Source: Brumimicrobium mesophilum (lineage in GTDB: Bacteria > Bacteroidota > Bacteroidia > Flavobacteriales_D > Crocinitomicaceae). Taken from it: a stretch of DNA of 64,000 nucleotides. The notes under the pieces are model-generated. The model was given only the letters and a program-made list of their open reading frames with translations, was not told the DNA's origin and made no database searches. The position numbers and the translations under genes were made by a program. The DNA lies in NCBI RefSeq assembly GCF_003025005.1, contig NZ_PVSS01000016.1, forward strand, positions 34,487 to 98,486. The letters are read 5' to 3'. This document shows, one piece after another, positions 1-64,000 of this stretch. Every line of letters begins with the position of its first letter. Position 1 is the stretch's first letter.

Positions 1-410
1 AAATAATCAAGGTTATTAATTGCATCTTTGGCATTTGTATAAGTTTGAGATTTAGGAACGTTAAAGTTATGATTTTCTAAAAACCGTCTAAACAAACCTT
101 TGTTTTGAAGGATTTTTATTGATTCATACGGGCCAGCAGAAGGTAAATTGTATTTTTCGGAAACGTATGCAGCAGTTGTTACTCCAGGATCAACGGCAAA
201 AGACATAATTCCATCTATTTTTAACTTTTGAGCCAAATGTAAAATAGCATCTTTATCTAGAATGCTAATATTATGGAACTCATCAGAATGAGAATGAGCA
301 ATGTTTTCAGGCAAGTTATCACAAGTGATTACATGAATTCCCATTTTTTGCGCTGATTTTATTACTGGAATAAGATATCTTAATCCTCCAAGTAACAATA
401 GTTTTTTCAT
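1..410 (-). CDS. ATP-grasp family protein, N-terminal part (3' end outside window)
   Basis: Only the first 136 codons are inside the window; no stop is reached at the left edge. The start is ATG at 408-410, three bases below the stop of the upstream aminotransferase, so the two genes are surely co-transcribed. The product opens with a hydrophobic strand (MKKLLLLGG) followed by a Rossmann-like region with CDNLPEN and a stretch around SFAVDPGVTTAAYVSEKY. This is the usual pre-ATP-grasp layout of carboxylate-amine ligases such as the carbamoyl-phosphate-synthase-like proteins of polysaccharide loci. The ATP-binding core itself is not visible. By context (inference) it could ligate an amino or carboxylic acid to an amino sugar made by the neighbouring DegT enzyme. 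Confidence 0.62.
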   Translation of the reverse strand, partial: MKKLLLLGGLRYLIPVIKSAQKMGIHVITCDNLPENIAHSHSDEFHNISILDKDAILHLAQKLKIDGIMSFAVDPGVTTAAYVSEKYNLPSAGPYESIKILQNKGLFRRFLENHNFNVPKSQTYTNAKDAINNLDY

Positions 411-412
411 AA

Positions 413-1495
413 TTAATTATTTTGGATTCTTAATATTAATCTACTTATTAATCCAACTTCCTCGAAAGTAAGGTCATAGAAAAGGGGGAGACATAAAACT
501 CTTTTTGAAATGTCATCTGTAATCGGCATTCCAATGGACTTAGTATACGGTAGTACATTTGATAGAGCTGGATAAAAATATCTTCGCGTAAATATATCTT
601 GTTTTTCTAGATTTTCTTTAATTTTTAACATTAAAGTTTCACTTTCAAATACAATAGGATAATAGGCATAATTTAAATTCGCACCATTTTGCCATTTAGG
701 TTTAAATGCTTTAACGTTTTCTAATTTTTCATCATATAATTCTGTAAGTTCTCTTCTTTTTTTATGGATGGATTTTATATATTTCATATTAGCTAATCCC
801 ATAGCGGCATGGAATTCAGAGTTTTTACCATTAATTCCTAATTCGGCAAAAGACTCTGTTCCTGAAAAACCAAAATTCCTCATAAAGGCAATTTTTTTCA
901 AAAGTTCAGGATCTTTTGTGATAATTAGTCCTCCTTCGGTTGAGTGATACAATTTTGTTGCATGCAAACTACAAATACTAATATCTCCATATTCAAATAT
1001 TGATTTTCCATGAACCTGCACTCCAAAAGCATGAGCACCATCGTAAATCACTTTTAAATTATGTTTTGCAGCAATTTTTTCAATTTCTAAAACATCACAA
1101 GGATTCCCATAAACATGGGTTGCTAGAATTGCTGTTGTTCTATCAGTAATTGCAGCTTCTATTTTAGAAGCATCAATATTTAAAGAGTTTTCATCTATAT
1201 CAACGAAAACTGGTGTGCAACCTTCCCAAACAATACTGCTAGTAGTAGCAACAAATGAAAAAGGAGTTGTGATAATTTCATCTTTTAATTCTAAAGCCTT
1301 AATTGCTATCTGCAAAGCTATGGTTCCATTTGTAACAAATAATAAGTGTTTTAGATTTAAATGATCTTTTAATTTCATTTCCAAATCGGAGGCTAACGGC
1401 CCCATGTTTGTCAACCATTGACGTTGCCAAACTCCCTGGAGGTATTCGTTATAATCTTCGAGAGGTGGAAGAAAGGGTTTGGTTATGGGTATCAT
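413..1495 (-). CDS. DegT/DnrJ/EryC1/StrS aminotransferase, copy 1 (sugar 4-aminotransferase)
   Basis: A 360-residue PLP-dependent sugar aminotransferase of normal length for the family. The PLP lysine is K181 in SLHATKLYHSTEGG, and D152 in YDGAHAFG is the usual cofactor-contacting acid. Family members transaminate nucleotide-linked 4-keto-6-deoxyhexoses (VioA/WecE type) or related keto sugars. The MIPITKPFLPP start and QWLTNMGPL motif are shared with a second copy at 23287-24369; in the first 100 residues the two differ at only about 17 positions. An intrinsic terminator for the upstream transcript lies just before it at 1626-1674, so its expression may depend on readthrough or an unseen promoter. 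The exact substrate is not visible; dTDP-4-keto-6-deoxyglucose from rmlA/rmlB is the best guess. Confidence 0.85.
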   Translation of the reverse strand: MIPITKPFLPPLEDYNEYLQGVWQRQWLTNMGPLASDLEMKLKDHLNLKHLLFVTNGTIALQIAIKALELKDEIITTPFSFVATTSSIVWEGCTPVFVDIDENSLNIDASKIEAAITDRTTAILATHVYGNPCDVLEIEKIAAKHNLKVIYDGAHAFGVQVHGKSIFEYGDISICSLHATKLYHSTEGGLIITKDPELLKKIAFMRNFGFSGTESFAELGINGKNSEFHAAMGLANMKYIKSIHKKRRELTELYDEKLENVKAFKPKWQNGANLNYAYYPIVFESETLMLKIKENLEKQDIFTRRYFYPALSNVLPYTKSIGMPITDDISKRVLCLPLFYDLTFEEVGLISRLILRIQNN

Positions 1496-1625
1496 AGTTT
1501 TCTGTTTTTTAAAGCTTCAAAAAAATAATTCCAAGATTTATTTTAATTCCAATAAAGGTAAGAATAATAATTTGTAACAATAATAAATAAGTTTTTCTAA
1601 GTTCGAATTTTTTATTGTTTTAAAC

Positions 1626-1674
1626 AAAAAAAAATGGTTAGAAATATAGTTTTTACCTTCTATATTTTTAACCA
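1626..1674 (-). terminator. Intrinsic terminator inside the polysaccharide locus
   Basis: Arms at 1660-1674 and 1635-1649 form a 15-bp stem with one G-T wobble-type position and a 10-base loop. On the minus strand the hairpin is followed directly by nine T residues (A run at 1626-1634). It lies after the LegC-type aminotransferase gene (stop near 1730) and before DegT copy 1 (start 1495), so it would split the otherwise co-directional locus. Readthrough would be needed unless DegT copy 1 has its own promoter; I saw no TAnnTTTG element for it. Confidence 0.7.
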
Positions 1675-1729
1675 CTTTATTTAAACGGAATTTTGATTCT
1701 GTTATTTATACATTGGAAATGTCAGTAAA

Positions 1730-2878
1730 TTAATTCCTAAAGAATTCTTTAATCGTTTCTACAACAGTTTCCAATTGTTCTCTTGTGATTCCAGCAGAGC
1801 TAGGAATACTTATACTATTCTCATAAACTGTTGAAGAAACATCTTTTTCATTAAAGTAGATATCATCCTTAAACATCGCCAATTGGTTCATAGGCATCCA
1901 AAATGGTCTTGATTGAACTCCGTTTTTATTTAGATATTCTAATAAATCACGCATGCGAGAAGTACTAAACGTAAATAGCCAACAGTTCGGATTTGTTCCT
2001 TCTGGAATTGCTTGGAATTTGATATCTCCAATACCTTCTAATTGTTCGCGGTAGAATGCATCCATTGCTTTCTTCGCTTCTAAAGTTTCATCGAAAGTTT
2101 CCATTTGCGCAACTCCAATTGCCGCCAATACATTTACCAAGCGATAATTGTAACCAATTTCGTCGTGGATGTAATCCATCGCACTCACTTTTGCTTGGGT
2201 TGTAAGGTGACGTGCTTGTTTAGCGATTTCTTCATCATTTGTAACAATCACACCACCTCCACCTGTGGAGATGATTTTATTCCCATTAAAACTGAAAACT
2301 CCGATTTCCCCAAAACTTCCTGAGTGTTTTCCATTATAAGTACTTCCTAATGCTTCAGTACTGTCTTCGATAATAGCTAAATGGTGTTTTTCGGCTATCT
2401 CTAGCATTCTATTCATATCACCAATATTACCAAGAACATGAACTGGCATTATAGCGCGAACTCTATTACCTGTAGACTTGTCAAAACTAAACGTACCATT
2501 ATTGGAAGTTTTAATTTCTGTGTTTTCTTGAAGATATTTCTCCAATAAGTTGAGGTCCATTTGCCAATTATCAGCGTCCACATCAATTAGAATCGGTTGC
2601 GCTCCAGTATATTTTATTGCATTCAGGGTTGCAATAAATGTAATGTTTGGTGCTATTACATGGTCATTTTCATTTACTCCTAGAAGTATTTGTGCGATGT
2701 GAAGTCCTACTGTACCATTCATGCAAGCCACACCATATTTGGCACCTGCATAATTAGCCACCATTTCTTCGAATTGGTTAACATAACTACCAGCTGAAGA
2801 AATCCAACCAGTTTGTAAACAATCAAGGACGTATTTCGATTCGTTTCCTTCGATTTTTGGAATTGATAATGGGATCAT
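1730..2878 (-). CDS. LegC-like DegT family aminotransferase
   Basis: A 382-residue PLP-dependent aminotransferase of the DegT/DnrJ/EryC1/StrS family. It is clearly different from the two 360-residue copies elsewhere in the locus. The PLP lysine is K201 in SFNGNKIISTGGGG, preceded by the EDSTEALGST segment (D172). The NGTVGLHIA and PVHVLGN motifs recall the LegC/PseC/perosamine-synthetase side of the family, which aminates UDP- or GDP-linked 4-keto sugars. No cognate 4,6-dehydratase other than rmlB is in the window, so the substrate stays open. It starts at an ATG and has 141 noncoding bases upstream containing a possible -7 element and a terminator just downstream, so it may form its own transcription unit. 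Confidence 0.85.
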   Translation of the reverse strand: MIPLSIPKIEGNESKYVLDCLQTGWISSAGSYVNQFEEMVANYAGAKYGVACMNGTVGLHIAQILLGVNENDHVIAPNITFIATLNAIKYTGAQPILIDVDADNWQMDLNLLEKYLQENTEIKTSNNGTFSFDKSTGNRVRAIMPVHVLGNIGDMNRMLEIAEKHHLAIIEDSTEALGSTYNGKHSGSFGEIGVFSFNGNKIISTGGGGVIVTNDEEIAKQARHLTTQAKVSAMDYIHDEIGYNYRLVNVLAAIGVAQMETFDETLEAKKAMDAFYREQLEGIGDIKFQAIPEGTNPNCWLFTFSTSRMRDLLEYLNKNGVQSRPFWMPMNQLAMFKDDIYFNEKDVSSTVYENSISIPSSAGITREQLETVVETIKEFFRN

Positions 2879-2940
2879 TTTTAGTTTATTAGTTTAATAT
2901 CTATTTATGCTGTTAATTAGCTGAGATCAGAGTAAAAGCT

Positions 2941-2948
2941 CAAATTTA
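2941..2948 (-). promoter_or_regulatory. Possible Bacteroidota -7 element upstream of the LegC-like gene
   Basis: On the minus strand this reads TAAATTTG, an exact match to the TAnnTTTG consensus of the Bacteroidota primary sigma factor. No clear TTTG -33 element is seen 19-20 bases upstream. A start of transcription near 2934 would give a leader of about 55 bases before the ATG at 2878. With the terminator at 1626-1674 it would define a one-gene unit. Chance matches are common in AT-rich DNA. Confidence 0.3.
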
Positions 2949-3019
2949 GCCCTTTTTCATCTGTTAAAGAGGTCGAAATTAGCTATTTTTTGTGAATCTA
3001 TTGAAAGGAATAGCATTGT

Positions 3020-3766
3020 TTACTTTTTGAATATTTTATAATACCATTTCTTGAGTACGGTTATATGATAGGCATTCATTAATTCTATGGAGTTTGAAGA
3101 AGGAAATGAAATTCTGTTTCTTTGACCATCTTTATATAGATAGTCTGCTGGGGCAGCAATAACATCTAATCCTTTATCCTTAAAAATTTCAATTGCTCTT
3201 GGCATATGAAGGGCACTAGTAACAAGGATTATTTTTTTATTTGTTCCAAAAGTGTCTTTAAAGGCGTTCGCTTCTTCAAGGGTTGTTGTTGGCGTTTCTA
3301 ACATTTTTACCTGCTTCTCATTTACGCCAAGCGAGATGGCAGCTTCTTTACTAAGCCTAGCTAAACTCTTGTCTCCTTCAGCTGAGTATGCCGAAGTTAC
3401 TAAAATTGAATTATTTAAATGTGTATAAACTCTTATTCCCTCAATTAATCGTTTTAAAGCTTCTGAACTAATATTCATTGTAGAGGGAAGCCTAGGATCT
3501 GTTGTGGAACCTGCTCCTAATACAAGTATATGATATACTTGTGAAGAATCAAGTTCACTAAATTCTATAGGGTTGTACTTGCTTTCAATGGAATTAATCA
3601 ATATTTTGGGTAAGTAAGTTGTAGAAGAAAGTAAGAATAAAACTATACCAGTTATAAGATATGCTTTAAAATATTTAAATGGTTTTTTTCGGTACCATAA
3701 TGCTATTGAACCCCAAGTTAGGAAATATAAACTTACGTCTGGAATACCCTTTAAAAAGTCAATCAC
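3020..3766 (-). CDS. YdcF/SanA-like DUF218 membrane protein
   Basis: A 248-residue protein with two hydrophobic N-terminal segments (about residues 8-24 and 34-52), followed by a DUF218 domain. Visible family signatures are ILVLGAGS, an SEALKRLIEG helix, ILVTSAYS, ANAFKD and IILVTSALHMPRA. DUF218 proteins (ElyC, SanA, YdcF) affect envelope integrity or bind nucleotide-like ligands, and their chemistry is poorly defined. The start codon is GTG at 3764-3766, only 11 bases after the stop of the sugar transferase gene; no in-frame ATG fits the domain better. Its place inside a surface-polysaccharide locus suggests a role in lipid-linked glycan metabolism (inference). Confidence 0.75.
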   Translation of the reverse strand: MIDFLKGIPDVSLYFLTWGSIALWYRKKPFKYFKAYLITGIVLFLLSSTTYLPKILINSIESKYNPIEFSELDSSQVYHILVLGAGSTTDPRLPSTMNISSEALKRLIEGIRVYTHLNNSILVTSAYSAEGDKSLARLSKEAAISLGVNEKQVKMLETPTTTLEEANAFKDTFGTNKKIILVTSALHMPRAIEIFKDKGLDVIAAPADYLYKDGQRNRISFPSSNSIELMNAYHITVLKKWYYKIFKK

Positions 3767-3777
3767 TTGTTTTGATT

Positions 3778-4503
3778 TTATAATTTACTCACTCCTGAAA
3801 CGGTCAAAGATGCTGGTTTTTTAGGTAAGTTTTTCAAGCTTCTAAAAACCAATTGAGAATCTTTATTTACGAGAGACCAAAAGGTCAAAAATAGAATTTT
3901 AAAATCTACTGTTATTGAGCAATTTTTATAATACCACTGCTCTAAAGCTCCTTTATAAGGGAAAATATACTTTCTGTAATATTCTTTCGGGTCTTTTCCT
4001 AAATCTCTGTATTTCGTAACCAGTAATTCTTCATCTCTAAAAATCAGTGAACCAATGCCAGTAATTCCAGGTCTGTTTTTATAAATTATAGATTGAACTT
4101 CTGGAGTATAATTTTGAAAACTTCTCAGTAATAAAGGTCTGGGTCCAACCAATGCCATATCACCTTTAATTACATTAAGAATTTGTGGTAATTCGTTGAT
4201 TTTAGTCATTCTTAAAAACTTACCCACTTTGGTTATTCTGGGATCATTTCTAACTGTTAGGGTTTTGTTTCCAATGTTTGCACTGTCTTTTAACATCGTA
4301 GCAAACTTGTATATGAAAAAAGGCTTATTTTTGCGACCTAAACGTTCTTGTAAATAGAAAACCTCGCCTTCTCCATTAAATTTAAGAAGGACAATAATAA
4401 CTAAAAATAAAGGTGAGATAACCAATAACCCTAATAAAGAGACTATGAAATCAAAAGATCTTTTGATGAAAGAATAGAAAATTGAATTCTTTTTGTTACT
4501 CAT
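3778..4503 (-). CDS. Small undecaprenyl-phosphate sugar-1-phosphate transferase (PglC/WcaJ catalytic domain)
   Basis: A 241-residue monotopic phosphoglycosyl transferase that would load the first sugar phosphate onto undecaprenyl phosphate at the inner membrane. It has the KRSFDFIVSLLGLL membrane helix (about residues 14-40), the LQERLGRKNKPF segment, DPRITKVGKFLR and LVGPRP (118-123). It lacks the N-terminal CoA-binding-like domain found in the 464-residue homologue at 50527-51921. The catalytic Asp-Glu pair reads Asn103-Glu104 (KINELPQ) here instead of Asp-Glu. A long C-terminal tail (about 60 residues) follows the core. It lies between the acpS and SanA-like genes in the same operon. Confidence 0.85.
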   Translation of the reverse strand: MSNKKNSIFYSFIKRSFDFIVSLLGLLVISPLFLVIIVLLKFNGEGEVFYLQERLGRKNKPFFIYKFATMLKDSANIGNKTLTVRNDPRITKVGKFLRMTKINELPQILNVIKGDMALVGPRPLLLRSFQNYTPEVQSIIYKNRPGITGIGSLIFRDEELLVTKYRDLGKDPKEYYRKYIFPYKGALEQWYYKNCSITVDFKILFLTFWSLVNKDSQLVFRSLKNLPKKPASLTVSGVSKL

Positions 4504-4544
4504 TTGTATGAAATTATTTTAACACTATAATTTTAAATTCGTCG

Positions 4545-4886
4545 CTAAATTAACACAATCGCAACAGCTGTGGCATAATCTTTAGCATGAGAAATACTTA
4601 TTTTTATTGATTCACAATTTATACTTTCACTTTTAAAGTTCGCATAAGGAGCACCTGATGATTTATGCGCGATTGTTATATCCTTAATAAAAATCTCTTC
4701 AATTGAGAATGTTGCCTTAACTACTGCTTCCTTAGCACACCAAATACCAGTTAGAGTTTGAGATGGGTTGGCTTTGGAAATTGCATATTCCCACTCAGAT
4801 GAATTGAACATTTTTTGAAGTAGTCTGTTTTTATGATCAAATAATTTTTTGAATCTTGATATATGTTCTATGTCGATGCCTATCAT
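4545..4886 (-). CDS. acpS: Holo-ACP synthase (4'-phosphopantetheinyl transferase)
   Basis: A 113-residue AcpS-type enzyme, normal length for the trimeric group. It transfers 4'-phosphopantetheine from CoA to the serine of an acyl carrier protein. Mg-binding residues are D5 in MIGIDIE and E53 in WCAKEAVVKA, and the SISHAKDYA motif is near the C terminus (97-105). It sits in the acyl-chain module of the polysaccharide locus, about 3.4 kb downstream of an ACP gene, so it probably activates that ACP. It could also be the only AcpS of the genome; that cannot be told from this window. Confidence 0.85.
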   Translation of the reverse strand: MIGIDIEHISRFKKLFDHKNRLLQKMFNSSEWEYAISKANPSQTLTGIWCAKEAVVKATFSIEEIFIKDITIAHKSSGAPYANFKSESINCESIKISISHAKDYATAVAIVLI

Positions 4887-4935
4887 ATATGTATTGAATA
4901 GTTCATATTATAAAAACGCTCTATCTATATTAAAA

Positions 4936-5568
4936 TTAGAACTCAACAACCTTGGCAGGTGATCCAAAAACCGTTGTGTTTTTTTTAACTTTTCTGATAA
5001 TTAGACTTCCCATTCCAATTGTTGAGGAATCTTCAGCAATTGCCCCTTGAATAAATTTGGAGTGAGCACCAACTAAAACCATTTCTTTAACTTCAGATTT
5101 TCCAGCAAAAAAGGAAAAAGAGTTGATTTGAGAGTATTTACCAATTCTAACATCGTGCCCCATAATTACAGAGCTTTGTATAAATGCGTAGTCCTCAATA
5201 ATTGCATCACTAGCTATTACACAATAGGCCTTAATACCAATACCAGTTCCCAACTTAACACTTGGAGAAATTACAGTATTTGGATGGATTAGATTGATAA
5301 ATTCGCCTCCTTTTTCAAGAATCATTTTAACGCATTTCTTTCTTATTTTGACGTTGCCAATACCACAGAAAAATACATCTCCTTTTTCTATTTTATAATC
5401 AGTTATCGTATTAATTATTGGAGCATAACCATCAAATTCAATCTTATCTTCTTTTTCGCTTATGAATCCTTTTAAATTAAAATCTTCATCATTACCGTAG
5501 CAATATTTAGCTAAATCGTAAATTTCTCTAGCAAAGGCACCACCACCTAATATTATCAAATTTCTCAT
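4936..5568 (-). CDS. NeuD/PglD-like sugar N-acyltransferase
   Basis: A 210-residue protein with an N-terminal Rossmann-like part (LIILGGGAFAREIYD, residues 4-18) and a C-terminal left-handed beta-helix of hexapeptide repeats (about 95-200), the layout of NeuD, PglD, VioB and Per acetyltransferases. H138 in IMGHDVRIG matches the catalytic histidine of PglD-like enzymes, which acylate the 4-amino group of nucleotide-linked 4-amino-4,6-dideoxy sugars. The gene is in an operon with KASIII, ACP and SDR genes, so the donor may be an acyl-ACP (or acyl-CoA) made by them rather than acetyl-CoA. That donor is inference; the fold call is firm. Confidence 0.8.
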   Translation of the reverse strand: MRNLIILGGGAFAREIYDLAKYCYGNDEDFNLKGFISEKEDKIEFDGYAPIINTITDYKIEKGDVFFCGIGNVKIRKKCVKMILEKGGEFINLIHPNTVISPSVKLGTGIGIKAYCVIASDAIIEDYAFIQSSVIMGHDVRIGKYSQINSFSFFAGKSEVKEMVLVGAHSKFIQGAIAEDSSTIGMGSLIIRKVKKNTTVFGSPAKVVEF

Positions 5569-5629
5569 CGTATTATTTGAAACTAATTTTGTTTTTTCTA
5601 ATCAAGCCCCATTTTTGGCTTGAATTAAA

Positions 5630-6379
5630 TTACTTAATAGAGTATCCTCCGTCAATAGTTAATAAACTACCTGTTGTCCAAGTGGAAGCATCTGACATTA
5701 AATATATTACTCCGTTTGCTATGTCTTCTGGTTTACCAAATCTACCCATTGGATAATTATTTAGATGCTCCTTTATAGAATCTTGATCTATTCCACTATT
5801 CTCTAAAATACTTGTTTGAATAAAACCGGGAAGGATTGCATTCACACGTATTTGTTTTGAAGACAATTCCAAAGCTAAAGACTTAGTGAATGAATTTACT
5901 GCTCCTTTTGAAGCAGAATATAATGAATTACCAAGGTTAACATAGTTTGAAGCTACTGAGGAAATAAAACAAATTGAAGCTCCTTTTTTTATCTTTTTTT
6001 TACGAAGTAATTTCTGAATTAGAACTACCGAAGAAGTAAAATTAACGTCAAAAACCTCTTGAATTTGTTCTTTTTTAATGAATGCTACGGGTACAGTTTT
6101 TACAATACCAGCATTTAAAACAATTCCATCCAATAGTGGTAATCTATCTACAAGCTTTTCAATATCTTCATTACTTTTTAGATCTGCAACTATGAACTGA
6201 TTATTAGAATTTGTTTTAAGATCATTAAAAGTATCTTCTAATCTTTGACTGTTTCGTCCAGTAATTATCATATTAGCATCCATATTTGAACAACTAAAAG
6301 CTATTTCTTTTCCAATTCCAGCAGACGAACCAGTCACAAAAATGGATTTATCTTTAAGTGTAAAAGGATTTATACTCAT
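5630..6379 (-). CDS. SDR family oxidoreductase, FabG-like, 1
   Basis: A 249-residue classical short-chain dehydrogenase/reductase. The cofactor motif TGSSAGIG is at 16-23, NAGI at about 89-92, and the catalytic set is S141, Y154 and K158 (LYSASKGA). Size and motifs match 3-oxoacyl-ACP reductases, which reduce 3-oxoacyl-ACP to 3-hydroxyacyl-ACP with NADPH. It is 34 bases from a second SDR gene and in the same operon as two KASIII genes and an ACP, which supports an acyl-chain role. A sugar ketoreductase is the alternative. Confidence 0.82.
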   Translation of the reverse strand: MSINPFTLKDKSIFVTGSSAGIGKEIAFSCSNMDANMIITGRNSQRLEDTFNDLKTNSNNQFIVADLKSNEDIEKLVDRLPLLDGIVLNAGIVKTVPVAFIKKEQIQEVFDVNFTSSVVLIQKLLRKKKIKKGASICFISSVASNYVNLGNSLYSASKGAVNSFTKSLALELSSKQIRVNAILPGFIQTSILENSGIDQDSIKEHLNNYPMGRFGKPEDIANGVIYLMSDASTWTTGSLLTIDGGYSIK

Positions 6380-6413
6380 TAAAATAGTCGTTTAATTTTA
6401 TTTATAGATAATT

Positions 6414-7193
6414 CTATCTGGAAGTATAACCTCCATCAATAATATAGTTTTGGCCAGTTATCCATTTGGATGAATCTGACAATAGGAAAATACAAAGATT
6501 CGAAACGTCTTTAGGTTCTCCTAACCCCAAAGGAAAACCTTCCTGTCTTTTTAATTTCTCCTCATCATTTAGTGAATCAAGATATTTTACCATCATTGGA
6601 GTTAAGATAGTACCTGGAGAAATACAATTTACTGTAATGTTTTTTGGAGCCAGTTCAAGAGCCATAGATTTGGCACCAGCTAATAAAGCTCCTTTAGACG
6701 CAGCATAACTTACAACTCCTGGTCTACCTATAACAGCTGTAATTGAGGAAATAAATACAAAACTACTGTGGTCTGCGACATTTTTCTTTTTAGAAACAAT
6801 TTTGGCTAATTCAAATCCGCTGATGACATTTAGTTTGTACATATCAGCATAATCAGACTCTTTTAATGCTCTAATAGGTAGGGTTTTCTCAATACCAGCA
6901 GCATGAACTAACCCGTTAATTTTACCAACTTTTTGAACAGCATCACTAATTATACTTGATAATTGATCTATATTATCTAATAAATCAAGACTATACTTTA
7001 GATGTTTATCCCTTGTGTTTTCCTTTGAATGTTTGTTTAATTCATCATAAACTTCCGAAAGCCTGTCGTTGTTTCTACCAAGAATTATAAGTGTAGCACC
7101 CATCTTGGCACATTCTATTGCACAATCTCTTCCTAAACCAGAAGACGCTCCTGTGATAACTATGTTTTTATTGATTAGGTTAAATCTGTCCAT
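6414..7193 (-). CDS. SDR family oxidoreductase, FabG-like, 2
   Basis: A 259-residue classical SDR. The cofactor motif TGASSGLG is at 14-21, HAAGIE at 97-102, and the catalytic residues are S150, Y163 and K167 (SYAASKGAL). The C terminus ends in the common IDGGYTSR-type tail. It is a clear but diverged paralogue of the neighbouring SDR, so the two may reduce different 3-oxo intermediates. Its ATG (7191-7193) abuts the stop of the upstream KASIII gene, which argues for coupled expression and joint function. Confidence 0.82.
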   Translation of the reverse strand: MDRFNLINKNIVITGASSGLGRDCAIECAKMGATLIILGRNNDRLSEVYDELNKHSKENTRDKHLKYSLDLLDNIDQLSSIISDAVQKVGKINGLVHAAGIEKTLPIRALKESDYADMYKLNVISGFELAKIVSKKKNVADHSSFVFISSITAVIGRPGVVSYAASKGALLAGAKSMALELAPKNITVNCISPGTILTPMMVKYLDSLNDEEKLKRQEGFPLGLGEPKDVSNLCIFLLSDSSKWITGQNYIIDGGYTSR

Positions 7194-8252
7194 CTATATT
7201 TCTATTAAGTTAGAACATACGATTTTATCTGTTTCAAAGTAAACTGAAGCCCAAGAAAGGCCACTACCAAAACCACAAGCAATTAAATTCAACTTCTTTT
7301 CAGAGAGTTGAGTTCTAATTTTATGAACCATAGTTAAAGGAATGGATGCACATGAAGTGTTTCCAAAGCTTTCATATGAAGTAGGAACTCTATCTTCTTC
7401 GAATTTTACTTTTTTACTCACTTTATCTACAATCATTTTATTGGCTTGATGCAGAATTAGATAGTCGATATTTTCATTTTCTAATCCATTTTCCTTCATT
7501 AATTTTGCTATACTTTTTGGTATAGCAGAAATAGTAAAGGTAAATACTGCTGCTCCGTCCATTATGTATTGCAATTTATTTCTTACAATTCCCTCATCAA
7601 TTTTTATTGTCTCTAAAGATTGAAGATTTGTTGGATTTCTAAAACCTCCATCAGGTATATGAATAGCTTCAAATTTAGATCCATCAGTTCCTGAATGAAT
7701 CTTAAAGCCAACACCTCCTTGATCGAATTCAATTGCTGTTGCTGAACCTGCATCTCCGAAAAGTGGATAAGTAGATCTGTCCGTTTTTGATTTCGTTTTA
7801 GTTGTTGTTTCACCTACCAGCAATAGTGCTTTCTTGAAATTACCAGTTGAAACTAGGGAACCCATTATTGATAATCCATAAGTCCAAGCAGAACAACCTA
7901 GAGAGATGTCAAAAGCATGACATTCTTTAGACAAACCTAACCTGTGTTGTAATACACATGATGTGGCCGGAACGACATAATCAGGTGTTTGGGTAATAAA
8001 TATTAAACAATCTATTTCCTCTTTATTCCAATTTAAATTAGCAATTAAATCTTCGGCAGCGTGGAAACAAAGGTCAGCACTTGTGATTTCACTTGATGAT
8101 ACTCTTTTTTCAATTATTCCAGTACTTTTTATGAATTTTTCTGCATCTTCTCTATTCGTAAAGGCTATAGATTCAATATTTTTTTCAATATTCTTAGGCA
8201 CACATGCCGTGATACCAGAAATTTTAACGTTTGGAATTGTTTGAAAAGCCAT
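7194..8252 (-). CDS. 3-oxoacyl-ACP synthase III (KASIII/FabH-like), 1
   Basis: A 352-residue thiolase-fold condensing enzyme. The full FabH triad is visible: C120 in LGCSAW, H268 in LHQANK and N298 in FGNTSC. KASIII enzymes start chains by condensing acyl-CoA with malonyl-ACP. It is about 25 residues longer than typical housekeeping FabH, as is common for KASIII proteins of polysaccharide and secondary-metabolite loci. It shares the MAFQ start and most motifs with the second KASIII at 8533-9594, so the pair arose by duplication. It is followed without a gap by an SDR gene. Confidence 0.87.
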   Translation of the reverse strand: MAFQTIPNVKISGITACVPKNIEKNIESIAFTNREDAEKFIKSTGIIEKRVSSSEITSADLCFHAAEDLIANLNWNKEEIDCLIFITQTPDYVVPATSCVLQHRLGLSKECHAFDISLGCSAWTYGLSIMGSLVSTGNFKKALLLVGETTTKTKSKTDRSTYPLFGDAGSATAIEFDQGGVGFKIHSGTDGSKFEAIHIPDGGFRNPTNLQSLETIKIDEGIVRNKLQYIMDGAAVFTFTISAIPKSIAKLMKENGLENENIDYLILHQANKMIVDKVSKKVKFEEDRVPTSYESFGNTSCASIPLTMVHKIRTQLSEKKLNLIACGFGSGLSWASVYFETDKIVCSNLIEI

Positions 8253-8278
8253 AACTGCTTGTATTTAATTTTTGAAAA

Positions 8279-8509
8279 TTACTTAGATAAACGTGCTTTT
8301 ACTTCATCTAATAGTTCACCAACTGTCTCGATCTTTTTGAATTCATCAGTATCAATGATAATTTCATATTCTTCGTCTAGCATGGCAATTGTTGATAAAA
8401 AAGCTAAAGAATCCCACTCTTCATATTCTCTAAACTTATCGCTTAAGTTCATTTCTTGCTCTTCCTTTTCTAATACTTCCTTGAATAATTCAATAAATTT
8501 TGATTCCAT
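8279..8509 (-). CDS. Acyl carrier protein
   Basis: An acidic 76-residue protein when started at the ATG at 8507-8509. A longer reading to 8557 would run into the upstream KASIII gene and add a tail unlike ACPs, so I chose the internal start, which leaves a 23-base spacer. The phosphopantetheine site is S34 in EEWDSLAFL, followed by the acidic recognition helix with MLDEEYE. It lies between two KASIII genes, so it is a dedicated carrier for chains made by this module. The AcpS at 4545-4886 is the probable activating enzyme. Confidence 0.87.
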   Translation of the reverse strand: MESKFIELFKEVLEKEEQEMNLSDKFREYEEWDSLAFLSTIAMLDEEYEIIIDTDEFKKIETVGELLDEVKARLSK

Positions 8510-8532
8510 ATTTTTGTTTTTATGTTGTTGTT

Positions 8533-9594
8533 TTAAATCATAATCACTTTCGGGCACACTATGTCAGTGGTTTCAAAATAAATTGAACCCCATGATAGTC
8601 CTACACCAAAAGCGCATGTCATTATCTTTAATTTTTCATTTTTGACTTGTTCAGATAACCTTGATACAATTGTTAAAGGTATTGATGAACAAGATGTATT
8701 TCCATACTCGTTTAATGAATAAGGAACTTTTTCGCTAGGAATTTTAAGTTTTCTTACAATTTTTTCCAGCATAAATTTATTCGCTTGGTGAAATACAAAC
8801 TGGTCAACTTCATCCAAGTTAATATTATATTCCTTCGCTAAACCCATTACACTTCTAGGAGCTTTGGTAATTCCAAAAGTAAAAACTGCAGCGCCATCCA
8901 TAAATGTTTGAAGTCTGTTTCTTTTATTACCATCTTCATCTACAGAGTAGGTTTCAGAATCTTTAGAATAAAAATTTCTAAAACCGCCATCTGGAATAAT
9001 TATGGCTTCATGGCCTTTTCCATCCGTAGAAGTATGCACCTTAATTCCATCGGCTCCATTAACATATTCAATGGCTGTGGCAGTACCTGCATCTCCAAAT
9101 AAAGGATACGAACTTTTATCGTAAGGAGACTTAGTCATCGTTGAAGTATCTCCAACTAATAAAATCCCTTTTTTAAAACCACCATTTTGAATTAATCCAG
9201 CAATGGTTGCCATTCCATGAATCCATCCTGAACATCCCAATGAGATATCAAGTGTGAAACAATCATTTGAAAGGCCTAATTTATTTTGTAATATGCATGA
9301 TGTTGCTGGGAAAATATAATCTCCTGTTTGAGAGACAAATATAAGACAGTCAATTTCTGATTTATCCCAATTTAATTCTTCAATTAACTTTTCAGCGGAA
9401 GCCAGGCACATATCAGAAGTTCTAATGGAAGTTCCAGTTACAGTATGACGTTGCTTTATTCCAGTCGATTTTATAAAATTCTTAATTTGATCAGGATTAC
9501 CTAAAAGTTCAAGATTTTCATTAGACTCTATGTTTTTAGGTACACAGGCTGCAAAACCTTGTATTTTTATATTTTTGAAGTGTTGAAAGGCCAT
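8533..9594 (-). CDS. 3-oxoacyl-ACP synthase III (KASIII/FabH-like), 2
   Basis: A 353-residue KASIII with the intact triad C121 (LGCSGW), H269 (FHQANK) and N299 (YGNTSC). It is a paralogue of the KASIII at 7194-8252, and the ACP gene lies between them. Having two full-length active-looking KASIII enzymes beside one ACP suggests different acyl primers, for example acetyl-CoA for one and a 3-hydroxybutyryl unit for the other (inference). It begins the acyl module; 145 noncoding bases separate it from the upstream GT4 gene. Confidence 0.87.
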   Translation of the reverse strand: MAFQHFKNIKIQGFAACVPKNIESNENLELLGNPDQIKNFIKSTGIKQRHTVTGTSIRTSDMCLASAEKLIEELNWDKSEIDCLIFVSQTGDYIFPATSCILQNKLGLSNDCFTLDISLGCSGWIHGMATIAGLIQNGGFKKGILLVGDTSTMTKSPYDKSSYPLFGDAGTATAIEYVNGADGIKVHTSTDGKGHEAIIIPDGGFRNFYSKDSETYSVDEDGNKRNRLQTFMDGAAVFTFGITKAPRSVMGLAKEYNINLDEVDQFVFHQANKFMLEKIVRKLKIPSEKVPYSLNEYGNTSCSSIPLTIVSRLSEQVKNEKLKIMTCAFGVGLSWGSIYFETTDIVCPKVIMI

Positions 9595-9739
9595 TCGAAA
9601 TAATTATAAATCAAAAGTAATAAAAAAGTCGTAATATTAGTAAGAATCAACGAACTGATTAAACAATGTCAACAATTTGATTTTCTGTAACGTAGATTTG
9701 GAGATAATCCAAGATTATTTTTAGTAATATCAAAAATAT

Positions 9740-10879
9740 TTAGTTCTTATAAACATGGTCCAATTGTTCCCAAATGGTTTCTCTGTTAAAGTTTTTGGCC
9801 CAAATTGGTCCATTTTGACTATAAGTTATTCTTTGATTTTCGTTATTAAGCATGCTTTCCATGGCTTCTTGAAGCTTAACTTCATCTTTAACAGGGATTA
9901 GAATGCCATTATATCCGTTTGAAACAGCATCAACTGTTCCGGTTCCTGTGGTTGAAATTACTGGTACCCCCATAGCAGAAGCCTGAACCAAAACATTTCC
10001 GAATCCTTCCCACCAAGCTGGAAGAACAAATACATCCATAATCATCATGAATGGGGGAACTTCATCCTGGAGAATTCTACCGTAATTAATTATTCCTGGA
10101 TGATTATTGATTTTATCAACTAACGTTTTGTCTTTAATTTGTGTCATTTCGAATGGACCAACTATAAATAATTTGGTCTTCGGATTTGAGTTGTAAATTT
10201 TAGAAAATACCTCGTACAATTCATTGATTCCTTTCCTGTCAACTATTCTTCCTAAGAATCCAAAAACAAAAGCGTCTTCTAAATTATATTCTTTGATAAG
10301 ACTGTCCTTAACATCTTGATATTTTTTAATATCAGGGTTAAATAAATCAAGGTTCACGCCATTACTACTTCCTTTATGTGTAATAATCGTTTTCTCTTTT
10401 TTGAATATGTTGTTTTTTAATCCTAATTCTAATACGGAATTACTTATACAAATCACTTTATGGGCTAGGGAAGAGGTTATCTTCTCCATACTTATCAGGA
10501 TTCTTCTTTTTACACCAGTTTCATGTTCAAATCTAAATCCTCTACATGTATAAATTCTCTTTTTGACACCAACCATTGCACCTGCTATCATTCCTAGCAA
10601 TGAAACCTTCGGAGTTCCAAAATTGATAATATCCGGTTGAACTTCTTTGAAAATCTTCCTAATTTGTAATAATGTTTTAAAATCTTTGATAGGTGAAATT
10701 TCTCTTTCAATATTTATAATCAAGTGTTCGCAACCTTCGTTTTTACAAAATGCTGCAGATCGATCACTTAATGGTCCCATTACATAGGTTTTGTAACCTA
10801 ATGATTTAAAATGCTTTAATTGGCCTAGCAATAAATTTACAGAACCCTCGGCCGTTATTCCAATGATTAGTTTTTTCAT
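9740..10879 (-). CDS. Glycosyltransferase family 4 (GT4)
   Basis: A 379-residue GT-B glycosyltransferase. The N-terminal domain has GITAEGSVNLLLGQL with PDIINFGTPKVSLLG. The C-terminal nucleotide-sugar domain has FGFLGRIVDRKG (about 206-217) and the WWEGFGNVLVQASAMG loop. In the usual EX7E pattern the first Glu is E291, but the second is Q299. It resembles PglA/WfgS-type alpha-transferases that act on undecaprenyl-linked glycans in the cytoplasm. Its ATG overlaps the stop of the upstream glycosyltransferase by four bases. Confidence 0.85.
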   Translation of the reverse strand: MKKLIIGITAEGSVNLLLGQLKHFKSLGYKTYVMGPLSDRSAAFCKNEGCEHLIINIEREISPIKDFKTLLQIRKIFKEVQPDIINFGTPKVSLLGMIAGAMVGVKKRIYTCRGFRFEHETGVKRRILISMEKITSSLAHKVICISNSVLELGLKNNIFKKEKTIITHKGSSNGVNLDLFNPDIKKYQDVKDSLIKEYNLEDAFVFGFLGRIVDRKGINELYEVFSKIYNSNPKTKLFIVGPFEMTQIKDKTLVDKINNHPGIINYGRILQDEVPPFMMIMDVFVLPAWWEGFGNVLVQASAMGVPVISTTGTGTVDAVSNGYNGILIPVKDEVKLQEAMESMLNNENQRITYSQNGPIWAKNFNRETIWEQLDHVYKN

Positions 10880-11820
10880 AATGAGTGTTTGTCTTTTTTA
10901 AATTTAATACCAAAGTGATTTGCAGTATTTTTAATTTGCAAATCTTTTCCCCCTTTGAACGTATTAGAACTAACTAGTGAATTTTGATGAGTTGATTTAA
11001 CGGTAACTGGATCTCTATTGTATTTGTTAAAAACAGAAACCTTTATCCCCAATCGAATTAGGTTTATTTTCCACCATACATCATCTGAATTTGGAGACAA
11101 ATCTAAAATCAGTGATTTGTCAAATAGTATATCATCTAATATTTCTTTTGTTGGTATTAATGTACCGTTTCCACTAGTGTGAAGCAGATTTAAGCCGGGT
11201 TCATTAGTTTGGTAATTATGGGTCCAATTTCTATAAGGTAATAATTCTGCATCTTTAAACTTCATTTTATGAACACGTGATGCAGTTATATACTTCGGAT
11301 GCTTTTTGGAGTGTTCAATGAGGTGCTTAACAATATCCTTATGATAATAAAGATCATCGTCAAACATAATTACTTTGTTTTTTGGATTGTTGGATAAACT
11401 GTAATAATACTTTTTATGAGATCTGAGGTCTTCACAAAACTTGATTTCTAATCCTCGATCAGTTAATTTCACTAGGTTTTCCGGGAGATCACTTGTTTTA
11501 TTAGGGAATTGTTCTTCTGCTAACCATAAAATTATTCTATCTGGTTTAACACTTTGGCGAAGTAAGCATTCAATGCTAATGAAAGTGTATTTTATTCTGG
11601 CAGGGAAGCTTGTTAAACTAGCAATTACCTTTTCATTTTCTGGTTTTCCTGAGTTTTCATTCAGACTTGGCTTACTACCTTTCTTATTCAGAAAAATGGG
11701 ATACCACCAGTCTAAATATAATTTAATTACTTTGGCTATTCCTCTAATAAATGCTTTATAAATTAGAAATCTATTTTCTAACTTGGGCAACGAGTAGTAA
11801 AAACTTAATAGAACATTCAT
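10876..11820 (-). CDS. Putative glycosyltransferase with DDD motif
   Basis: A 314-residue protein. The opening strand VIASLTSFPARI (65-76), the helix with LLRQSVKPDRIILWL and the metal-binding-like DDD at 154-156 (IMFDDDLYY) give it a GT-A look. A later HTSGNGTLIPT segment and PNSDDVWW pair fit an acceptor-binding region. Such proteins occur in Bacteroidota capsule loci as uncharacterised glycosyltransferases; I cannot assign a sugar. It lies between two GT4 genes with almost no spacers on either side. Confidence 0.7.
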   Translation of the reverse strand: MNVLLSFYYSLPKLENRFLIYKAFIRGIAKVIKLYLDWWYPIFLNKKGSKPSLNENSGKPENEKVIASLTSFPARIKYTFISIECLLRQSVKPDRIILWLAEEQFPNKTSDLPENLVKLTDRGLEIKFCEDLRSHKKYYYSLSNNPKNKVIMFDDDLYYHKDIVKHLIEHSKKHPKYITASRVHKMKFKDAELLPYRNWTHNYQTNEPGLNLLHTSGNGTLIPTKEILDDILFDKSLILDLSPNSDDVWWKINLIRLGIKVSVFNKYNRDPVTVKSTHQNSLVSSNTFKGGKDLQIKNTANHFGIKFKKDKHSL

Positions 11821-11823
11821 AAG

Positions 11824-12888
11824 TTAGGGTGCAATTAAATCTGCAAATTTTTGGCAAATGATATCATTATCTAGTGTATCATTTATTTTTAAAGCTGAAT
11901 TACCAATTTTAGTTCTTACTTCTTTCGAATCTATTAACTTTTGAATACAAAATTCAAGATTGTTTTTAGAATTTTCTTCAGCAACTAAGAAGTCTTCATT
12001 TGGAATTCCCAAATCCTCAAAAGGAATTGTATCAAAACAAATTGAAGGTAAGCCTGCGGACATTGCCTCGCATAATGCATTTGGAAACCCTTCCAGTACA
12101 GAAGGTAGAACGTAAATACTTGCTTCCGATAAATGAAAATCTACATTATTTACTCTTCCAAGAAATTCTACTTCATCTGCAATTTTCAAATCTATAGCAA
12201 GTTGTTGCATTTTGGCTAGCAATGGTCCATCCCCACACATCCTTAGTTTAAATCCTTGGCGATTTTCTAATTTCGCAAAAGATTTAATTAATCTATCTGG
12301 GGCTTTTTCCCATGCGAATCTTCCAACGTATAAAACAATATTCTTTTTTCCAATATCCTGAACCTGCACTTTCCTGGCTGGATTTGGAATTGTTTTTATG
12401 TTCAATTTTTTTCCAAATTTCTCTTCATTCCATTTCGCTGCTCTTGTTGTTTGAGCAATAAATGTAGTGGAAAGGGGATAGGTGTTCTTTTTTAAGATCT
12501 TCACATAAGATTTAAACTTATAATCTGGACTTGTCCTATCTGAAATATGAATTTTCTTTTTCAACCTAAGACCCGCAATTAATACCAAAGGATTGAATGT
12601 ATCGCCAAACGATATTATATTTTCAGCACTGTGTTTTTTAAATTCTTTTCGTAAAAATTTGATGATATATAAATAGTGTGAAACTATATTTCCTCCCTTA
12701 CCAGGATGTTTTTTACTGGGAACTATGACTTCGACTCTTTTATCCAAATCATAAAAGACCTCTTCATTTTTGCATGAGATGAAAGTAACCTGAAAATCAT
12801 TTTCAGCAAACCAATTGGCAATGTTAGTAAGTGCTCTTTGTATACCACCTATTCCTAACTTGGGTGAAACAAGTATAATGTTTTTCAA
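11824..12888 (-). CDS. Glycosyltransferase family 4 (GT4)
   Basis: A 354-residue GT-B enzyme. The N-terminal domain starts KNIILVSPKLGIGGIQRAL, typical for GT4. The C-terminal domain has VLYVGRFAWEKAPDRLI (about 185-201) and a full EX7E motif, E266 to E274 in LEGFPNALCEAMSAG. The start codon is TTG at 12886-12888: an in-frame stop lies about 27 bases upstream and no ATG comes between, and the residues right after it already match the family start. The donor and acceptor are unknown. It is part of the glycosyltransferase block of the polysaccharide operon. Confidence 0.85.
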   Translation of the reverse strand: MKNIILVSPKLGIGGIQRALTNIANWFAENDFQVTFISCKNEEVFYDLDKRVEVIVPSKKHPGKGGNIVSHYLYIIKFLRKEFKKHSAENIISFGDTFNPLVLIAGLRLKKKIHISDRTSPDYKFKSYVKILKKNTYPLSTTFIAQTTRAAKWNEEKFGKKLNIKTIPNPARKVQVQDIGKKNIVLYVGRFAWEKAPDRLIKSFAKLENRQGFKLRMCGDGPLLAKMQQLAIDLKIADEVEFLGRVNNVDFHLSEASIYVLPSVLEGFPNALCEAMSAGLPSICFDTIPFEDLGIPNEDFLVAEENSKNNLEFCIQKLIDSKEVRTKIGNSALKINDTLDNDIICQKFADLIAP

Positions 12889-12924
12889 AAAAAAGTTTTT
12901 TTTACTGTTAATTTTTTAAGTTAC

Positions 12925-14040
12925 TTATTGATTGGCATTATAAAAATCCGAAATGGTTGGACTATCCATAAATTCAATTTCAGGCCATTTTTTAAGCATT
13001 TTAGTCAATAGAAGCTTAAGGTCCTCTAGATTTTTATTTCTTTGATTAATGTCTAATCTTCCACAGAAATTTATTCTATGTGTACCAATTATTGCTGGTT
13101 TCCCCCATTTGAAAGCAATTGCTATACTTTCCATACATTTTTCAACCCAATCAATGTTTGCATTAATGCTAGGTTCGAATAAACTATTACGAACAAAATA
13201 AAGTTGTCCTAATTTATTCTTTTGTCCTGAATAAGGATATCTCTTTTTGAACGCCGCTCCAGGTGATGGAATGTTTTGTTGGTAAGAACTCTGTAGACCT
13301 TGAACATTTTCTGCAAGGAAAGTTTTTTCCACATGTTCATCCCAAACATAACATGGCGCTACAGTTGTCTTTGATTTGATTCCAAATATTTCTTCAAACT
13401 GCTTGAGTCCCTCTCTTATGCTCCTTTTTACATAATCGAGTTCAGAATCGTTTTCATAATCATAGGCAGCCATTAAATTTCCTCTTCTATTTTGAGCGCT
13501 TTTTTCGTCAATAGAAAAACATCCTCTTTCGAATGCAAAATGATAGCGTTGATCACCGGCTTTAAGAAAATCCATCCATCGCACAACATTTAGGTGTTCT
13601 TTGCCATGAAACTGAGGAGTAATTAAATTCTGATTAATTCCACTTTTCAATGTTTCAAAAGCATTTTCACTTCCTGGGTAACTTAGATATGTTTTGTAAA
13701 AAGGTTCACTATGGTACTCTTCAAAATTAGTTTCTTTTATTGTATTGAAGTCCGGGTTATTTAAAATGATATTGGCCGTAATTACAGGATTATTTCCATT
13801 TTTGTCTTTAAAACTTTTAAGAACATCAAACAGAGATGTGAAATCATCAGATGTCTCTAAAGTATCGAATTTTGAAAAGGCATCTTTAGATCTTATCAAT
13901 CCCTCTTCTAATAATTCTTGCTTTATAGTATCGTTTGGTATTCTGATGGATCCCCAATCATCGGATTCAAAGACAACAATTTTTTTATTGATTCTACTAC
14001 CACGAAGATTAATGAGGTGTTTCTTTACAGTTTGTTTCAT
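12925..14040 (-). CDS. Polysaccharide deacetylase-like protein A
   Basis: A 371-residue protein without signal peptide. It starts with KKIVVFESDDWGS (E25, D27, D28), which resembles motif 1 of NodB-type deacetylases where paired Asp residues act in catalysis and metal binding. It then has PQFHGKEHL (H145, H149), a possible metal-binding His pair, and AFKWGKPAIIGTHRINF near residue 320. These patterns are shared with the next gene, so the two are tandem paralogues. Homologues sit in polysaccharide loci of this phylum and are usually left unnamed. The deacetylase link is inference from the motifs; the true reaction is not established. Confidence 0.55.
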   Translation of the reverse strand: MKQTVKKHLINLRGSRINKKIVVFESDDWGSIRIPNDTIKQELLEEGLIRSKDAFSKFDTLETSDDFTSLFDVLKSFKDKNGNNPVITANIILNNPDFNTIKETNFEEYHSEPFYKTYLSYPGSENAFETLKSGINQNLITPQFHGKEHLNVVRWMDFLKAGDQRYHFAFERGCFSIDEKSAQNRRGNLMAAYDYENDSELDYVKRSIREGLKQFEEIFGIKSKTTVAPCYVWDEHVEKTFLAENVQGLQSSYQQNIPSPGAAFKKRYPYSGQKNKLGQLYFVRNSLFEPSINANIDWVEKCMESIAIAFKWGKPAIIGTHRINFCGRLDINQRNKNLEDLKLLLTKMLKKWPEIEFMDSPTISDFYNANQ

Positions 14041-14052
14041 TATCCTTTTCGG

Positions 14053-15159
14053 TTACTTATCTTCAAGTAATGTTTTTGCCAATTGTTCACTATTCATAAA
14101 TTCAACTTCTGGCCATTTTTTAATTATTGTGGTCAACATGTTGTTTAAATCATTTAATGTTCTATCTCTCAAATCAGTTGTAATTCTGCTTGTGTAATTA
14201 ATTCTATGGCTATTAATAACAGCAGGTTTTCCCCAACGAAAGGCAATTTCAATCTCTTTTAAACATTTGTCTACATAATCTGAGTTTTTGCTTCTACCTG
14301 GTTCAAAAGTACAGTTACGTCTCCAAAATACTATCCCATTTTTAGTTTTATCTCCCCATAAATGATTCTTTTTCTTGAGTTTCATGTCTTCTGGGTAAAA
14401 CTGCTGACCAGCTTGAATTGCTAATACTCCATTGTTCTTCAATACATCAAAAAGATGATTTCCGTAAACTGATTGCGAAGGACAAAATGATATAGAATTG
14501 AATCCAAAAATTTCTTTAAATTCTTTTAATCCTTCGGCAGTTCTTTTTTCAATTAACTTTTTGTCACTTTCATTATGATATTCGAAAGCAGCGAGGAAAT
14601 TTTTCTCTCTCGTAAAATTATCAACTCCAAATACAGAGTCGTGGTTAAATCCAACATGTTCTAAATCATTCGAATCTTTCACTCTTTTGAAATATCTTTC
14701 AGGAAATAGATGTTCTTTACCATGAAATTGGGGATACAATAAATTGTTTTTTATTCCCTCTTCCTTCCAAAAACTCAATAGATCAGTTTCATCATATCGA
14801 TCATAAGTTTCTTTAATTGTTTCAGAATGATAATTGTCGGTCTCTCTTATTTTCTTAAAATCTGGGTTTGATGTTAAAGATAATGCCGTAACAACAGGTG
14901 GTTTACCTTTAGAATCCTTGTGTTTAGTTAGCATTTCAAATAAGCTTTCTAAATCTCTTTTTCGTTCTAAACCATCATAAACCAGATATCTATGTTTGGT
15001 AATTTGTGGATATTTTTCATGTAATTCATTGTATACACTCTGATCCGCCATTCTAACACTTCCCCAATCATCTGATTCTATAACTACTATTTTTCTTTTG
15101 GTTGACCAACCGCGGAAGTTTATATAGTTTTTTGCTGTTTTTTCTTTTAACGAGAGCAT
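14053..15159 (-). CDS. Polysaccharide deacetylase-like protein B
   Basis: A 368-residue tandem paralogue of the protein encoded 13 bases downstream. The same three signatures recur: IVVIESDDWGS (E28, D30, D31), PQFHGKEHL (H146, H150) and AFRWGKPAVINSHRINY. Between them the two proteins differ a lot, so the duplication is old and the substrates may differ. No signal peptide or membrane helix is seen, so it should act in the cytoplasm, perhaps on a nucleotide sugar or lipid-linked glycan (inference). Confidence 0.55.
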   Translation of the reverse strand: MLSLKEKTAKNYINFRGWSTKRKIVVIESDDWGSVRMADQSVYNELHEKYPQITKHRYLVYDGLERKRDLESLFEMLTKHKDSKGKPPVVTALSLTSNPDFKKIRETDNYHSETIKETYDRYDETDLLSFWKEEGIKNNLLYPQFHGKEHLFPERYFKRVKDSNDLEHVGFNHDSVFGVDNFTREKNFLAAFEYHNESDKKLIEKRTAEGLKEFKEIFGFNSISFCPSQSVYGNHLFDVLKNNGVLAIQAGQQFYPEDMKLKKKNHLWGDKTKNGIVFWRRNCTFEPGRSKNSDYVDKCLKEIEIAFRWGKPAVINSHRINYTSRITTDLRDRTLNDLNNMLTTIIKKWPEVEFMNSEQLAKTLLEDK

Positions 15160-15406
15160 GATTGATACTTTTTAAAATTTGGAATATGAGATGATAAAAT
15201 TATGAATAATATTCACGATTGACTTTATTCTGATTCTTTAATTATGAAAATTAAAACAATTTTTGTCCTTAATAAATAATATTTCTTTTTCGATTTACTG
15301 TGATCCTTTTATGTTTTAGTTTAAAGTTTTACAATCCTTTTTATTTAGTTTAAAAGGCTAAAAACCAACTTTTATAAATTTATAGGTCCTGAATATTGTG
15401 TTTAAT

Positions 15407-16342
15407 TTATCTATCTATTAATGTGTTGTTTAGAATACTGTATGCTTCAGAAGCGATCATTCTGGAGTACAGTTGAGCTCCTTGTTTGTTTAGATGAAGC
15501 TCATCATTAAACATTGATTTATCACTTAAGAATCTTTGATCTTGCAGATGATTTAATACTTGAATATCATTTTTTTTAGCAAGTTCTATTAAAGGCTTGT
15601 ACAAATTTTCTGGGGTGATCTTAAAATATGGAGACACTGTGAAAACAAATTTAATGTTATTTGTTTTGGCTTTATCAATAAACTTTTGAAGGGTTTCTAT
15701 TTTTTTTTCGTCCACAGCCAACTTTTCGGCATCTAAAGAATCAATAGTTTTATTCCAATTTCCTGTAAGAACTCTAAATCCTTGTTTGTTATCGCGACCT
15801 TGAATTAAATTTCCTGTTAAAATCTTAAAGCTTTTGGAGCTATATTTATATAAATTAGAATTTAATTTAAAAACCTCCTTTTCTCCAGTTAACGATAAAA
15901 GTGAGTCAAATTCTGGTGAAACTGAATGGTAAAATGGAGCATGTTCTTTCAGTGCATCTACGCCAAAGATTCCTTCCCCAACATAAATATCCCTGTAATC
16001 AATATCTAGGAAAATAACTTTTGGCGTATATCTTTCTAATGTACTGAGTAAAACGCCATAGTGATAATAAATACCTGTTCCTTCTCTCCCACAATTATAT
16101 GTTGAAATTCCTAAAGTGTCTTTTAATATTGCAGGTATATAATGATAGGCAGCCCTAGAAGATCCAAAAATCAATAATTCTTGGCTGGTTTTATTCATAA
16201 TATAGTTTTCTTGAAATGCAACTCCTGATTTAGCCGTTTTATATAATTTTCCAAAAACTATACCTGAAGCATAATCAACGCAAAAGACTATTGCAATAAA
16301 TAGAAAAACCTTATACAGAAATTTTTTGTTTAGTTTTTTCAT
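15407..16342 (-). CDS. SGNH-hydrolase-like protein paired with MBOAT acyltransferase
   Basis: A 311-residue protein with one N-terminal membrane helix (about residues 10-28), then an extracytoplasmic SGNH-type domain. Visible blocks are LLIFGSSRAAYHY (nucleophile Ser in GSS), YNCGREGTG, VIFLDIDYRDI and, near the C terminus, the Asp-x-x-His-like NDELHLNKQGAQLY. The family includes DltD- and AlgJ/PatB-like partners that move acyl groups delivered by an MBOAT protein onto a polymer. It is two bases from the MBOAT gene, so the two very likely work together in O-acylation of the surface glycan. Confidence 0.75.
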   Translation of the reverse strand: MKKLNKKFLYKVFLFIAIVFCVDYASGIVFGKLYKTAKSGVAFQENYIMNKTSQELLIFGSSRAAYHYIPAILKDTLGISTYNCGREGTGIYYHYGVLLSTLERYTPKVIFLDIDYRDIYVGEGIFGVDALKEHAPFYHSVSPEFDSLLSLTGEKEVFKLNSNLYKYSSKSFKILTGNLIQGRDNKQGFRVLTGNWNKTIDSLDAEKLAVDEKKIETLQKFIDKAKTNNIKFVFTVSPYFKITPENLYKPLIELAKKNDIQVLNHLQDQRFLSDKSMFNDELHLNKQGAQLYSRMIASEAYSILNNTLIDR

Positions 16343-16344
16343 AT

Positions 16345-17760
16345 CTAAAATTGGAAGTAAATAAACTTATCTGAGTCGAAAACGCCCAACAAAATAATTA
16401 TACAAAGCAATAATGCCATGGAGAATACTCTAACATATAAATTCTTATTGTTGAGTAATTCAAACTTTTTGGGATAGAATTCATCCGTAAATTCTTTGAA
16501 AAACAAAATCATCATAGATACTGCTGCAATAAAGAATATATCCCATTTAATAAATAATTGAGAACCAAAATCAGTAAATATTCTAGTGATAATTTCCCAA
16601 GCTTCAGTTAAACTACTAGCTCTAAAAAATATCCAAGCTAAATCAACAAGAATAAAAGTAATTACGATATTGATTAAAACATTAAAGGATAATTTGTTCT
16701 TTTCTTTCTTTCTACCTAAACCCAATGCTTTCTCAATAACGATATATAGGCCGTGTAAAGCACCCCAAATTATAAAAGTGAAATTTGCGCCATGCCAGAT
16801 ACCGCTTACAAAAAAAGTTAGAAATAAATTGAAATAAGTTCTCGCTTTTGATTTTCTATTTCCTCCTAATGGGATATATAAATAATCCTTGAACCAAGTT
16901 GATAATGAAATATGCCACCTACTCCAAAATGTGGTAATGCTTGTTGCATAATAAGGTCGTCTAAAATTGGTCATGAGTGTAAAACTCATCATCTTCGAAA
17001 CACCAATAGCTATCAATGAATACCCTGCAAAATCTCCATAAATTTGAAAAGCAAAAAGAAATGAAGCCAAGGCATGAGTAGTTCCACCGTGATTTTCTAC
17101 ATTATTAAAAGCGGCATCTACATACATACCTAAATTGTCTGCTAATACAATTTTTAGAAAAAAGCCCCATAAAACCATTTTAAAACCTGCTGATAGATTT
17201 GCAGCAGTAAGTTTTTTCTCTTCCCTAAATTGAGGTAATAGATTTCCTGAGCGCTCAATTGGACCAGCAACTAATTGAGGGAAAAATGTAACAAACATTG
17301 CGTAGATACCAATGTGTTTTTCAGACTTTATATCTTTTCGGTATACATCTATTGTGTATCCAACTGCTTGGAAAGTGTAAAATGAAATCCCCACTGGTAG
17401 AAGTATATCTAGGTTCGGAACTTCCCATCTCATATTAAAATACTCTAGAGTGGAAAAAACTGTTTCATTAATGAAATTATAATACTTGAATATAAACAGG
17501 ATTCCGAAATTTGCAAGAATACTAATGGTTAGGTAGGTTTTACGCCTGAGGACATTGTTCGTCTTATCAAGTAAATAACCGCACGTCCATGTACTTAAAA
17601 TCGAGAAACTTATTAATAACGCATAAACTGGCTCCCAATTCATGTAGAAAAAGTAACTAGCTATTAACAAAAATATCCATCTAAATCGATGTGGCAGCAA
17701 AAAATAAATCAGCACCACCGTCGGAAAGAAGATTAAGAAAATTAATGAGTTAAAAAGCAT
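16345..17760 (-). CDS. MBOAT family O-acyltransferase (AlgI/DltB-like)
   Basis: A 471-residue polytopic membrane protein with about ten hydrophobic segments. It has family signatures FPQLVAGPIERSGNLLPQF, FAGYSLIAIGVSKMM, TTFWSRWHISLSTWFKDYLYIPLGG and the catalytic-His region SGIWHGANFTFIIWG. MBOAT proteins carry an acyl group, usually acetyl, across the inner membrane for O-acylation of alginate, teichoic acid or other polymers. It is the first gene of the pair with the SGNH protein and has a 409-base AT-rich gap before it. Confidence 0.92.
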   Translation of the reverse strand: MLFNSLIFLIFFPTVVLIYFLLPHRFRWIFLLIASYFFYMNWEPVYALLISFSILSTWTCGYLLDKTNNVLRRKTYLTISILANFGILFIFKYYNFINETVFSTLEYFNMRWEVPNLDILLPVGISFYTFQAVGYTIDVYRKDIKSEKHIGIYAMFVTFFPQLVAGPIERSGNLLPQFREEKKLTAANLSAGFKMVLWGFFLKIVLADNLGMYVDAAFNNVENHGGTTHALASFLFAFQIYGDFAGYSLIAIGVSKMMSFTLMTNFRRPYYATSITTFWSRWHISLSTWFKDYLYIPLGGNRKSKARTYFNLFLTFFVSGIWHGANFTFIIWGALHGLYIVIEKALGLGRKKEKNKLSFNVLINIVITFILVDLAWIFFRASSLTEAWEIITRIFTDFGSQLFIKWDIFFIAAVSMMILFFKEFTDEFYPKKFELLNNKNLYVRVFSMALLLCIIILLGVFDSDKFIYFQF

Positions 17761-18169
17761 TTATATGATTTGTTTTAGGTGATATATGATGGCATATAAG
17801 AAAAAAGTGTATAAATCTTGTATTATGTATTTGCTAAAATGTGAATAAATAATCTTTTTTTTGTGATAAAGGTTATTTTTAACATTGCGAAAAGTTATTT
17901 CTAATTTAACTTCTGATCATTCTTGATTGAATTTTTATAGTAATAATGTTATTAGGTTTTATTCCTATGTCAAATGGTAAGGTTACTAAAAAAGTTCGAT
18001 ATCTGCTATTTCTATAGCATTATTCGATTCTATTAGCAAATTCCACTTTTATTTCTACATAAATTAAACAGTCAAGATAAGATTATTGAAATTCAAAGAT
18101 TCATAAATTTGTATTATCTTAAAAAATAATCAATAAAATATTATATCAATTCGTCAATATTACCTCATT
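17761..18169. other. 409-base noncoding gap
   Basis: An AT-rich stretch between the EpsG-like gene (stop 18170) and the MBOAT gene (start 17760). I see no ORF, RNA gene, convincing TAnnTTTG promoter on the minus strand, or stem plus T-run. It is the second longest gap in the locus and a likely place for an internal promoter or a lost gene, but nothing definite can be read from it. Confidence 0.5.
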
Positions 18170-19402
18170 TTAAAATATAGACTTAAGTACTTCAATTAGA
18201 GTGGTATCTATAATGAACCAGTTCGTAAAAGGAGAACCAATGAAAAGGAATATTCCAAAATGTTCTATTCCTTCACGAATTCTTAGAATAATGACTAAAA
18301 GGGTCGAAAGCTTAAGGAAGGATCTCAATATTGGATGCATCCAAATGTTTTTATTTAAAAAGAATAGAAAAGCTGTCAATAAAATCAAATTTGATAAAAT
18401 TAGGAATCTTCCTCCAGAAGGAACAACCTGTACCAAGTTGCTAAAGGACATAAAAATCAAGGCCATGTGAAAGAACTCATTCATAAACCTATCCTTAATT
18501 TTGTTTTTATAAATAGTATAGAAATAAATTAGAGATGCTACCCCGAATATACTCCATTTCAATGCAAGTGCGGCAGTCTTATAGAAAAATGATTTCGCCT
18601 CAGCCTTCATATTAATTACATCCACATATTCGTCACTTAGATATCCTTCTCTAGATTGCATAAACCCTGGTAGAAGTAAAAAATATTTTTTAAATATATC
18701 TAGATTTAATTCTCCCAGGAAAAATGTAACCACATACAATGCCATAAGTACAGACATATTCTTGTAAGGAATAAATCTGTAAGCTAAATATATAGCGAAG
18801 GGCATAAACATTGAGAAATGTATTAACATAGGCAAGGCCAAATAAACCCATGAAGCCTTAGATTTATCTAAATGTAATGAAACCATTCCATAGAAGAATG
18901 CGGCAACAGCAGTCCACATTCGAACACCATTAATACTCCAAAGTGGATTCATAAGGGCCAGAAGGATGAATACCAATAATGCAAGCCCTTTTAGTTTAAT
19001 ATTTAAATGACTCCGAACTATTATTAGAGATTTGAATAGAAAAAAACCAAATACTAGTGAATAAACTCCAAATAGTACCTTTGAATTACCGGTAAATTGG
19101 CTAACCAACCAGGTCACTAATGGTTGGTAAATATCAATTGTTGTACTTCCAGCCGAATAGAAACCTTCAAAAAGCTCTACGAGTGTAACATTTTTTATTC
19201 TATATTCCTCTAATTCTAAAGCATAGGCTTGTGAATCTCCACCAGCTGTAGAAACAATGAACGAAATTCCGAAAAATATCGATAACAGTAAGTAAGGGAA
19301 TATATTTGTGTTTTGCTTGAAATTTTTAAATAAATATATAGCGCTAATCATTGGGTTTACCAACCACATTAAAAGAAAAGACTTCTTATCAAATTTAGCC
19401 AT
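18170..19402 (-). CDS. EpsG family membrane protein, probable polysaccharide polymerase (Wzy)
   Basis: A 410-residue polytopic membrane protein with about ten hydrophobic stretches. It has EpsG-like features: the early STAGGDSQAYALELEEY loop, a large loop with WLVSQFTGNSKVLFG, and the later NGVRMWTAVAAFFYG segment. EpsG-type proteins occupy the polymerase position in polysaccharide loci, joining lipid-linked repeat units in the periplasm. It is the only polymerase candidate in the window, and a flippase is encoded about 5 kb upstream. Assignment rests on topology and weak motifs. Confidence 0.72.
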   Translation of the reverse strand: MAKFDKKSFLLMWLVNPMISAIYLFKNFKQNTNIFPYLLLSIFFGISFIVSTAGGDSQAYALELEEYRIKNVTLVELFEGFYSAGSTTIDIYQPLVTWLVSQFTGNSKVLFGVYSLVFGFFLFKSLIIVRSHLNIKLKGLALLVFILLALMNPLWSINGVRMWTAVAAFFYGMVSLHLDKSKASWVYLALPMLIHFSMFMPFAIYLAYRFIPYKNMSVLMALYVVTFFLGELNLDIFKKYFLLLPGFMQSREGYLSDEYVDVINMKAEAKSFFYKTAALALKWSIFGVASLIYFYTIYKNKIKDRFMNEFFHMALIFMSFSNLVQVVPSGGRFLILSNLILLTAFLFFLNKNIWMHPILRSFLKLSTLLVIILRIREGIEHFGIFLFIGSPFTNWFIIDTTLIEVLKSIF

Positions 19403-19403
19403 G

Positions 19404-20519
19404 CTAAGAAAATTTTAAAAATTGGGTTACCACATTTTCAATACGGTAGCGATTAGGTTCGTTTATCTGGACCTTATTATTATAATTTCCATCTAAAAAC
19501 TGTAATACTGTGTCTTTATCGAGATTTCCAGTTTGAATTTCTAAGATAGGTTTATCTATTATTGCGTAATCAATCAATTTACTAGGCGTTTGTGCAGTAC
19601 CAAAATTAGCTAAACTAACTACGAATTGAAATTCAGAAAGAGTGTTTAATAATTCAATTCTAGAGGTAGGTTTATGTAGAACAATTCTTGAGTCTTTTTT
19701 AGCAAATGATTCTACAAATTTACTATGTCTGGTAAAGATATGAAATTCAAATAATACTGATTTATCCAAATTAGTTAATAACTCTAAAAGTTCTTTAGGA
19801 TCTCTTCTATTGAGGGCAAAAGAACCACCATATCCAAAACGAATTATTCCATCATTTATTGTAGCTTTCTTGTCAATATCTTCAAACCGGAATCCTTGAG
19901 GAATTACTTTTATTTTAGAATGAAATTCAGGAAAATAACCTCTGTAAGACGTTTCAGTTGGTACGGTGATGAAATCTACTTTTCTCATAAACCATTTTTC
20001 TATCCATTTAAAATAGAATGGAGGTTGATAAGTATCATTTTCTTGAATACAATATGGATCTCCGCAATCTGCGAGCCAAACGGGTGCTATGTTTTTTGAT
20101 TTATCGTTTTTCCAGACAGCTGCAACTCCCCAATGAATAGGATAGGGAACAGCAATTGAAATGAGCAGGTCATAATTGTTTTTTTCTTCTTTTAATTTCC
20201 TTTTCACTTTAAAGTAATGCTCAATCTTAGGGAATTCAAAAAATAATGGAAGTAAACGGTTAACACCTTTATTGAATAATGCACCTATCTTACCAAGTCT
20301 TTTTAGATTAGGTATTTTCCAAGTTAATTTTCCTAGACTTATATAATCAATTTTATATTCATTGAGAAATGGTTGAATGTTCTCCTTATGAGGTACCATT
20401 ATTGTTACCTTATGGCCTTGACGAGAAAATTCCTTTGCTAATTCTGTTGCCCGGAAAGATCTTGGGCTTTGAACTGGATAGAATCCACTAGCTATAATTA
20501 AAATATTCTTTTTATTCAT
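19404..20519 (-). CDS. GT4-like glycosyltransferase
   Basis: A 371-residue GT-B-type protein. It starts NILIIASGFYPVQSPRSFRA, with ELAKEFSRQGHKVTIMVP as the second element, typical of GT4 enzymes. PVWLADCGDPYCI and FITVPTETSYRGYFPEF follow. The C-terminal domain has VIPQGFRFED and RFGYGGSFALNRRDPKELLE, while the final part is shorter and lacks a clear EX7E motif, having SLANFGTAQTPSKLIDYA instead. It lies two bases from the EpsG-like gene. Donor and acceptor are unknown. Confidence 0.72.
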   Translation of the reverse strand: MNKKNILIIASGFYPVQSPRSFRATELAKEFSRQGHKVTIMVPHKENIQPFLNEYKIDYISLGKLTWKIPNLKRLGKIGALFNKGVNRLLPLFFEFPKIEHYFKVKRKLKEEKNNYDLLISIAVPYPIHWGVAAVWKNDKSKNIAPVWLADCGDPYCIQENDTYQPPFYFKWIEKWFMRKVDFITVPTETSYRGYFPEFHSKIKVIPQGFRFEDIDKKATINDGIIRFGYGGSFALNRRDPKELLELLTNLDKSVLFEFHIFTRHSKFVESFAKKDSRIVLHKPTSRIELLNTLSEFQFVVSLANFGTAQTPSKLIDYAIIDKPILEIQTGNLDKDTVLQFLDGNYNNKVQINEPNRYRIENVVTQFLKFS

Positions 20520-20621
20520 TGGTTGTTAAATTTTCTACGAAATCCAAGTAATTAAGTAAGATTCAGTAATGCAAAATTATATTTTTTAGATTCTTATCCT
20601 AATATTGCTAACTGACTTAAT

Positions 20622-22880
20622 TTAATGATTTAAAAGATTTTTTATGGAATGATGGAAATTTTCACAGTTATATCTTCCGGAATATATTTGGAGATTCTTT
20701 TGATTTTTATTGGATTCTACTTCAGTTAGTTTTAAGTTGTTGTTTTCTATGTCTTTAACGAAGTCATCAATTGTAAATACAACAAAACCCTCTTCCTTTA
20801 AAGTTTTATAGGTGATGTTTTTCTCATTTAAATATAACTTTGTATTTCTTTTTAGTGCCTCCCATAGATTTCCGAGGGCCATTTGCCTTCTTCCATTCAT
20901 AACAAATGCATCTGCTTCTTCATATATTTCATTGAATTTATCTAAATTCATAAAATCTTCAATTACTTCAACCTCCTTTATTTCAGCAGCTCTACTTCTA
21001 ACTGTTTCAGTATAGTGGTCCTTGTAACCATAATTATACAACATTAAGAATTTGTAATTGCCTTTCTTTTTCGATTGATCGATATAATCAAGAATGTCTA
21101 AATGGTTATTGTACGCACTTCTGTTATTCCCTAAAATGATTTTGTTACTAACTACAGGTGTGTAACTGCTTGAGGATTTTATAGTTGGTATTCCAATTTG
21201 CATAAATGGTGGTAGTTCATTCCATTTACTTTTCAAAAACGCATATTCATCTTTGAACACGCCCAAAAATATATCCGCACGCTCAAATGCAGCTTTCTTT
21301 ATTTCTGTTTTTACTTTAGCACGATACTTTACTTGAATGGAGGTAAATCTTATCCATTTTTTTGTTTTCAATATAAACCCATCTTTCTTTTCACCACTTA
21401 GAATAGGTTGGGTTTTTTCTGAAAAAACGAATTCAGGGATTAAATTATACAATTCAGAACCAAAAAACCTCCATATTACTTTAACTGATTTAGGTAGTCG
21501 ATTGGCAATATAACTTTTTTGAAAATTTAAACCATATAACACAACAATATCGCTTGATTTACATAATTGAATTATTTTTTTAAATTCATTTCGGGTATAT
21601 TCGAAATATTGTATTTGATCTTTATAAGGACCTTGGTAAGTATTGTTTTGACCCAATACAATTAATTTATTGTCAAACTTTTTATTATTGAATATTCCAA
21701 CTCCATTTATGAATTTTACATCGGTATGGACATGATAGATTGTTAATTTCTTATCTAAAATATCAAATAGTGTATTATGAAAATTTTGTTTATTGTACTT
21801 CTCAGTGAACTTAATCATTTGGTCTTGATTACTGTTCGCTTGTTCTTTAGAAAGGGAAATATTATTGTTTTCTAGATCTGATGTGAAATTTTCTACTGAA
21901 GAAATGTAAAAACCTTCTTCTATTAACCATTGATATACTAAATTATGTTTGTTTAAGTATATTTTAGTGTTTTCTTTAATAGCCGTCCAAATATTTCCCA
22001 TGGCCATTTGTCTTAAACCATTTAGAACGAATGCGCTAGAATCTGAATATACTTTTTGGAAATCTTCATAGGGTAGAAAATTTTCCACAACCTCAATTTC
22101 CTTAATTTTTTTGGCTTGTTTTTTTATTGAACTGGTGTAAAAATTATCTTGTCCATAATTATAAAACATTAAGAATTTAAATTTCTCTTTAAATGGAGAA
22201 TTCTGAATTTGATCAATTATGTCGCTATGATTGTTGTATGCACTTTTGTTGTTCCCTATTATTATGGTATTGCTTTTAGTATTTCTAAATTCTTTAGCTT
22301 TTAGATATGGTCTATAACTAACTTGGAAAAATTCGGGTAGTTCAGGATATATGTTTTTTAAGTATAAATGTTCATTTTTTGAAAGTCCTAAAAAATAATC
22401 AATTCGTTTAAAAGCTGCTTTTTCAAATTCTTTATTAGGACTTGCCATGTATTTTATGCTGACCAAATAATTTATTATTTTGTTTTTAAAATTATAAAAG
22501 TTGCCATTTTTCTTTTGTTTATCCAGAATGCTATTAGTCCTTTCTGAGTAAACTAGTTCTGGTTTTCTACTGTATAGTTCTGAGCCGAAAAATCGCCAAG
22601 CTATTTTAACAGACTTATGTAATCTATTTGCGATATAACTTTTAGGGAAATTCAAATTGTGCATTACTACCATATCTGCATTATTACAGATACTTATGAT
22701 TTTGTTAAATTCAGATTTTGAAGAGTTGAAGTACTTTACAGATTCACTTAGTTCTCCGTTATAACTGTCTTTTAGACCAATAATAAATATACTGTTTTCA
22801 AATTGTTCCCCATAAAATCGATAAGATTCATTTATGAATTTGGTATCTGAATGTATATGAACTATTTTGAATTTTTTCAT
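20622..22880 (-). CDS. Double-domain GT56-like (WecF-type) glycosyltransferase
   Basis: A 752-residue protein built of two homologous halves with a constant offset of 375 residues. The first runs from KKFKIVHIHSDTKFIN (residue 2) and the second from KKLTIYHVHTDVKFIN (residue 377). Each half has WRFFGSELY (95-103 and 470-478), GNNxSAYNNH (209-218 and 584-593), FLMxYNYG and NGxRQMAxGNxWxAxKxNTKxYLN. The GN..S..NNH and YNYG blocks resemble WecF, the GT56 enzyme that moves Fuc4NAc from its dTDP donor onto a lipid-linked acceptor. Single-domain members are about 360 residues, so this is a tandem fusion. Given rmlA/rmlB and the DegT genes, it may add one or two dTDP-4-amino-sugar-derived residues (inference). 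Confidence 0.6.
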   Translation of the reverse strand: MKKFKIVHIHSDTKFINESYRFYGEQFENSIFIIGLKDSYNGELSESVKYFNSSKSEFNKIISICNNADMVVMHNLNFPKSYIANRLHKSVKIAWRFFGSELYSRKPELVYSERTNSILDKQKKNGNFYNFKNKIINYLVSIKYMASPNKEFEKAAFKRIDYFLGLSKNEHLYLKNIYPELPEFFQVSYRPYLKAKEFRNTKSNTIIIGNNKSAYNNHSDIIDQIQNSPFKEKFKFLMFYNYGQDNFYTSSIKKQAKKIKEIEVVENFLPYEDFQKVYSDSSAFVLNGLRQMAMGNIWTAIKENTKIYLNKHNLVYQWLIEEGFYISSVENFTSDLENNNISLSKEQANSNQDQMIKFTEKYNKQNFHNTLFDILDKKLTIYHVHTDVKFINGVGIFNNKKFDNKLIVLGQNNTYQGPYKDQIQYFEYTRNEFKKIIQLCKSSDIVVLYGLNFQKSYIANRLPKSVKVIWRFFGSELYNLIPEFVFSEKTQPILSGEKKDGFILKTKKWIRFTSIQVKYRAKVKTEIKKAAFERADIFLGVFKDEYAFLKSKWNELPPFMQIGIPTIKSSSSYTPVVSNKIILGNNRSAYNNHLDILDYIDQSKKKGNYKFLMLYNYGYKDHYTETVRSRAAEIKEVEVIEDFMNLDKFNEIYEEADAFVMNGRRQMALGNLWEALKRNTKLYLNEKNITYKTLKEEGFVVFTIDDFVKDIENNNLKLTEVESNKNQKNLQIYSGRYNCENFHHSIKNLLNH

Positions 22881-23286
22881 TATTAAGTGCTATTTTTTTT
22901 AAATTTCAATTCTTAGGGATGATGGTGATTTCATATTTTATGTAAAACAGTGAGGCAATTCTTAATTAATGAAAAATTATATATTTTACTACCTTTTTGA
23001 TTTCGGTACATTGAAATTGTATTCTATTTTGATAAGCTAAATGTCCCTTTTGTTTTGAATAGTTTTTATTGTATTTAGGTTATCCGTCAATGGTAAATTA
23101 TTAAGTTTTTCTGAAATTTAAGCAGATGAGATTTCTCCCAAATCAAGGCCAAATGACAGAATCCAGTATATCGTAGTTTTGGTGTAAAATTCTAAGTCAC
23201 ATCTTAATAATGCGCCATTCGGCTACTTGTATTAATTGTTGAGATTAAAGAATACATTATTATTAAAAATAATATTTTTTTCATTT
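22881..23286. other. 406-base noncoding gap
   Basis: An AT-rich gap between DegT copy 2 (stop 23287) and the GT56-like double gene (start 22880). A 26-codon minus-strand ORF begins at an ATG at 23282-23284, three bases past the DegT stop, and starts MKKILFLII. That is the same place and a similar start as the ATP-grasp gene after DegT copy 1. It stops early, so the stretch may hold a decayed remnant of a second ATP-grasp gene. I see no promoter, terminator or RNA. Confidence 0.4.
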
Positions 23287-24369
23287 TTAGTTATTTTGGA
23301 CCTTCAATATTGTGTGGCATATGTACTCAACCTCCTCTAAAGTCAAATCATAATAAAGTGGTAAACACATTACTCTTTTTGAAACATCATCAGTAATTTC
23401 AAAATATTCTTTATTCAAATAAGGTAAAGTACTTGCAAGTGAAGGATAAAAATATCTACGCACAAATATTTCCTTTCGCTTGAGGTCATCCATACACTTA
23501 AGTAATAATTCTTCACTTTCCAAAACGATTGGATAATATGCAAAGTTAATAGTTGCGTTTTTACTCCAAACCGGTTTGTACGCCCTGAATTTTTTTAAGT
23601 TTTTATCATAACATTCAGTTAATAATTTCCTTTTTTCATGAATTCTGTCTATATAGTCTAGATTGGTTAGCCCCATTGCAGCATGAAACTCGGAGTTTTT
23701 ACCATTAATTCCTAATTCAGAAAAAGATACAGAATCTTTAAAACCAAAATTTCTAATTGAAGCTAATTTTTTTAATAATTCTGAATTTTGGGTAACGATT
23801 AATCCTCCTTCGCTAGAATGATAAAGTTTTGTTGCATGCAAGCTGCAAGTACTTATATCTCCATATTCAAAAATTGATTTACCATTAATTTTTACTCCAA
23901 ACGCATGGGCACCATCATATATAACCTTTAAGTTATGTTTTTTTGCAATTTTTTCAATTGCTAAAACATCACATGGATTTCCATAAACATGGGTGGCCAA
24001 TATTGCAGAAGTTTTATTAGTTATTGAGGCTTCTATTTTGGTTGCATCAATATTCAATGAGTCCTTATCAATATCCACAAAAACCGTTTTACATCCTTCC
24101 CAAACTATGCTGCTGGTTGTAGCAATAAATGAGAATGGAGTGGTAATTATTTCCCCTTTTAAATCTAATGCCTTTATTGCCATTTGTAAAGCAATCGTTC
24201 CATTTGTTACAAATAAAAGATGTTTAACTTGTAGATGCGTTTTTAATTTTAATTCTAGTTTACTCGCTAAAGGTCCCATGTTAGTCAGCCATTGACGTTG
24301 CCATATTCCAGAAAGATAATTACTGTATTCTTCTACTGGAGGTAAAAAGGGTTTCGTTATTGGAATCAT
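23287..24369 (-). CDS. DegT/DnrJ/EryC1/StrS aminotransferase, copy 2 (VioA/WecE-like)
   Basis: A 360-residue PLP sugar aminotransferase, a close paralogue of the gene at 413-1495 (equal length, about 17 differences in the first 100 residues). The PLP lysine is K181 in SLHATKLYHSSEGG and the acid D152 is in YDGAHAFG. Its ATG overlaps the stop of the flippase gene by four bases, and rmlA and rmlB lie just upstream. The likely substrate is therefore dTDP-4-keto-6-deoxyglucose, giving dTDP-Qui4N or dTDP-Fuc4N (inference). The product would suit the NeuD/PglD-like acyltransferase and the GT56-like enzyme of the same operon. Confidence 0.87.
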   Translation of the reverse strand: MIPITKPFLPPVEEYSNYLSGIWQRQWLTNMGPLASKLELKLKTHLQVKHLLFVTNGTIALQMAIKALDLKGEIITTPFSFIATTSSIVWEGCKTVFVDIDKDSLNIDATKIEASITNKTSAILATHVYGNPCDVLAIEKIAKKHNLKVIYDGAHAFGVKINGKSIFEYGDISTCSLHATKLYHSSEGGLIVTQNSELLKKLASIRNFGFKDSVSFSELGINGKNSEFHAAMGLTNLDYIDRIHEKRKLLTECYDKNLKKFRAYKPVWSKNATINFAYYPIVLESEELLLKCMDDLKRKEIFVRRYFYPSLASTLPYLNKEYFEITDDVSKRVMCLPLYYDLTLEEVEYICHTILKVQNN

Positions 24370-25805
24370 TTTCGTTTTTTTATGAGTGAAACTAAATTAT
24401 TCAGAGCTTCTAATTTCAAGGTGAATGATATCCCTACAAAAAGAACTAATCCTATAAATGCTGGTAAAAAAATACGTAATAAATCATTTAAGTTTGAAAA
24501 TACATTGGAATCTAGATACCAACCTATAATTCCAACTAATCCTGAAATTATGAAAATAGGAGATATATCTTTCAATTGACTCCATATCTTATATTCTATA
24601 AATCTACCCGAATAATATGAATTTATAAACAAAGCTAAAATAGATGAGATTAATTGTCCCCATAATAATGCTATAATCCCATATTGGATGGAAATAATAA
24701 TTACAATTACCCCTAAAACCTTCTTGGCAATCTCTAATTTTAAGAATAAATCGCTTCTTCCCTTAACCTTTAGTATGTTAAGATTATAAGAATGAATTGG
24801 AAATATTATTCCTGAAACACAAAGAATTTGGAAATAAGGTACGGCTGGCAACCATTTTTCGGTAAATAGAAATCTAAATAAAGGTTCCGCCACTACCATT
24901 AAGTAAATCATTATTGGTGCTAAAATGAATATTACAGATTGTAAAATCATCTTATATACTTTTTTTAGTCTCACATTATCATTTTGAATTTCCGCAAACA
25001 TAGGGTATGTAACCTTATTTAGCGAATTTGCAATATTTGTTACAGGTAGGTTTTTCATTGTAACAGCTCTTGTATAGAAACCAACCAAGGCAGGAGCAAA
25101 AAATTTCCCAATAATTATTTGATAAATATTTGAGTAAACCGAATTTAGTATCCCCGAAAGCCCTAGTTTATAACTAAAACTGAAATGATATCTGAACCTT
25201 CTTTTACTAAACTCAAAACTAGGAATCCATCCACTCCTGAACCAAACTTGAATTGTACTGAGTAGTGACTGTAATATAGCCATGTAAACTAGCGACCAAA
25301 CTCCAAAGTCCATATACGCCAAAATAACCCCTACTATTCCACTAATGATGAGAGATGGAACTGTCACGGTCATTTGAGTTTTAAAGTTCATCTCCTTAGT
25401 TAGTTTTGTGAACTGAACTGCTCCAAAGGCATTAATTACAATTGTTAAACTATAAAATCTGATAATATTCCTTAAAATAGGCTGAGTATAGAAGTCAGCT
25501 ATAAGCCCAGCGCAAAGGAATATAACTAAATAGAGAATAACACTAACTGAAATATTAAAGTAGAAAACCGTTGAATAATCAATTTGCTGAGGTTTAGGTT
25601 GACGAATAAGAGATTGTGTTAACCCAGCATTCAATAAAACTTGAGATAAAGCCATAAAAACGGTAATCATTCCTATTAGTCCAAAGTCTTCTGGAAGAAG
25701 AATTCTGGCCAAGAAAATCGAAATAACAAACGTGACAGCTTGATTACTAAACTGCTGAATAAACACCCATAAAACGCCTTGAATAGATTTTTTACGTAAA
25801 GACAT
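24366..25805 (-). CDS. Wzx-type polysaccharide flippase (MOP superfamily)
   Basis: A 479-residue polytopic protein with about 14 hydrophobic segments, the usual size for the WzxC/MOP oligosaccharide exporters. The start LRKKSIQGVLWVFIQQFSNQ, the FLARILLPEDFGLIGMI block and the SLIRQPKPQQIDYSTVFYFN loop are typical. It should flip undecaprenyl-pyrophosphate-linked repeat units across the inner membrane. It directly follows rmlA with no spacer and overlaps DegT copy 2, so these genes are tightly coupled. Confidence 0.9.
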   Translation of the reverse strand: MSLRKKSIQGVLWVFIQQFSNQAVTFVISIFLARILLPEDFGLIGMITVFMALSQVLLNAGLTQSLIRQPKPQQIDYSTVFYFNISVSVILYLVIFLCAGLIADFYTQPILRNIIRFYSLTIVINAFGAVQFTKLTKEMNFKTQMTVTVPSLIISGIVGVILAYMDFGVWSLVYMAILQSLLSTIQVWFRSGWIPSFEFSKRRFRYHFSFSYKLGLSGILNSVYSNIYQIIIGKFFAPALVGFYTRAVTMKNLPVTNIANSLNKVTYPMFAEIQNDNVRLKKVYKMILQSVIFILAPIMIYLMVVAEPLFRFLFTEKWLPAVPYFQILCVSGIIFPIHSYNLNILKVKGRSDLFLKLEIAKKVLGVIVIIISIQYGIIALLWGQLISSILALFINSYYSGRFIEYKIWSQLKDISPIFIISGLVGIIGWYLDSNVFSNLNDLLRIFLPAFIGLVLFVGISFTLKLEALNNLVSLIKKRK

Positions 25806-26675
25806 TTATGATATTATTTTCTTTAAATATTCATAATAATTACCTTTTAAGTTCGCTATGTCATTAGACAAATCTTTTTTATCTATCCACTGATATTTCA
25901 GGGCAATCTCCTCTAAACATGCAATTTTTAATCCTGTTCTTTTCTCAACTGCTTTAACAAATTCTGTGGCTTCAGTTAGTGCTTCATGGGTTCCCGTATC
26001 TAACCAAGCAAAACCTCTACTCAAGACTTGTAATTTTAAGTTTTCAGCATCTAAATATGCTTGATTCACAGAAGTTATTTCTAATTCACCTCTATGAGAT
26101 GGCTTTACGTCTTTCGCAATGTCAATGACCGAGTTAGGATAGAAATATAATCCTACAACAGCATAATTAGATTTCGGATCTTTCGGTTTTTCTTCAATAC
26201 TGATTACATTATTATTGTCATCAAATTCAGCAACACCATATCTTTCAGGGTCGTTCACATAGTTTCCAAAAACAATGGCCTTTCCTTCATTCTCTACTGT
26301 TGCTACGGAATCTTTTAAAATTTTCTGTAAGCCCGCTCCATAAAAAATATTATCTCCGAGAACCAAACAAACATCATCATTACCAATGAACTCCTCTCCA
26401 AGTATGAATGCTTGTGCTAAACCATCTGGACTAGGTTGCTCCTTATAACTTAATTTTATACCAAGCTTCGAACCGTCACCCAAAAGTTTTTTAAAGTGAG
26501 CTAAGTCATGAGGGGTGGAGATGATTAAAATTTCTTTTATTTCTGCTAACATCAAAACCGATAAAGGGTAATATATCATCGGTTTATCATAAATAGGTAA
26601 AAGTTGCTTACTTACTGCTAAAGTTAAAGGGTGTAATCTTGTTCCTGATCCACCTGCTAGTATAATTCCTTTCAT
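25806..26675 (-). CDS. rmlA: Glucose-1-phosphate thymidylyltransferase
   Basis: A 289-residue enzyme of full RmlA length that makes dTDP-glucose from glucose-1-phosphate and dTTP. It has the nucleotide-binding [11 protein letters not shown] at 8-18, [18 protein letters not shown], the ILGDNIFYG catalytic Asp region and [19 protein letters not shown]. It feeds rmlB just upstream. rmlC and rmlD are not in the window, so the dTDP-sugar probably goes to an amino sugar rather than to rhamnose. A 16-bp tandem repeat precedes its start. Confidence 0.96.
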
Positions 26676-26686
26676 TTTCTAGTGTT

Positions 26687-26734
26687 AATTTGTCGGTTCG
26701 TAAATTTGTCGGTTCGTAAATTTGTTAATTCGTT
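26687..26734. repeat. Tandem repeat, 16-bp unit, three copies
   Basis: Units at 26687-26702 and 26703-26718 are identical (AATTTGTCGGTTCGTA). A third at 26719-26734 matches at 12 of 16 positions. The array lies 12 bases upstream of the rmlA start, between rmlB and rmlA, inside the operon. It may be slipped-strand repeat DNA or bind a regulator; nothing shows which. Confidence 0.85.
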
Positions 26735-26850
26735 TGTTAAATTGAGAATGTCTTTATCCGTAAAGAATTTTTAAATAGACGTATTTCTAGATTTACAGTT
26801 GAGTTTTTAAACTTTTATTAAGCGCATAGGGTTGCTTTTTAACCACAAAA

Positions 26851-27900
26851 CTACTTATACTGCTCCTCATAATATTCCTGATAGGCACCGCTAGTAACTC
26901 TATTCATCCATTCTTTATTATTCAAATACCAGTCAATTGTTTTACTTAACCCTTCTTCAAATGTTACTGTTGGTTTCCATCCTAATTCTGAATTGATTTT
27001 TGAAGCATCAATGGCATATCTTAAATCATGTCCAGGTCTGTCCTTTACGTAAGTGATTAATTTTTCACTTTCACCTGGGGTATGATTTAATTTTTCGTCA
27101 ATTTGCTTAATTAGTAATTTGATTAAATCGATATTTTTCCATTCATTGAATCCACCAATATTGTATGTTTCTTTTACTTTTCCATCATTTAGAATTAAAT
27201 CAATTGCTAATGCATGATCAATAACGTAAAGCCAATCTCTGGTGTAATTCCCATCTCCATAAACAGGTAGTGATTTCTTGTTCAAAATATTATTAATAAA
27301 CAATGGAATCAGTTTTTCAGGGAATTGATTAGGACCATAGTTATTAGAGCAGTTTGAGATAATAAATGGCAATCCATAAGTTTCTCCATAGGCTCTAACA
27401 AAGTGATCGCTACTTGCTTTCGAAGCAGAATATGGAGAGTTTGGATCGTAGGAAGTTGTTTCTGTAAATAATCCAGTTTCTCCCAATGTTCCATAAACTT
27501 CATCAGTGCTGATATGATAAAACATTTTGTCACTAAAGTCTTCTCGCCATGTTTCTAAGGCTGCGTTTAGAAGATTCATTGTTCCCATCACATTTGTTCT
27601 TACAAATGATATCGGATCTGCAATAGATCTGTCTACATGTGATTCTGCAGCCAGATGAATTACAGTGTCAAACTTATATTTATTGAATAATTCAGAAATA
27701 TTATCTGTATGGTTAATGTCTTCCTTTATGAAAGTGTAATTATTTTCATTTTCAATATCTTTTAAATTCTCCAAATTACCCGCATAGGTAAGTGTATCTA
27801 AATTATAAATATGATCATTGGAATATTTTTTTACAAATAAACGAACGACATGAGATCCTATGAAACCTGCACCTCCTGTAATAAGAATTTTTCTAGCCAT
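26851..27900 (-). CDS. rmlB: dTDP-glucose 4,6-dehydratase
   Basis: A 349-residue extended SDR enzyme that turns dTDP-glucose into dTDP-4-keto-6-deoxyglucose with bound NAD. It has TGGAGFIGSHVV at 8-19, HLAAESHVDRS, the STDEVYG catalytic segment and the YSASKASSDH motif with the active Tyr and Lys. Its product is the branch point to rhamnose, Qui4N, Fuc4N or similar sugars. The locus has aminotransferases but no rmlC/rmlD, which points to a 4-amino sugar. A 174-base gap with a tandem repeat separates it from rmlA. Confidence 0.96.
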   Translation of the reverse strand: MARKILITGGAGFIGSHVVRLFVKKYSNDHIYNLDTLTYAGNLENLKDIENENNYTFIKEDINHTDNISELFNKYKFDTVIHLAAESHVDRSIADPISFVRTNVMGTMNLLNAALETWREDFSDKMFYHISTDEVYGTLGETGLFTETTSYDPNSPYSASKASSDHFVRAYGETYGLPFIISNCSNNYGPNQFPEKLIPLFINNILNKKSLPVYGDGNYTRDWLYVIDHALAIDLILNDGKVKETYNIGGFNEWKNIDLIKLLIKQIDEKLNHTPGESEKLITYVKDRPGHDLRYAIDASKINSELGWKPTVTFEEGLSKTIDWYLNNKEWMNRVTSGAYQEYYEEQYK

Positions 27901-27968
27901 TTTTTTTAGTTGTATATTTTGTAATTGGTTTGGTGATTTTTAATTAATTCAATTAAGCTCTCGATTTA

Positions 27969-29381
27969 CTATTGTTCTTCTTGTTTTTTTGAAACACCAA
28001 TTGATGTGTAATTAAAACCTAGATCTAACATAAGTTTTTCATTAAGAATTTTTCTTCCATCAAACACAAAGGCTGGTTTGATTACTGATTCAAAAACTTT
28101 TTTCCAATCATACTCAATGAATTCATCCCATTCAGTTAAAACCGCAATAGCGTGAGCATTTTCCATGGCAGAATAAGGCTCATTAACTACTTTAAGGAAT
28201 CTTCTGTTCTCTTCTGGAGTTCTTGAACCTAAATAATCTAAGTCATCATAAATTCTTTCAGCACTAACCTTAGGATCATAAACTGTAATTTGAGCTTGCT
28301 CGTTCAATAAAGCATCTGCAACGTATATAGCAGCAGACTCTCTTGTGTCATTTGTATCTTTCTTAAAAGCCCAACCTAGGAAAGTGATTTTTTTACCTGA
28401 TACTGTGTTATACAGTGTGCTAACAATATTGTCGGCAAACCTTCTTTTTTGGTGATCATTCATTATAATTACCTGTTCCCAGTAATCAGCAACTTCATTT
28501 AAACCATAAGTTTTGGCAATATACACTAAGTTGAGTATGTCTTTTTGAAAACAAGATCCTCCAAAACCGACTGAGGCTTTTAAGAATTTTGGTCCAATTC
28601 TACTATCCATACCAATTGCGCGGCTAACTTCTCCAATATTTGCTCCAGTAGCTTCGCATAATTCTGATATAGCGTTGATAGAGGAAACACGTTGTGCTAA
28701 AAATGCATTAGCCACAAGTTTTGAAAGTTCTGACGACCAAACATTGGTTGTTAAGATATTCGCTTTAGGAATCCAAGTTGCATAAATATCAACTAAAGAA
28801 TTCATAGCTTCTTCACCTTCCTCGCTTTCTTCTCCTCCGATTAGAACTCTATCTGGCTCCAATAGATCTTGAACAGCTGTTCCTTCCGCCAAGAATTCAG
28901 GATTCGATAAAATCTGAAATTTCACACCATTACCGGTATTATCTAGAATGTCTTTTATAGCTTGTGCAGTTCGAACAGGTAAAGTTGATTTCTCTACAAC
29001 TATTTTATCTGAAGTTGAAACCCTTGCAATTTGCCTAGCGCACAACTCTATATATTTTAGGTCAGCAGCCATACCTTTACCCTTTCCATAGGTTTTAGTA
29101 GGCGTGTTTACTGAAATGAAAATCATTTCCGCTTCATCAATGGCTTTATCTACATCAGTACTGAAAAATAAATTACGCCCTCGAGCTTCATTAACCACCT
29201 CCTTTAAACCAGGCTCATAGATTGGTAAATCATTTAAGTCCTCATCATTCCAAGAAGATATTCTTTGTTGATTAATATCAACGACTGTTACCTTAATATT
29301 TGGATTTTTTAAAGCTAAAACAGACATTGTTGGTCCCCCAACATATCCAGCACCAATACAGCAAATGTTTTTAATTTTCAT
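27969..29381 (-). CDS. ugd: UDP-glucose 6-dehydrogenase, animal-like type
   Basis: A 470-residue enzyme that oxidises UDP-glucose to UDP-glucuronate with two NAD. It starts [18 protein letters not shown], has [18 protein letters not shown] and the catalytic cysteine C277 in [10 protein letters not shown]. Length and wording ([31 protein letters not shown]) match the long type known from animals better than the 390-residue form of enterobacteria. UDP-GlcA may be an acidic component of the repeat unit or a precursor of others. Confidence 0.94.
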
Positions 29382-29453
29382 TATATTTCTTTGTAATTCA
29401 AATTTATATCTATCTGTAATCTGATTTTTTCACAGTTTACATTAATTTTATTT

Positions 29454-31088
29454 TTAACTTCTCCATTCTAAAATTTTACCAATTAGTCCATTCGTAGATG
29501 AATCTGAGTGGGTTGATTGGCTTTTACTTCTAATTGAACTTAATTTATGTGAGGATAACTCTTTTCCTAGTTCAACTCCCCATTGATCAAAACTAAAAAT
29601 ATTCCAAATTATTCCTTTAACGAAAATTTTATGCTCATAAACCGCAAGTAAACTCCCTAAATTATATGGAGTTAATTTTTTTATCAGAATTGAATTGCTC
29701 GGTTTATTTCCACTAAAAACTTTATAGTTAATATCGATTTTATCAGAATTTAAATTTTTTTCTAAAACTTCAGCTTTTGTTCTTCCTTTCATTAGCGCCT
29801 CAGTTTGAGCTAGCGCATTTGATAGAACTTCATCTTGGTGATCATTAAAGTGGTTTTGACTTTGGACAGAAACTATAAAATCACAGGGTATGAGGGGAGT
29901 TCCTTGATGAAGTAATTGGTGAAATGAGTGTTGACCATTTGTACCTGTTTCCCCCCAAACCACAACTCCAGTTTGATAACTAACGGGATCACCATTTCTG
30001 TCAATACTTTTGCCATTACTTTCCATTGAACCTTGTTGCAAATAGGATTTGAATTTCGAAAGATAATGATCATATGCTAGAATTGCTTCACTTTGCGCAT
30101 TATAAAAATTAATGTACCAAATACTCAAAAGCCCCATAATTACAGGAATATTCTTTTCGAATTTCTCTGATTTAAAATGAAGATCAATACTATTGGCTCC
30201 TTTAAGAAGTTCCTCGTAATTCTGATAACCAATTGTTAAAGCAATCGGTAAGCCCATTGAACCCCATAAACTAAATCTGCCACAAACCCAATCCCAAATT
30301 TTGAAGATATTCTCTTCTTGTATTCCGAACTCCATTGCTTTTTCCTTATTTCCTGTAACAGCAATAAAGTGATTTTTAAGCAGGGCTTCATCCTTACAAC
30401 TCTCCAAAAACAATTCTCTTATCGAATAAGCATTAGTCATTGTCTCTTGAGTAGTAAACGTTTTGGATGCCACAATAAAAAGAGTTTCTTCAAGCTCTAT
30501 TTTTTTTAAGACTTCACTCAAATTTGAACCATCAACGTTACTGATAAAGTAAGGTTTAATACTTTCTATTTGATAGGGGCGAAGTGCTTCGGTAACCATT
30601 GAAGAACCTAGGTCACTACCTCCAATACCAATGTTAACTATGTAATTAATATTTTTTCCTGAGTAACCTTTCCATTTTTTGGTATGAACAAGTTCACAGA
30701 ATGACTTTAATTTTTCACGTTCATTTTTTACTATGCAATTTATTTCCTTTCCATCAACAATAAAAGATTCATTTGAAAAACTTCTTAAAGCTGTATGTAA
30801 TACAGCTCTTTCTTCGGTTTCATTAATGTGTTTTCCATGAAATAATGCATCAATTGCATCTTCAAGTTTACATTCTTTTGCTAGCTCAATTAGTAATTTG
30901 AAGGTTTCTTCATTTGCAATATTTTTTGAAAAATCAAAGAGGAAATCTTCTATTTCAAATGATAATTTTTCAAACCTAGAATCATCCGCTTGAAATAAAT
31001 CGTTCAGATGAACATTTTTATTTTTTAGGAAATGATCCTTTAGCTTCTGCCAAGCCAATGTTTTTGAAGGGTTTATTTTAGGTAACAT
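29454..31088 (-). CDS. pgi: Glucose-6-phosphate isomerase
   Basis: A 544-residue full-length phosphoglucose isomerase interconverting glucose-6-phosphate and fructose-6-phosphate. Family signatures are IVNIGIGGSDLGSSMV near residue 150, VVWGETGTNGQHSFHQLLHQG near 380 and the C-terminal YEHKIFVKGIIWNIFSFDQW with the catalytic Lys. It links central metabolism to hexosamine and nucleotide-sugar supply, which may explain its place in a polysaccharide operon. The gaps to ugd and to the epimerase gene are short (72 and 87 bases). Confidence 0.95.
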   Translation of the reverse strand: MLPKINPSKTLAWQKLKDHFLKNKNVHLNDLFQADDSRFEKLSFEIEDFLFDFSKNIANEETFKLLIELAKECKLEDAIDALFHGKHINETEERAVLHTALRSFSNESFIVDGKEINCIVKNEREKLKSFCELVHTKKWKGYSGKNINYIVNIGIGGSDLGSSMVTEALRPYQIESIKPYFISNVDGSNLSEVLKKIELEETLFIVASKTFTTQETMTNAYSIRELFLESCKDEALLKNHFIAVTGNKEKAMEFGIQEENIFKIWDWVCGRFSLWGSMGLPIALTIGYQNYEELLKGANSIDLHFKSEKFEKNIPVIMGLLSIWYINFYNAQSEAILAYDHYLSKFKSYLQQGSMESNGKSIDRNGDPVSYQTGVVVWGETGTNGQHSFHQLLHQGTPLIPCDFIVSVQSQNHFNDHQDEVLSNALAQTEALMKGRTKAEVLEKNLNSDKIDINYKVFSGNKPSNSILIKKLTPYNLGSLLAVYEHKIFVKGIIWNIFSFDQWGVELGKELSSHKLSSIRSKSQSTHSDSSTNGLIGKILEWRS

Positions 31089-31175
31089 GTTTTAATTTAG
31101 AACTAGAAAGGGGGTATTTGTATTTCTGTTTATTTAATTTTAGAAGTTTGAGGAATTTTTCACTGATAAAAATAA

Positions 31176-32174
31176 CTATTTTAAGTTTTCCCAATACCAG
31201 TTTACGGCCTCCTTAATTCCTTGTTCAATTTTATGTGATGGTTCGTAATTTAATAAATTCTTAGCTTTATCTATAGCAGCCAATGAATGTGGAATGTCTC
31301 CTTTTCTATTTGGACCATGAGTTATTTCTACACTTCCAATTTTTTTATCAAAATCCGATAAATATTTTTTGAGCAATTCAGTTAATTCAAGAAGAGTAGT
31401 GCGGTCACCAACAGCAGTGTTGTAAACTTGATTAACTGCATTTTCATTTTCAGTAGTTAATGCAAGCAAATTCATTTGTAAAACGTTATCAATATAAGTG
31501 AAATCACGTGAAAACGTGCCATCACCATTAATAAGTGGACTTTCATAATCCATGAATTGTTTCACAAATAGAGGTATAACGGCAGCATATGCTCCATTGG
31601 GATCTTGACGTCTGCCAAAAACGTTGAAATAACGTAACCCAATTGTATCTAATCCATAAGTGGAGAAGAAATTATCAGCATATAATTCATTAACATATTT
31701 CGTTATGGCGTAGGGCGAAAGCGGTTTCCCAATTATACTTTCAACTTTAGGCAAATTCTCTGAATCACCGTATGTAGAACTACTGGCAGCATAAACGAAT
31801 CTTGAAACTTTTGCATCCCTAGATGCTACAAGCATATTTAAGAATCCTCCAACATTTACATCATTTGAAGTAATTGGATCATTAATTGATCTTGGAACAG
31901 ACCCTAAAGCAGCTTGATGAATAACAAAGTTTTTGCCTTCACATGCTTCATGACAAGTAGCGATATCCCTAATGTCCCCTTCAATTAAACTGAAATTTGA
32001 ATGATTATGGAAAGACTCAATATTATGTTTGTGTCCGGTTGCGAAATTGTCAAGGCATGTAACTTTTGCTCCAATTTCCAATAATATTTCACAAAGATTT
32101 GAGCCAATAAATCCAGCACCACCTGTTATTAAAATTTTCTTGTCTTTTAGCTTTGTGAACTGTTGTATATTCAT
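31176..32174 (-). CDS. WbpP/TviC-like NAD-dependent epimerase (UDP-GlcNAc/UDP-GalNAc 4-epimerase type)
   Basis: A 332-residue extended SDR. It has TGGAGFIGSNLCE at 18-30, HQAALGSVPRSI, the ASSSTYGDSE catalytic segment and YAITKYVNELYAD with active Tyr and Lys. The SVPRSI and KGDIPHSLAAIDKA elements match WbpP/TviC-type UDP-N-acetylhexosamine 4-epimerases. Its product would supply UDP-GalNAc or, with an oxidised donor, a uronic acid form. It is the first sugar gene after the antiterminator gene, with a 181-base gap between. Confidence 0.87.
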   Translation of the reverse strand: MNIQQFTKLKDKKILITGGAGFIGSNLCEILLEIGAKVTCLDNFATGHKHNIESFHNHSNFSLIEGDIRDIATCHEACEGKNFVIHQAALGSVPRSINDPITSNDVNVGGFLNMLVASRDAKVSRFVYAASSSTYGDSENLPKVESIIGKPLSPYAITKYVNELYADNFFSTYGLDTIGLRYFNVFGRRQDPNGAYAAVIPLFVKQFMDYESPLINGDGTFSRDFTYIDNVLQMNLLALTTENENAVNQVYNTAVGDRTTLLELTELLKKYLSDFDKKIGSVEITHGPNRKGDIPHSLAAIDKAKNLLNYEPSHKIEQGIKEAVNWYWENLK

Positions 32175-32355
32175 TTTCTAGTTTCAATGTAGGGCTGATT
32201 GTAAATTAATCTTCTAATTTTCAGACAATTCAAAATCATTATGCCTTGTAGCGTATTTTTTTATATGGCTTCGCCCTTATCAGTCACATCTTTTAATTAA
32301 ATGTGTTTGATTTGGGTAGGGATTAAAATGTTTGTTTATCAGTTAATTACTGTAA

Positions 32356-32814
32356 TTAAATGTTGAATTTTATGGTGTAACCTAAATTTTTTAGGGTCAC
32401 CCAACACTGATTTCCTGATATTTTTTTTATCACTCCTTTTTTTGATTCACTTCCTAAATTTTCGATATCAATTTCGTTTCCCTCTTGGAGTTTTTCAACT
32501 TTAACAAAATTAACTTGATCGCTTTCTATTTCATTGAGAATTTCTATCTCTTGATCACTTACTATGGCTGGTTTTCCCATCCAAAATAGATAACGTAATG
32601 AACCAGGAACTTGAAAAACAATATCTCTTTCGTTTTCCAGTAGCTCAACTAAAATCATAGATGGTAATAGTGGAATCTCCACTTTTTTAATGCGATCACT
32701 CCATTGACGTCTTTCAATTCTAGTAGGACAATAAGACTTAACACCAATTTTACTCAAATTAGCTTCCACTTTTTTTTCGCATTTAGGTTTCGTTATAAGC
32801 ACATACCAAGGCAT
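32356..32814 (-). CDS. UpxY/NusG-like transcription antiterminator
   Basis: A 152-residue NusG paralogue with an NGN domain (MPWYVLITKPKCEKKVEANL start, then YCPTRIERRQWSDR and PLLPSMILVEL) and a C-terminal KOW region (GVIKKISGNQCWVTLKNLG). It is shorter than housekeeping NusG and heads the polysaccharide locus, as UpxY does in Bacteroides capsule loci. It would bind RNA polymerase on this operon and suppress termination. The internal terminator at 1626-1674 gives it a plausible target, though no direct link is shown. Confidence 0.85.
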   Translation of the reverse strand: MPWYVLITKPKCEKKVEANLSKIGVKSYCPTRIERRQWSDRIKKVEIPLLPSMILVELLENERDIVFQVPGSLRYLFWMGKPAIVSDQEIEILNEIESDQVNFVKVEKLQEGNEIDIENLGSESKKGVIKKISGNQCWVTLKNLGYTIKFNI

Positions 32815-32837
32815 TTGTTAAATCGTTTTTAGGTTGA

Positions 32838-32845
32838 CAAATTTA
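32838..32845 (-). promoter_or_regulatory. Possible -7 element for the polysaccharide operon
   Basis: On the minus strand this reads TAAATTTG, an exact TAnnTTTG match 24 bases above the ATG of the UpxY-like gene. No clear -33 TTTG is seen at the usual spacing. If used, the transcript would start near 32831 with a very short leader. It is the best placed candidate for the main promoter of the locus. Confidence 0.35.
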
Positions 32846-33017
32846 AACATTATTATTTACATTGTTAGTTGTAGACGCTTAAAAGATTTAGGGCTTATAA
32901 TAGACCAATCTATTTGAGCATTACAGAGTTAATTTTGATAATTGAACCAATATCACTAATATAATAATGATTCTTTAAAAATGAAAATAAATCTAATCAT
33001 TTGAAAATGTCAAAATA

Positions 33018-33584
33018 TTATTTCATAAAATGAATAAACTCATCTTGCAAGCTAACCCCTTTATCAATGTTGTACCAGTTTTGTAATTCTACCTTTTGCC
33101 TTTCAAAATCAGCTTCTTCTTCCTTTAATTTGTTAAAAAGTAATTGACAATTTACAGGACGGGGCCCCCAAACATGTAAATCCTTCTCGCTGCTATCTCT
33201 AATTATTAACTTTGGAATAGCCTTTCCGCCATTAGTTAGGTAACCATCAATCATGAAAGGAGGGGCATCACGTAATACAATCTTCAAAGTTATGTTTGGA
33301 TTTAACTCCGACATTAAAAAGATGAAGGGATTGTTGTGTGCTGCATCACCACACCAAGGTTCTGTAATTAAATACCAAGTTTGTTTAGTATCAATTCTTT
33401 CGATTATAGTTCTTAAATCACTTCTGATACTAGCTGTTTTTAACCATCTTTTTTGTCGACTTCTATTTAATTTTAAGTAGTCTAAATAAGCTGAATCATT
33501 ATAAGGTGGGGGAGGAGTTTCATGAGCAAGGATATCATCAAATCTTGCTAAATATTCTTTAAAATTTATTGTATTTTCCATCAT
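33018..33584 (-). CDS. Thioredoxin-like family protein (Thioredoxin_9 type)
   Basis: A 188-residue cytoplasmic protein. The central part has a thioredoxin-like strand and turn, TWYLITEPWCGDAAHNNP, where C78 is the only cysteine of the usual CxxC site. A KIVLRDAPPFMIDGYLTNG block with the fold's cis-proline region (AIPKLIIRD) follows. This matches the Thioredoxin_9 group, whose members keep one conserved cysteine. The function is unknown; a bacillithiol/thiol-transfer or redox role is possible. It is transcribed toward the polysaccharide locus but ends 203 bases before it. Confidence 0.75.
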   Translation of the reverse strand: MMENTINFKEYLARFDDILAHETPPPPYNDSAYLDYLKLNRSRQKRWLKTASIRSDLRTIIERIDTKQTWYLITEPWCGDAAHNNPFIFLMSELNPNITLKIVLRDAPPFMIDGYLTNGGKAIPKLIIRDSSEKDLHVWGPRPVNCQLLFNKLKEEEADFERQKVELQNWYNIDKGVSLQDEFIHFMK

Positions 33585-33703
33585 TTTTATTTTTCGTGAA
33601 ATAACATATTGATTAATTGAATAGCAAACTTGTAACTATTATGTTTAATTACAAATGACAAAAGTCAGAATAGTGAACATAAATTACCATTAAAGTGTGT
33701 TAG

Positions 33704-34153
33704 TCAAAATTCTTTTTTTACAACATCTAAAACAAATGTGCTTTTTATTTGACTCACATTATCCAAAGCTGCAAGCTTACCAGAAGAGAATTGATGATAG
33801 GCTTCTAAGTCTTTAACCATTACTTTCAATAAGAAATCATTCACTCCACCCATTAAATAGCACTCAAGTACTTCGGGAAGTTTACTAATTTCTTCCTTAA
33901 AAATTTCTATTTCTTTAAGTTTTTGCACTTCCAATGAAACTGAACAAAATACAAACATCCCGTTATCCAATTTCTTATTGTTAATTACGGCTACATATTT
34001 TTCAATAATACCAGATTTCTCTAACTTTTTGATGCGTTCATAAACTGGAGTTTTGGACATGCCAATTGCATGAGCAACTTCTTTTATGCTCAATTTAGCG
34101 TTTTCTTTTAGTAAAGTGATGATGTTTTTATCTATGTCGTCTATTGTATTCAT
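33704..34153 (-). CDS. Lrp/AsnC family transcriptional regulator
   Basis: A 149-residue protein with an N-terminal winged helix-turn-helix (about residues 4-60, with NAKLSIKEVAHAIGMSKTPVYERIKKLEKSGII) split by the typical turn and a C-terminal RAM ligand domain (CYLMGGVNDFLLKVMVKD). Lrp-type proteins sense amino acids and regulate their metabolism. It is divergent from a cystathionine gamma-synthase-family gene, with about 150 bases between the starts, so it probably regulates that gene and itself. Confidence 0.93.
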   Translation of the reverse strand: MNTIDDIDKNIITLLKENAKLSIKEVAHAIGMSKTPVYERIKKLEKSGIIEKYVAVINNKKLDNGMFVFCSVSLEVQKLKEIEIFKEEISKLPEVLECYLMGGVNDFLLKVMVKDLEAYHQFSSGKLAALDNVSQIKSTFVLDVVKKEF

Positions 34154-34276
34154 GGTAAATTTTTCTTTTCATTCTATTTTCGAATATGATTAAAAGTGCA
34201 AATGAACTTATTTTAATTTGAAATTAGGAAAATATTCTAAATTTTATATAATGGTAGATTGGATGTTGTTTATAAT

Positions 34277-34284
34277 TAACTTTG
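34277..34284 (+). promoter_or_regulatory. -7 promoter element for the gamma-synthase-family gene
   Basis: Reads TAACTTTG, an exact TAnnTTTG match. Transcription would begin near 34291, 15 bases before the ATG at 34306. The element covers the alternative TTG start at 34282, which supports the ATG as the real start. The -33 element is weak. It lies in the intergenic region shared with the Lrp-type regulator. Confidence 0.45.
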
Positions 34285-34305
34285 TTTAGAACAAAACTAA
34301 GTAAA

Positions 34306-35553
34306 ATGAAAGATAAATTTAAGCCTGAAAGTTTAATGATGAGTTATGGTTATAAACCTGAATTGTCAGAAGGCGCCATAAAATGTCCTATTTTTCAAAC
34401 ATCAACTTTCGTATTTAAAACTGCTGAAGAAGGGAAAGCATTTTTTGAAGTAGCTTATGGATTAAGAAAAAAAGAACAAGATGAAGAACTTGGATTAATT
34501 TATAGTCGTATTAATAATCCTAATCTTGAAATTCTAGAAAATCGTTTGTCATTATGGGACAAAGCAGATGACACAGCAGTGTTTGAAAGTGGAATGTCTG
34601 CTATAAGCACTGTCATGTTAGAATTTCTTAAACCTGGTGATTTAATTTTATATAGTTCACCTTCTTATGGAGGAACTGATCATTTTATTCATGATTTCTT
34701 AAAAAGAATCGGAGTTTCCGCTGTTGCTTTTCATGCTGAGGATACCGAAGAAGAAATAATGGAATTAATAAAAAAAACTGGAAAGGCCGACCGACTAGGT
34801 TTGGTATATGTTGAAACACCAGCCAATCCTACAAATGCTATTTTTGATATTGAAATGTGCAACCGAATAGCGGCTAAACATAAAAATGGTGAAAACAAAT
34901 CTTACGTATGTGTAGATAATACGTATATGGGGCCCGTTTGGTCGAGTCCATTGGAAATGGGAGCTGACCTTGTCGTTTACTCGGCAACTAAGTTTATTGG
35001 AGGACACAGTGATTTAATTGCTGGTGCTGTAATGGGGAATTCTGAATTAATGACTAGAGTTAAAACCTTAAGAACATTTTTGGGAAATATGGTTAGTCCT
35101 CATACTGCGTGGTTGATGTTGAGAAGTTTAGAGACGCTAAAAATAAGAATGGACAGACAGTCTCAAAATGCTCAATTGGTTGCAAACTTTTTGAATCAAC
35201 ATGATAAAATAGAAAAAGTAAAATATTTGGGTTTAATTTCAGAAAACTCACCGCAATATAAATTGTATAAGAGACAGTATAATGCACCTGGAGCGATGAT
35301 TTCTCTGTATGTAAAAGGTGGAGAAAAAGAGGCTTTTAAGTTTTTAAACAATGTTAAATTAATTAAGTTGGCTGTGAGCCTAGGTAGTACTGAGAGTTTG
35401 GCTCAACATCCAAAAACAATGACGCATTGCGCTCTTGAACCTATTGAAAGAGAGAAAATGGGAGTGACTGCTAATTTAGTTCGTATCTCCATTGGAGTGG
35501 AGGACGCTGAAGATATTATCTCTGATGTTTCACAAGCCCTAGATACAATATAG
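34306..35553 (+). CDS. Cystathionine gamma-synthase/methionine gamma-lyase family PLP enzyme
   Basis: A 415-residue Cys/Met-metabolism PLP enzyme counted from ATG 34306; the reading frame is open to a TTG at 34282, but that lies inside the -7 element. The PLP lysine is K229 in YSATKFIGGHSD. GMSAISTV (cofactor phosphate cup), YVETPANPTN and the C-terminal SLGSTESLAQHP are family hallmarks. The reaction may be gamma-replacement (cystathionine synthesis) or gamma-elimination (methionine breakdown to methanethiol); motifs alone do not decide. The divergent Lrp-type regulator suggests control by an amino acid. Confidence 0.88.
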   Translation: MKDKFKPESLMMSYGYKPELSEGAIKCPIFQTSTFVFKTAEEGKAFFEVAYGLRKKEQDEELGLIYSRINNPNLEILENRLSLWDKADDTAVFESGMSAISTVMLEFLKPGDLILYSSPSYGGTDHFIHDFLKRIGVSAVAFHAEDTEEEIMELIKKTGKADRLGLVYVETPANPTNAIFDIEMCNRIAAKHKNGENKSYVCVDNTYMGPVWSSPLEMGADLVVYSATKFIGGHSDLIAGAVMGNSELMTRVKTLRTFLGNMVSPHTAWLMLRSLETLKIRMDRQSQNAQLVANFLNQHDKIEKVKYLGLISENSPQYKLYKRQYNAPGAMISLYVKGGEKEAFKFLNNVKLIKLAVSLGSTESLAQHPKTMTHCALEPIEREKMGVTANLVRISIGVEDAEDIISDVSQALDTI

Positions 35554-35575
35554 TCATTTTTGAAAAGAAGGAATG

Positions 35576-35643
35576 GGCAAATATTGTAGATTTTGAATTA
35601 TATTTATTCATCTTAATCAAACAATATTTGCCTATTTTTTTTG
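35576..35643 (+). terminator. Probable intrinsic terminator with long loop
   Basis: A perfect 12-bp inverted repeat (GGCAAATATTGT at 35576-35587 and its complement at 35621-35632), followed by TA and a run of eight T. The loop of 33 bases is longer than usual. It sits right after the gamma-synthase-family gene and before the DUF1287 gene on the same strand. Confidence 0.6.
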
Positions 35644-35682
35644 TTTATAGATTAGCTTTTAAAAAATAAAATATCTCCCAAG

Positions 35683-36261
35683 ATGAAATTAATTCTATGC
35701 CTTCTCGTTAGTCTTCTTTTCATTAATAATTCAATTGCTCAAAATGGAATAGCGCTTTCAAATGCCGCTTTAGAATTAACACAGAATAAAGTAGTTTACG
35801 ACCCTAGCTACTATTCCATGGAATATCCAAATGGAGATATTCCTAAAGGAAAAGGTGTTTGTACAGATGTGATAATTCGTGCTTATAGAAAACTTAACAT
35901 CGATTTGCAAAAAGAAGTTCATGAAGATATGAAAAAGAATTTTTCAGTCTATCCCAAAGATTGGGGGTTAAAATCGACTGACAGAAATATTGATCACAGG
36001 CGAGTTCCAAACTTAATGAAGTATTTTGAACGTCAGGGAGCAGAAAAAACTATTTCTGATGATCCAAAAGATTATCTTCCGGGTGATGTGGTAAGTTGGA
36101 AACTCCAAAATGGAATGACGCATATTGGAATTGTTATAGATAGAAAATCGAGTGACGGAAAAAGACCATTGATTGTTCATAATATCGGTGCAGGACAAGT
36201 AATCGAAGATTGTTTGTTTAGTTTTAAAATTACAGGACATTATGGAACTTTGAAGAATTGA
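35683..36261 (+). CDS. DUF1287 family secreted protein
   Basis: A 192-residue protein with a signal peptide (about residues 1-19, ending near SIAQ). The mature part has GVCTDVIIRAYR with a possible catalytic Cys, HRRVPNLMKYFERQG, DYLPGDVVSWKL, THIGIVID with a His, and IVHNIGAGQ. The spacing of Cys and His resembles NlpC/P60-like amidase folds, to which DUF1287 is thought to relate. The function is unknown, perhaps cell-wall related in the periplasm. Confidence 0.87.
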   Translation: MKLILCLLVSLLFINNSIAQNGIALSNAALELTQNKVVYDPSYYSMEYPNGDIPKGKGVCTDVIIRAYRKLNIDLQKEVHEDMKKNFSVYPKDWGLKSTDRNIDHRRVPNLMKYFERQGAEKTISDDPKDYLPGDVVSWKLQNGMTHIGIVIDRKSSDGKRPLIVHNIGAGQVIEDCLFSFKITGHYGTLKN

Positions 36262-36277
36262 CTTGAAGTGCTTGCAG

Positions 36278-36970
36278 TTATATTTTAAATCCCAATTTCT
36301 CCATCATTGCATGAAAATGTTCTGGAAATCCAGCTTCTATTTTTAAATTTTCATCTAAAAATGGATGCCTTAATTCTAAACTCTTTGCATGAAGTAACAT
36401 TTTTTCAAGTTTAAATTCTTTTAAGAAGAGCGCATTCTGTTTATTGCATCCATGAGGTCTATCGCCAATTATTGGATGTCGCAAATGATTCAAATGTTTT
36501 CTTATTTGATGCATTCTTCCTGTTTTCGGAAGTGCTTCAATTATTGAATAACGAGAGGTTTGGAACTTTCCATGAGCTAAAGGAATTTCTATCTGTTGCA
36601 ATAATCGAAATTTAGTAAAGGCATCTTGTTTTTTTCCAGCTTCATTGATTAAAGGGTGGTCAACTACTATTTCATTTGTAAAAAAACCACGAACAACTGC
36701 GATATATGTTTTTTGAGTTTTTTCCTCTTGTAGAACTGTTTGAAATCCATTTACAAACTCTTGTTGTTTAGCAAATAATAAAACACCTGACGTTTTTCTG
36801 TCTAATCGATGTATTGGAGTAACATGTTGACCAACTTGATTACGGAGCATTTGCAAAGCAAATTCTTTAACATCTCTTGCTAATTTCGAACGGTGAACAA
36901 GCAAACCCGCTGGTTTGTTTATCGCAATGATATAATCATCTTCATATAGGATTTCTAAGTTTGCTTCCAT
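36278..36970 (-). CDS. truC: tRNA pseudouridine(65) synthase TruC-like
   Basis: A 230-residue RluA-family pseudouridine synthase. It has INKPAGLLVHRS, the catalytic Asp in HRLDRKTSG, and LPKTGRMHQIRKHLNHLRHPIIGD. The short length without an S4 domain matches TruC, which modifies U65 of some tRNAs. It is convergent with the DUF1287 gene, with a 16-base gap. Confidence 0.9.
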   Translation of the reverse strand: MEANLEILYEDDYIIAINKPAGLLVHRSKLARDVKEFALQMLRNQVGQHVTPIHRLDRKTSGVLLFAKQQEFVNGFQTVLQEEKTQKTYIAVVRGFFTNEIVVDHPLINEAGKKQDAFTKFRLLQQIEIPLAHGKFQTSRYSIIEALPKTGRMHQIRKHLNHLRHPIIGDRPHGCNKQNALFLKEFKLEKMLLHAKSLELRHPFLDENLKIEAGFPEHFHAMMEKLGFKI

Positions 36971-37132
36971 TCGTTATTTTGTGCCGATAAAGATAGTTTT
37001 TTTACCCTTTGAGTCAGTCAGTTTTAGATGTTCATTTTGACTGCTTCCTTCATTCGACTATTGTTATATTTATTATTTCATATTCCTATCTACTATCGTT
37101 TTAATATTTATATTTATTGTTTTTACTGACAA

Positions 37133-38602
37133 ATGAAGATACTGAAAATAATTACCATAACTCTTGCAGTTCTCGCAATACTATATGTTTCTGCTATATT
37201 TACACTTGAGTATTATATTGAAAAACAATTAAAAAAACAAGAGAACTTATCCTATGCAGAATTCGATATGAGTTTTGGAGGGAATTTCGTTTTCAAAAAT
37301 TTAAAATTTAAAAACGATGTTGTTGAAGTCGAGGCTGAAGATGTAAAATTGTCAATAGGAATTATGAAAATAATTTCTTCTGATACAATTCTAATTAAAA
37401 AGTCTTTTGCTAAAAACGTTAAGTTGAACCAGTTCAAATTAGGTGCGGATTCTACTAAAGTTGATTCGAATAAAGAAAAAAAGGATAAAAAAAACACTAA
37501 AAAGACTTTCGCTTTAAATAAAGTTCAAATTGAGGGTTTAGATTTTTATTCCATAGAACTAGGGGAAGATGGCGAAAATGATACCTTAACTATGGTTATT
37601 GGCGTGGGATTGGAAGCTAACTTAAAAAACTTGAATGATATTCAATTTAGTCAATTAGAAAAGTTAAATGTTAAGTATTTAAGGCAAAATGCCGGAGTTC
37701 TCCATGATATTCATGCGAATAATTTGAGTTATCAAAATCATCAATTCGAAATTGATACTTTTAGTTTAATAACCCGTTATTCAAGGGAAGACTACATCAA
37801 TCACATACCTCAACAAAAAGAACATGTGCAATTAGTTGCCCATAATTTGGTAATAGATAGTATAGATTTTATTCTTAATAAGAATAAATTAGAGAAAATT
37901 GTGTTGAATGAAATTCAGATTGACTCCTTTGATTTGGATGTTTATCGCGATAAAACCATTCCAGAATATACTCCACATAAACCAACTTATGGTCAAATGG
38001 TTCAAAAGCTCAATTTCAAAATTGATGGGAATGCTTTAGAAGCCAAAAACTCTAGAATTAGATATTCGATGAAGGGAGAAGATGGGGAAGTGAGTACAAT
38101 TTTATTAAAAGAAGTAAATGCAAAGATTACACATTTACATAATATAAAATCAAAGAATCAAAACGCATTATTGAAAGGTACTTTTTCAGTTAGCCCTGGA
38201 TCAATTGTTGGAGTCGATATTTCCTATGATCAATTTGCAGCAGTTGAGACATTCATTTTGGATGCACATGCCATGGATGTTGAAACGAATTCCTTAAATA
38301 GCATGCTTAGACCTGCAGTGAATGTAGAGCTTAATGGAAAGATCACCGATTTGAAAGCGCACATGGTTTCTAAAGGATCTGCAACTGGTACATTCTCTAT
38401 TGAATCTCAAGATATAGCAGTTGAAATGTACAATGAGAAGGGAAAGGAGCGTAAAATAATTTCTTTCATGGCAAGCAAATTACTTAGCCCACCTATAGAA
38501 AAAAATAGTAAAGTTGTCGATTTTGAACGGGACCCAACGAGATCTATGTGGCGATATGCTTGGTATTTTGTTCTAGAAGGAATGAAGAACACGGTTTTAT
38601 AG
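37133..38602 (+). CDS. AsmA-like membrane-anchored protein
   Basis: A 489-residue protein with one N-terminal membrane helix (about residues 5-26) and a long extracytoplasmic part rich in short beta-strands such as [11 protein letters not shown] and [22 protein letters not shown] segments. The layout recalls AsmA/DUF748-type proteins, bridge-like lipid or envelope-assembly factors. A charged lysine-rich patch lies near residues 110-125. It is divergent from truC across a 162-base gap. The assignment is structural only. Confidence 0.5.
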
Positions 38603-38922
38603 AATTTAACTATTGATTTCTTTCAATTAATGATGAAAGATGTAAAATTAGGATGAGGTTAAATTCGTCTTTTCAAATTACTTTTGTTTGATAGCTTTCT
38701 AATTATTGTTCAATTGACATGGATTTTTATCATGAAAGTAAAATATGTCGAAGTATATCTTTATATTAGTCTTTCAAACTTGTAGAAATTCATGGACTTG
38801 ATTCAGAAAGATATTGCGGCTTATTCATATAGTAAATCATGGCCTGATGCACTCAGATTATTTTTTTGTTTTTGGAATACTGATTTGGTTCACTTTATTC
38901 ATGACAGAAATCAAAAATACAA
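38603..38922. other. 320-base gap before the SanA-like gene
   Basis: No long ORF or RNA is visible. A TAnnTTTG match (TACTTTTG) lies at 38679-38686 on the plus strand, 237 bases before the next gene. Several 16- to 17-codon ORFs occur, one starting at ATG 38901 that runs into the SanA-like gene in another frame. None has support as a gene. Confidence 0.45.
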
Positions 38923-39591
38923 TTGAAAAATCCAGTAATAACATTGTTTAAAAGAGGGAATAAAAAGCTCTTAATTTTTGGTTCATTGATTTTGTTGTTC
39001 CCTATAATATTTGCTTATTTTTCGAATTCCTTGGTTGAGAATACTTCAAATGAAAAAACATTTTCAAGTATAAGTGAGCTTCCATATAATAAAGTTGGAA
39101 TGGTGCTAGGAACGGCTAAGTATAGAGCCCAAGGTGGTATAAATTTATATTTTAAATATAGAATAAATGCTGCAGTTCAATTGTATGAAAGTGGTAAAAT
39201 TGAATTTATTTTAGTGAGTGGAGACAATAGTACCAAATATTATAATGAACCCGAAGCATTTAAACAAGAGCTCATTAAAAGAGGGGTTCCTGCCGATAAA
39301 ATATTCTTAGATTATGCAGGCTTTCGTACGTTGGATTCTGTTGTTCGCGCTATGAAAGTTTTTGGACAGAAGAAGATAACAATTGTTTCTCAAAAGTTTC
39401 ATAACGAAAGAGCCATATACTTGGCTGAACATTATGGAGTGGAAGCGATTGGCTTTAATGCCAAAGATGTTTCCAAAAATTATGGTTTCAAAACTCAATT
39501 GCGTGAATATTTTGCCAGAAGTAAAGCGGTTCTTGATGTGATTTTTAATGTTGAGCCCAAATTCTTGGGAGAGCCGATTAGAATAAATTAA
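38923..39591 (+). CDS. SanA/YdcF-like DUF218 protein
   Basis: A 222-residue protein with one N-terminal membrane helix (about residues 15-35) and a DUF218 domain: VGMVLGTAKYRAQGGIN, FILVSGDNSTKYYNEPEA, DYAGFRTLDSVVRA and ITIVSQKFHNERAIYLA. This is the SanA type, linked in enterobacteria to vancomycin exclusion and envelope permeability. The reading frame opens at 38905 and has no ATG before the domain, so TTG at 38923 is the only fair start; an ATG at 38901 is out of frame. The GNAT gene follows 9 bases downstream. Confidence 0.82.
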   Translation: MKNPVITLFKRGNKKLLIFGSLILLFPIIFAYFSNSLVENTSNEKTFSSISELPYNKVGMVLGTAKYRAQGGINLYFKYRINAAVQLYESGKIEFILVSGDNSTKYYNEPEAFKQELIKRGVPADKIFLDYAGFRTLDSVVRAMKVFGQKKITIVSQKFHNERAIYLAEHYGVEAIGFNAKDVSKNYGFKTQLREYFARSKAVLDVIFNVEPKFLGEPIRIN

Positions 39592-39600
39592 TATTATCGA

Positions 39601-40137
39601 ATGAAGCGGTTTATTGTCAAATCTGTGATGAACAAATACTTCCAGGCGGCTTGGGATTTATATTTAGATTCCTTTCCTATTGATGAAAGAAGGGAGTTGG
39701 GAGTTCAGAAAAAGATTTTCGAACATGAAGATTATGTTCTTGAAGCATTTATATTTGACGACGAATTTATTGGATTTTTAGCTTGGTGGAGGTTTGACGG
39801 CTTACGCTATATTGAGCATATGGCAACTATAGATTCACACCGAGGTAAGGGATATGGTAGTAGAATTTTGAAGAAATTTATTTCTGACTCCAATGAAAAA
39901 ATTATTTTAGAAGTCGAATTGCCTAATTCAGAAACCAATAAAAGAAGAATTGGTTTTTATGAAAGGTTAGATTTCAAACTTAATCAGTATGAATATCAAC
40001 AATTACCATACAGAAAAAATGGTTTTCCAATCCAATTATTAATAATGTCCTATCCACATTTAATTGATGAGGTAACTTTGACAAAATTTGAAAATGATTT
40101 TAAGGAAAAGTGTTTTCATGGATTTATTACTTGTTAG
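39601..40137 (+). CDS. GNAT family acetyltransferase
   Basis: A 178-residue protein with a GNAT fold. The acetyl-CoA loop is seen in RGKGYGSRILKKFI (motif A), preceded by the IEHMATIDSHR strand, and NKRRIGFYERLDFK is motif B. GNAT enzymes acetylate amines of small molecules or proteins; the substrate is unknown. It follows the SanA-like gene by 9 bases, so the two share a transcript. A 480-base convergent gap lies after it. Confidence 0.87.
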   Translation: MKRFIVKSVMNKYFQAAWDLYLDSFPIDERRELGVQKKIFEHEDYVLEAFIFDDEFIGFLAWWRFDGLRYIEHMATIDSHRGKGYGSRILKKFISDSNEKIILEVELPNSETNKRRIGFYERLDFKLNQYEYQQLPYRKNGFPIQLLIMSYPHLIDEVTLTKFENDFKEKCFHGFITC

Positions 40138-40617
40138 ATACCATAAATCAATTATTTACCAGCTAGTTTAGGTTTATTTTCAGGTATTTTCTATTAATTC
40201 AAGGAAATAACATAAGGAAATAAGAAATTGCTTATTTGCGTTGAATAGTTGTATTTCAGTTATTACTTCTAATAACAATCAAAGAATAATTATTTTTGGA
40301 CAAACACAATTGAGAAAAGCTTCATTGCATCAACAATTATGGAACGATAAAATCGGTGAAAATGCAGAAAATTTATACTTGAAAGGACGATCTATTTGGT
40401 TGGAGGCGAAAGTCAATTTTTTATATAAAAATAAGTTCTATAAAAGCGCAAGAGGGAAGTGGACGAGCGTCCGTGTTCCCTCTTGCTAATCAACCTAACC
40501 TAACCACCTAAATCATTATAAAGGTACTCAAATTAATTACATTGACAAGTGTAAATTATTTAAAAAGTGTTAAAAGGACGAAAATCAATTGTATTGGTTT
40601 TTAATAACGCTAAAAGG
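40138..40617. other. 480-base convergent gap with GC-rich hairpin
   Basis: This stretch separates the plus-strand GNAT gene from the minus-strand WbqC-like gene. Its main feature is the perfect hairpin at 40448-40486, followed by a short CCTAA-type repeat (about 40489-40508). An 82-codon frame starting with TTG at 40241 ends just after the hairpin, but has no recognisable family and poor composition. No other gene, RNA or promoter is evident. Confidence 0.5.
40448..40486. repeat. Perfect GC-rich nested inverted repeat
   Basis: Outer arms 40448-40458 (GCAAGAGGGAA) and 40476-40486 (TTCCCTCTTGC) are perfect complements. Inside, GGAC at 40461-40464 pairs with GTCC at 40469-40472 around a four-base loop. 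The G+C content is far above the surroundings. Neither flank has a strong T-run; the minus side has GCTTTT. It could be a bidirectional terminator, a structured RNA or the end of a repeat element. Confidence 0.65.
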
Positions 40618-41217
40618 TCAATTTTTTGGAAGAATATAATTTCTTGCTATTGGTCCTTCATTCATAATCAGATCAATAATCGAAAGATTAGGGTAAAAAG
40701 GGTATTTATCCGAAAAAACTTGAAAATATCTGTGTTGAGGAATAGAAAATTGCTTTTTATCCAACTTTATTCTGGAATCTTCTGGACCATCAGGAATACT
40801 GTATTCGTTACTCAATGATATTTCAATTTCCAAATCCAACCAATCCAATAATTGTTTTAGAATTTTTAAGTTGAACAAATGAAGTGTTTCTTCTTCTTGA
40901 TAAATGAGTTCTTTTATTTGAGGGCCATAATAAAAAAAGTATGGGGCATGTTGATAACTACTTTGCAATGCTTTCCAGTGATCTTTTCTCCAATTGGTGT
41001 CGTGGGAAATCTTAATATCTCCTACTTTAGACTTACTTCCATTTGGTCGCATAACGGGTACACTTAGATACATTGGTCCATTGCTCTCCAAAATTTGGGT
41101 TCTATTTCTCCACGTTTGCTTTTTATAATGTTCATGTATATCTATTACAATCTCACTGCATTTTGCAATAGATTGAAAATAGGGGATACTTCCAAAATAA
41201 TTCGTAGAGTAAATCAT
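40618..41217 (-). CDS. WbqC family protein
   Basis: A 199-residue protein with WbqC-like features: YFGSIPYFQSIAKCSEIVID at the start, then YKKQTWRNRTQIL, LSVPVM, HDTNWRKDHWKALQSSY and PYFFYYG. WbqC proteins are found near polysaccharide genes and in many Bacteroidota operons; their activity is unknown. Its ATG overlaps the stop codon of lepB by one base, so it is translationally coupled to signal peptidase. Confidence 0.87.
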   Translation of the reverse strand: MIYSTNYFGSIPYFQSIAKCSEIVIDIHEHYKKQTWRNRTQILESNGPMYLSVPVMRPNGSKSKVGDIKISHDTNWRKDHWKALQSSYQHAPYFFYYGPQIKELIYQEEETLHLFNLKILKQLLDWLDLEIEISLSNEYSIPDGPEDSRIKLDKKQFSIPQHRYFQVFSDKYPFYPNLSIIDLIMNEGPIARNYILPKN

Positions 41218-43118
41218 TACTTAATTGCTGTAAATAATCTGTCCCAACGAACTCCACCATTAGGATCGCTAGAGTACCAAACCATTGATGCTTTTCCAAC
41301 AATATGATCTTCAGGAACAAATCCCCAAACTCTTGAATCTGCTGAATTGAAGCGATTATCTCCCATCATCCAGTAGTAATTTAGCTCGAAGGTGTAGTTT
41401 GTAGCTTCTTTTCCATCAATAAAGTATTTTCCATTTTTTTCTGCGAAGTCGTGAAGTTCATAAGCAGTAATTACTCTTTTATACCATGCCACATTGTGAG
41501 CATTCAGCTCAATAGTTTCTCCTTTCTTAGGAATCCAGAAAGATTCAAAATTCGAAACATTGTTGTTGTGATTAAACGATTTAGGATAGTAATCTAAATT
41601 ACTTACTTTTTCAGCCGAAGATTGCGAAGAAATATCACCTTTTTCTCTATTCACGAGAGTGAAAGTAGCGTCTGGGTAGCTTTTTTCCATTGTTTCTAAT
41701 TCAGATGCTGTTAAATTCATCACGCTCCCGCTGCCGTAATAATCTCTGTTTATTTCTAAACCAAATTTACTCTTCATCACTCGTGGTGATGGTAAAGAGA
41801 TGTTAGTCACTTGATATTGTAAGTTTTGAAATTCGAAAATAGGTGCTTTTTCTCCATTCACATATACTTGAGAATTTTCAATCCTTAATGAATCACCCGG
41901 TATTCCTATACAGCGTTTTATATAATTCTCTCTTTTATCTACAGGACGATAAACCACCCCATAATGTTCAATCATTCTACCTTCGGATCCCGAGAATGTT
42001 CTTTTATTTTCTGCAATTTCAAAACGTGCTTTCTCACGCCAATAGCCAATATTGTCTACGAAATCTTTGTAAATACCGTCAATGATTTTTTGAACATTGT
42101 TATCAAGTTTTTGAGCCTCTAACTGCATTACACTATCCAGTGCTGCACCTTCGTATTGACTTGAAAGTTCCTGACTTCTTTTTTGAAGTAAAGCATTGCT
42201 ATTTGGAATTTTGCTTTTGTCAATTGATTCTTCAAATAACCTTCTTGCTTCACTATTTACGATACCGTGGTAATCGTGTCCCATCAATCCGTTTGGCATT
42301 CTTGGGTCGTAAACAGCTGTGTCTCCAGAAGGATAGTTGAATACGACAACATCATAATTCTCAATATCTGCCCAACCCGGAAGTCTAGTATATTCCAATT
42401 TTTCAATAGTCGTGTAGGATTTTATGTTTATCCATGGAATAGTGTTGTGTACAAGAGGGAAGGAGAGAGGAGTAACTGGAACTTTTGAGCCATACGCCAT
42501 TTTATTCACGACTAAGAAGTCTCCCACCAATAGGGTTTTTTCCATCGATCCTGTAGGAATTTGGAAAGGCTCAAATACATAAGTTCTAATGGCACTTGCA
42601 GCTACTAATGCAAACAAAATACTATCTCCCCATTCTTTTATTACCGTTTTTCTGCCTTTTTTCTTCTTTTGTAAGAAACCTAATGCATAAGCGACTACAT
42701 GACCAATAATTGGAAGTGTGAGAAAAAGAACTAAATGATCTCCATTTTTTCTACGTTCAATATCTGTTTGTTTTTCCCAATCTGTCGTGTAAACAGGCTG
42801 TGCTGTTTCATCGTTTGCAATTTTTGCCATGAGAATAAAAGGAAAGAAAATTCCTTGAAGGGTATCCGTTAATGAGAAAAATCCGTATTTACGAATGTAA
42901 CTCACATTAAAAACCATCCACATTACAATATGAATTCCAGGGATTAACATTAAAAATGCCCACCATGCTGGTTGACCTGAAATTTTGGATGCTATCGCAT
43001 AATTATACCCTGGTATTAATGCTTCCCAAGATTTGCGCCCTGCTTTTGGAAAACTTTTCCACCACATTGCGATATATGGGTAAACAAGAAAAAACAAGAA
43101 AAAATATAATGCAGACAT
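41217..43118 (-). CDS. lepB: Signal peptidase I, long form
   Basis: A 633-residue type I signal peptidase, over twice the usual length. Residues 1-150 hold several membrane helices of a DUF5684-like part. The catalytic nucleophile is S191 in IPTGSMEKTLLVGD, the general base is K401 in YIKRCIGIPGD, and the GDNRFNSADSRVWG box is near the C terminus. About 200 residues, largely helical and charged (for example 290-390), are inserted between the Ser and Lys boxes, and more before the last box. It cleaves signal peptides on the outer face of the inner membrane. It is encoded between dapB and wbqC. Confidence 0.95.
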   Translation of the reverse strand: MSALYFFLFFLVYPYIAMWWKSFPKAGRKSWEALIPGYNYAIASKISGQPAWWAFLMLIPGIHIVMWMVFNVSYIRKYGFFSLTDTLQGIFFPFILMAKIANDETAQPVYTTDWEKQTDIERRKNGDHLVLFLTLPIIGHVVAYALGFLQKKKKGRKTVIKEWGDSILFALVAASAIRTYVFEPFQIPTGSMEKTLLVGDFLVVNKMAYGSKVPVTPLSFPLVHNTIPWINIKSYTTIEKLEYTRLPGWADIENYDVVVFNYPSGDTAVYDPRMPNGLMGHDYHGIVNSEARRLFEESIDKSKIPNSNALLQKRSQELSSQYEGAALDSVMQLEAQKLDNNVQKIIDGIYKDFVDNIGYWREKARFEIAENKRTFSGSEGRMIEHYGVVYRPVDKRENYIKRCIGIPGDSLRIENSQVYVNGEKAPIFEFQNLQYQVTNISLPSPRVMKSKFGLEINRDYYGSGSVMNLTASELETMEKSYPDATFTLVNREKGDISSQSSAEKVSNLDYYPKSFNHNNNVSNFESFWIPKKGETIELNAHNVAWYKRVITAYELHDFAEKNGKYFIDGKEATNYTFELNYYWMMGDNRFNSADSRVWGFVPEDHIVGKASMVWYSSDPNGGVRWDRLFTAIK

Positions 43119-43130
43119 TTTTTTTAAATT

Positions 43131-43856
43131 TTAAGAAAGCTGTAAAACATCTTTCATTGTAAATATTCCTTTTTTATTTTGAATCCATTCAGCCGCAATC
43201 ACTGCACCTAAAGCAAACCCAGTTCGATTATGAGCTTCGTGCTGGATGGATATGGTATCAATGGCTGATTTATACTCTATAATATGAGTTCCTTTAACAT
43301 CATGCTCTCTAAGCGCTTTAATTTCAAGATTATTGTCCTCTTGAGAATTTTTCTCACTTAAAGTGCAATACCAATCTGTAAGTTCTTTGTAATTCTTTAT
43401 CAAATCATCTGCTAAGGTTATGGCTGTTCCACTAGGAGCATCTATTTTCTCTGTATGATGAATTTCAGTAATGCTTGGAGAGTAATCAGTATATTGATGC
43501 ATCAATTTCGCCAATTGCTCATTCAATTTAAAGAACAAATTAACACCAATACTAAAATTTGATGCATGAACTAATGCGCCATCTTTTTCTTTTAAAGAAG
43601 CTTTTACTTTGTCGTAAGAGGAATTCCATCCCGTCGTACCCACAATTGCCGGTATCTTATTATTCAGCAGGAATTCAATATTATCAAGTACAGAGTCTGG
43701 TGTTGAAAAATCTATAGCTACATCAGCACTTGAAACCATTTCTTGATTTAATGGGGCAGCATCAGTTGCTTTTCCAATTACTTCATGTCCGCGAGAAATT
43801 AAAATCTTTTCAATTTCTTTTCCCATTTTTCCGTAACCTACCAGAACAACTTTCAT
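43131..43856 (-). CDS. dapB: 4-hydroxy-tetrahydrodipicolinate reductase
   Basis: A 241-residue DapB with the N-terminal nucleotide motif VGYGKMGKEIE, VGTTGW, the SNFSIGVNLFF core and the EIHHTEKIDAPSGTA signature with catalytic His and Lys. It makes tetrahydrodipicolinate in lysine and diaminopimelate synthesis. It is in the same-strand run parA-parB-DUF5683-dapB-lepB-wbqC, an order often seen in Flavobacteriia. Confidence 0.95.
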   Translation of the reverse strand: MKVVLVGYGKMGKEIEKILISRGHEVIGKATDAAPLNQEMVSSADVAIDFSTPDSVLDNIEFLLNNKIPAIVGTTGWNSSYDKVKASLKEKDGALVHASNFSIGVNLFFKLNEQLAKLMHQYTDYSPSITEIHHTEKIDAPSGTAITLADDLIKNYKELTDWYCTLSEKNSQEDNNLEIKALREHDVKGTHIIEYKSAIDTISIQHEAHNRTGFALGAVIAAEWIQNKKGIFTMKDVLQLS

Positions 43857-43918
43857 AAAGTATTATTTTTTTTGAAGTGTTACAAAATTAGTATTCTCTT
43901 GCATAATAAGAACTTATT

Positions 43919-44497
43919 TTAACGAAAATTTAGACTCAAAGATAGTCCCGGAGTCTTGAAATCATGCATTCTAGGTTTTAGGTTAAGTGATAAATCTTTT
44001 GAAATGTCAAAGTTTACAAAATGTGCTTCAACATGTGCATCCAATACATTTAATCCGAAAACAGCAATAAAGGCAAAAATCATTAAATCTCTTGATCTTC
44101 TGGTGTCTTCAAACAACGTTAAAATCCCTTGATCATCATATTGTGAATATTCTTGAAGATTTGGAGTATCGAACTCTGATCGGAATAAGTATTCAGCTTT
44201 TAAATTTCTTTGGGTTATGTGATTCTGAATTGCGAAAAATCCAGTTGCTCCCAATCCTGCATAAATAATTGGAACCTTCCAAAATGCCTTTTTCTTACCT
44301 TTTGGCATAGCCAAGTGATTGTAAATTTGACCACCTCCAGGAATTAAAGAATAAAGTGCAGCTTTTTTAGGAGAATGAGTGGTATCTCTTTCTTGAACAA
44401 CTATCGAAGAGTCATTTTCAAATTTATTGAATTGCTCAGTTTCTTGTGCTGATAAAGTAGCACAAATAAAGAGTAGAAATACAAGAAAAAATCTCAT
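43919..44497 (-). CDS. DUF5683 family protein
   Basis: A 192-residue protein with a signal peptide (about 1-17, ending LSAQ). After a variable part it has KKAALYSLIPGGGQIYNH, the DUF5683 signature, then KKAFWKVPIIYAGLGATGF and one or two further hydrophobic segments. The function is unknown; it is probably envelope-located. The gene lies four bases after parB and before dapB. Confidence 0.85.
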   Translation of the reverse strand: MRFFLVFLLFICATLSAQETEQFNKFENDSSIVVQERDTTHSPKKAALYSLIPGGGQIYNHLAMPKGKKKAFWKVPIIYAGLGATGFFAIQNHITQRNLKAEYLFRSEFDTPNLQEYSQYDDQGILTLFEDTRRSRDLMIFAFIAVFGLNVLDAHVEAHFVNFDISKDLSLNLKPRMHDFKTPGLSLSLNFR

Positions 44498-44501
44498 CCT
44501 T

Positions 44502-45401
44502 TTATTCGTTCAGTATTTCGATAATTCTATTTAAGTCTACCTCAGAATTAAAGTTGATAATCAATTTACCATTACCTGTTGGTTGCTTTTTAATTTGAAC
44601 TTTTGCAGCTACTTTATCTGAAAAATCCTGAGTAAAATCTACTTGTTGATTGGTAACAACAGGCTTGGCTTCCTTCTTTTTAGGTTCCTCTGTTTTGTTT
44701 TTTTCCTCACGAAGAATATTCTCCAAATCTCTAACAGAAAGTGATTCATTGACTACTCTATCAAATATTTCTATTTGAAGCGTGTCATCCTCAATTCCAA
44801 CTAATGCCCTAGCATGTCCCATTGAAATTTCGTTTTCTCTAACCGCCAACTGAATTTTTGCTGGTAATTTTAATAAACGCAGATGATTGGTAATAGAAGT
44901 TCTGCTTTTAGAAACTTGCTGAGCTAATTTTTCCTGTGTTAGATTACACTCTTGAATTAAACGGTGGTATGAAAGAGCAACTTCAATTGCATTTAAATCT
45001 TGTCGCTGAATATTTTCAACCAAAGCCATCTCAAGCATTGTCTGATCATTCGCAACTCGGATATATGCTGGAATTTCTTTTAAACCTGCTAACTGTGATG
45101 CTTTGAAACGTCTCTCACCAGAAATCAATTGATATTTACTTCTGCCTAACTTTCTAACCGTTATAGGTTGAATAATTCCGTGAGTTGCTATGGATTCCTT
45201 TAACTCCATCAAAGCACTTTCTTCAAAATGAGTTCTTGGGTTAAAAGGGTTTGCTTCGATCGCACTTATTGGTAACAAGGCAACAGATCCTAAAACAGAT
45301 GCATCTGATAAATCCTCAGAAGTAATATCTGTTAATGAACTTTCTAATAATGCACTTAATCCTTTTCCTAGTGCTGGACGTTTTTTTTGACTAGAGCTCA
45401 T
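44502..45401 (-). CDS. parB: Chromosome-partitioning protein ParB
   Basis: A 299-residue ParB/Spo0J. The N-terminal CTP-binding and sliding-clamp part has ANPFNPRTHFEE, HGIIQPITVRK and the LISGERRFKA box. The central helix-turn-helix LTQEKLAQQVSKSRTSITNHLR binds parS, interrupted here only by normal variation, and a C-terminal dimer domain follows a Lys/Glu-rich linker. It works with ParA in origin segregation. Its start overlaps the end of parA by 11 bases. Confidence 0.95.
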   Translation of the reverse strand: MSSSQKKRPALGKGLSALLESSLTDITSEDLSDASVLGSVALLPISAIEANPFNPRTHFEESALMELKESIATHGIIQPITVRKLGRSKYQLISGERRFKASQLAGLKEIPAYIRVANDQTMLEMALVENIQRQDLNAIEVALSYHRLIQECNLTQEKLAQQVSKSRTSITNHLRLLKLPAKIQLAVRENEISMGHARALVGIEDDTLQIEIFDRVVNESLSVRDLENILREEKNKTEEPKKKEAKPVVTNQQVDFTQDFSDKVAAKVQIKKQPTGNGKLIINFNSEVDLNRIIEILNE

Positions 45402-46203
45402 CTTCTAATGAAATTTTATTGTTTTCTTCAGCTAATTTTGCGGCTTCTTCTCTTTGAATTATTTCTCTTGCTAAGTTTAAGTAATTCACAGCTCCCTTAC
45501 TCGTAGCATCGTGCATAATGATTGTAGAACCATGCGACGGTGCTTCGGCAAGATTTGTATTTCTATGAATTACAGTATCAAAAATCAAGTCTTGGAAATG
45601 TGTTTTTAATTCTTCAACAACATGATTTGCTAAACGTAATCTAGAATCGTAAAGTGTAATTAAAATCCCTTCAATATCTAAATCTGTGTTTAAACGACCT
45701 TGAATAATTTTAATTGTATTTAATAATTTTCCTAATCCCTCTAAAGAATAGTACTCCGATTGTACGGGTACCAAAACTGCATTAGCTGCAGTTAATGCAT
45801 TTACAGTAATCAATCCTAGAGATGGTGAACAGTCAATTAGGATATAATCATATCTGTCTTTTACTTTTTCCAGCACCTTGCGCATTAAATACTCTCGATT
45901 AGGCATGTTGATCATTTCCAATTCTGCACCTACCAAATCGATATGTGAAGGCAGTACATCAAGATTCGGATTTTCTGTTGATAAAATTACTTCTGAAGGG
46001 TGAACATCATTGATCAGACAATCATAAATATTACGTGTTTGTCTAGGGTCGAATCCAACTCCTGATGTTGCATTGGCTTGAGGATCTGCATCTACAATTA
46101 GAGTTTTATATTCAAGAACTCCAAAGCTGCCTCCTAAATTGACAGCAGTCGTTGTTTTACCAACTCCTCCTTTTTGATTTGCAATTGCAATTATCTTTGC
46201 CAT
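45391..46203 (-). CDS. parA: Chromosome-partitioning ATPase ParA
   Basis: A 270-residue Soj/ParA ATPase. The deviant Walker A is KGGVGKTTTAVN at 10-21, Walker A' is VDADPQANATSG and the Walker B region is YDYILIDCSPSLG. It drives movement of ParB-parS complexes over the nucleoid. It is the first gene of the six-gene minus-strand run. No match to a classical 16-bp parS site was noticed nearby. Confidence 0.96.
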   Translation of the reverse strand: MAKIIAIANQKGGVGKTTTAVNLGGSFGVLEYKTLIVDADPQANATSGVGFDPRQTRNIYDCLINDVHPSEVILSTENPNLDVLPSHIDLVGAELEMINMPNREYLMRKVLEKVKDRYDYILIDCSPSLGLITVNALTAANAVLVPVQSEYYSLEGLGKLLNTIKIIQGRLNTDLDIEGILITLYDSRLRLANHVVEELKTHFQDLIFDTVIHRNTNLAEAPSHGSTIIMHDATSKGAVNYLNLAREIIQREEAAKLAEENNKISLEDEL

Positions 46204-46631
46204 GTTATTTATTGTTTTCTAAAGTAAAATTCAAATGAGTGAACAAGATACGGTTTTAAAAATTATCCGTAGGCTTATTTTTTCAAAATAATAGTAACAG
46301 AAAATTGTTTGAAATTATCTGTTTATAATTAATGACTTTCAAATCAACGGATGAGAAGCCGCATAATCTAATTTCATGTTTTAAGTACACTTTTATTGAT
46401 TTATAAAATGCTCTCTATTCATGAAATTAGCATGTTGAAAATACAAATATTTGGCTTTTATTTCTTTATTGCAACATTATTTCTAACTTGTTAATAACTT
46501 TGCTGAAATAGATTAATTATTCAATGATTAACCAAATTGGTTTTCTGACTTTTTAGTTAATTGATGACACAATAAATATTGAAAAATCACTGAAAACAGC
46601 TCTTTTATTTAAACGTACTAATTCTTTTTAT
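46204..46631. other. 428-base divergent gap between parA and the dipeptidase gene
   Basis: No ORF or RNA is seen. A TAnnTTTG match (TAACTTTG) at 46495-46502 could be the -7 element of the plus-strand gene, giving a leader of about 120 bases. A 13-base palindrome-like site (AACCAAATTGGTT, 46530-46542) lies just after it and could be an operator. No clear parA promoter or parS site was found. Confidence 0.4.
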
Positions 46632-47429
46632 ATGATTAAAAAACTTTCTCCATTATTACTAGTTTTCTTTTTATTTGCTTGCAAAGCTGAAAATTCTGCA
46701 GAACAACTGAGTGAAAGCTCCAATTCAGAATCCAATGATATTTGGATTGATAAAGAAAATATGGCTGACACTTCTGACTTAAAGGCTACCATTGAAAATG
46801 TAACAATTGTGAAGAGTGATCTTGAAAAACGAATGATTAAAGCCGGTTTGGTTGATATTCAATCTGTTGATTCTTCTTTGAAGGTTGATGTGAAATATGC
46901 AACTACGGACAATTTCATGGACAAGGTACTCTATGATGGATATGATAAAGTTTATCTTCAACCTATAGTGGCTGAAAGACTTTCAAAAGCTCAAAAAGCC
47001 TTGCAAAAAATTGATTCAACATTGACTTTGCTTGTGTTTGATGGAACAAGACCAAGATCTGTTCAGCAAGAAATGTGGGATGCTTTAGATTCTATTCCTT
47101 TTAATGATCGGGTGAAATTTGTGAGTAATCCTGTGAATGGAAGCATTCATAATTACGGCTGTGCTGTTGATTTGACTATTATTAATAAATACTCTGGTGG
47201 TTGGTTAGATATGGGCGCAGAATATGATGACTTACGAAAAATAGCATATCCAAGACACGAGGCAAAATTTTTAGCTTCTGGAGAATTGACACAATTGCAA
47301 GTAGACAATAGAAAATTGTTGAGAAAAGTAATGAGAGCTGGAGGTTTTTGGGTAATTGAAACCGAATGGTGGCATTTTAATGCTTTTTCTAGAACGAAAG
47401 CAAATGAAATGTTTGAGATTGTAGAATAA
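46632..47429 (+). CDS. D-alanyl-D-alanine dipeptidase-like lipoprotein (VanX/DdpX, M15D)
   Basis: A 265-residue protein with a lipoprotein signal: the lipobox LFAC gives C17. The M15D zinc motifs are SIHNYGCAVDLT (His and Asp) and ETEWWHF (Glu and His). VanX-type enzymes split D-Ala-D-Ala. Being a lipoprotein, this one should act in the periplasm on cell-wall-derived dipeptide, more like a recycling enzyme (DdpX) than the cytoplasmic vancomycin-resistance VanX. It stands alone between parA and rnz. Confidence 0.88.
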   Translation: MIKKLSPLLLVFFLFACKAENSAEQLSESSNSESNDIWIDKENMADTSDLKATIENVTIVKSDLEKRMIKAGLVDIQSVDSSLKVDVKYATTDNFMDKVLYDGYDKVYLQPIVAERLSKAQKALQKIDSTLTLLVFDGTRPRSVQQEMWDALDSIPFNDRVKFVSNPVNGSIHNYGCAVDLTIINKYSGGWLDMGAEYDDLRKIAYPRHEAKFLASGELTQLQVDNRKLLRKVMRAGGFWVIETEWWHFNAFSRTKANEMFEIVE

Positions 47430-47569
47430 TGTTCAGCAAGTAATGAATAGTGAGTATTTAGTAATGAGGTGCTCCAATTCTAATAGTAAAATTGGAGAAA
47501 ATATTATTCATTTCAGTAAATTTATTTCGAAGCCTCACTTATTGCTCGAAACTCAATACTGTTTTTCTA

Positions 47570-48481
47570 CTAAACATTAAACAACTCTCCGTCTTCTGGT
47601 ATAAAAACCCGTTTAAAAATACTTTCAGCTTCTTCCTTATGTTTTTCCATTAATTTATAACGTGCAGAAAAATGGCCTAAAATTAACCTTTTAGAATTCG
47701 ATTTTAGTGCTATTGTGGCCGCTTGTTTTGCAGTAGAATGAAAAGTTGAACTTGCGCGTTCGCTTTCTTTATCTATAAATGTTGCTTCGTGATATAATAA
47801 ATCTACATCCAGTAAGGAGTCAACTATTGGAGGATGGTAAGCTGTGTCGGAACAAAAAGCATAAGATTTGGAAGGTTTTGGAGCGAAAGTTACGTCGTCG
47901 GATTTTACTATTTTCCCATCGTTGTCTTGAATGTCTTCTCCTGAAATTAATTTTTGAATATAGGATATACTCACTCCTGTTTTATCAAAGGCCTCCTTAT
48001 CTAAACCTCGTTTTCCTGGTTTTTCATTAATGCGATAACCTTGTGTTTGAATGCGGTGGCTTAAAGGAAAAGTAAGGATTTCCAAACACTTATCTTCGAA
48101 AACCAAACCACTGGTTTCAGGTTGAACTTCTCTAAAATCAATAGGAAATCCGCTATATAAACCTGATAATTTGAATTGACTTAATAAGAATTCTTTAATG
48201 CCTACTGGTCCCACAATTGTGATAGATTCTTTTCTTCCCAATAGTTGCATTGTGCTAATTAAACCAGGCAAACCGAAAACATGGTCACCATGAAGATGAG
48301 AAATTAGAATAACTTGAATATTTTGAAATTTAATTTTGAATTTACGCATCTGAATCTGCGTTCCTTCTCCACAATCAATTAATATTGAACGCTGCTGACA
48401 ACTAACGTATTGTGCTGTTGTACCCCTTTTTAAAGTCGGGACTGCTGCACCTGTTCCAAGAATTGTGACAGTAAAACTCAT
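47570..48481 (-). CDS. rnz: Ribonuclease Z
   Basis: A 303-residue metallo-beta-lactamase-fold tRNA 3'-endonuclease. It has ILGTGAAVPT at the start, the zinc motif SHLHGDHVFGLPG, the flexible-arm region with PGKRGLDK, YCFCSDTAYHP-like AFCSDTAYHP, LYHEATF and the final HFSARY. It trims tRNA precursors that lack encoded CCA, which suits the tRNA-His in this window. The STAS gene lies four bases upstream. Confidence 0.94.
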   Translation of the reverse strand: MSFTVTILGTGAAVPTLKRGTTAQYVSCQQRSILIDCGEGTQIQMRKFKIKFQNIQVILISHLHGDHVFGLPGLISTMQLLGRKESITIVGPVGIKEFLLSQFKLSGLYSGFPIDFREVQPETSGLVFEDKCLEILTFPLSHRIQTQGYRINEKPGKRGLDKEAFDKTGVSISYIQKLISGEDIQDNDGKIVKSDDVTFAPKPSKSYAFCSDTAYHPPIVDSLLDVDLLYHEATFIDKESERASSTFHSTAKQAATIALKSNSKRLILGHFSARYKLMEKHKEEAESIFKRVFIPEDGELFNV

Positions 48482-48485
48482 TAAA

Positions 48486-48824
48486 TTATAAAATCTCTTT
48501 TTCTGCTTGATCTAGATTTTCTGTAATGCTAAGCACTCTATGGAGTTGTGCAATTTCGATCATTTTTTTTACGTTTGACTGTAGGCCCGTCAAAATAAAT
48601 TTCCCATTGGAATTTTTACACAAGCGATTTGCAGATAATAGCGCGCTTAGTCCAGAAGAATCACAATAAGATGAATCTTTAAGGTCTATGATTATATTGC
48701 TAACATTTGCTTTATTAATTGTAAGAATTATGGATTTTAATTCAGAAGCATTTGATAAGTTGAGTTTGTCAACTGCTGAAGAAATAATACTGTAATCTGA
48801 TTTATTTATAACTTTAAAGTTCAT
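48486..48824 (-). CDS. STAS-domain protein (anti-sigma-factor antagonist-like)
   Basis: A 112-residue single STAS domain. The phosphorylatable serine is in the DSSYCDSSGLSALLSA loop, as in SpoIIAA/RsbV. Such proteins bind anti-sigma factors or other partners in a phosphorylation-dependent way; no partner kinase is in the window. It is encoded between pyrB and rnz on the same strand. Confidence 0.88.
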   Translation of the reverse strand: MNFKVINKSDYSIISSAVDKLNLSNASELKSIILTINKANVSNIIIDLKDSSYCDSSGLSALLSANRLCKNSNGKFILTGLQSNVKKMIEIAQLHRVLSITENLDQAEKEIL

Positions 48825-48858
48825 TCTAGATTCGTTTTATCAAAAGTAACAAAATTTA

Positions 48859-49788
48859 TCAACGTTCAATCTTTGAAGCAAGTAAGTAAATTACAGCCAT
48901 TCTGATTGCAACACCGTTTTCAACCTGATTTAAAATAATAGATTGCTTGCTATCGGCAACATCGCTTGTGATTTCGACTCCTCTATTAATAGGACCTGGA
49001 TGCATCACAACTATTTCTTTTGAAAGGCTGTTCAATAATTTTTTATCTAAACCGTAGAGCATTGTATATTCTCTCAAGGATGGAAAGTATTGAATGTCTT
49101 GACGTTCTAATTGTATGCGTAGCATGTTTGCAACATCACACCATTCCAAGGCTTTTCGTAGGTTGTGCTCTACTTTTACTCCTAATTCATGAATGAATTT
49201 GGGAATTAGTGTTGTTGGGCCGCAGACCATAACTTCTGCACCTTGTTTTTGTAAGGCATAAATATTCGAAAGAGCAACACGAGAATGTAAAATATCACCA
49301 ACAATAACGACTTTCTTTCCTTTAACTTCTCCAAGTTTTTCTCTGATAGAGTAGGAGTCTAGTAAAGCTTGTGTTGGATGTTCATGAGTTCCATCTCCCG
49401 CATTTATTACTTTAGCATTTACACGCTCTGCTAAGAATTTCGCTGCTCCTGGGTTCGGGTGACGCATTACCACCATATCCACTTTCATTGATAGAATATT
49501 GTTTACTGTGTCTACCAATGTTTCCCCTTTTGTAACCGAGCTGCTTGAGGCACTAAAATTCACAACGTCAGCACTCAATCTTTTTTCAGCTAATTCAAAA
49601 GAGAGTTTTGTTCTGGTTGAATTTTCAAAAAATACATTCGCTATTGTCGTGTCACGCAATGAAGGAACTTTCTTTATTGGTCGATTGATTACTTCCTTAA
49701 ATCGGTCAGCAGTTTGAAAAATTATTTCAATATCTCTAGCTGTAAGATCTTCAATTCCAATTAGATGTTCAACACTTAAATTATCCAT
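48859..49788 (-). CDS. pyrB: Aspartate carbamoyltransferase catalytic chain
   Basis: A 309-residue PyrB catalysing the first committed step of pyrimidine synthesis. The carbamoyl-phosphate site is FFENSTRTKLSFE, with SSSSVTKGET for the 80s loop, MRHPNPGA, HPTQALLDSY and MHPGPINRGVE. Its ATG overlaps the stop region of pyrR by eight bases. No regulatory chain (PyrI) is nearby. Confidence 0.96.
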   Translation of the reverse strand: MDNLSVEHLIGIEDLTARDIEIIFQTADRFKEVINRPIKKVPSLRDTTIANVFFENSTRTKLSFELAEKRLSADVVNFSASSSSVTKGETLVDTVNNILSMKVDMVVMRHPNPGAAKFLAERVNAKVINAGDGTHEHPTQALLDSYSIREKLGEVKGKKVVIVGDILHSRVALSNIYALQKQGAEVMVCGPTTLIPKFIHELGVKVEHNLRKALEWCDVANMLRIQLERQDIQYFPSLREYTMLYGLDKKLLNSLSKEIVVMHPGPINRGVEITSDVADSKQSIILNQVENGVAIRMAVIYLLASKIER

Positions 49789-50329
49789 TATTCTCTTTGG
49801 TATATAATATCACTTTATCTTCTCCTTCTATTTCATTCCATTCAACAGAAACTCGTTCAGAAATTAGTGAATCAACAGTTTTTCCAATATAATCAGCTTG
49901 AATTGGTAGATGACGCTTAAATCTTCGATCTACAAAAGTGAGTAGTTCAACATTATTTGGCCTACCATATGCCAACATTGCATCTAATCCTGCACGAATT
50001 GTTCTTCCAGTGTATAAAACATCATCAATTAAAACGATTTTTTTATTTTCTAAAGAGAAGTCAATATTGGTGACACTAGGAATAAGTGGTGTCTCACGTC
50101 TTCTAAAATCATCACGGTGAAATGTAATGTCTAAACTCCCACATTGTATTTCTTTGTCTAGTATCTCTTCAATTAATTTCTTTAATCTATTGAGAACGCT
50201 AATACCTCTTGGTTGTAATCCAATTAATACTGTATTAGAAAAATCATCATGATTTTCAATGAGTTGTCGACAGAGCCTTTGAAGGGTGAAATTAAATTGC
50301 TTTGCGTTGAGAATTACTTGCGTTTCCAT
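49781..50329 (-). CDS. pyrR: Bifunctional pyr operon regulator/uracil phosphoribosyltransferase PyrR
   Basis: A 182-residue PyrR from the ATG at 50327-50329; the frame extends three codons to a TTG, which I reject as less likely. The PRPP-binding loop is IVLIDDVLYTGRTIRAGLD, with LIGLQPRGISVLNRL and TFVDRRFKRHLP as further family marks. In Firmicutes PyrR binds pyr mRNA leader RNA; in this phylum the RNA role is not shown, but the gene is coupled to pyrB. Confidence 0.93.
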   Translation of the reverse strand: METQVILNAKQFNFTLQRLCRQLIENHDDFSNTVLIGLQPRGISVLNRLKKLIEEILDKEIQCGSLDITFHRDDFRRRETPLIPSVTNIDFSLENKKIVLIDDVLYTGRTIRAGLDAMLAYGRPNNVELLTFVDRRFKRHLPIQADYIGKTVDSLISERVSVEWNEIEGEDKVILYTKENNG

Positions 50330-50526
50330 CGAGAGCAAAGATAAAATTAAACTATTAATAATTGAAGGATTTTTTAAATAAAACTAGACCATGAGCTGCA
50401 GGCGCGAGGTAGCTTATTTTGATAAAAAAATATTCAGTGAATTTATTGAGGACATAGTTTTAATTTTTGCTTGAACTTTTAAAATCTCTCCCTGATCGCA
50501 TAAATTAGTATTTAGTTGAAAAAAAA

Positions 50527-51921
50527 CTATTTACCTGTACCCTTGAAAACTATAACGACTGTATATAGCAATATCTTTAAATCTAAGGCTATTGACATGT
50601 TTTTTAGGTAAAGTAGGTCATATTTCATACGTTGTAACATTTCATCAACGTTTTCCGCATATCCAAATTTTACTTGTCCCCAAGAGGTTATACCTGGTTT
50701 AACTTTGGTGAGTTGTAAAAATTGTGGTTCAACTTCTGCAATTTTATCAATAAAAAATTGACGTTCAGGTCGTGGACCAACCAAGGACATTTCACCGACA
50801 ATAACATTCCAGAATTGAGGGATTTCATCTAGTCGAACTTTTCTCATGAATTTTCCAATCTTGGTAATTCTGCTATCATTTGTAGATGAAAGTTGTGGTC
50901 CTGATTTTTCAGCATCAACAACCATCGTTCGGAATTTTATGATATTGAACGGAATTCCATTTTTTCCTATCCTTTCTTGAAGGAAAAATATAGGTCCTTT
51001 GGATGAACTTTTTACCATTACAGCCAATACAATATATACCGGGAGTAGGATCGTTATGGCTACAATTGATGCTGCGATATCTATTAATCTTTTGATCACA
51101 AATTGCCAAAAAGGCATGATCTCGTCATTCACTTCGATTAAAACAGCTCCAAAAATGTTTGTCATTTTCACACTTCCGCTCAACAAGTCATACATGTTGG
51201 CATTAATCTTGATTTTTATATCTCGGCCTTGAATTCTAGCAATTAAATTCTTTAACCTCTCTTGCTCTGAGGAATCTAAAGCAATGATTACCTCTTCAAC
51301 ATTGTGCTCATCAATAATTTTTTCAAGGTCGTCACTATGTCCTAAATGAGTTAAAAGATTAGAAATATCATTATCTATTCCATTGAGATTTATGAATCCA
51401 ATAAATTGATTACCTATACCTTTAGGAAGTCCTTCTACTTCCTTATAGATATCTACTGCTTTAGAGCTTCCTCCAATTAATAAAGTTCTAAAACCATCCT
51501 TCTTTTGACGAATTTGTTTTACAATGAAATAAGTTACAATTATTCTTGGAGTAAGCGTGGCAACGGAATGAAATGTAAATAGTGCTATTAAAAGATTGTA
51601 GTAAAATGTATGACTTGGAATTTCATCATCTAAAATAAGAAAGAAAAATATCGATAAAGTCCCAAGAACAAAAGCAATCATGGAAATGGAAAGTACTCTC
51701 ATAAAGTACATTCTTCTCATATTGTTATAGGTGCCTAGAAAAAAGTATAGACTTAACCAAAAAATGGGAATCATGATCATCCCTAAGAAAAATCGCTCAG
51801 AAGTTTCAAAAGGAACATTTTCGACATAAATCTTTCTATAAAAGAAGAAAATAGCCCAAGCAATTGAGGCTGTGATGAAGTCAATAGAAATGAAAAGTGA
51901 TTTCCAACGTTTTTGAATCAT
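50527..51921 (-). CDS. Long WcaJ-type undecaprenyl-phosphate sugar phosphotransferase
   Basis: A 464-residue phosphoglycosyl transferase of the polyprenyl group. It has four to five N-terminal membrane helices (residues 1-130), a Rossmann-like CoA-binding-type domain with FRTLLIGGSSKAVDIY, and the C-terminal catalytic part: KRLIDIAASIVAI helix, FLQERIGKNG, IIKFRTM, RLDEIPQFWNV with an intact Asp-Glu pair, and SLVGPRPER. It starts a lipid-linked glycan. It lies outside the main locus, 18 kb to the right, beside a lipoprotein and an oxidoreductase gene, and could serve another polysaccharide. Confidence 0.93.
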   Translation of the reverse strand: MIQKRWKSLFISIDFITASIAWAIFFFYRKIYVENVPFETSERFFLGMIMIPIFWLSLYFFLGTYNNMRRMYFMRVLSISMIAFVLGTLSIFFFLILDDEIPSHTFYYNLLIALFTFHSVATLTPRIIVTYFIVKQIRQKKDGFRTLLIGGSSKAVDIYKEVEGLPKGIGNQFIGFINLNGIDNDISNLLTHLGHSDDLEKIIDEHNVEEVIIALDSSEQERLKNLIARIQGRDIKIKINANMYDLLSGSVKMTNIFGAVLIEVNDEIMPFWQFVIKRLIDIAASIVAITILLPVYIVLAVMVKSSSKGPIFFLQERIGKNGIPFNIIKFRTMVVDAEKSGPQLSSTNDSRITKIGKFMRKVRLDEIPQFWNVIVGEMSLVGPRPERQFFIDKIAEVEPQFLQLTKVKPGITSWGQVKFGYAENVDEMLQRMKYDLLYLKNMSIALDLKILLYTVVIVFKGTGK

Positions 51922-51930
51922 ACTAAAAAA

Positions 51931-52794
51931 CTAAGGGTAAACAAGTTTAATATTGTCTATGTAAAAATAGGTTGAAGTTTCTCCTTCATCTAATACAATT
52001 TGAAACCCTGCTTCATTAATAGGTGTGGTTTGTCGGAAGGATATAATCTCTTTTAAATCAATATAAGCATGTTTCCAGAAGGCTTTATTAGGGTCTTGGG
52101 AAGTTAGGAGAATATAAGGGTCTGAATAGTAATTTCCATTTCCGTATGAAAGTACGCTTGTTAATAATGAATTACTATTCATATAGTCAAATTCTAAATA
52201 AACCTCAGTAGCTAGTTTAGGTAAAACAGTTTCAAATGTGGTGACAAATGAAATTGATGCAGCTGAATCTGTGAGCAGAACTTCACCATATTTATTACCC
52301 CATTGTAAAATAGAAGGATTGTCATTTCGACCTATTGTAGCTGTAGATTCAGTAGAAACTTCTAACTGCATACTTGGACTTTCAAAATCTTCGATTAAAA
52401 ATTTTATGGAATTGTAATATTGTGTTGGAAGATTTAAGGAAACAGTGTCATTCTTTATCAAATTTATAGTTCCATTATATGGCTCCATAAAAGGGTATCT
52501 TTTTTTTGTTTCACTAATTCCGTTGTTTATTATACCTGGTAGAATCACAAATTCATGATCTCCATCACCAATAATTGGAATTTTAGCAGGTAATTCAAAA
52601 ACACCCAAACTTTTTCCATCCATATTTACAAATACTTGGGATAAATCATGACTTAGTTCACCAGTGTTGTTTTGAGCATTTGGATTAGCGGTTAAAACCC
52701 ATTTATCAATTTTTAACCAAGAAGCATCGGTCGCTTCTTTTTTACAAGAAAATAGTATAATTGATATAAAAATGAATATAAATGTTTGCTTCAT
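51931..52794 (-). CDS. Lipoprotein of unknown function
   Basis: A 287-residue protein with a lipoprotein signal (lipobox region IILFSC, cysteine about residue 17). The mature part is beta-rich with DGKSLGVFELPAKIPII, a stretch of SIKFLIEDFESPSMQLEV, and a C-terminal half ending TSTYFYIDNIKLVY, which resembles carbohydrate-binding-like beta-sandwich ends. The family is not recognised. It lies between the long sugar phosphotransferase and a Gfo/Idh/MocA gene. Confidence 0.75.
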   Translation of the reverse strand: MKQTFIFIFISIILFSCKKEATDASWLKIDKWVLTANPNAQNNTGELSHDLSQVFVNMDGKSLGVFELPAKIPIIGDGDHEFVILPGIINNGISETKKRYPFMEPYNGTINLIKNDTVSLNLPTQYYNSIKFLIEDFESPSMQLEVSTESTATIGRNDNPSILQWGNKYGEVLLTDSAASISFVTTFETVLPKLATEVYLEFDYMNSNSLLTSVLSYGNGNYYSDPYILLTSQDPNKAFWKHAYIDLKEIISFRQTTPINEAGFQIVLDEGETSTYFYIDNIKLVYP

Positions 52795-52835
52795 TTAGAG
52801 TTGTTTTAAAAGGAAACGTTAAATTTTGACGTATA

Positions 52836-53828
52836 TTATTTATTAAGGATAGAACCATTCATTTTTAACTTATCTAGAATTTGTTCTGCCACATGTAAAG
52901 CAAGCATCCCATCTTCTAAAGAAACGATTGGTGTCGTATCATTTTTAATACATTCTGCAAAAGTACGAAGTTCTTCCTTAATTGCATTACTTGCCTCAAT
53001 TTCCGGTTTGTCAAAAATAATTTTCTTGGAAGGTTTCCCATTTCCCATTTCCATCACCATGTCATAAGGACCAGCTTCTCCATCTAATGTCTCCATTTGA
53101 ACAACTTCCATTTCCTTTTCTAAGAAGTCGACACTAATGTATGCGTCTTTTTGAAAGAATCGAGATTTTCGCATATTCTTTAAAGAAATTCGTGATGCCG
53201 TTAAATTAGCAACACATCCATTGTCAAATTCTATTCTGGCATTCGCAATGTCAGGAGTGTCAGATACCACAGCAACTCCAGATGCTGAAATTTTTCGAAC
53301 TGTGGAATTCACAACACTTAAAATAGCATCAATATCATGGATCATTAAATCCAGTATTACTGGAACATCCGTTCCACGTGGGTTAAATTGAGCTAAACGA
53401 TGAGTTTCGATAAACATAGGTTGATCAAAATAGGGGATGGCTGCCCTAAAAGCTGGATTAAATCTTTCAACATGACCCACTTGAACTTTCACGTTTGCTT
53501 CTTCAGCCAAAGCCAATAATGCACGAGCTTCATAAGTTGTTTGTGTTACAGGTTTTTCAACGAAAACATGAGTTGAACGTTTTATTGCCAATGAAGCTGT
53601 CTCAAAATGAGTAGTTGTAGGTGTAACAATATCGACACAATCTACTGCATCAATTAATGATTCAGCTGAAGTGAAAGCTTTGCAGTCAAATTCTTCACTC
53701 ACAACTTTGGCTTGTTCCGGATTATTATCGAAAATTCCAACCAATTCATAAACGTCCGAAAGTTCTTTTATTAAACGTAAGTGTATTTTTCCTAAATGAC
53801 CAGTACCAATCAATCCAATTTTTATCAT
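52836..53828 (-). CDS. Gfo/Idh/MocA family oxidoreductase
   Basis: A 330-residue NAD(P)-dependent enzyme. The Rossmann motif is IGLIGTGHLGKIHLRL (GxGxxG), followed by DIVTPTTTHFETA, VEKPVTQTTYEA and the HDIDAILSV region of the catalytic domain. Members oxidise or reduce sugars and nucleotide sugars. The lipoprotein gene and a phosphoglycosyl transferase follow, so a nucleotide-sugar role is possible. Alternatives include UDP-N-acetylglucosamine 3-dehydrogenase-like functions. Confidence 0.88.
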   Translation of the reverse strand: MIKIGLIGTGHLGKIHLRLIKELSDVYELVGIFDNNPEQAKVVSEEFDCKAFTSAESLIDAVDCVDIVTPTTTHFETASLAIKRSTHVFVEKPVTQTTYEARALLALAEEANVKVQVGHVERFNPAFRAAIPYFDQPMFIETHRLAQFNPRGTDVPVILDLMIHDIDAILSVVNSTVRKISASGVAVVSDTPDIANARIEFDNGCVANLTASRISLKNMRKSRFFQKDAYISVDFLEKEMEVVQMETLDGEAGPYDMVMEMGNGKPSKKIIFDKPEIEASNAIKEELRTFAECIKNDTTPIVSLEDGMLALHVAEQILDKLKMNGSILNK

Positions 53829-54135
53829 TAATCCATTTTTTTACAAATATAATGCATGCAAGCTAGGATTAATATTCTTTTAGAGGATGTTATTAACACG
53901 TTATTTACATTCATTGGAATTGTAAAAGTTGTCTATGTTAATATTTGTTATGCAATTATTTGATTTACAAATGGTTTGATGAGGTGTAAAAAAAAACTCA
54001 AAAAAAAATTAAATAAGTTGAATTGAATAACTTTAATTTCATTATATTTGCAACCGATTTGAACAACTGATCAGATTTTAAAAAAGAAATTCAGAATTTT
54101 ATTTTTATTATCAAGATAAGTATAAAGTTTTAAAT
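53829..54135. other. 307-base gap with divergent promoters
   Basis: This gap lies between the oxidoreductase start and tRNA-His. A minus-strand TATATTTG at 53844-53851 could serve the oxidoreductase with a very short leader. The tRNA promoter element is listed separately. The palindrome CTGATCAG is at 54068-54075. Nothing else is recognised. Confidence 0.45.
54043..54050 (+). promoter_or_regulatory. -7 promoter element for tRNA-His
   Basis: Reads TATATTTG, an exact match to TAnnTTTG. TTG triplets at 54018-54020 and 54023-54025 are at about the right distance for the -33 element. It points to the tRNA gene 86 bases on, and no other gene is between. Confidence 0.55.
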
Positions 54136-54210
54136 GGTGGTTGTAGCTCAGTTGGTTAGAGCATTGGTTTGTGGTACCAAGGGTCGTGGGTTCGAATCCC
54201 ATCTTCCACC
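54136..54210 (+). tRNA. tRNA-His (anticodon GTG)
   Basis: A full cloverleaf can be folded: D arm TAGCTCAGTTGGTTAGAGC, anticodon stem TTGGT/ACCAA with loop TTGTGGT (GTG anticodon), and T arm GTGGG/CCCAT with TTCGAAT loop. The extra G at 54136 and C at 54210 give the G-1:C73 pair that marks tRNA-His. CCA is not encoded. In the acceptor stem, positions 5-68 and 6-67 are T-T pairs. A terminator follows at once. Confidence 0.96.
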
Positions 54211-54211
54211 C

Positions 54212-54246
54212 AAAAAGCTAGTCTAGAAATAGACTAGCTTTTTTTG
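54212..54246 (+). terminator. Intrinsic terminator after tRNA-His
   Basis: A near-perfect stem of AAAAGCTAGTCTA with its complement around a GAAA loop (54226-54229), ending in a run of seven or more T. It begins two bases after the tRNA, so the tRNA forms its own transcription unit. Confidence 0.92.
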
Positions 54247-54460
54247 TTTATAACGTTTTTGCACATGTTTATATGAAATTCAACTATTCGCAAATAGAGT
54301 TTTAATGGATGATTTCAATTAACTTAATAATTTTATAAATTTTCTTGGATATTATTAAAGAATATTTGTAATATTGTAGCATCGCAACTCTGCGGGAATC
54401 TCAAAAGAACATATAACAACCTTTATAGTTATCTCTTATATTATTATTTCATACAATTAA

Positions 54461-56329
54461 ATGAAAAAAGACGAATTAGCCGGGAAGAAACTCCCTGAAT
54501 TACGCATTATTGCAAAGACAATAGGTATTAAGAAAGTTGAATCATTTCGTAAATCTGAACTAATTGATTTAATCGCAAATGATGGGCAAGACAATGAAGC
54601 CTCTTCGGAAGATAAATTAAGTAAAACCAAGGTTTCTGATGCATCTGAAAGTAAGGGTAAAGAAATTTCACCAGTTAAAAAAGCTGATGTAAAAGAAAAG
54701 AAACCGGTTATTGCTTCAGAGAAAAAACAGAATTCAAAAAAACAAAAGGTTGGTTCAACTCTGTTTGATGATTCTGAAAAATCAACTGAAGGAGGTAAGG
54801 AAACTATTTCAGAGAAATCTAAAGTAGAATCAAATCAAAAAGCACCTATTAAAAAGGATAGAAAAACTTCAAATGATGCTTCAAAAGAAGAGAAAAAAGA
54901 AGAAACACCTCAGAGAAAACCTTTAACGAGTAAAGAGATAAAGGAAATAAGAGAAAAAAGAGCGAGAGAAAATAAGGCCAAAGAGAATAAAAGCGCTGAT
55001 AACAATAACCAAGGAGAGAATAAGGAGAAGAAAGGTTTTGTAAAAGCGAGTGGCGATTCAAAACAGAATAATCCACGAGGTCCGAAGCATGATAATGCAA
55101 AAGCAAATAACAATAATCCAAATAGTAACAACGCAAACAATAATAACCCAAATCACCCAAGTAATCGTAAGGTTGATCAACAAAAAATAAAAGAGAAGAA
55201 ATACGACTTGTCTGGAATTGTTGCAGCAGAAGGTGTTTTGGAAGTTATGCAGGATGGATTTGGTTTCTTGCGTTCATCAGATTATAATTATTTATCATCT
55301 CCGGATGATATTTATGTAAGCCATAGTCAAATTAAATTGTTTGGTTTAAAAACTGGTGATACCGTTTATGGTACTATTCGCCCTCCAAAAGAAGGGGAAA
55401 AGTACTTTCCACTTGTAAAGGTTGATTCAATTAATGGGCGTGATCCTGCGTTTATTCGTGACCGTGTTCCATTTCAATATTTAACACCATTATTTCCTGA
55501 TGAAAAATTCAAATTAACGGGGCATAGACAAGAATCTATGTCTACAAGAATTATGGATTTGTTCGCTCCAATTGGAAAAGGTCAACGTGGAATGATTGTA
55601 GCGCAACCAAAAACAGGGAAAACTGTTTTATTAAAAGATGTAGCTAACGCAATCGCGGCAAATCACCCAGAAACATATTTGATTATTTTATTGATCGATG
55701 AACGACCTGAAGAGGTTACGGATATGGCAAGAAGTGTAAATGCAGAAGTTATTGCTTCTACATTTGATGAGCCAGCAGATCAACACGTGAAAGTTGCGAA
55801 CATGGTTTTGGAGAAAGCAAAACGAATGGTAGAATGTGGTCATGATGTTTGTATTTTATTAGATTCTATAACTCGTCTGGCAAGAGCATACAATACTGTT
55901 TCACCGGCTTCAGGAAAAGTACTTTCTGGAGGTGTCGATGCCAATGCATTGCAGAAACCAAAGCGTTTCTTCGGAGCTGCACGTAAAATTGAAAATGGAG
56001 GTTCGCTTTCTATCATTGCAACTGCTTTAACTGATACTGGTTCCAAAATGGATGAGGTAATTTTTGAAGAGTTTAAAGGGACTGGAAACATGGAACTCCA
56101 ACTGGATAGAAAAATTGCAAATAGAAGAATTTATCCTGCCATTGACATTCTTACTTCTGGAACAAGAAGAGAAGATTTATTAATGGATAAAGAAACACTT
56201 CAGCGTGTTTGGTTATTACGTAAAGTAATTGCAGATATGAATCCAATAGAAGCAATGGAATTCATGAAAAATAACATGAAAGACACCAAAAGCAACGAAG
56301 AGTTTTTAGTTTCAATGCACAATACCTAG
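54461..56329 (+). CDS. rho: Transcription termination factor Rho with long N-terminal insert
   Basis: A 622-residue Rho, about 200 residues longer than that of E. coli. Residues 1-40 are the Rho N-terminal helical part, and about 42-245 are a charged and Asn-rich, probably disordered insert. The RNA-binding cold-shock-like domain is about 250-325 ([15 protein letters not shown]). The ATPase has Walker A QPKTGKTV (382-389), Walker [17 protein letters not shown] and the Q-loop/R-loop regions. It ends transcription of untranslated RNA as a ring helicase. Insert-bearing Rho proteins are known in Bacteroidota. Confidence 0.97.
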
Positions 56330-56332
56330 AAT

Positions 56333-56905
56333 ATGAGACCAGCATTAAAGATGGCACTTCTGTTTTCAGGAGCGTGGATCCTATTAAAATTTGTTTTTCA
56401 AGCAATAGATATTTTCCAAGAGGATGTTGTAAAACCGGGTTTAATCAATAACTTGTTTCTATTATTGGCAATAAGTTTAGGTTTGTATTTCGAAAAGAAG
56501 AAAGAAGGTTTTGGAACCGGTACTCCTTTGTCGGATATAAAAAATGGATTAACGGCCGGAGCTCCATACGTATTGATTGTTTCAGTATTCATGTTCTTTT
56601 ATTATGACACCATCAATCCTTCATTCATAGAAAATCGAGTATCTGAAAGAATGGATGTCATTTATGAAGAATCTCAGGATGAGGCATACATGGATACATT
56701 GAAGCTTCATACTCCTGAATTTCGTGTAATGACAAACGACGAAATTCTTAGAGATATTAAAACGGACACTGAAAGCGCTTTATCTGCTAAAACACTATTC
56801 GTATTTTCTTTACTTGGCTTAATGGTTATGGCATTAACTTATGCGATATTCCTTACAGTTATTTACAGAAAAATTCTATTTAGAGATTTTTATCCAAAGG
56901 TTTAG
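56333..56905 (+). CDS. DUF4199 family membrane protein
   Basis: A 190-residue protein with about four hydrophobic segments: near residues 5-25, 34-52, 75-92 and 155-178. The mid part is acidic (SERMDVIYEESQDEAYMDT). This matches DUF4199 proteins of Bacteroidota; the function is unknown. It starts three bases after the rho stop and must share its transcript. Confidence 0.82.
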   Translation: MRPALKMALLFSGAWILLKFVFQAIDIFQEDVVKPGLINNLFLLLAISLGLYFEKKKEGFGTGTPLSDIKNGLTAGAPYVLIVSVFMFFYYDTINPSFIENRVSERMDVIYEESQDEAYMDTLKLHTPEFRVMTNDEILRDIKTDTESALSAKTLFVFSLLGLMVMALTYAIFLTVIYRKILFRDFYPKV

Positions 56906-57224
56906 GAATTCGAAAATTAAAAGGAATTTTTAGAGGTTTGACTTAGTCAAGCCTCTTTTTATTTGGATCAACTACAACAGCGAAAGTCCAAAAGATTCTT
57001 ATGAGTATTTTAGTTGATATCAATAAATTTAGGGTTCTTATTCCAATAAAATAGACATTCTTAAAATTAATCAGTTATTTGAAAAAGTTGAGAATATCGA
57101 TTGAAAATACGACAAAAGACGAAAATTGTATAGCATAAGTCGGAGACCACTATAAATAGGAAGACTATAATTAACAGTTGAAGGTGTCAGTCTAATTCAT
57201 TTTAATCAACAATAAAATGTAATA
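56906..57224. other. 319-base convergent gap
   Basis: This gap lies between the DUF4199 gene and tspO, which end toward each other. The plus-strand terminator at 56932-56961 is in its left part. The remainder is AT-rich with no ORF, RNA, repeat or minus-strand terminator that I can recognise. Confidence 0.5.
56932..56961 (+). terminator. Intrinsic terminator after the rho-DUF4199 unit
   Basis: Arms AGAGGTTTGA (56932-56941) and TCAAGCCTCT (56947-56956) pair with one G-T position around a five-base loop. A T-run follows (TTTTTA). It lies 27 bases after the DUF4199 stop. Confidence 0.85.
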
Positions 57225-57755
57225 TCAATTCATCACTACAATTGCCAAGTTCAAAGCTGTTGCAAATGAAACCCATACAAGATATGGAATTAATAAAAAA
57301 GCCGAAAGTCTGTCTAATCTATAAAAGTGTCTGATTAGAATAATTATTAATCCCAGAAGAATAAGAATTACTACCAATGCCAGTCCAATCATGTGTAAAT
57401 TAAAAAAGATGGGAGTCCACGCTAAATTGAAGAGAAAATGAATGATGAAAATTACAATTCCTCTCTTGGCAAATTTAATTATTGTTGGGTAACGTCCAAT
57501 TGATGCTATTTGCCAAATTATGGCTAATGAACCGCCCATTAAAATGTAAAGAATAGTCCAAGCTGGACCAAATATCCAGTTGGGAGGAGTAAAGAAAGGT
57601 TTATTCAATGTAGCATACCAATCTTGAAAATTCGCCATTGAGGATAATCCACTTAAGGCTCCCAAGCCTAAACATGCCAGCGAGCAAGCAAGGATTTTCC
57701 ACCAAAGTCCATTTTTAAAAGTAGAGGTATTGTGCGGTCCTGAATGTATTTGCAT
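57225..57755 (-). CDS. tspO: TspO/MBR family membrane protein
   Basis: A 176-residue tryptophan-rich sensory protein from the ATG at 57753-57755; a TTG three codons up is less likely. It has five hydrophobic segments and the family marks WYATLNKPFFTPPNWIFGPAW, TILYILMGGSLAIIW, and NLAWTPIFF. TspO proteins bind tetrapyrroles and steroids. The first 14 codons overlap the end of the upstream histone-deacetylase-like gene by 41 bases in another frame, and the N terminus is about 20 residues longer than usual. Confidence 0.92.
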   Translation of the reverse strand: MQIHSGPHNTSTFKNGLWWKILACSLACLGLGALSGLSSMANFQDWYATLNKPFFTPPNWIFGPAWTILYILMGGSLAIIWQIASIGRYPTIIKFAKRGIVIFIIHFLFNLAWTPIFFNLHMIGLALVVILILLGLIIILIRHFYRLDRLSAFLLIPYLVWVSFATALNLAIVVMN

Positions 57756-58617
57756 GAGCTTCAATTATATATTTTATTTCTTTTGAATATCCTCCACCCA
57801 TGCTTGCCACTATAGGTAAATTTAATTCCTTTGCTAACTTAAAAACAATTTCGTCTCTTTGCTTACATCCTTTGATACTTACTCCGAGTCGACCTAATTT
57901 ATCAGTATCTATTATATCGATTCCTGATTGAAAAAACAAAAAATCTGGAGTGAAAATATTGAGAATTTTATCCAAAGATTGTTCTAGTAGGTAAATATAA
58001 TCATTATCTTTTATTCCATCCTTTAAAGGAACATCCAAGTCTGAATTTTCCTTTTTTAGAGGATAGTTGTTTTCTCCATGCATACTGAAAGTAAAAACTT
58101 CAGGAGTATTTTGAAAAATTTGGGCTGTTCCATTTCCTTGATGAACATCCAAATCTATAATTAATATTTTATTTGCTTTTTTAGTATTCAACAGCCATTT
58201 AGCAGCAATCGCTTGGTCGTTTAATAAACAAAATCCTTCACCTCTGTCTGTAAAAGAATGGTGAGTTCCACCAGCGATATTCATAGATACACCATGTTTC
58301 AGAGCATACTCTGCACATTCTCTGGTACCTTCCATGATGATTTGCTCGCGAACAATTAAATCATCATTGTGAATAAATCCTGTTTTTCTTTGGGCTTTTC
58401 GATCTAATTTTAAATTCAATAAATCATTGTAGTATGTTTCATCATGAACTGAAAGAGCATGTTCTTGACTAATCATTCCAGGACTAAAAAATGCATTTTC
58501 TTCAATTGTGCCTTCTAACAGTAGTTGTTGAGGCAATAACTCATACTTTTCCATCGGAAAACGATGTCCTAAAGGTAAAGAATGGGCATAGAATTTATTA
58601 AAAGCAATTTTTAACAT
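57715..58617 (-). CDS. Histone deacetylase-like amidohydrolase
   Basis: A 300-residue protein of the HDAC/AcuC/AphA superfamily. Active-site marks are GGTHHSF with the His pair, the zinc ligands in LIIDLDVHQGNG (Asp and His) and QSGIDIIDTDKLG (Asp), and MGGGYS near the end. Bacterial members deacetylate small molecules such as polyamines or acetylated proteins; the substrate is unknown. The gene lies four bases after the DUF819 gene and overlaps tspO. Confidence 0.9.
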   Translation of the reverse strand: MLKIAFNKFYAHSLPLGHRFPMEKYELLPQQLLLEGTIEENAFFSPGMISQEHALSVHDETYYNDLLNLKLDRKAQRKTGFIHNDDLIVREQIIMEGTRECAEYALKHGVSMNIAGGTHHSFTDRGEGFCLLNDQAIAAKWLLNTKKANKILIIDLDVHQGNGTAQIFQNTPEVFTFSMHGENNYPLKKENSDLDVPLKDGIKDNDYIYLLEQSLDKILNIFTPDFLFFQSGIDIIDTDKLGRLGVSIKGCKQRDEIVFKLAKELNLPIVASMGGGYSKEIKYIIEAHANTFRTAQYLYF

Positions 58618-58621
58618 GATA

Positions 58622-60286
58622 TTACATTGGGGCGACCATTCTCATTAATTCTGCAGCCATAAAAGCTCCAAAAGTTCCTATGAAATATCCAACAACCGCC
58701 ATTAATACACCAACTGTAGTTAAAGCCGGATGAAAAGCATTTGCAACAATAGGAGCAGAGGCTGCACCACCCACATTGGCTTGACTTCCTACGGCAAGGA
58801 AAAAGAATGGAGCTTTAATAATTTTTGCCACAACAATTAATAGAATGGCATGAAATGCCATCCATACCAATCCAACGAAAATCAATAATGGTTTATCAAA
58901 AATCATTGAAATATCTACCTTCATCCCGATTGTGGCTACTAAAATATATAAGAATACAGAACCAAATTTTGATGCTCCAGCGCCTTCATAATTCTTTGCT
59001 CTGGTAAAACTTAATATTAATCCGTAAATAGTTGAAATAACAACCATCCAGAAGAATTGGCTAGAGAAAGTACTCCCTTTTCCAGAAGTTTCTAAAAAGA
59101 AATCTGATAATATAATTCCTAAGAAGTGGGCTAAAGCAACTCCTCCGAATACCAAACCTGTGATGACCATATAATCAGTAAGTGTTGTTTTTCTTTGAAC
59201 CGAATCTTGGAAATTTTCCACCTTAACTACTAAGTCATCAATTGCGCTGCTGTCTGCCTTTAACCATTTATCAATTTTAGCTTTTTTACCTATTCCAAAT
59301 AGAATTACAGCCATCCAAATGTTGGCCACAACTATATCTACGAGAATCATTCCGCCAAATAAAGTTTCTTTGTATTTATAGGTTTCAAGCATTGCAGTTT
59401 GATTAGCACCACCACCAATCCAACTACCTGCGATTGTAGCTAAGCCTTTCCACGTTGCTTCATTTCCAACTCCACCAACTGTTTCTGGTGATATCATTGA
59501 GAAAATCCAAACTGAAAATACACCTCCCAAAATAATTCCAATTGTTCCGGTGAAGAACATGATTAAACTTTTAGAACCTAGTCCCAATAAACTCTTAATA
59601 TCAGCTGATAGAATGAGTAAAATCAAAGAACCTGGTAATAAATAGCGGCTTGCCATGTAATATAGGTTTGTTGATTCAGGGTCAATTATATTAAATGAAG
59701 TTAACGCTGCTGGCACCATATAACACATGAATAGTGCAGGTATAATCGTATAAAAGTTCTTCCATCCTTTACTTTTTAAACTTGATGTAAAGAAAATTAA
59801 AGCCAAGACCACAGCTAAGATTCCTAAAACAATGCGGTCATCTGTAATCATTGCATTTTTAGGTGGTTTTGCTAAAAAACTAACTTTTGTGTCTGCTTTA
59901 TGACCATGAAAACTAAGTTCCTTTCCGTTTTTAAATGCTTTCAACCTTACATGAATCATTTCATCATGTCCTGGATTTTTGAAAAATATATTACCAATTG
60001 CATCAACGCGTGTAGAATCGTCATTAAAGAAAACCTTTATGTCGTCTGCACTTTCTAAAATCCTTCTGTCGTCATCGTTAAAGGAGAAAACACCATAAAA
60101 TGATTCGCTGAATACTTTGATTTCTTTACCAAATCGGTAGGATTCCATCTTATCGAGAACTTCTTGTGGAATTTCTTCTGTGGAGATAAGTAAACTATCT
60201 TTTCCACTAACTAATACTTGTTCTTGGGCGTTTGAAAATGATAAAGAATAAATGAATCCTAAAAGTAAAAAGAGAAATTTTTTCAT
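58622..60286 (-). CDS. DUF819 family membrane protein with N-terminal extracytoplasmic domain
   Basis: A 554-residue protein. It has a signal peptide (about 1-20), then a soluble domain to about residue 145 (with ESFYGVFSFNDDDRRILESAD), then about eleven membrane segments of the DUF819 transporter-like family. Motifs in the membrane part include SWIGGGANQTAMLE and VGGAASAPIVANAF, which repeat the family's two-fold glycine-rich pattern. Typical DUF819 proteins are about 380-400 residues and lack the first domain. The transported substrate is unknown. Confidence 0.8.
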   Translation of the reverse strand: MKKFLFLLLGFIYSLSFSNAQEQVLVSGKDSLLISTEEIPQEVLDKMESYRFGKEIKVFSESFYGVFSFNDDDRRILESADDIKVFFNDDSTRVDAIGNIFFKNPGHDEMIHVRLKAFKNGKELSFHGHKADTKVSFLAKPPKNAMITDDRIVLGILAVVLALIFFTSSLKSKGWKNFYTIIPALFMCYMVPAALTSFNIIDPESTNLYYMASRYLLPGSLILLILSADIKSLLGLGSKSLIMFFTGTIGIILGGVFSVWIFSMISPETVGGVGNEATWKGLATIAGSWIGGGANQTAMLETYKYKETLFGGMILVDIVVANIWMAVILFGIGKKAKIDKWLKADSSAIDDLVVKVENFQDSVQRKTTLTDYMVITGLVFGGVALAHFLGIILSDFFLETSGKGSTFSSQFFWMVVISTIYGLILSFTRAKNYEGAGASKFGSVFLYILVATIGMKVDISMIFDKPLLIFVGLVWMAFHAILLIVVAKIIKAPFFFLAVGSQANVGGAASAPIVANAFHPALTTVGVLMAVVGYFIGTFGAFMAAELMRMVAPM

Positions 60287-60434
60287 GAAATGTTTCTTGT
60301 TATAATTGAGGTCACAAAATAATTAACAAATCTGAAATATGTGCTTATAAAACAAGGTTTATTTGTTTTTGATCGTTATTAAGCCGTTTTGTAGAAATCA
60401 AAAAATGATATTCATATTATAACTATAGATCTCA

Positions 60435-63400
60435 CTAATCTGTCAATTCATAAAACTCAACCTTTGTAGCTCCTAATTTTATCAATTTGGCATATAGTAA
60501 ATTCATTTCTTCTCGTTTTTCATCAATATCTAGGGCATAAAAATCTATTTCTATGCCATCAACCTTAGTCTTCATTTTTCTGTTAATAGGAGTTGTCAGA
60601 ATGGTTTCCATAATATCTGAATTTAAATCTGAAGAAGAAATTTCTATCTTTAGCTGTATCACTTCTTTTTCAGCAAGACGTATTGCTTCAGTTTTATTTG
60701 GTGTATTTTCATTTACTACAGGATATGCAGAATAATAAAGTTTTAAATTTGTAAATTCATTACTGAATGACGTTTCTATGCTGCTGTTTTCAAATATGAA
60801 ACTTTCAATGTTTTGGGATTTTGAATTGAAGTAGAATAGTTCACCACGTTCATTATATCTTTTTAATTCCTGGATGGGGAATTCTGTATATTGTTTTTTT
60901 GAAATTAACATACTGCTTGAGTTTCCATTGTTAATAAATGGTTCTATGCGTTCTTTTTCCGTGTAAAATTTAACAGGAATGTTCTTTATATTGTCCTTGT
61001 TATTTTTCTCTAATACTGATTCACCTTTTGTCTTAAGAATATTGTTGGCTTCAGAAATTGAAATTCGTTTCCCTTTATAATAAGCAACAATAAAAGCGTC
61101 TTTTATTCCACGCGAAATCGCTTCAGATCTTTGAGGTTTAGCTTCTTCTACCGAGTTGAAAATACCTGAGGAGTAACGGATTTGACCATTCTCTAGTCTT
61201 TTGGTTATTAATGGAGTTAAGCTTTTTACTTGTGAAGATGGAACAGGTCTGTTATAAACACCAACTTGAACTGTGTAAAATAGACCCAATCTTTGCTCAA
61301 CAATTTCTGCCTTTGCAGAACCTAGGGTTTCATTGTACGAACTCTCATCAATTTCATTTGCTCTACTTAAGCCCGATTCAACAGCATTAGAAACCAATTC
61401 TTCATTCATGTCCTCAGTTTTGGGAGGAGAACATGCGCCTGAGTTCAGGAGTTGAATAGCGCGGTACACTGGAATGCGTTCTCCATCGCAATAAGCAACT
61501 ACAAATGCATCCGAATATCCAAATGTTCTAATTTTGTTTCTGGCTTCATTAGCATTGTCTCTATTGTTGAAAATACCGACAACATATCTTATCCAGCCAG
61601 AACCAACATCTTCTCCTGTTACAGGGGTGAACTCTTTAAATGTGGAATTCGGAACTGGTTTTTTAAATGCTCCGATTTGTACCCTAAATACCAATCCTTG
61701 AATTTGATCTTCTGTATTCTCAATAATAGGAATAGGTCTTTCATCGCTGTAGGTTACCTGATTTTCCTGCAGAACTACAAATCCTGTTTCAATCAATTGC
61801 TTGTTTATTTTGTTCTTTTCTCCTTCTTTGATAGGCGAAACATCCCGAGCAATTAAATTTTCTGTTTTACTTCTTAATATCTTATCTGTAGGAAGTGCCT
61901 TTTCTAAATCCAATTGATGCTTTTGAACATCTGCTCTTAAGGATTTAATTTCGTTTTTAGTAGTGTTGATGCTAAGTATATAGTTGTCAATTAATTGCTT
62001 ATCTTCTTCTGAAATTGTTTTGGCTAATTTGATTTTATCATTCAACTTTTTCATTTCATTAAGTAGATCCTCTAATTGTTGTTCTTTAATTCGTAATTCA
62101 TATTGAGATTGTTGCAGTTTATTAATGAATTTAAGTTGATTATTGTATTCTGGAGATTCTGCAATTTCAACTTCTTCCTTATAGGTGATCGCATTATTGA
62201 TTGCCGTGTTGGAAACTCCTTTGTTTTCATCTGCCAATTTTTGAGATTTAAATTGATCCAGTAGAAGGTTGTTTTCTACATATTGCGACTGTATCTTGGT
62301 TTTAATATTCTCAATTTGCACGATGCTAGAATCAATTTCCTGCTGTTGTAATTGGTTAGATGTTATTTTTAAAGCTGCATAATCATTCTGCTGCTCCTCT
62401 AATTCAAGCAATTTTAAATTAAATTGGATTTGTTCTTTCTTTATTTGCTCTTCTGTATAAGTAATTGTTTGAGGATCAATATTGTTTAATTTCTTTTCAG
62501 ATGCAACACTTTGGATATAGTCAGTAATTTTCTTTTGTTGTTTTGCATCATCGATACTTTTCCGAGCAACTTCTTGAGCTTGTAATGCTTCATTTAGTAA
62601 TTCGTATTTTTCTTTAGCATCAGCACTTGATTTCGACTTGAAAATCAATTGGTCTATTTTGGATTGATTGAATGCTAAAGCATTGAGATCATCTTGATTT
62701 TCGATTTCAGTGTTCTTGATTTGATTTTGCAATTCATCTCTCTCTAAAATTATCTTATTTTGAAGATCTAAGGATACTCCGGTATAAATTTCGCCTTCAA
62801 TTTTTGAAAGCTGTTTCTTTAATTTAGTTTTTTCATTTGGAACTTCAGTGTTTTTTAACTCAGTTTCAATTGCATTCTTTTCATTTAACAAAGTACTTAG
62901 TTTTTCCTTGCTAGAAGGTGTTAGGATTTCTTCTACTTTGTTTGAAATTAAATTACCTGAATCATCCTGCTGTGTATTAGAATTTATGGATACATTGTTT
63001 TCAAACTCATCCACTTTATTTTCTACTTTGTTTTCTAGATTCGTTGTTTTCTCTTCAGTTGAAAGATTGTTTTCATTCTTCGATTCAGTATTGTTATTGG
63101 CAGTTAGAAAATTATTCTCTAATTCTTCTATTTGTAGGTTATTAGTGTTTAATTTGCTTTCATAGTTCTCTTTAATTTCAGCTAGTTGTTCTAGATTGAA
63201 GTGTATAGTTTCAAGTTCATTTTTATTTGCAGCTGATTTTAAATCTGAAAATTCCTTCTTTTGAAGTTCTAATTTCTTTAATAAATTATCAATTTCAACT
63301 TGTTCTTTTTTAAGAGCTTCTATTGAAGTCCATGAACTTTCATTATTAGATTCTAAAACTTTTTCTTTATTTGATTCTATTAATTTTTGTTGTTCCTGAA

Positions 63401-64000
63401 AGGTCTGATTCAATAATTTATATCTTGATTCAGAATCTCCACTTTTATTGATCTTCAATATAGAATAATCAGTTTTAGCTAAACTTTGCTTAGACTTTAA
63501 AATCTGAATATTATTCGAATCATCAATTGAATTTGCTTGGCTTTCAATGAGAGAATAATTGTCTAAAACAGCTTTTTGTAGTTCGATATTAATCTCTTGC
63601 TGGATTTTGTCTTCAATTTTAGCTAATTTATTTATTGTTTTTATATCATTCTTCAATGAAGGGTTATTCTGTATTTCAGCGATCAGTTGCGCTTTTTCTA
63701 AATTAAGCTCATTAAACTTTTCTTCTCCTTTTTCTGAAAACAAGGTCCTTACATTGTTTGGAATTTGTGTTGAGGAATTAAGTACTTCATTATTTCCACT
63801 TTCCAGATTTGATTCAGCTAATTCTTCTTCATTGATTTCATTTGAAATTTGGTTTTCCTCTGCAATTACAGCTTCCAATTCATCGATTTCATTTTGGATT
63901 TCACTTTCCAATTGCTCCAAAGCCTTATTCTGCGCAACTAGATTTTCGTTATTGGTGTGATCAAGCAAAAGTGTTTCATTTTCTTCTTCCAGCTTTCTAA
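60435..64000 (-). CDS. Very long coiled-coil protein with two SPOR-like repeats (5' end outside window)
   Basis: At least 1187 codons are open; the frame runs through the right edge without stop or proper start, so the true start lies beyond 64000. A TTG at 63966-63968 is not credible as a start. The visible N-terminal two-thirds (to about residue 720, counted from the TTG) is Glu/Gln/Lys/Asn-rich coiled coil. Two SPOR-like repeats follow, near 757-845 (FRVQIGAFKKPVPNSTF) and 895-985 (YTVQVGVYNRPVPSSQV), each ending with DAFxVAYxxGxRI. The last 190 residues are a separate mixed domain. SPOR domains bind denuded peptidoglycan, so an envelope role is likely. Confidence 0.75.
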   Translation of the reverse strand, partial: RKLEEENETLLLDHTNNENLVAQNKALEQLESEIQNEIDELEAVIAEENQISNEINEEELAESNLESGNNEVLNSSTQIPNNVRTLFSEKGEEKFNELNLEKAQLIAEIQNNPSLKNDIKTINKLAKIEDKIQQEINIELQKAVLDNYSLIESQANSIDDSNNIQILKSKQSLAKTDYSILKINKSGDSESRYKLLNQTFQEQQKLIESNKEKVLESNNESSWTSIEALKKEQVEIDNLLKKLELQKKEFSDLKSAANKNELETIHFNLEQLAEIKENYESKLNTNNLQIEELENNFLTANNNTESKNENNLSTEEKTTNLENKVENKVDEFENNVSINSNTQQDDSGNLISNKVEEILTPSSKEKLSTLLNEKNAIETELKNTEVPNEKTKLKKQLSKIEGEIYTGVSLDLQNKIILERDELQNQIKNTEIENQDDLNALAFNQSKIDQLIFKSKSSADAKEKYELLNEALQAQEVARKSIDDAKQQKKITDYIQSVASEKKLNNIDPQTITYTEEQIKKEQIQFNLKLLELEEQQNDYAALKITSNQLQQQEIDSSIVQIENIKTKIQSQYVENNLLLDQFKSQKLADENKGVSNTAINNAITYKEEVEIAESPEYNNQLKFINKLQQSQYELRIKEQQLEDLLNEMKKLNDKIKLAKTISEEDKQLIDNYILSINTTKNEIKSLRADVQKHQLDLEKALPTDKILRSKTENLIARDVSPIKEGEKNKINKQLIETGFVVLQENQVTYSDERPIPIIENTEDQIQGLVFRVQIGAFKKPVPNSTFKEFTPVTGEDVGSGWIRYVVGIFNNRDNANEARNKIRTFGYSDAFVVAYCDGERIPVYRAIQLLNSGACSPPKTEDMNEELVSNAVESGLSRANEIDESSYNETLGSAKAEIVEQRLGLFYTVQVGVYNRPVPSSQVKSLTPLITKRLENGQIRYSSGIFNSVEEAKPQRSEAISRGIKDAFIVAYYKGKRISISEANNILKTKGESVLEKNNKDNIKNIPVKFYTEKERIEPFINNGNSSSMLISKKQYTEFPIQELKRYNERGELFYFNSKSQNIESFIFENSSIETSFSNEFTNLKLYYSAYPVVNENTPNKTEAIRLAEKEVIQLKIEISSSDLNSDIMETILTTPINRKMKTKVDGIEIDFYALDIDEKREEMNLLYAKLIKLGATKVEFYELTD

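Follow-up and report, generated by a model that had tools for sequence, protein, structure and literature searches.

The window analysed here, a stretch of 64,000 nucleotides from Brumimicrobium mesophilum, contains a gene module that probably builds a short hydroxyacyl group, most likely 3,5-dihydroxyhexanoyl, on its own acyl carrier protein (ACP). The group would then be transferred to a surface-polysaccharide precursor, a nucleotide sugar that is likely UDP-Qui2NAc4N, at its 4-amino position. Such a route is not new, since it was proposed in print in 2019, when the R1-group genes wfpC-wfpD-wfpE-wfpF-wfpG were put forward as the 3,5-dihydroxyhexanoyl route for the O-polysaccharide of Flavobacterium psychrophilum (Cisar et al., 2019; PMC6519341). 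The likeness to this species had been pointed out in an earlier, sequence-only reading of the window, and it is borne out by the published gene assignment as well as by NMR, which placed the 3,5-dihydroxyhexanoyl group on Qui2NAc4N (PMC6519341). The group has the (3S,5S) configuration there, and the same acyl group, without an assigned configuration, occurs in Vibrio cholerae O3 (PMC3210612). Gene content, gene order, intact motifs and the recurrence of the gene set are observed directly, and published work covers the glycan chemistry of F. psychrophilum.

The module consists of seven contiguous genes on the minus strand of a polysaccharide locus, as the earlier reading had described, and all of them are open, with intergenic gaps of -25 to 61 bases (Table 1). 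From 9594 down to 4545 the order is KASIII-A, ACP, KASIII-B, SDR, SDR, PglD-type and AcpS, followed by the PglC-type and LegC/PglE-type genes. The Pfam matches comprise PF08545 and PF08541 in both synthases, PP-binding in the ACP, adh_short in both SDRs and ACPS in the last gene. A relative of the associated DUF218/ElyC-like protein, 33% identical, is located near the module of another locus (L006).

Table 1. Positions in the window of the seven module genes and three associated genes, with predicted roles.
Feature	Position	Strand	Evidence
KASIII-A, predicted acetyl-priming condensing enzyme, 353 aa	8533..9594	-	PF08545/PF08541; Cys-His-Asn; 76% identity to L019 KAS
ACP, dedicated, 76 aa from ATG	8279..8509	-	PF00550 36.5 bits; DSL serine
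KASIII-B, predicted second-round condensing enzyme, 352 aa	7194..8252	-	PF08545/PF08541; triad motifs
SDR1, predicted 3-ketoacyl-ACP reductase	6414..7193	-	PF13561/PF00106/KR; Ser-Tyr-Lys
SDR2, predicted second 3-ketoacyl-ACP reductase	5630..6379	-	PF13561/PF00106/KR; Ser-Tyr-Lys
PglD/NeuD-type sugar 4-N-acyltransferase, predicted, 210 aa	4936..5568	-	PglD_N + Hexapep; His of active-site type kept
AcpS-type holo-ACP synthase, 113 aa, predicted phosphopantetheine loader of module ACP	4545..4886	-	PF01648 69.9 bits; motifs
PglC-type sugar-1-phosphate transferase, associated	3778..4503	-	PF02397; 41 bases past AcpS
DUF218/ElyC-like protein, associated	3020..3766	-	PF02698
LegC/PglE-type sugar 4-aminotransferase, predicted maker of acceptor 4-amino sugar	1730..2878	-	TIGR04181 454 bits, cut-off 420

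The PglD of Campylobacter jejuni is an acetyltransferase, and its pathway is not known to involve ACP, KAS or KR. The window shares with this bacillosamine pathway, PglF-PglE-PglD-PglC (cited in PMC6519341), the logic of a 4-aminotransferase, a 4-N-acyltransferase and a sugar-1-phosphate transferase. By its published description, wfpC-G of F. psychrophilum encodes an ACP, two KAS that differ from each other, one ketoreductase and a homologue of PglD; in the comparison of gene sets suggested by the earlier reading, neighbouring KAS, ACP, KAS, KR and PglD genes are all present in the window, together with an extra SDR and AcpS. The F. psychrophilum locus also holds PglC-, PglE- and PglF-type genes, and PglC-type and LegC/PglE-type genes are located close by in the window. 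However, one ketoreductase is described there, compared with two SDRs here, and the terms phosphopantethein, holo-ACP and AcpS have no match in the main text of PMC6519341. No protein named as F. psychrophilum is among the matches listed for the window proteins.

The same gene order, KAS-ACP-KAS-SDR-SDR-PglD-PglC-aminotransferase, was found in Flavobacterium sp. JAD_PAG50586_2 (L019), with 64–76% identity to the window from KAS through PglD (64% for PglD itself), where the open pieces were used for the second KAS and the second SDR, both split by frame changes in the L019 record. The close similarity stops at PglD, beyond which PglC and the aminotransferase share just 35% identity with their window counterparts. 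In L019 the aminotransferase is followed by a 650-aa frame, putatively PglF-like; no frame for the DUF218 gene lies between PglC and the aminotransferase, and AcpS was not found. Group II of the Aeromonas polar flagellin glycosylation islands likewise holds an ACP and a 3-oxoacyl-ACP reductase within a glycan island, but with an AMP-dependent synthetase and LuxE/LuxC in a pseudaminic acid context and with no KASIII seen in the accessible part of that report (PMC7874193).

Both synthases carry the ACP_syn_III domains and the Cys-His-Asn triad of KASIII enzymes (FabH superfamily), with the motifs GCSG/HQAN/GNTS in KASIII-A and GCSA/HQAN/GNTS in KASIII-B, and are 52% identical to each other. Judged by their scores against TIGR00747 for FabH proper (182.1 and 214.4 bits, cut-off 292.1), they appear KASIII-like and are not classed as FabH. 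Another FabH-like protein is encoded elsewhere in the genome, in a neighbourhood that reads as plsX-rpmF by eye. The residue before the PAT motif is Phe in KASIII-A and in the genome's own FabH, and Val in KASIII-B. KASIII-A is predicted to prime and KASIII-B to extend, an argument that is light because most related KAS have no Phe at this position (found in 4 of 95 module rows).

The two SDRs, which are 35% identical, have the adh_short domain and the Ser-Tyr-Lys residues of the SDR ketoreductase fold (YAASK and YSASK, with FISS), so that the catalytic motifs named in the earlier reading are present in all four enzymes. SDR1 groups with SDRs of L019 and L006, and SDR2 pairs with L019_13205. 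Both match PF13561, a model labelled 'enoyl-ACP reductase' that covers SDRs broadly. The top NCBIfam matches are to a generic SDR model ('glucose 1-dehydrogenase'), followed by models for FabG or similar reductases, all below cut-off (for the FabG equivalog TIGR01830, 154.4 and 166 bits against 297.75); SDR1 and SDR2 appear ketoreductase-like and are not classed as FabG. Since FabG-type reduction gives the 3R configuration, an S,S acyl group would need its own reductase. Two reductase-like SDRs in one module are unusual, and this order is common to L019. The earlier scheme draws on two synthases plus two reductases, but the product does not require two SDRs, as the F. psychrophilum description has a single KR.

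We infer each step of the following pathway. AcpS would convert the ACP to holo-ACP, a housekeeping malonyl transferase would load malonyl onto it, KASIII-A would condense acetyl-CoA with malonyl-ACP, and an SDR would reduce acetoacetyl-ACP to 3-hydroxybutyryl-ACP. KASIII-B would add a second C2 unit and an SDR would perform the second reduction. Both hydroxyls would be retained, since no acyl dehydratase family was detected among the 28 window genes scanned (413 to 32174), in line with the earlier reading. Then, the amino sugar from the LegC/PglE-type aminotransferase would be N-acylated by the PglD-type enzyme, and the PglC-type enzyme would transfer the sugar to a lipid carrier.

Could the synthesis stop after one round? 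In that case 3-hydroxybutyryl-ACP would be made, the two KASIII would work together or take different primers, and 3-hydroxybutyryl would be the group on the sugar. The (S)-3-hydroxybutyryl group is indeed found on bacillosamine-type sugars in Pseudoalteromonas and Plesiomonas O1 (PMC3210612), and the KAS lineages offer some support. In a FastTree tree of 138 KAS rows, from which the pairing counts are taken, the main lineage occurs in 28 of the 29 module loci that have just one full-length KAS row (the exception, L021, has a Y row), some of which end at a contig edge or hold a second KAS in pieces, and both window synthases belong to this main lineage. Nevertheless, we consider a single round unlikely, because both synthases have full triad motifs, whereas a silent partner could do without them, and the C6 group is made by F. 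psychrophilum, for which two KAS are described.

A same-lineage pair is itself unusual among the 51 two-KAS loci, 42 of which pair an X or Y row with a main one (other, 1/51). It is not unique to the window, as a candidate claim had it, since main rows only are found in 8/51 (the window, L033, L013, L077, L066, L054, L082 and L080). The pair counts of an IQ-TREE run were not used; that run had 97 rows, 42 of the 138 having been dropped, including rows of six of the eight main-only loci, and one L019 piece added. KASIII-A also matches 19 plasmid records, every one at less than 60% identity.

The ATG at 8509 is the probable start of the ACP and the GTG at 8557 a less likely one, because the alignment with the L019 ACP begins at the Met of this ATG. 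Two PF00550 matches were found in the genome, the module ACP and one other protein. The motifs typical of the AcpS family are GxDxxxI, WxxKEAxxK and SxSH, and the short chain with its ACPS domain carries GIDxxxI, WxxKEAxxK and SISH; it scores 73.5 bits against TIGR00556 (cut-off 45.35) and 57.5 bits against TIGR00516, narrowly under the cut-off of 59.8. It is the sole AcpS-length PF01648 match in the genome.

Within the module, AcpS stands out as unusual. A profile of 120 AcpS homologues gave no match at E <= 0.1 in 79 named loci, and no AcpS-type gene was seen in 44 further loci of the family and class samples, fetched with wider flanks, two of which (L193 and L199) have Sfp-size phosphopantetheinyl transferases. 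The idea that AcpS is a usual member was therefore rejected. In the searches used, it was found in no other genome of the same family (240 searched) or of the order sample (399). L118 has a remote AcpS, beside unrelated genes. Searches of open-licence literature, including the accessible part of PMC5601056, showed no report of AcpS in an O-antigen acyl module; PMC5552943, in its accessible part, proved unrelated. We suggest, as a tentative and on balance doubtful idea, that the module is a transferable, self-contained acyl-decoration cassette with its own phosphopantetheinyl transferase. The housekeeping ACP of the host would be served by an Sfp-type enzyme, and the imported AcpS would activate the cassette ACP only, separate from fatty acid synthesis and working on arrival in a new host, while the two reductases would set the two stereocentres independently to give a diastereomer new to bacterial glycans. 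GC content is uninformative as a sign of import (0.285–0.342 throughout the window, about 0.32 in the module).

The PglD-type protein has the PglD_N and hexapeptide domains and the conserved His of NeuD/PglD sugar acyltransferases, and scores 155.3 bits against TIGR03570 (NeuD/PglD), narrowly under the cut-off of 160.8. Loss of a second conserved His was considered as a mark of ACP-using PglDs and gave no signal, since 10 of 37 module PglDs and 10 of 25 controls retain the residue. The control set has short flanks; L132 and L085_4521 represent one gene, and L147 shows an ACP-like match. No residue marking ACP-linked PglDs was found in this comparison.

The acceptor is uncertain, because the locus also contains RmlA, RmlB and a pair of DesI-like DegT aminotransferases with 72% mutual identity, and a second PglD-type gene and a second PglC-type gene are located in the left flank. 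RmlA/RmlB and a DesI-like aminotransferase might thus supply a dTDP-linked amino sugar as the acceptor for the same synthase, instead of UDP-Qui2NAc4N. The nearest solved structures of the window PglD, PerB and VioB, ahead of PglD-type acetyltransferases, fit this view, as these two enzymes act on other nucleotide-linked 4-amino-4,6-dideoxyhexoses. However, PglC-type and LegC/PglE-type genes follow the module, and the L019 PglD adjoins PglC-type, aminotransferase and PglF-like frames, so that we regard the dTDP-sugar as quite improbable and prefer UDP-Qui2NAc4N. For PF02719 (PglF-like), the strongest match is on another contig (C34), and the contig of the module has a 403-aa PF02719 protein at a distance of about 20 kb. 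Legionaminic acid was rejected as an acceptor route, since the genome has only one PF03102 (NeuB/LegI) match. At 29.2 bits (cut-off 22.1) and covering positions 53–238 of 241, this match is weak for a true NeuB; it lies on a different contig, in a frame of 335 aa.

Beyond the earlier reading, the module is widespread. In the 79 named loci, an ACP is within 3 kb of the KAS in 78, an SDR in 66 and a second KAS in 56; ACP, two KAS and SDR occur together in 55, and with PglD as well in 32, while PglC and LegC-type genes are within 8 kb in 24 and 30, respectively. The gene set is hence not a chance assembly, as its core recurs in dozens of genomes. The core of ACP, two KAS and SDR is also present in 33 of the 44 family- and class-sample loci, where PglD (0/44), PglC (0/44) and LegC-type genes (1/44) are practically missing nearby on the KAS strand. 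Instead, a GT2 glycosyltransferase and a GNAT-like protein each occur in 38/44, giving an unnamed KAS-ACP-KAS-SDR-GT2-GNAT operon of other Bacteroidota, with the four-gene core of the window and GT2 and GNAT-like genes in the place of PglD, PglC and aminotransferase. Therefore, the core by itself is no proof of a PglD-sugar product, and an enzyme other than PglD might use the acyl product for a lipid, a lipid-linked sugar or a small molecule; an LpxO/OlsC-like hydroxylase in 14/44 points the same way. For the window this is very improbable, because its PglD sits within the gene run, the GT2 and GNAT profiles match nothing there, and the core is paired with PglD in 32 of the 79 named loci. An ACP-based hydroxyacyl synthase feeding a 4-amino sugar, as the earlier reading held, remains the best reading, but the occurrence of the core without PglD speaks against a strict link between the two.

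If this reading is true, such N-acyl groups on surface sugars come from dedicated mini type II synthases, which are common in Bacteroidota, and a genome might then reveal which acyl side chain an antigen carries, by the number of KAS and KRs and the kind of transferase. The variant with AcpS makes two questions testable: does a sugar-decorating ACP have a private activating enzyme, and which KASIII primes and which extends?

The sequence-only reading had described seven contiguous genes that would build a hydroxyacyl chain on an ACP and pass it to a 4-amino sugar. This gene set is borne out: every open frame is complete, all lie on one strand with intergenic gaps of -25 to 61 bases, Pfam backs the family assignment of all seven proteins, and the catalytic motifs reported for both KASIII proteins and both SDRs are present. 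The module proteins do not reach the NCBIfam cut-offs for FabH, FabG, NeuD or AcpS (TIGR00516), the last two being missed narrowly. The seven-gene module is real and coherent.

Features of the module, its surroundings and related loci
Sequence	Coordinates	Feature	Remark
Window	9594-4545, minus strand	KASIII-A, ACP, KASIII-B, SDR1, SDR2, PglD/NeuD-type acyltransferase, AcpS-type holo-ACP synthase	ACP start codon most likely at 8509
Window	413-1495; 23287-24369	DegT aminotransferase pair in one locus	72% mutual identity, 22 kb apart; nearest model for both dTDP-4-dehydro-6-deoxyglucose aminotransferase, score below cut-off
Window	3020-3766	DUF218/ElyC-like gene	adjoins the LegC-type aminotransferase gene
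L006	13448	relative of the DUF218/ElyC-like protein	33% identical, near the same kind of module
Window	12925-14040; 14053-15159	neighbouring proteins in the locus, 371 and 368 aa	no Pfam match (E 0.001)
Window	15407-17760	MBOAT protein, then directly a 311-aa protein without Pfam match	possibly an O-acetylation pair
Window	20622-22880	752-aa protein in the locus	no Pfam match (E 0.001)
Window	32356-32814	NusG-like protein, preceding the long minus-strand locus	possible antiterminator specific to this locus
L085 (left flank)	1601-5156	second PglC-type transferase, PF02719 protein, second PglD-type protein	would point to another amino-sugar branch in this region
Own genome, contig C1	83366-86301	further KASIII-type match 2.5 kb from Sfp-size phosphopantetheinyl transferase	no PF00550 match there
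L193	5880-7841	Sfp-size transferase near ACP-KAS genes	
L199	10387-10941	Sfp-size transferase near ACP-KAS genes	
L207	4839-10327	GT2/GNAT operon	
L191	5567-10279	GT2/GNAT operon	

According to Cisar et al. (2019; PMC6519341), wfpC and wfpE encode KAS, wfpD an ACP, wfpF a KR and wfpG a PglD homologue; wfpC-wfpG are assigned to the 3,5-dihydroxyhexanoyl group on Qui2NAc4N, a group seen by NMR, and the proposed route resembles type II fatty acid synthesis. The mechanism of the sequence-only reading has thus already been published, as a proposal, for a matching gene set (PMC6519341). The configuration of the group is (3S,5S) according to a review (PMC3210612), which also records the same group, without assigned configuration, in V. 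cholerae O3, and (S)-3-hydroxybutyryl derivatives of bacillosamine from other bacteria. An enzyme assay was found in the parts consulted of neither PMC6519341 nor PMC3210612. What is new in the window is the AcpS, the double reductase, which is shared with the Flavobacterium sp. JAD_PAG50586_2 locus (L019), and the same-lineage synthase pair, which is shared with L019, L006 and others. FabG yields 3R-hydroxyacyl-ACP, so an acyl group with S,S configuration points to reductases of its own.

Named genomes were scanned by a single contig search with a 17-sequence alignment of KAS-B and relatives, and the best 79 of at least 570 loci were kept; their record titles are mostly Bacteroidota, with a few others, such as Chlorobiaceae, Planctomycetaceae and Methylotenera. 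Profiles made from the window proteins, applied to loci of which some are cut by contig ends, placed an ACP 3 kb or less from a KAS in 78 of the 79, an SDR in 66 and a second KAS in 56. ACP, two KAS and SDR occur together in 55 (with PglD in 32), ACP and SDR with a single KAS in 11, and ACP without SDR or second KAS in another 11. Seven loci with ACP-KAS pairs and no SDR or second KAS found nearby (L025, L029, L032, L051, L060, L073 and L081) all have, in addition, genes related to the GT2 and GNAT genes described below. The nearest locus is L019, with identities of 76% for KAS-A, 65% for ACP, 64 and 76% for the KAS-B pieces, 67% for SDR1, 66% for the SDR2 piece and 64% for PglD, whereas its PglC and aminotransferase are merely 35% identical to the window counterparts. 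Four Bacteroidales loci (L054, L066, L080 and L082) have their genes arranged differently, as KAS-SDR-SDR-ACP-KAS, preceded in L054 by a further KAS and SDR; the last KAS of these loci, like their last SDR, falls in a divergent group of its own.

In the IQ-TREE tree of 97 rows the module KAS separate, with support, into X (24 rows), Y (15) and main (57). The main group contains the two KAS of the window, the pair of L019 and the second module of L006. By FastTree on all 138 rows, 42 of the 51 two-KAS loci combine X or Y with main, 8, including the window, have main with main only, and one is of another kind. Among 29 loci with one full-length module KAS row, some of them cut and some having their second KAS in fragments, 28 belong to main and L021 to Y. 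SDR1 clusters with the L019 and L006 SDRs, and SDR2 falls in the large group to which the only SDR of most of the remaining loci belongs. The residue preceding the PAT motif occupies a position that gates the acyl pocket in FabH. It is Phe in the FabH of this genome, in five aligned FabH structures and in KASIII-A, and Val in KASIII-B. This suggests that KASIII-A would prime with acetyl-CoA and KASIII-B would accept and extend 3-hydroxybutyryl, a light argument because most module KAS are without Phe (present in 4 of 95 rows).

The own genome has two PF00550 and three PF01648 matches, the latter being the window AcpS (113 aa), a Sfp-size protein of 208 aa near FabH, and one within a frame of 215 aa that lies 2.5 kb away from a further KASIII-type match. 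With the window AcpS as query, the own genome was the sole match in 240 genomes of the family (E <= 1e-6) and in 399 of the order (E <= 1e-5), and 12 of 395 class genomes matched, all but the own one at 30-34% identity. The three samples share genomes, and remote AcpS may escape a query made with one sequence. Its close relatives among the matches listed form 45 clusters at 61-83% identity, two of them named, as Flavobacterium sp. and Gelidibacter mesophilus. Neither the 79 named loci nor 44 wider loci from the family and class samples yielded an AcpS-type gene; the sole hit in the wider set, in L193, is a Sfp-size protein of 182 aa. L193 and L199, both from the window's own family, carry Sfp-size transferases close to ACP-KAS pairs, so a phosphopantetheinyl transferase in such loci is rare, not unique. 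L193 additionally has DegT, GT2 and KpsM-like genes. Judging from its position, the window AcpS would serve the module ACP.

Downstream of the module are PglC-type, DUF218/ElyC-like and LegC/PglE-type genes, and around it extends a long polysaccharide locus, running on into the left flank, with glycosyltransferases, Polysacc_synt and EpsG-type proteins, RmlA, RmlB, a UDP-sugar dehydrogenase and an MBOAT protein. A less likely acceptor is a dTDP-linked sugar, for which the genes for dTDP-sugars within this locus speak. Qui2NAc4N is favoured instead, because the LegC-family aminotransferase scores above its NCBIfam cut-off, the PglC-type gene lies close by, and the NeuB match in the own genome is weak. 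A strongly matching PF02719 protein of PglF size is located on contig C34.

Of the 240 family genomes, 17, with the own one counted, carry a strong KAS-A match (E <= 1e-80), and none of the nine other genomes of the genus does; at E <= 1e-90, 29 of 395 sampled class genomes match. The absence from the genus, together with distant best matches, would fit horizontal acquisition of the module. All non-own loci of the family and class lists make up the 44 wider loci, with flanks widened where contigs allowed: ACP was found in 43, SDR in 37, a second KAS in 35 and all three in 33; nearby, PglD and PglC were found in none and a LegC-type gene in one. A GT2 glycosyltransferase is present in 38 of the 44, a GNAT-like protein likewise in 38, and an Asp/Asn-hydroxylase of the LpxO/OlsC kind in 14, these families being assigned from one or two representatives. 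Relatives of both GT2 and GNAT proteins occur in 20 of the 79 named loci, and neither was found in the window. The conserved Bacteroidota operon without PglD, which recurs among L190-L233, for example in L207 and L191, reads KAS-ACP-KAS-SDR, then GT2, GNAT-like and sometimes LpxO/OlsC-like hydroxylase; no established name was found for it, and the nearest models of its GT2 are ArnC/PgfS, below cut-off. Since GT2 and GNAT stand in place of PglD in the wider loci, the acyl core is used in two or more settings: that of the window is the PglD setting, and the GT2/GNAT operon may make a hydroxyacyl group and attach it to a lipid-linked sugar.
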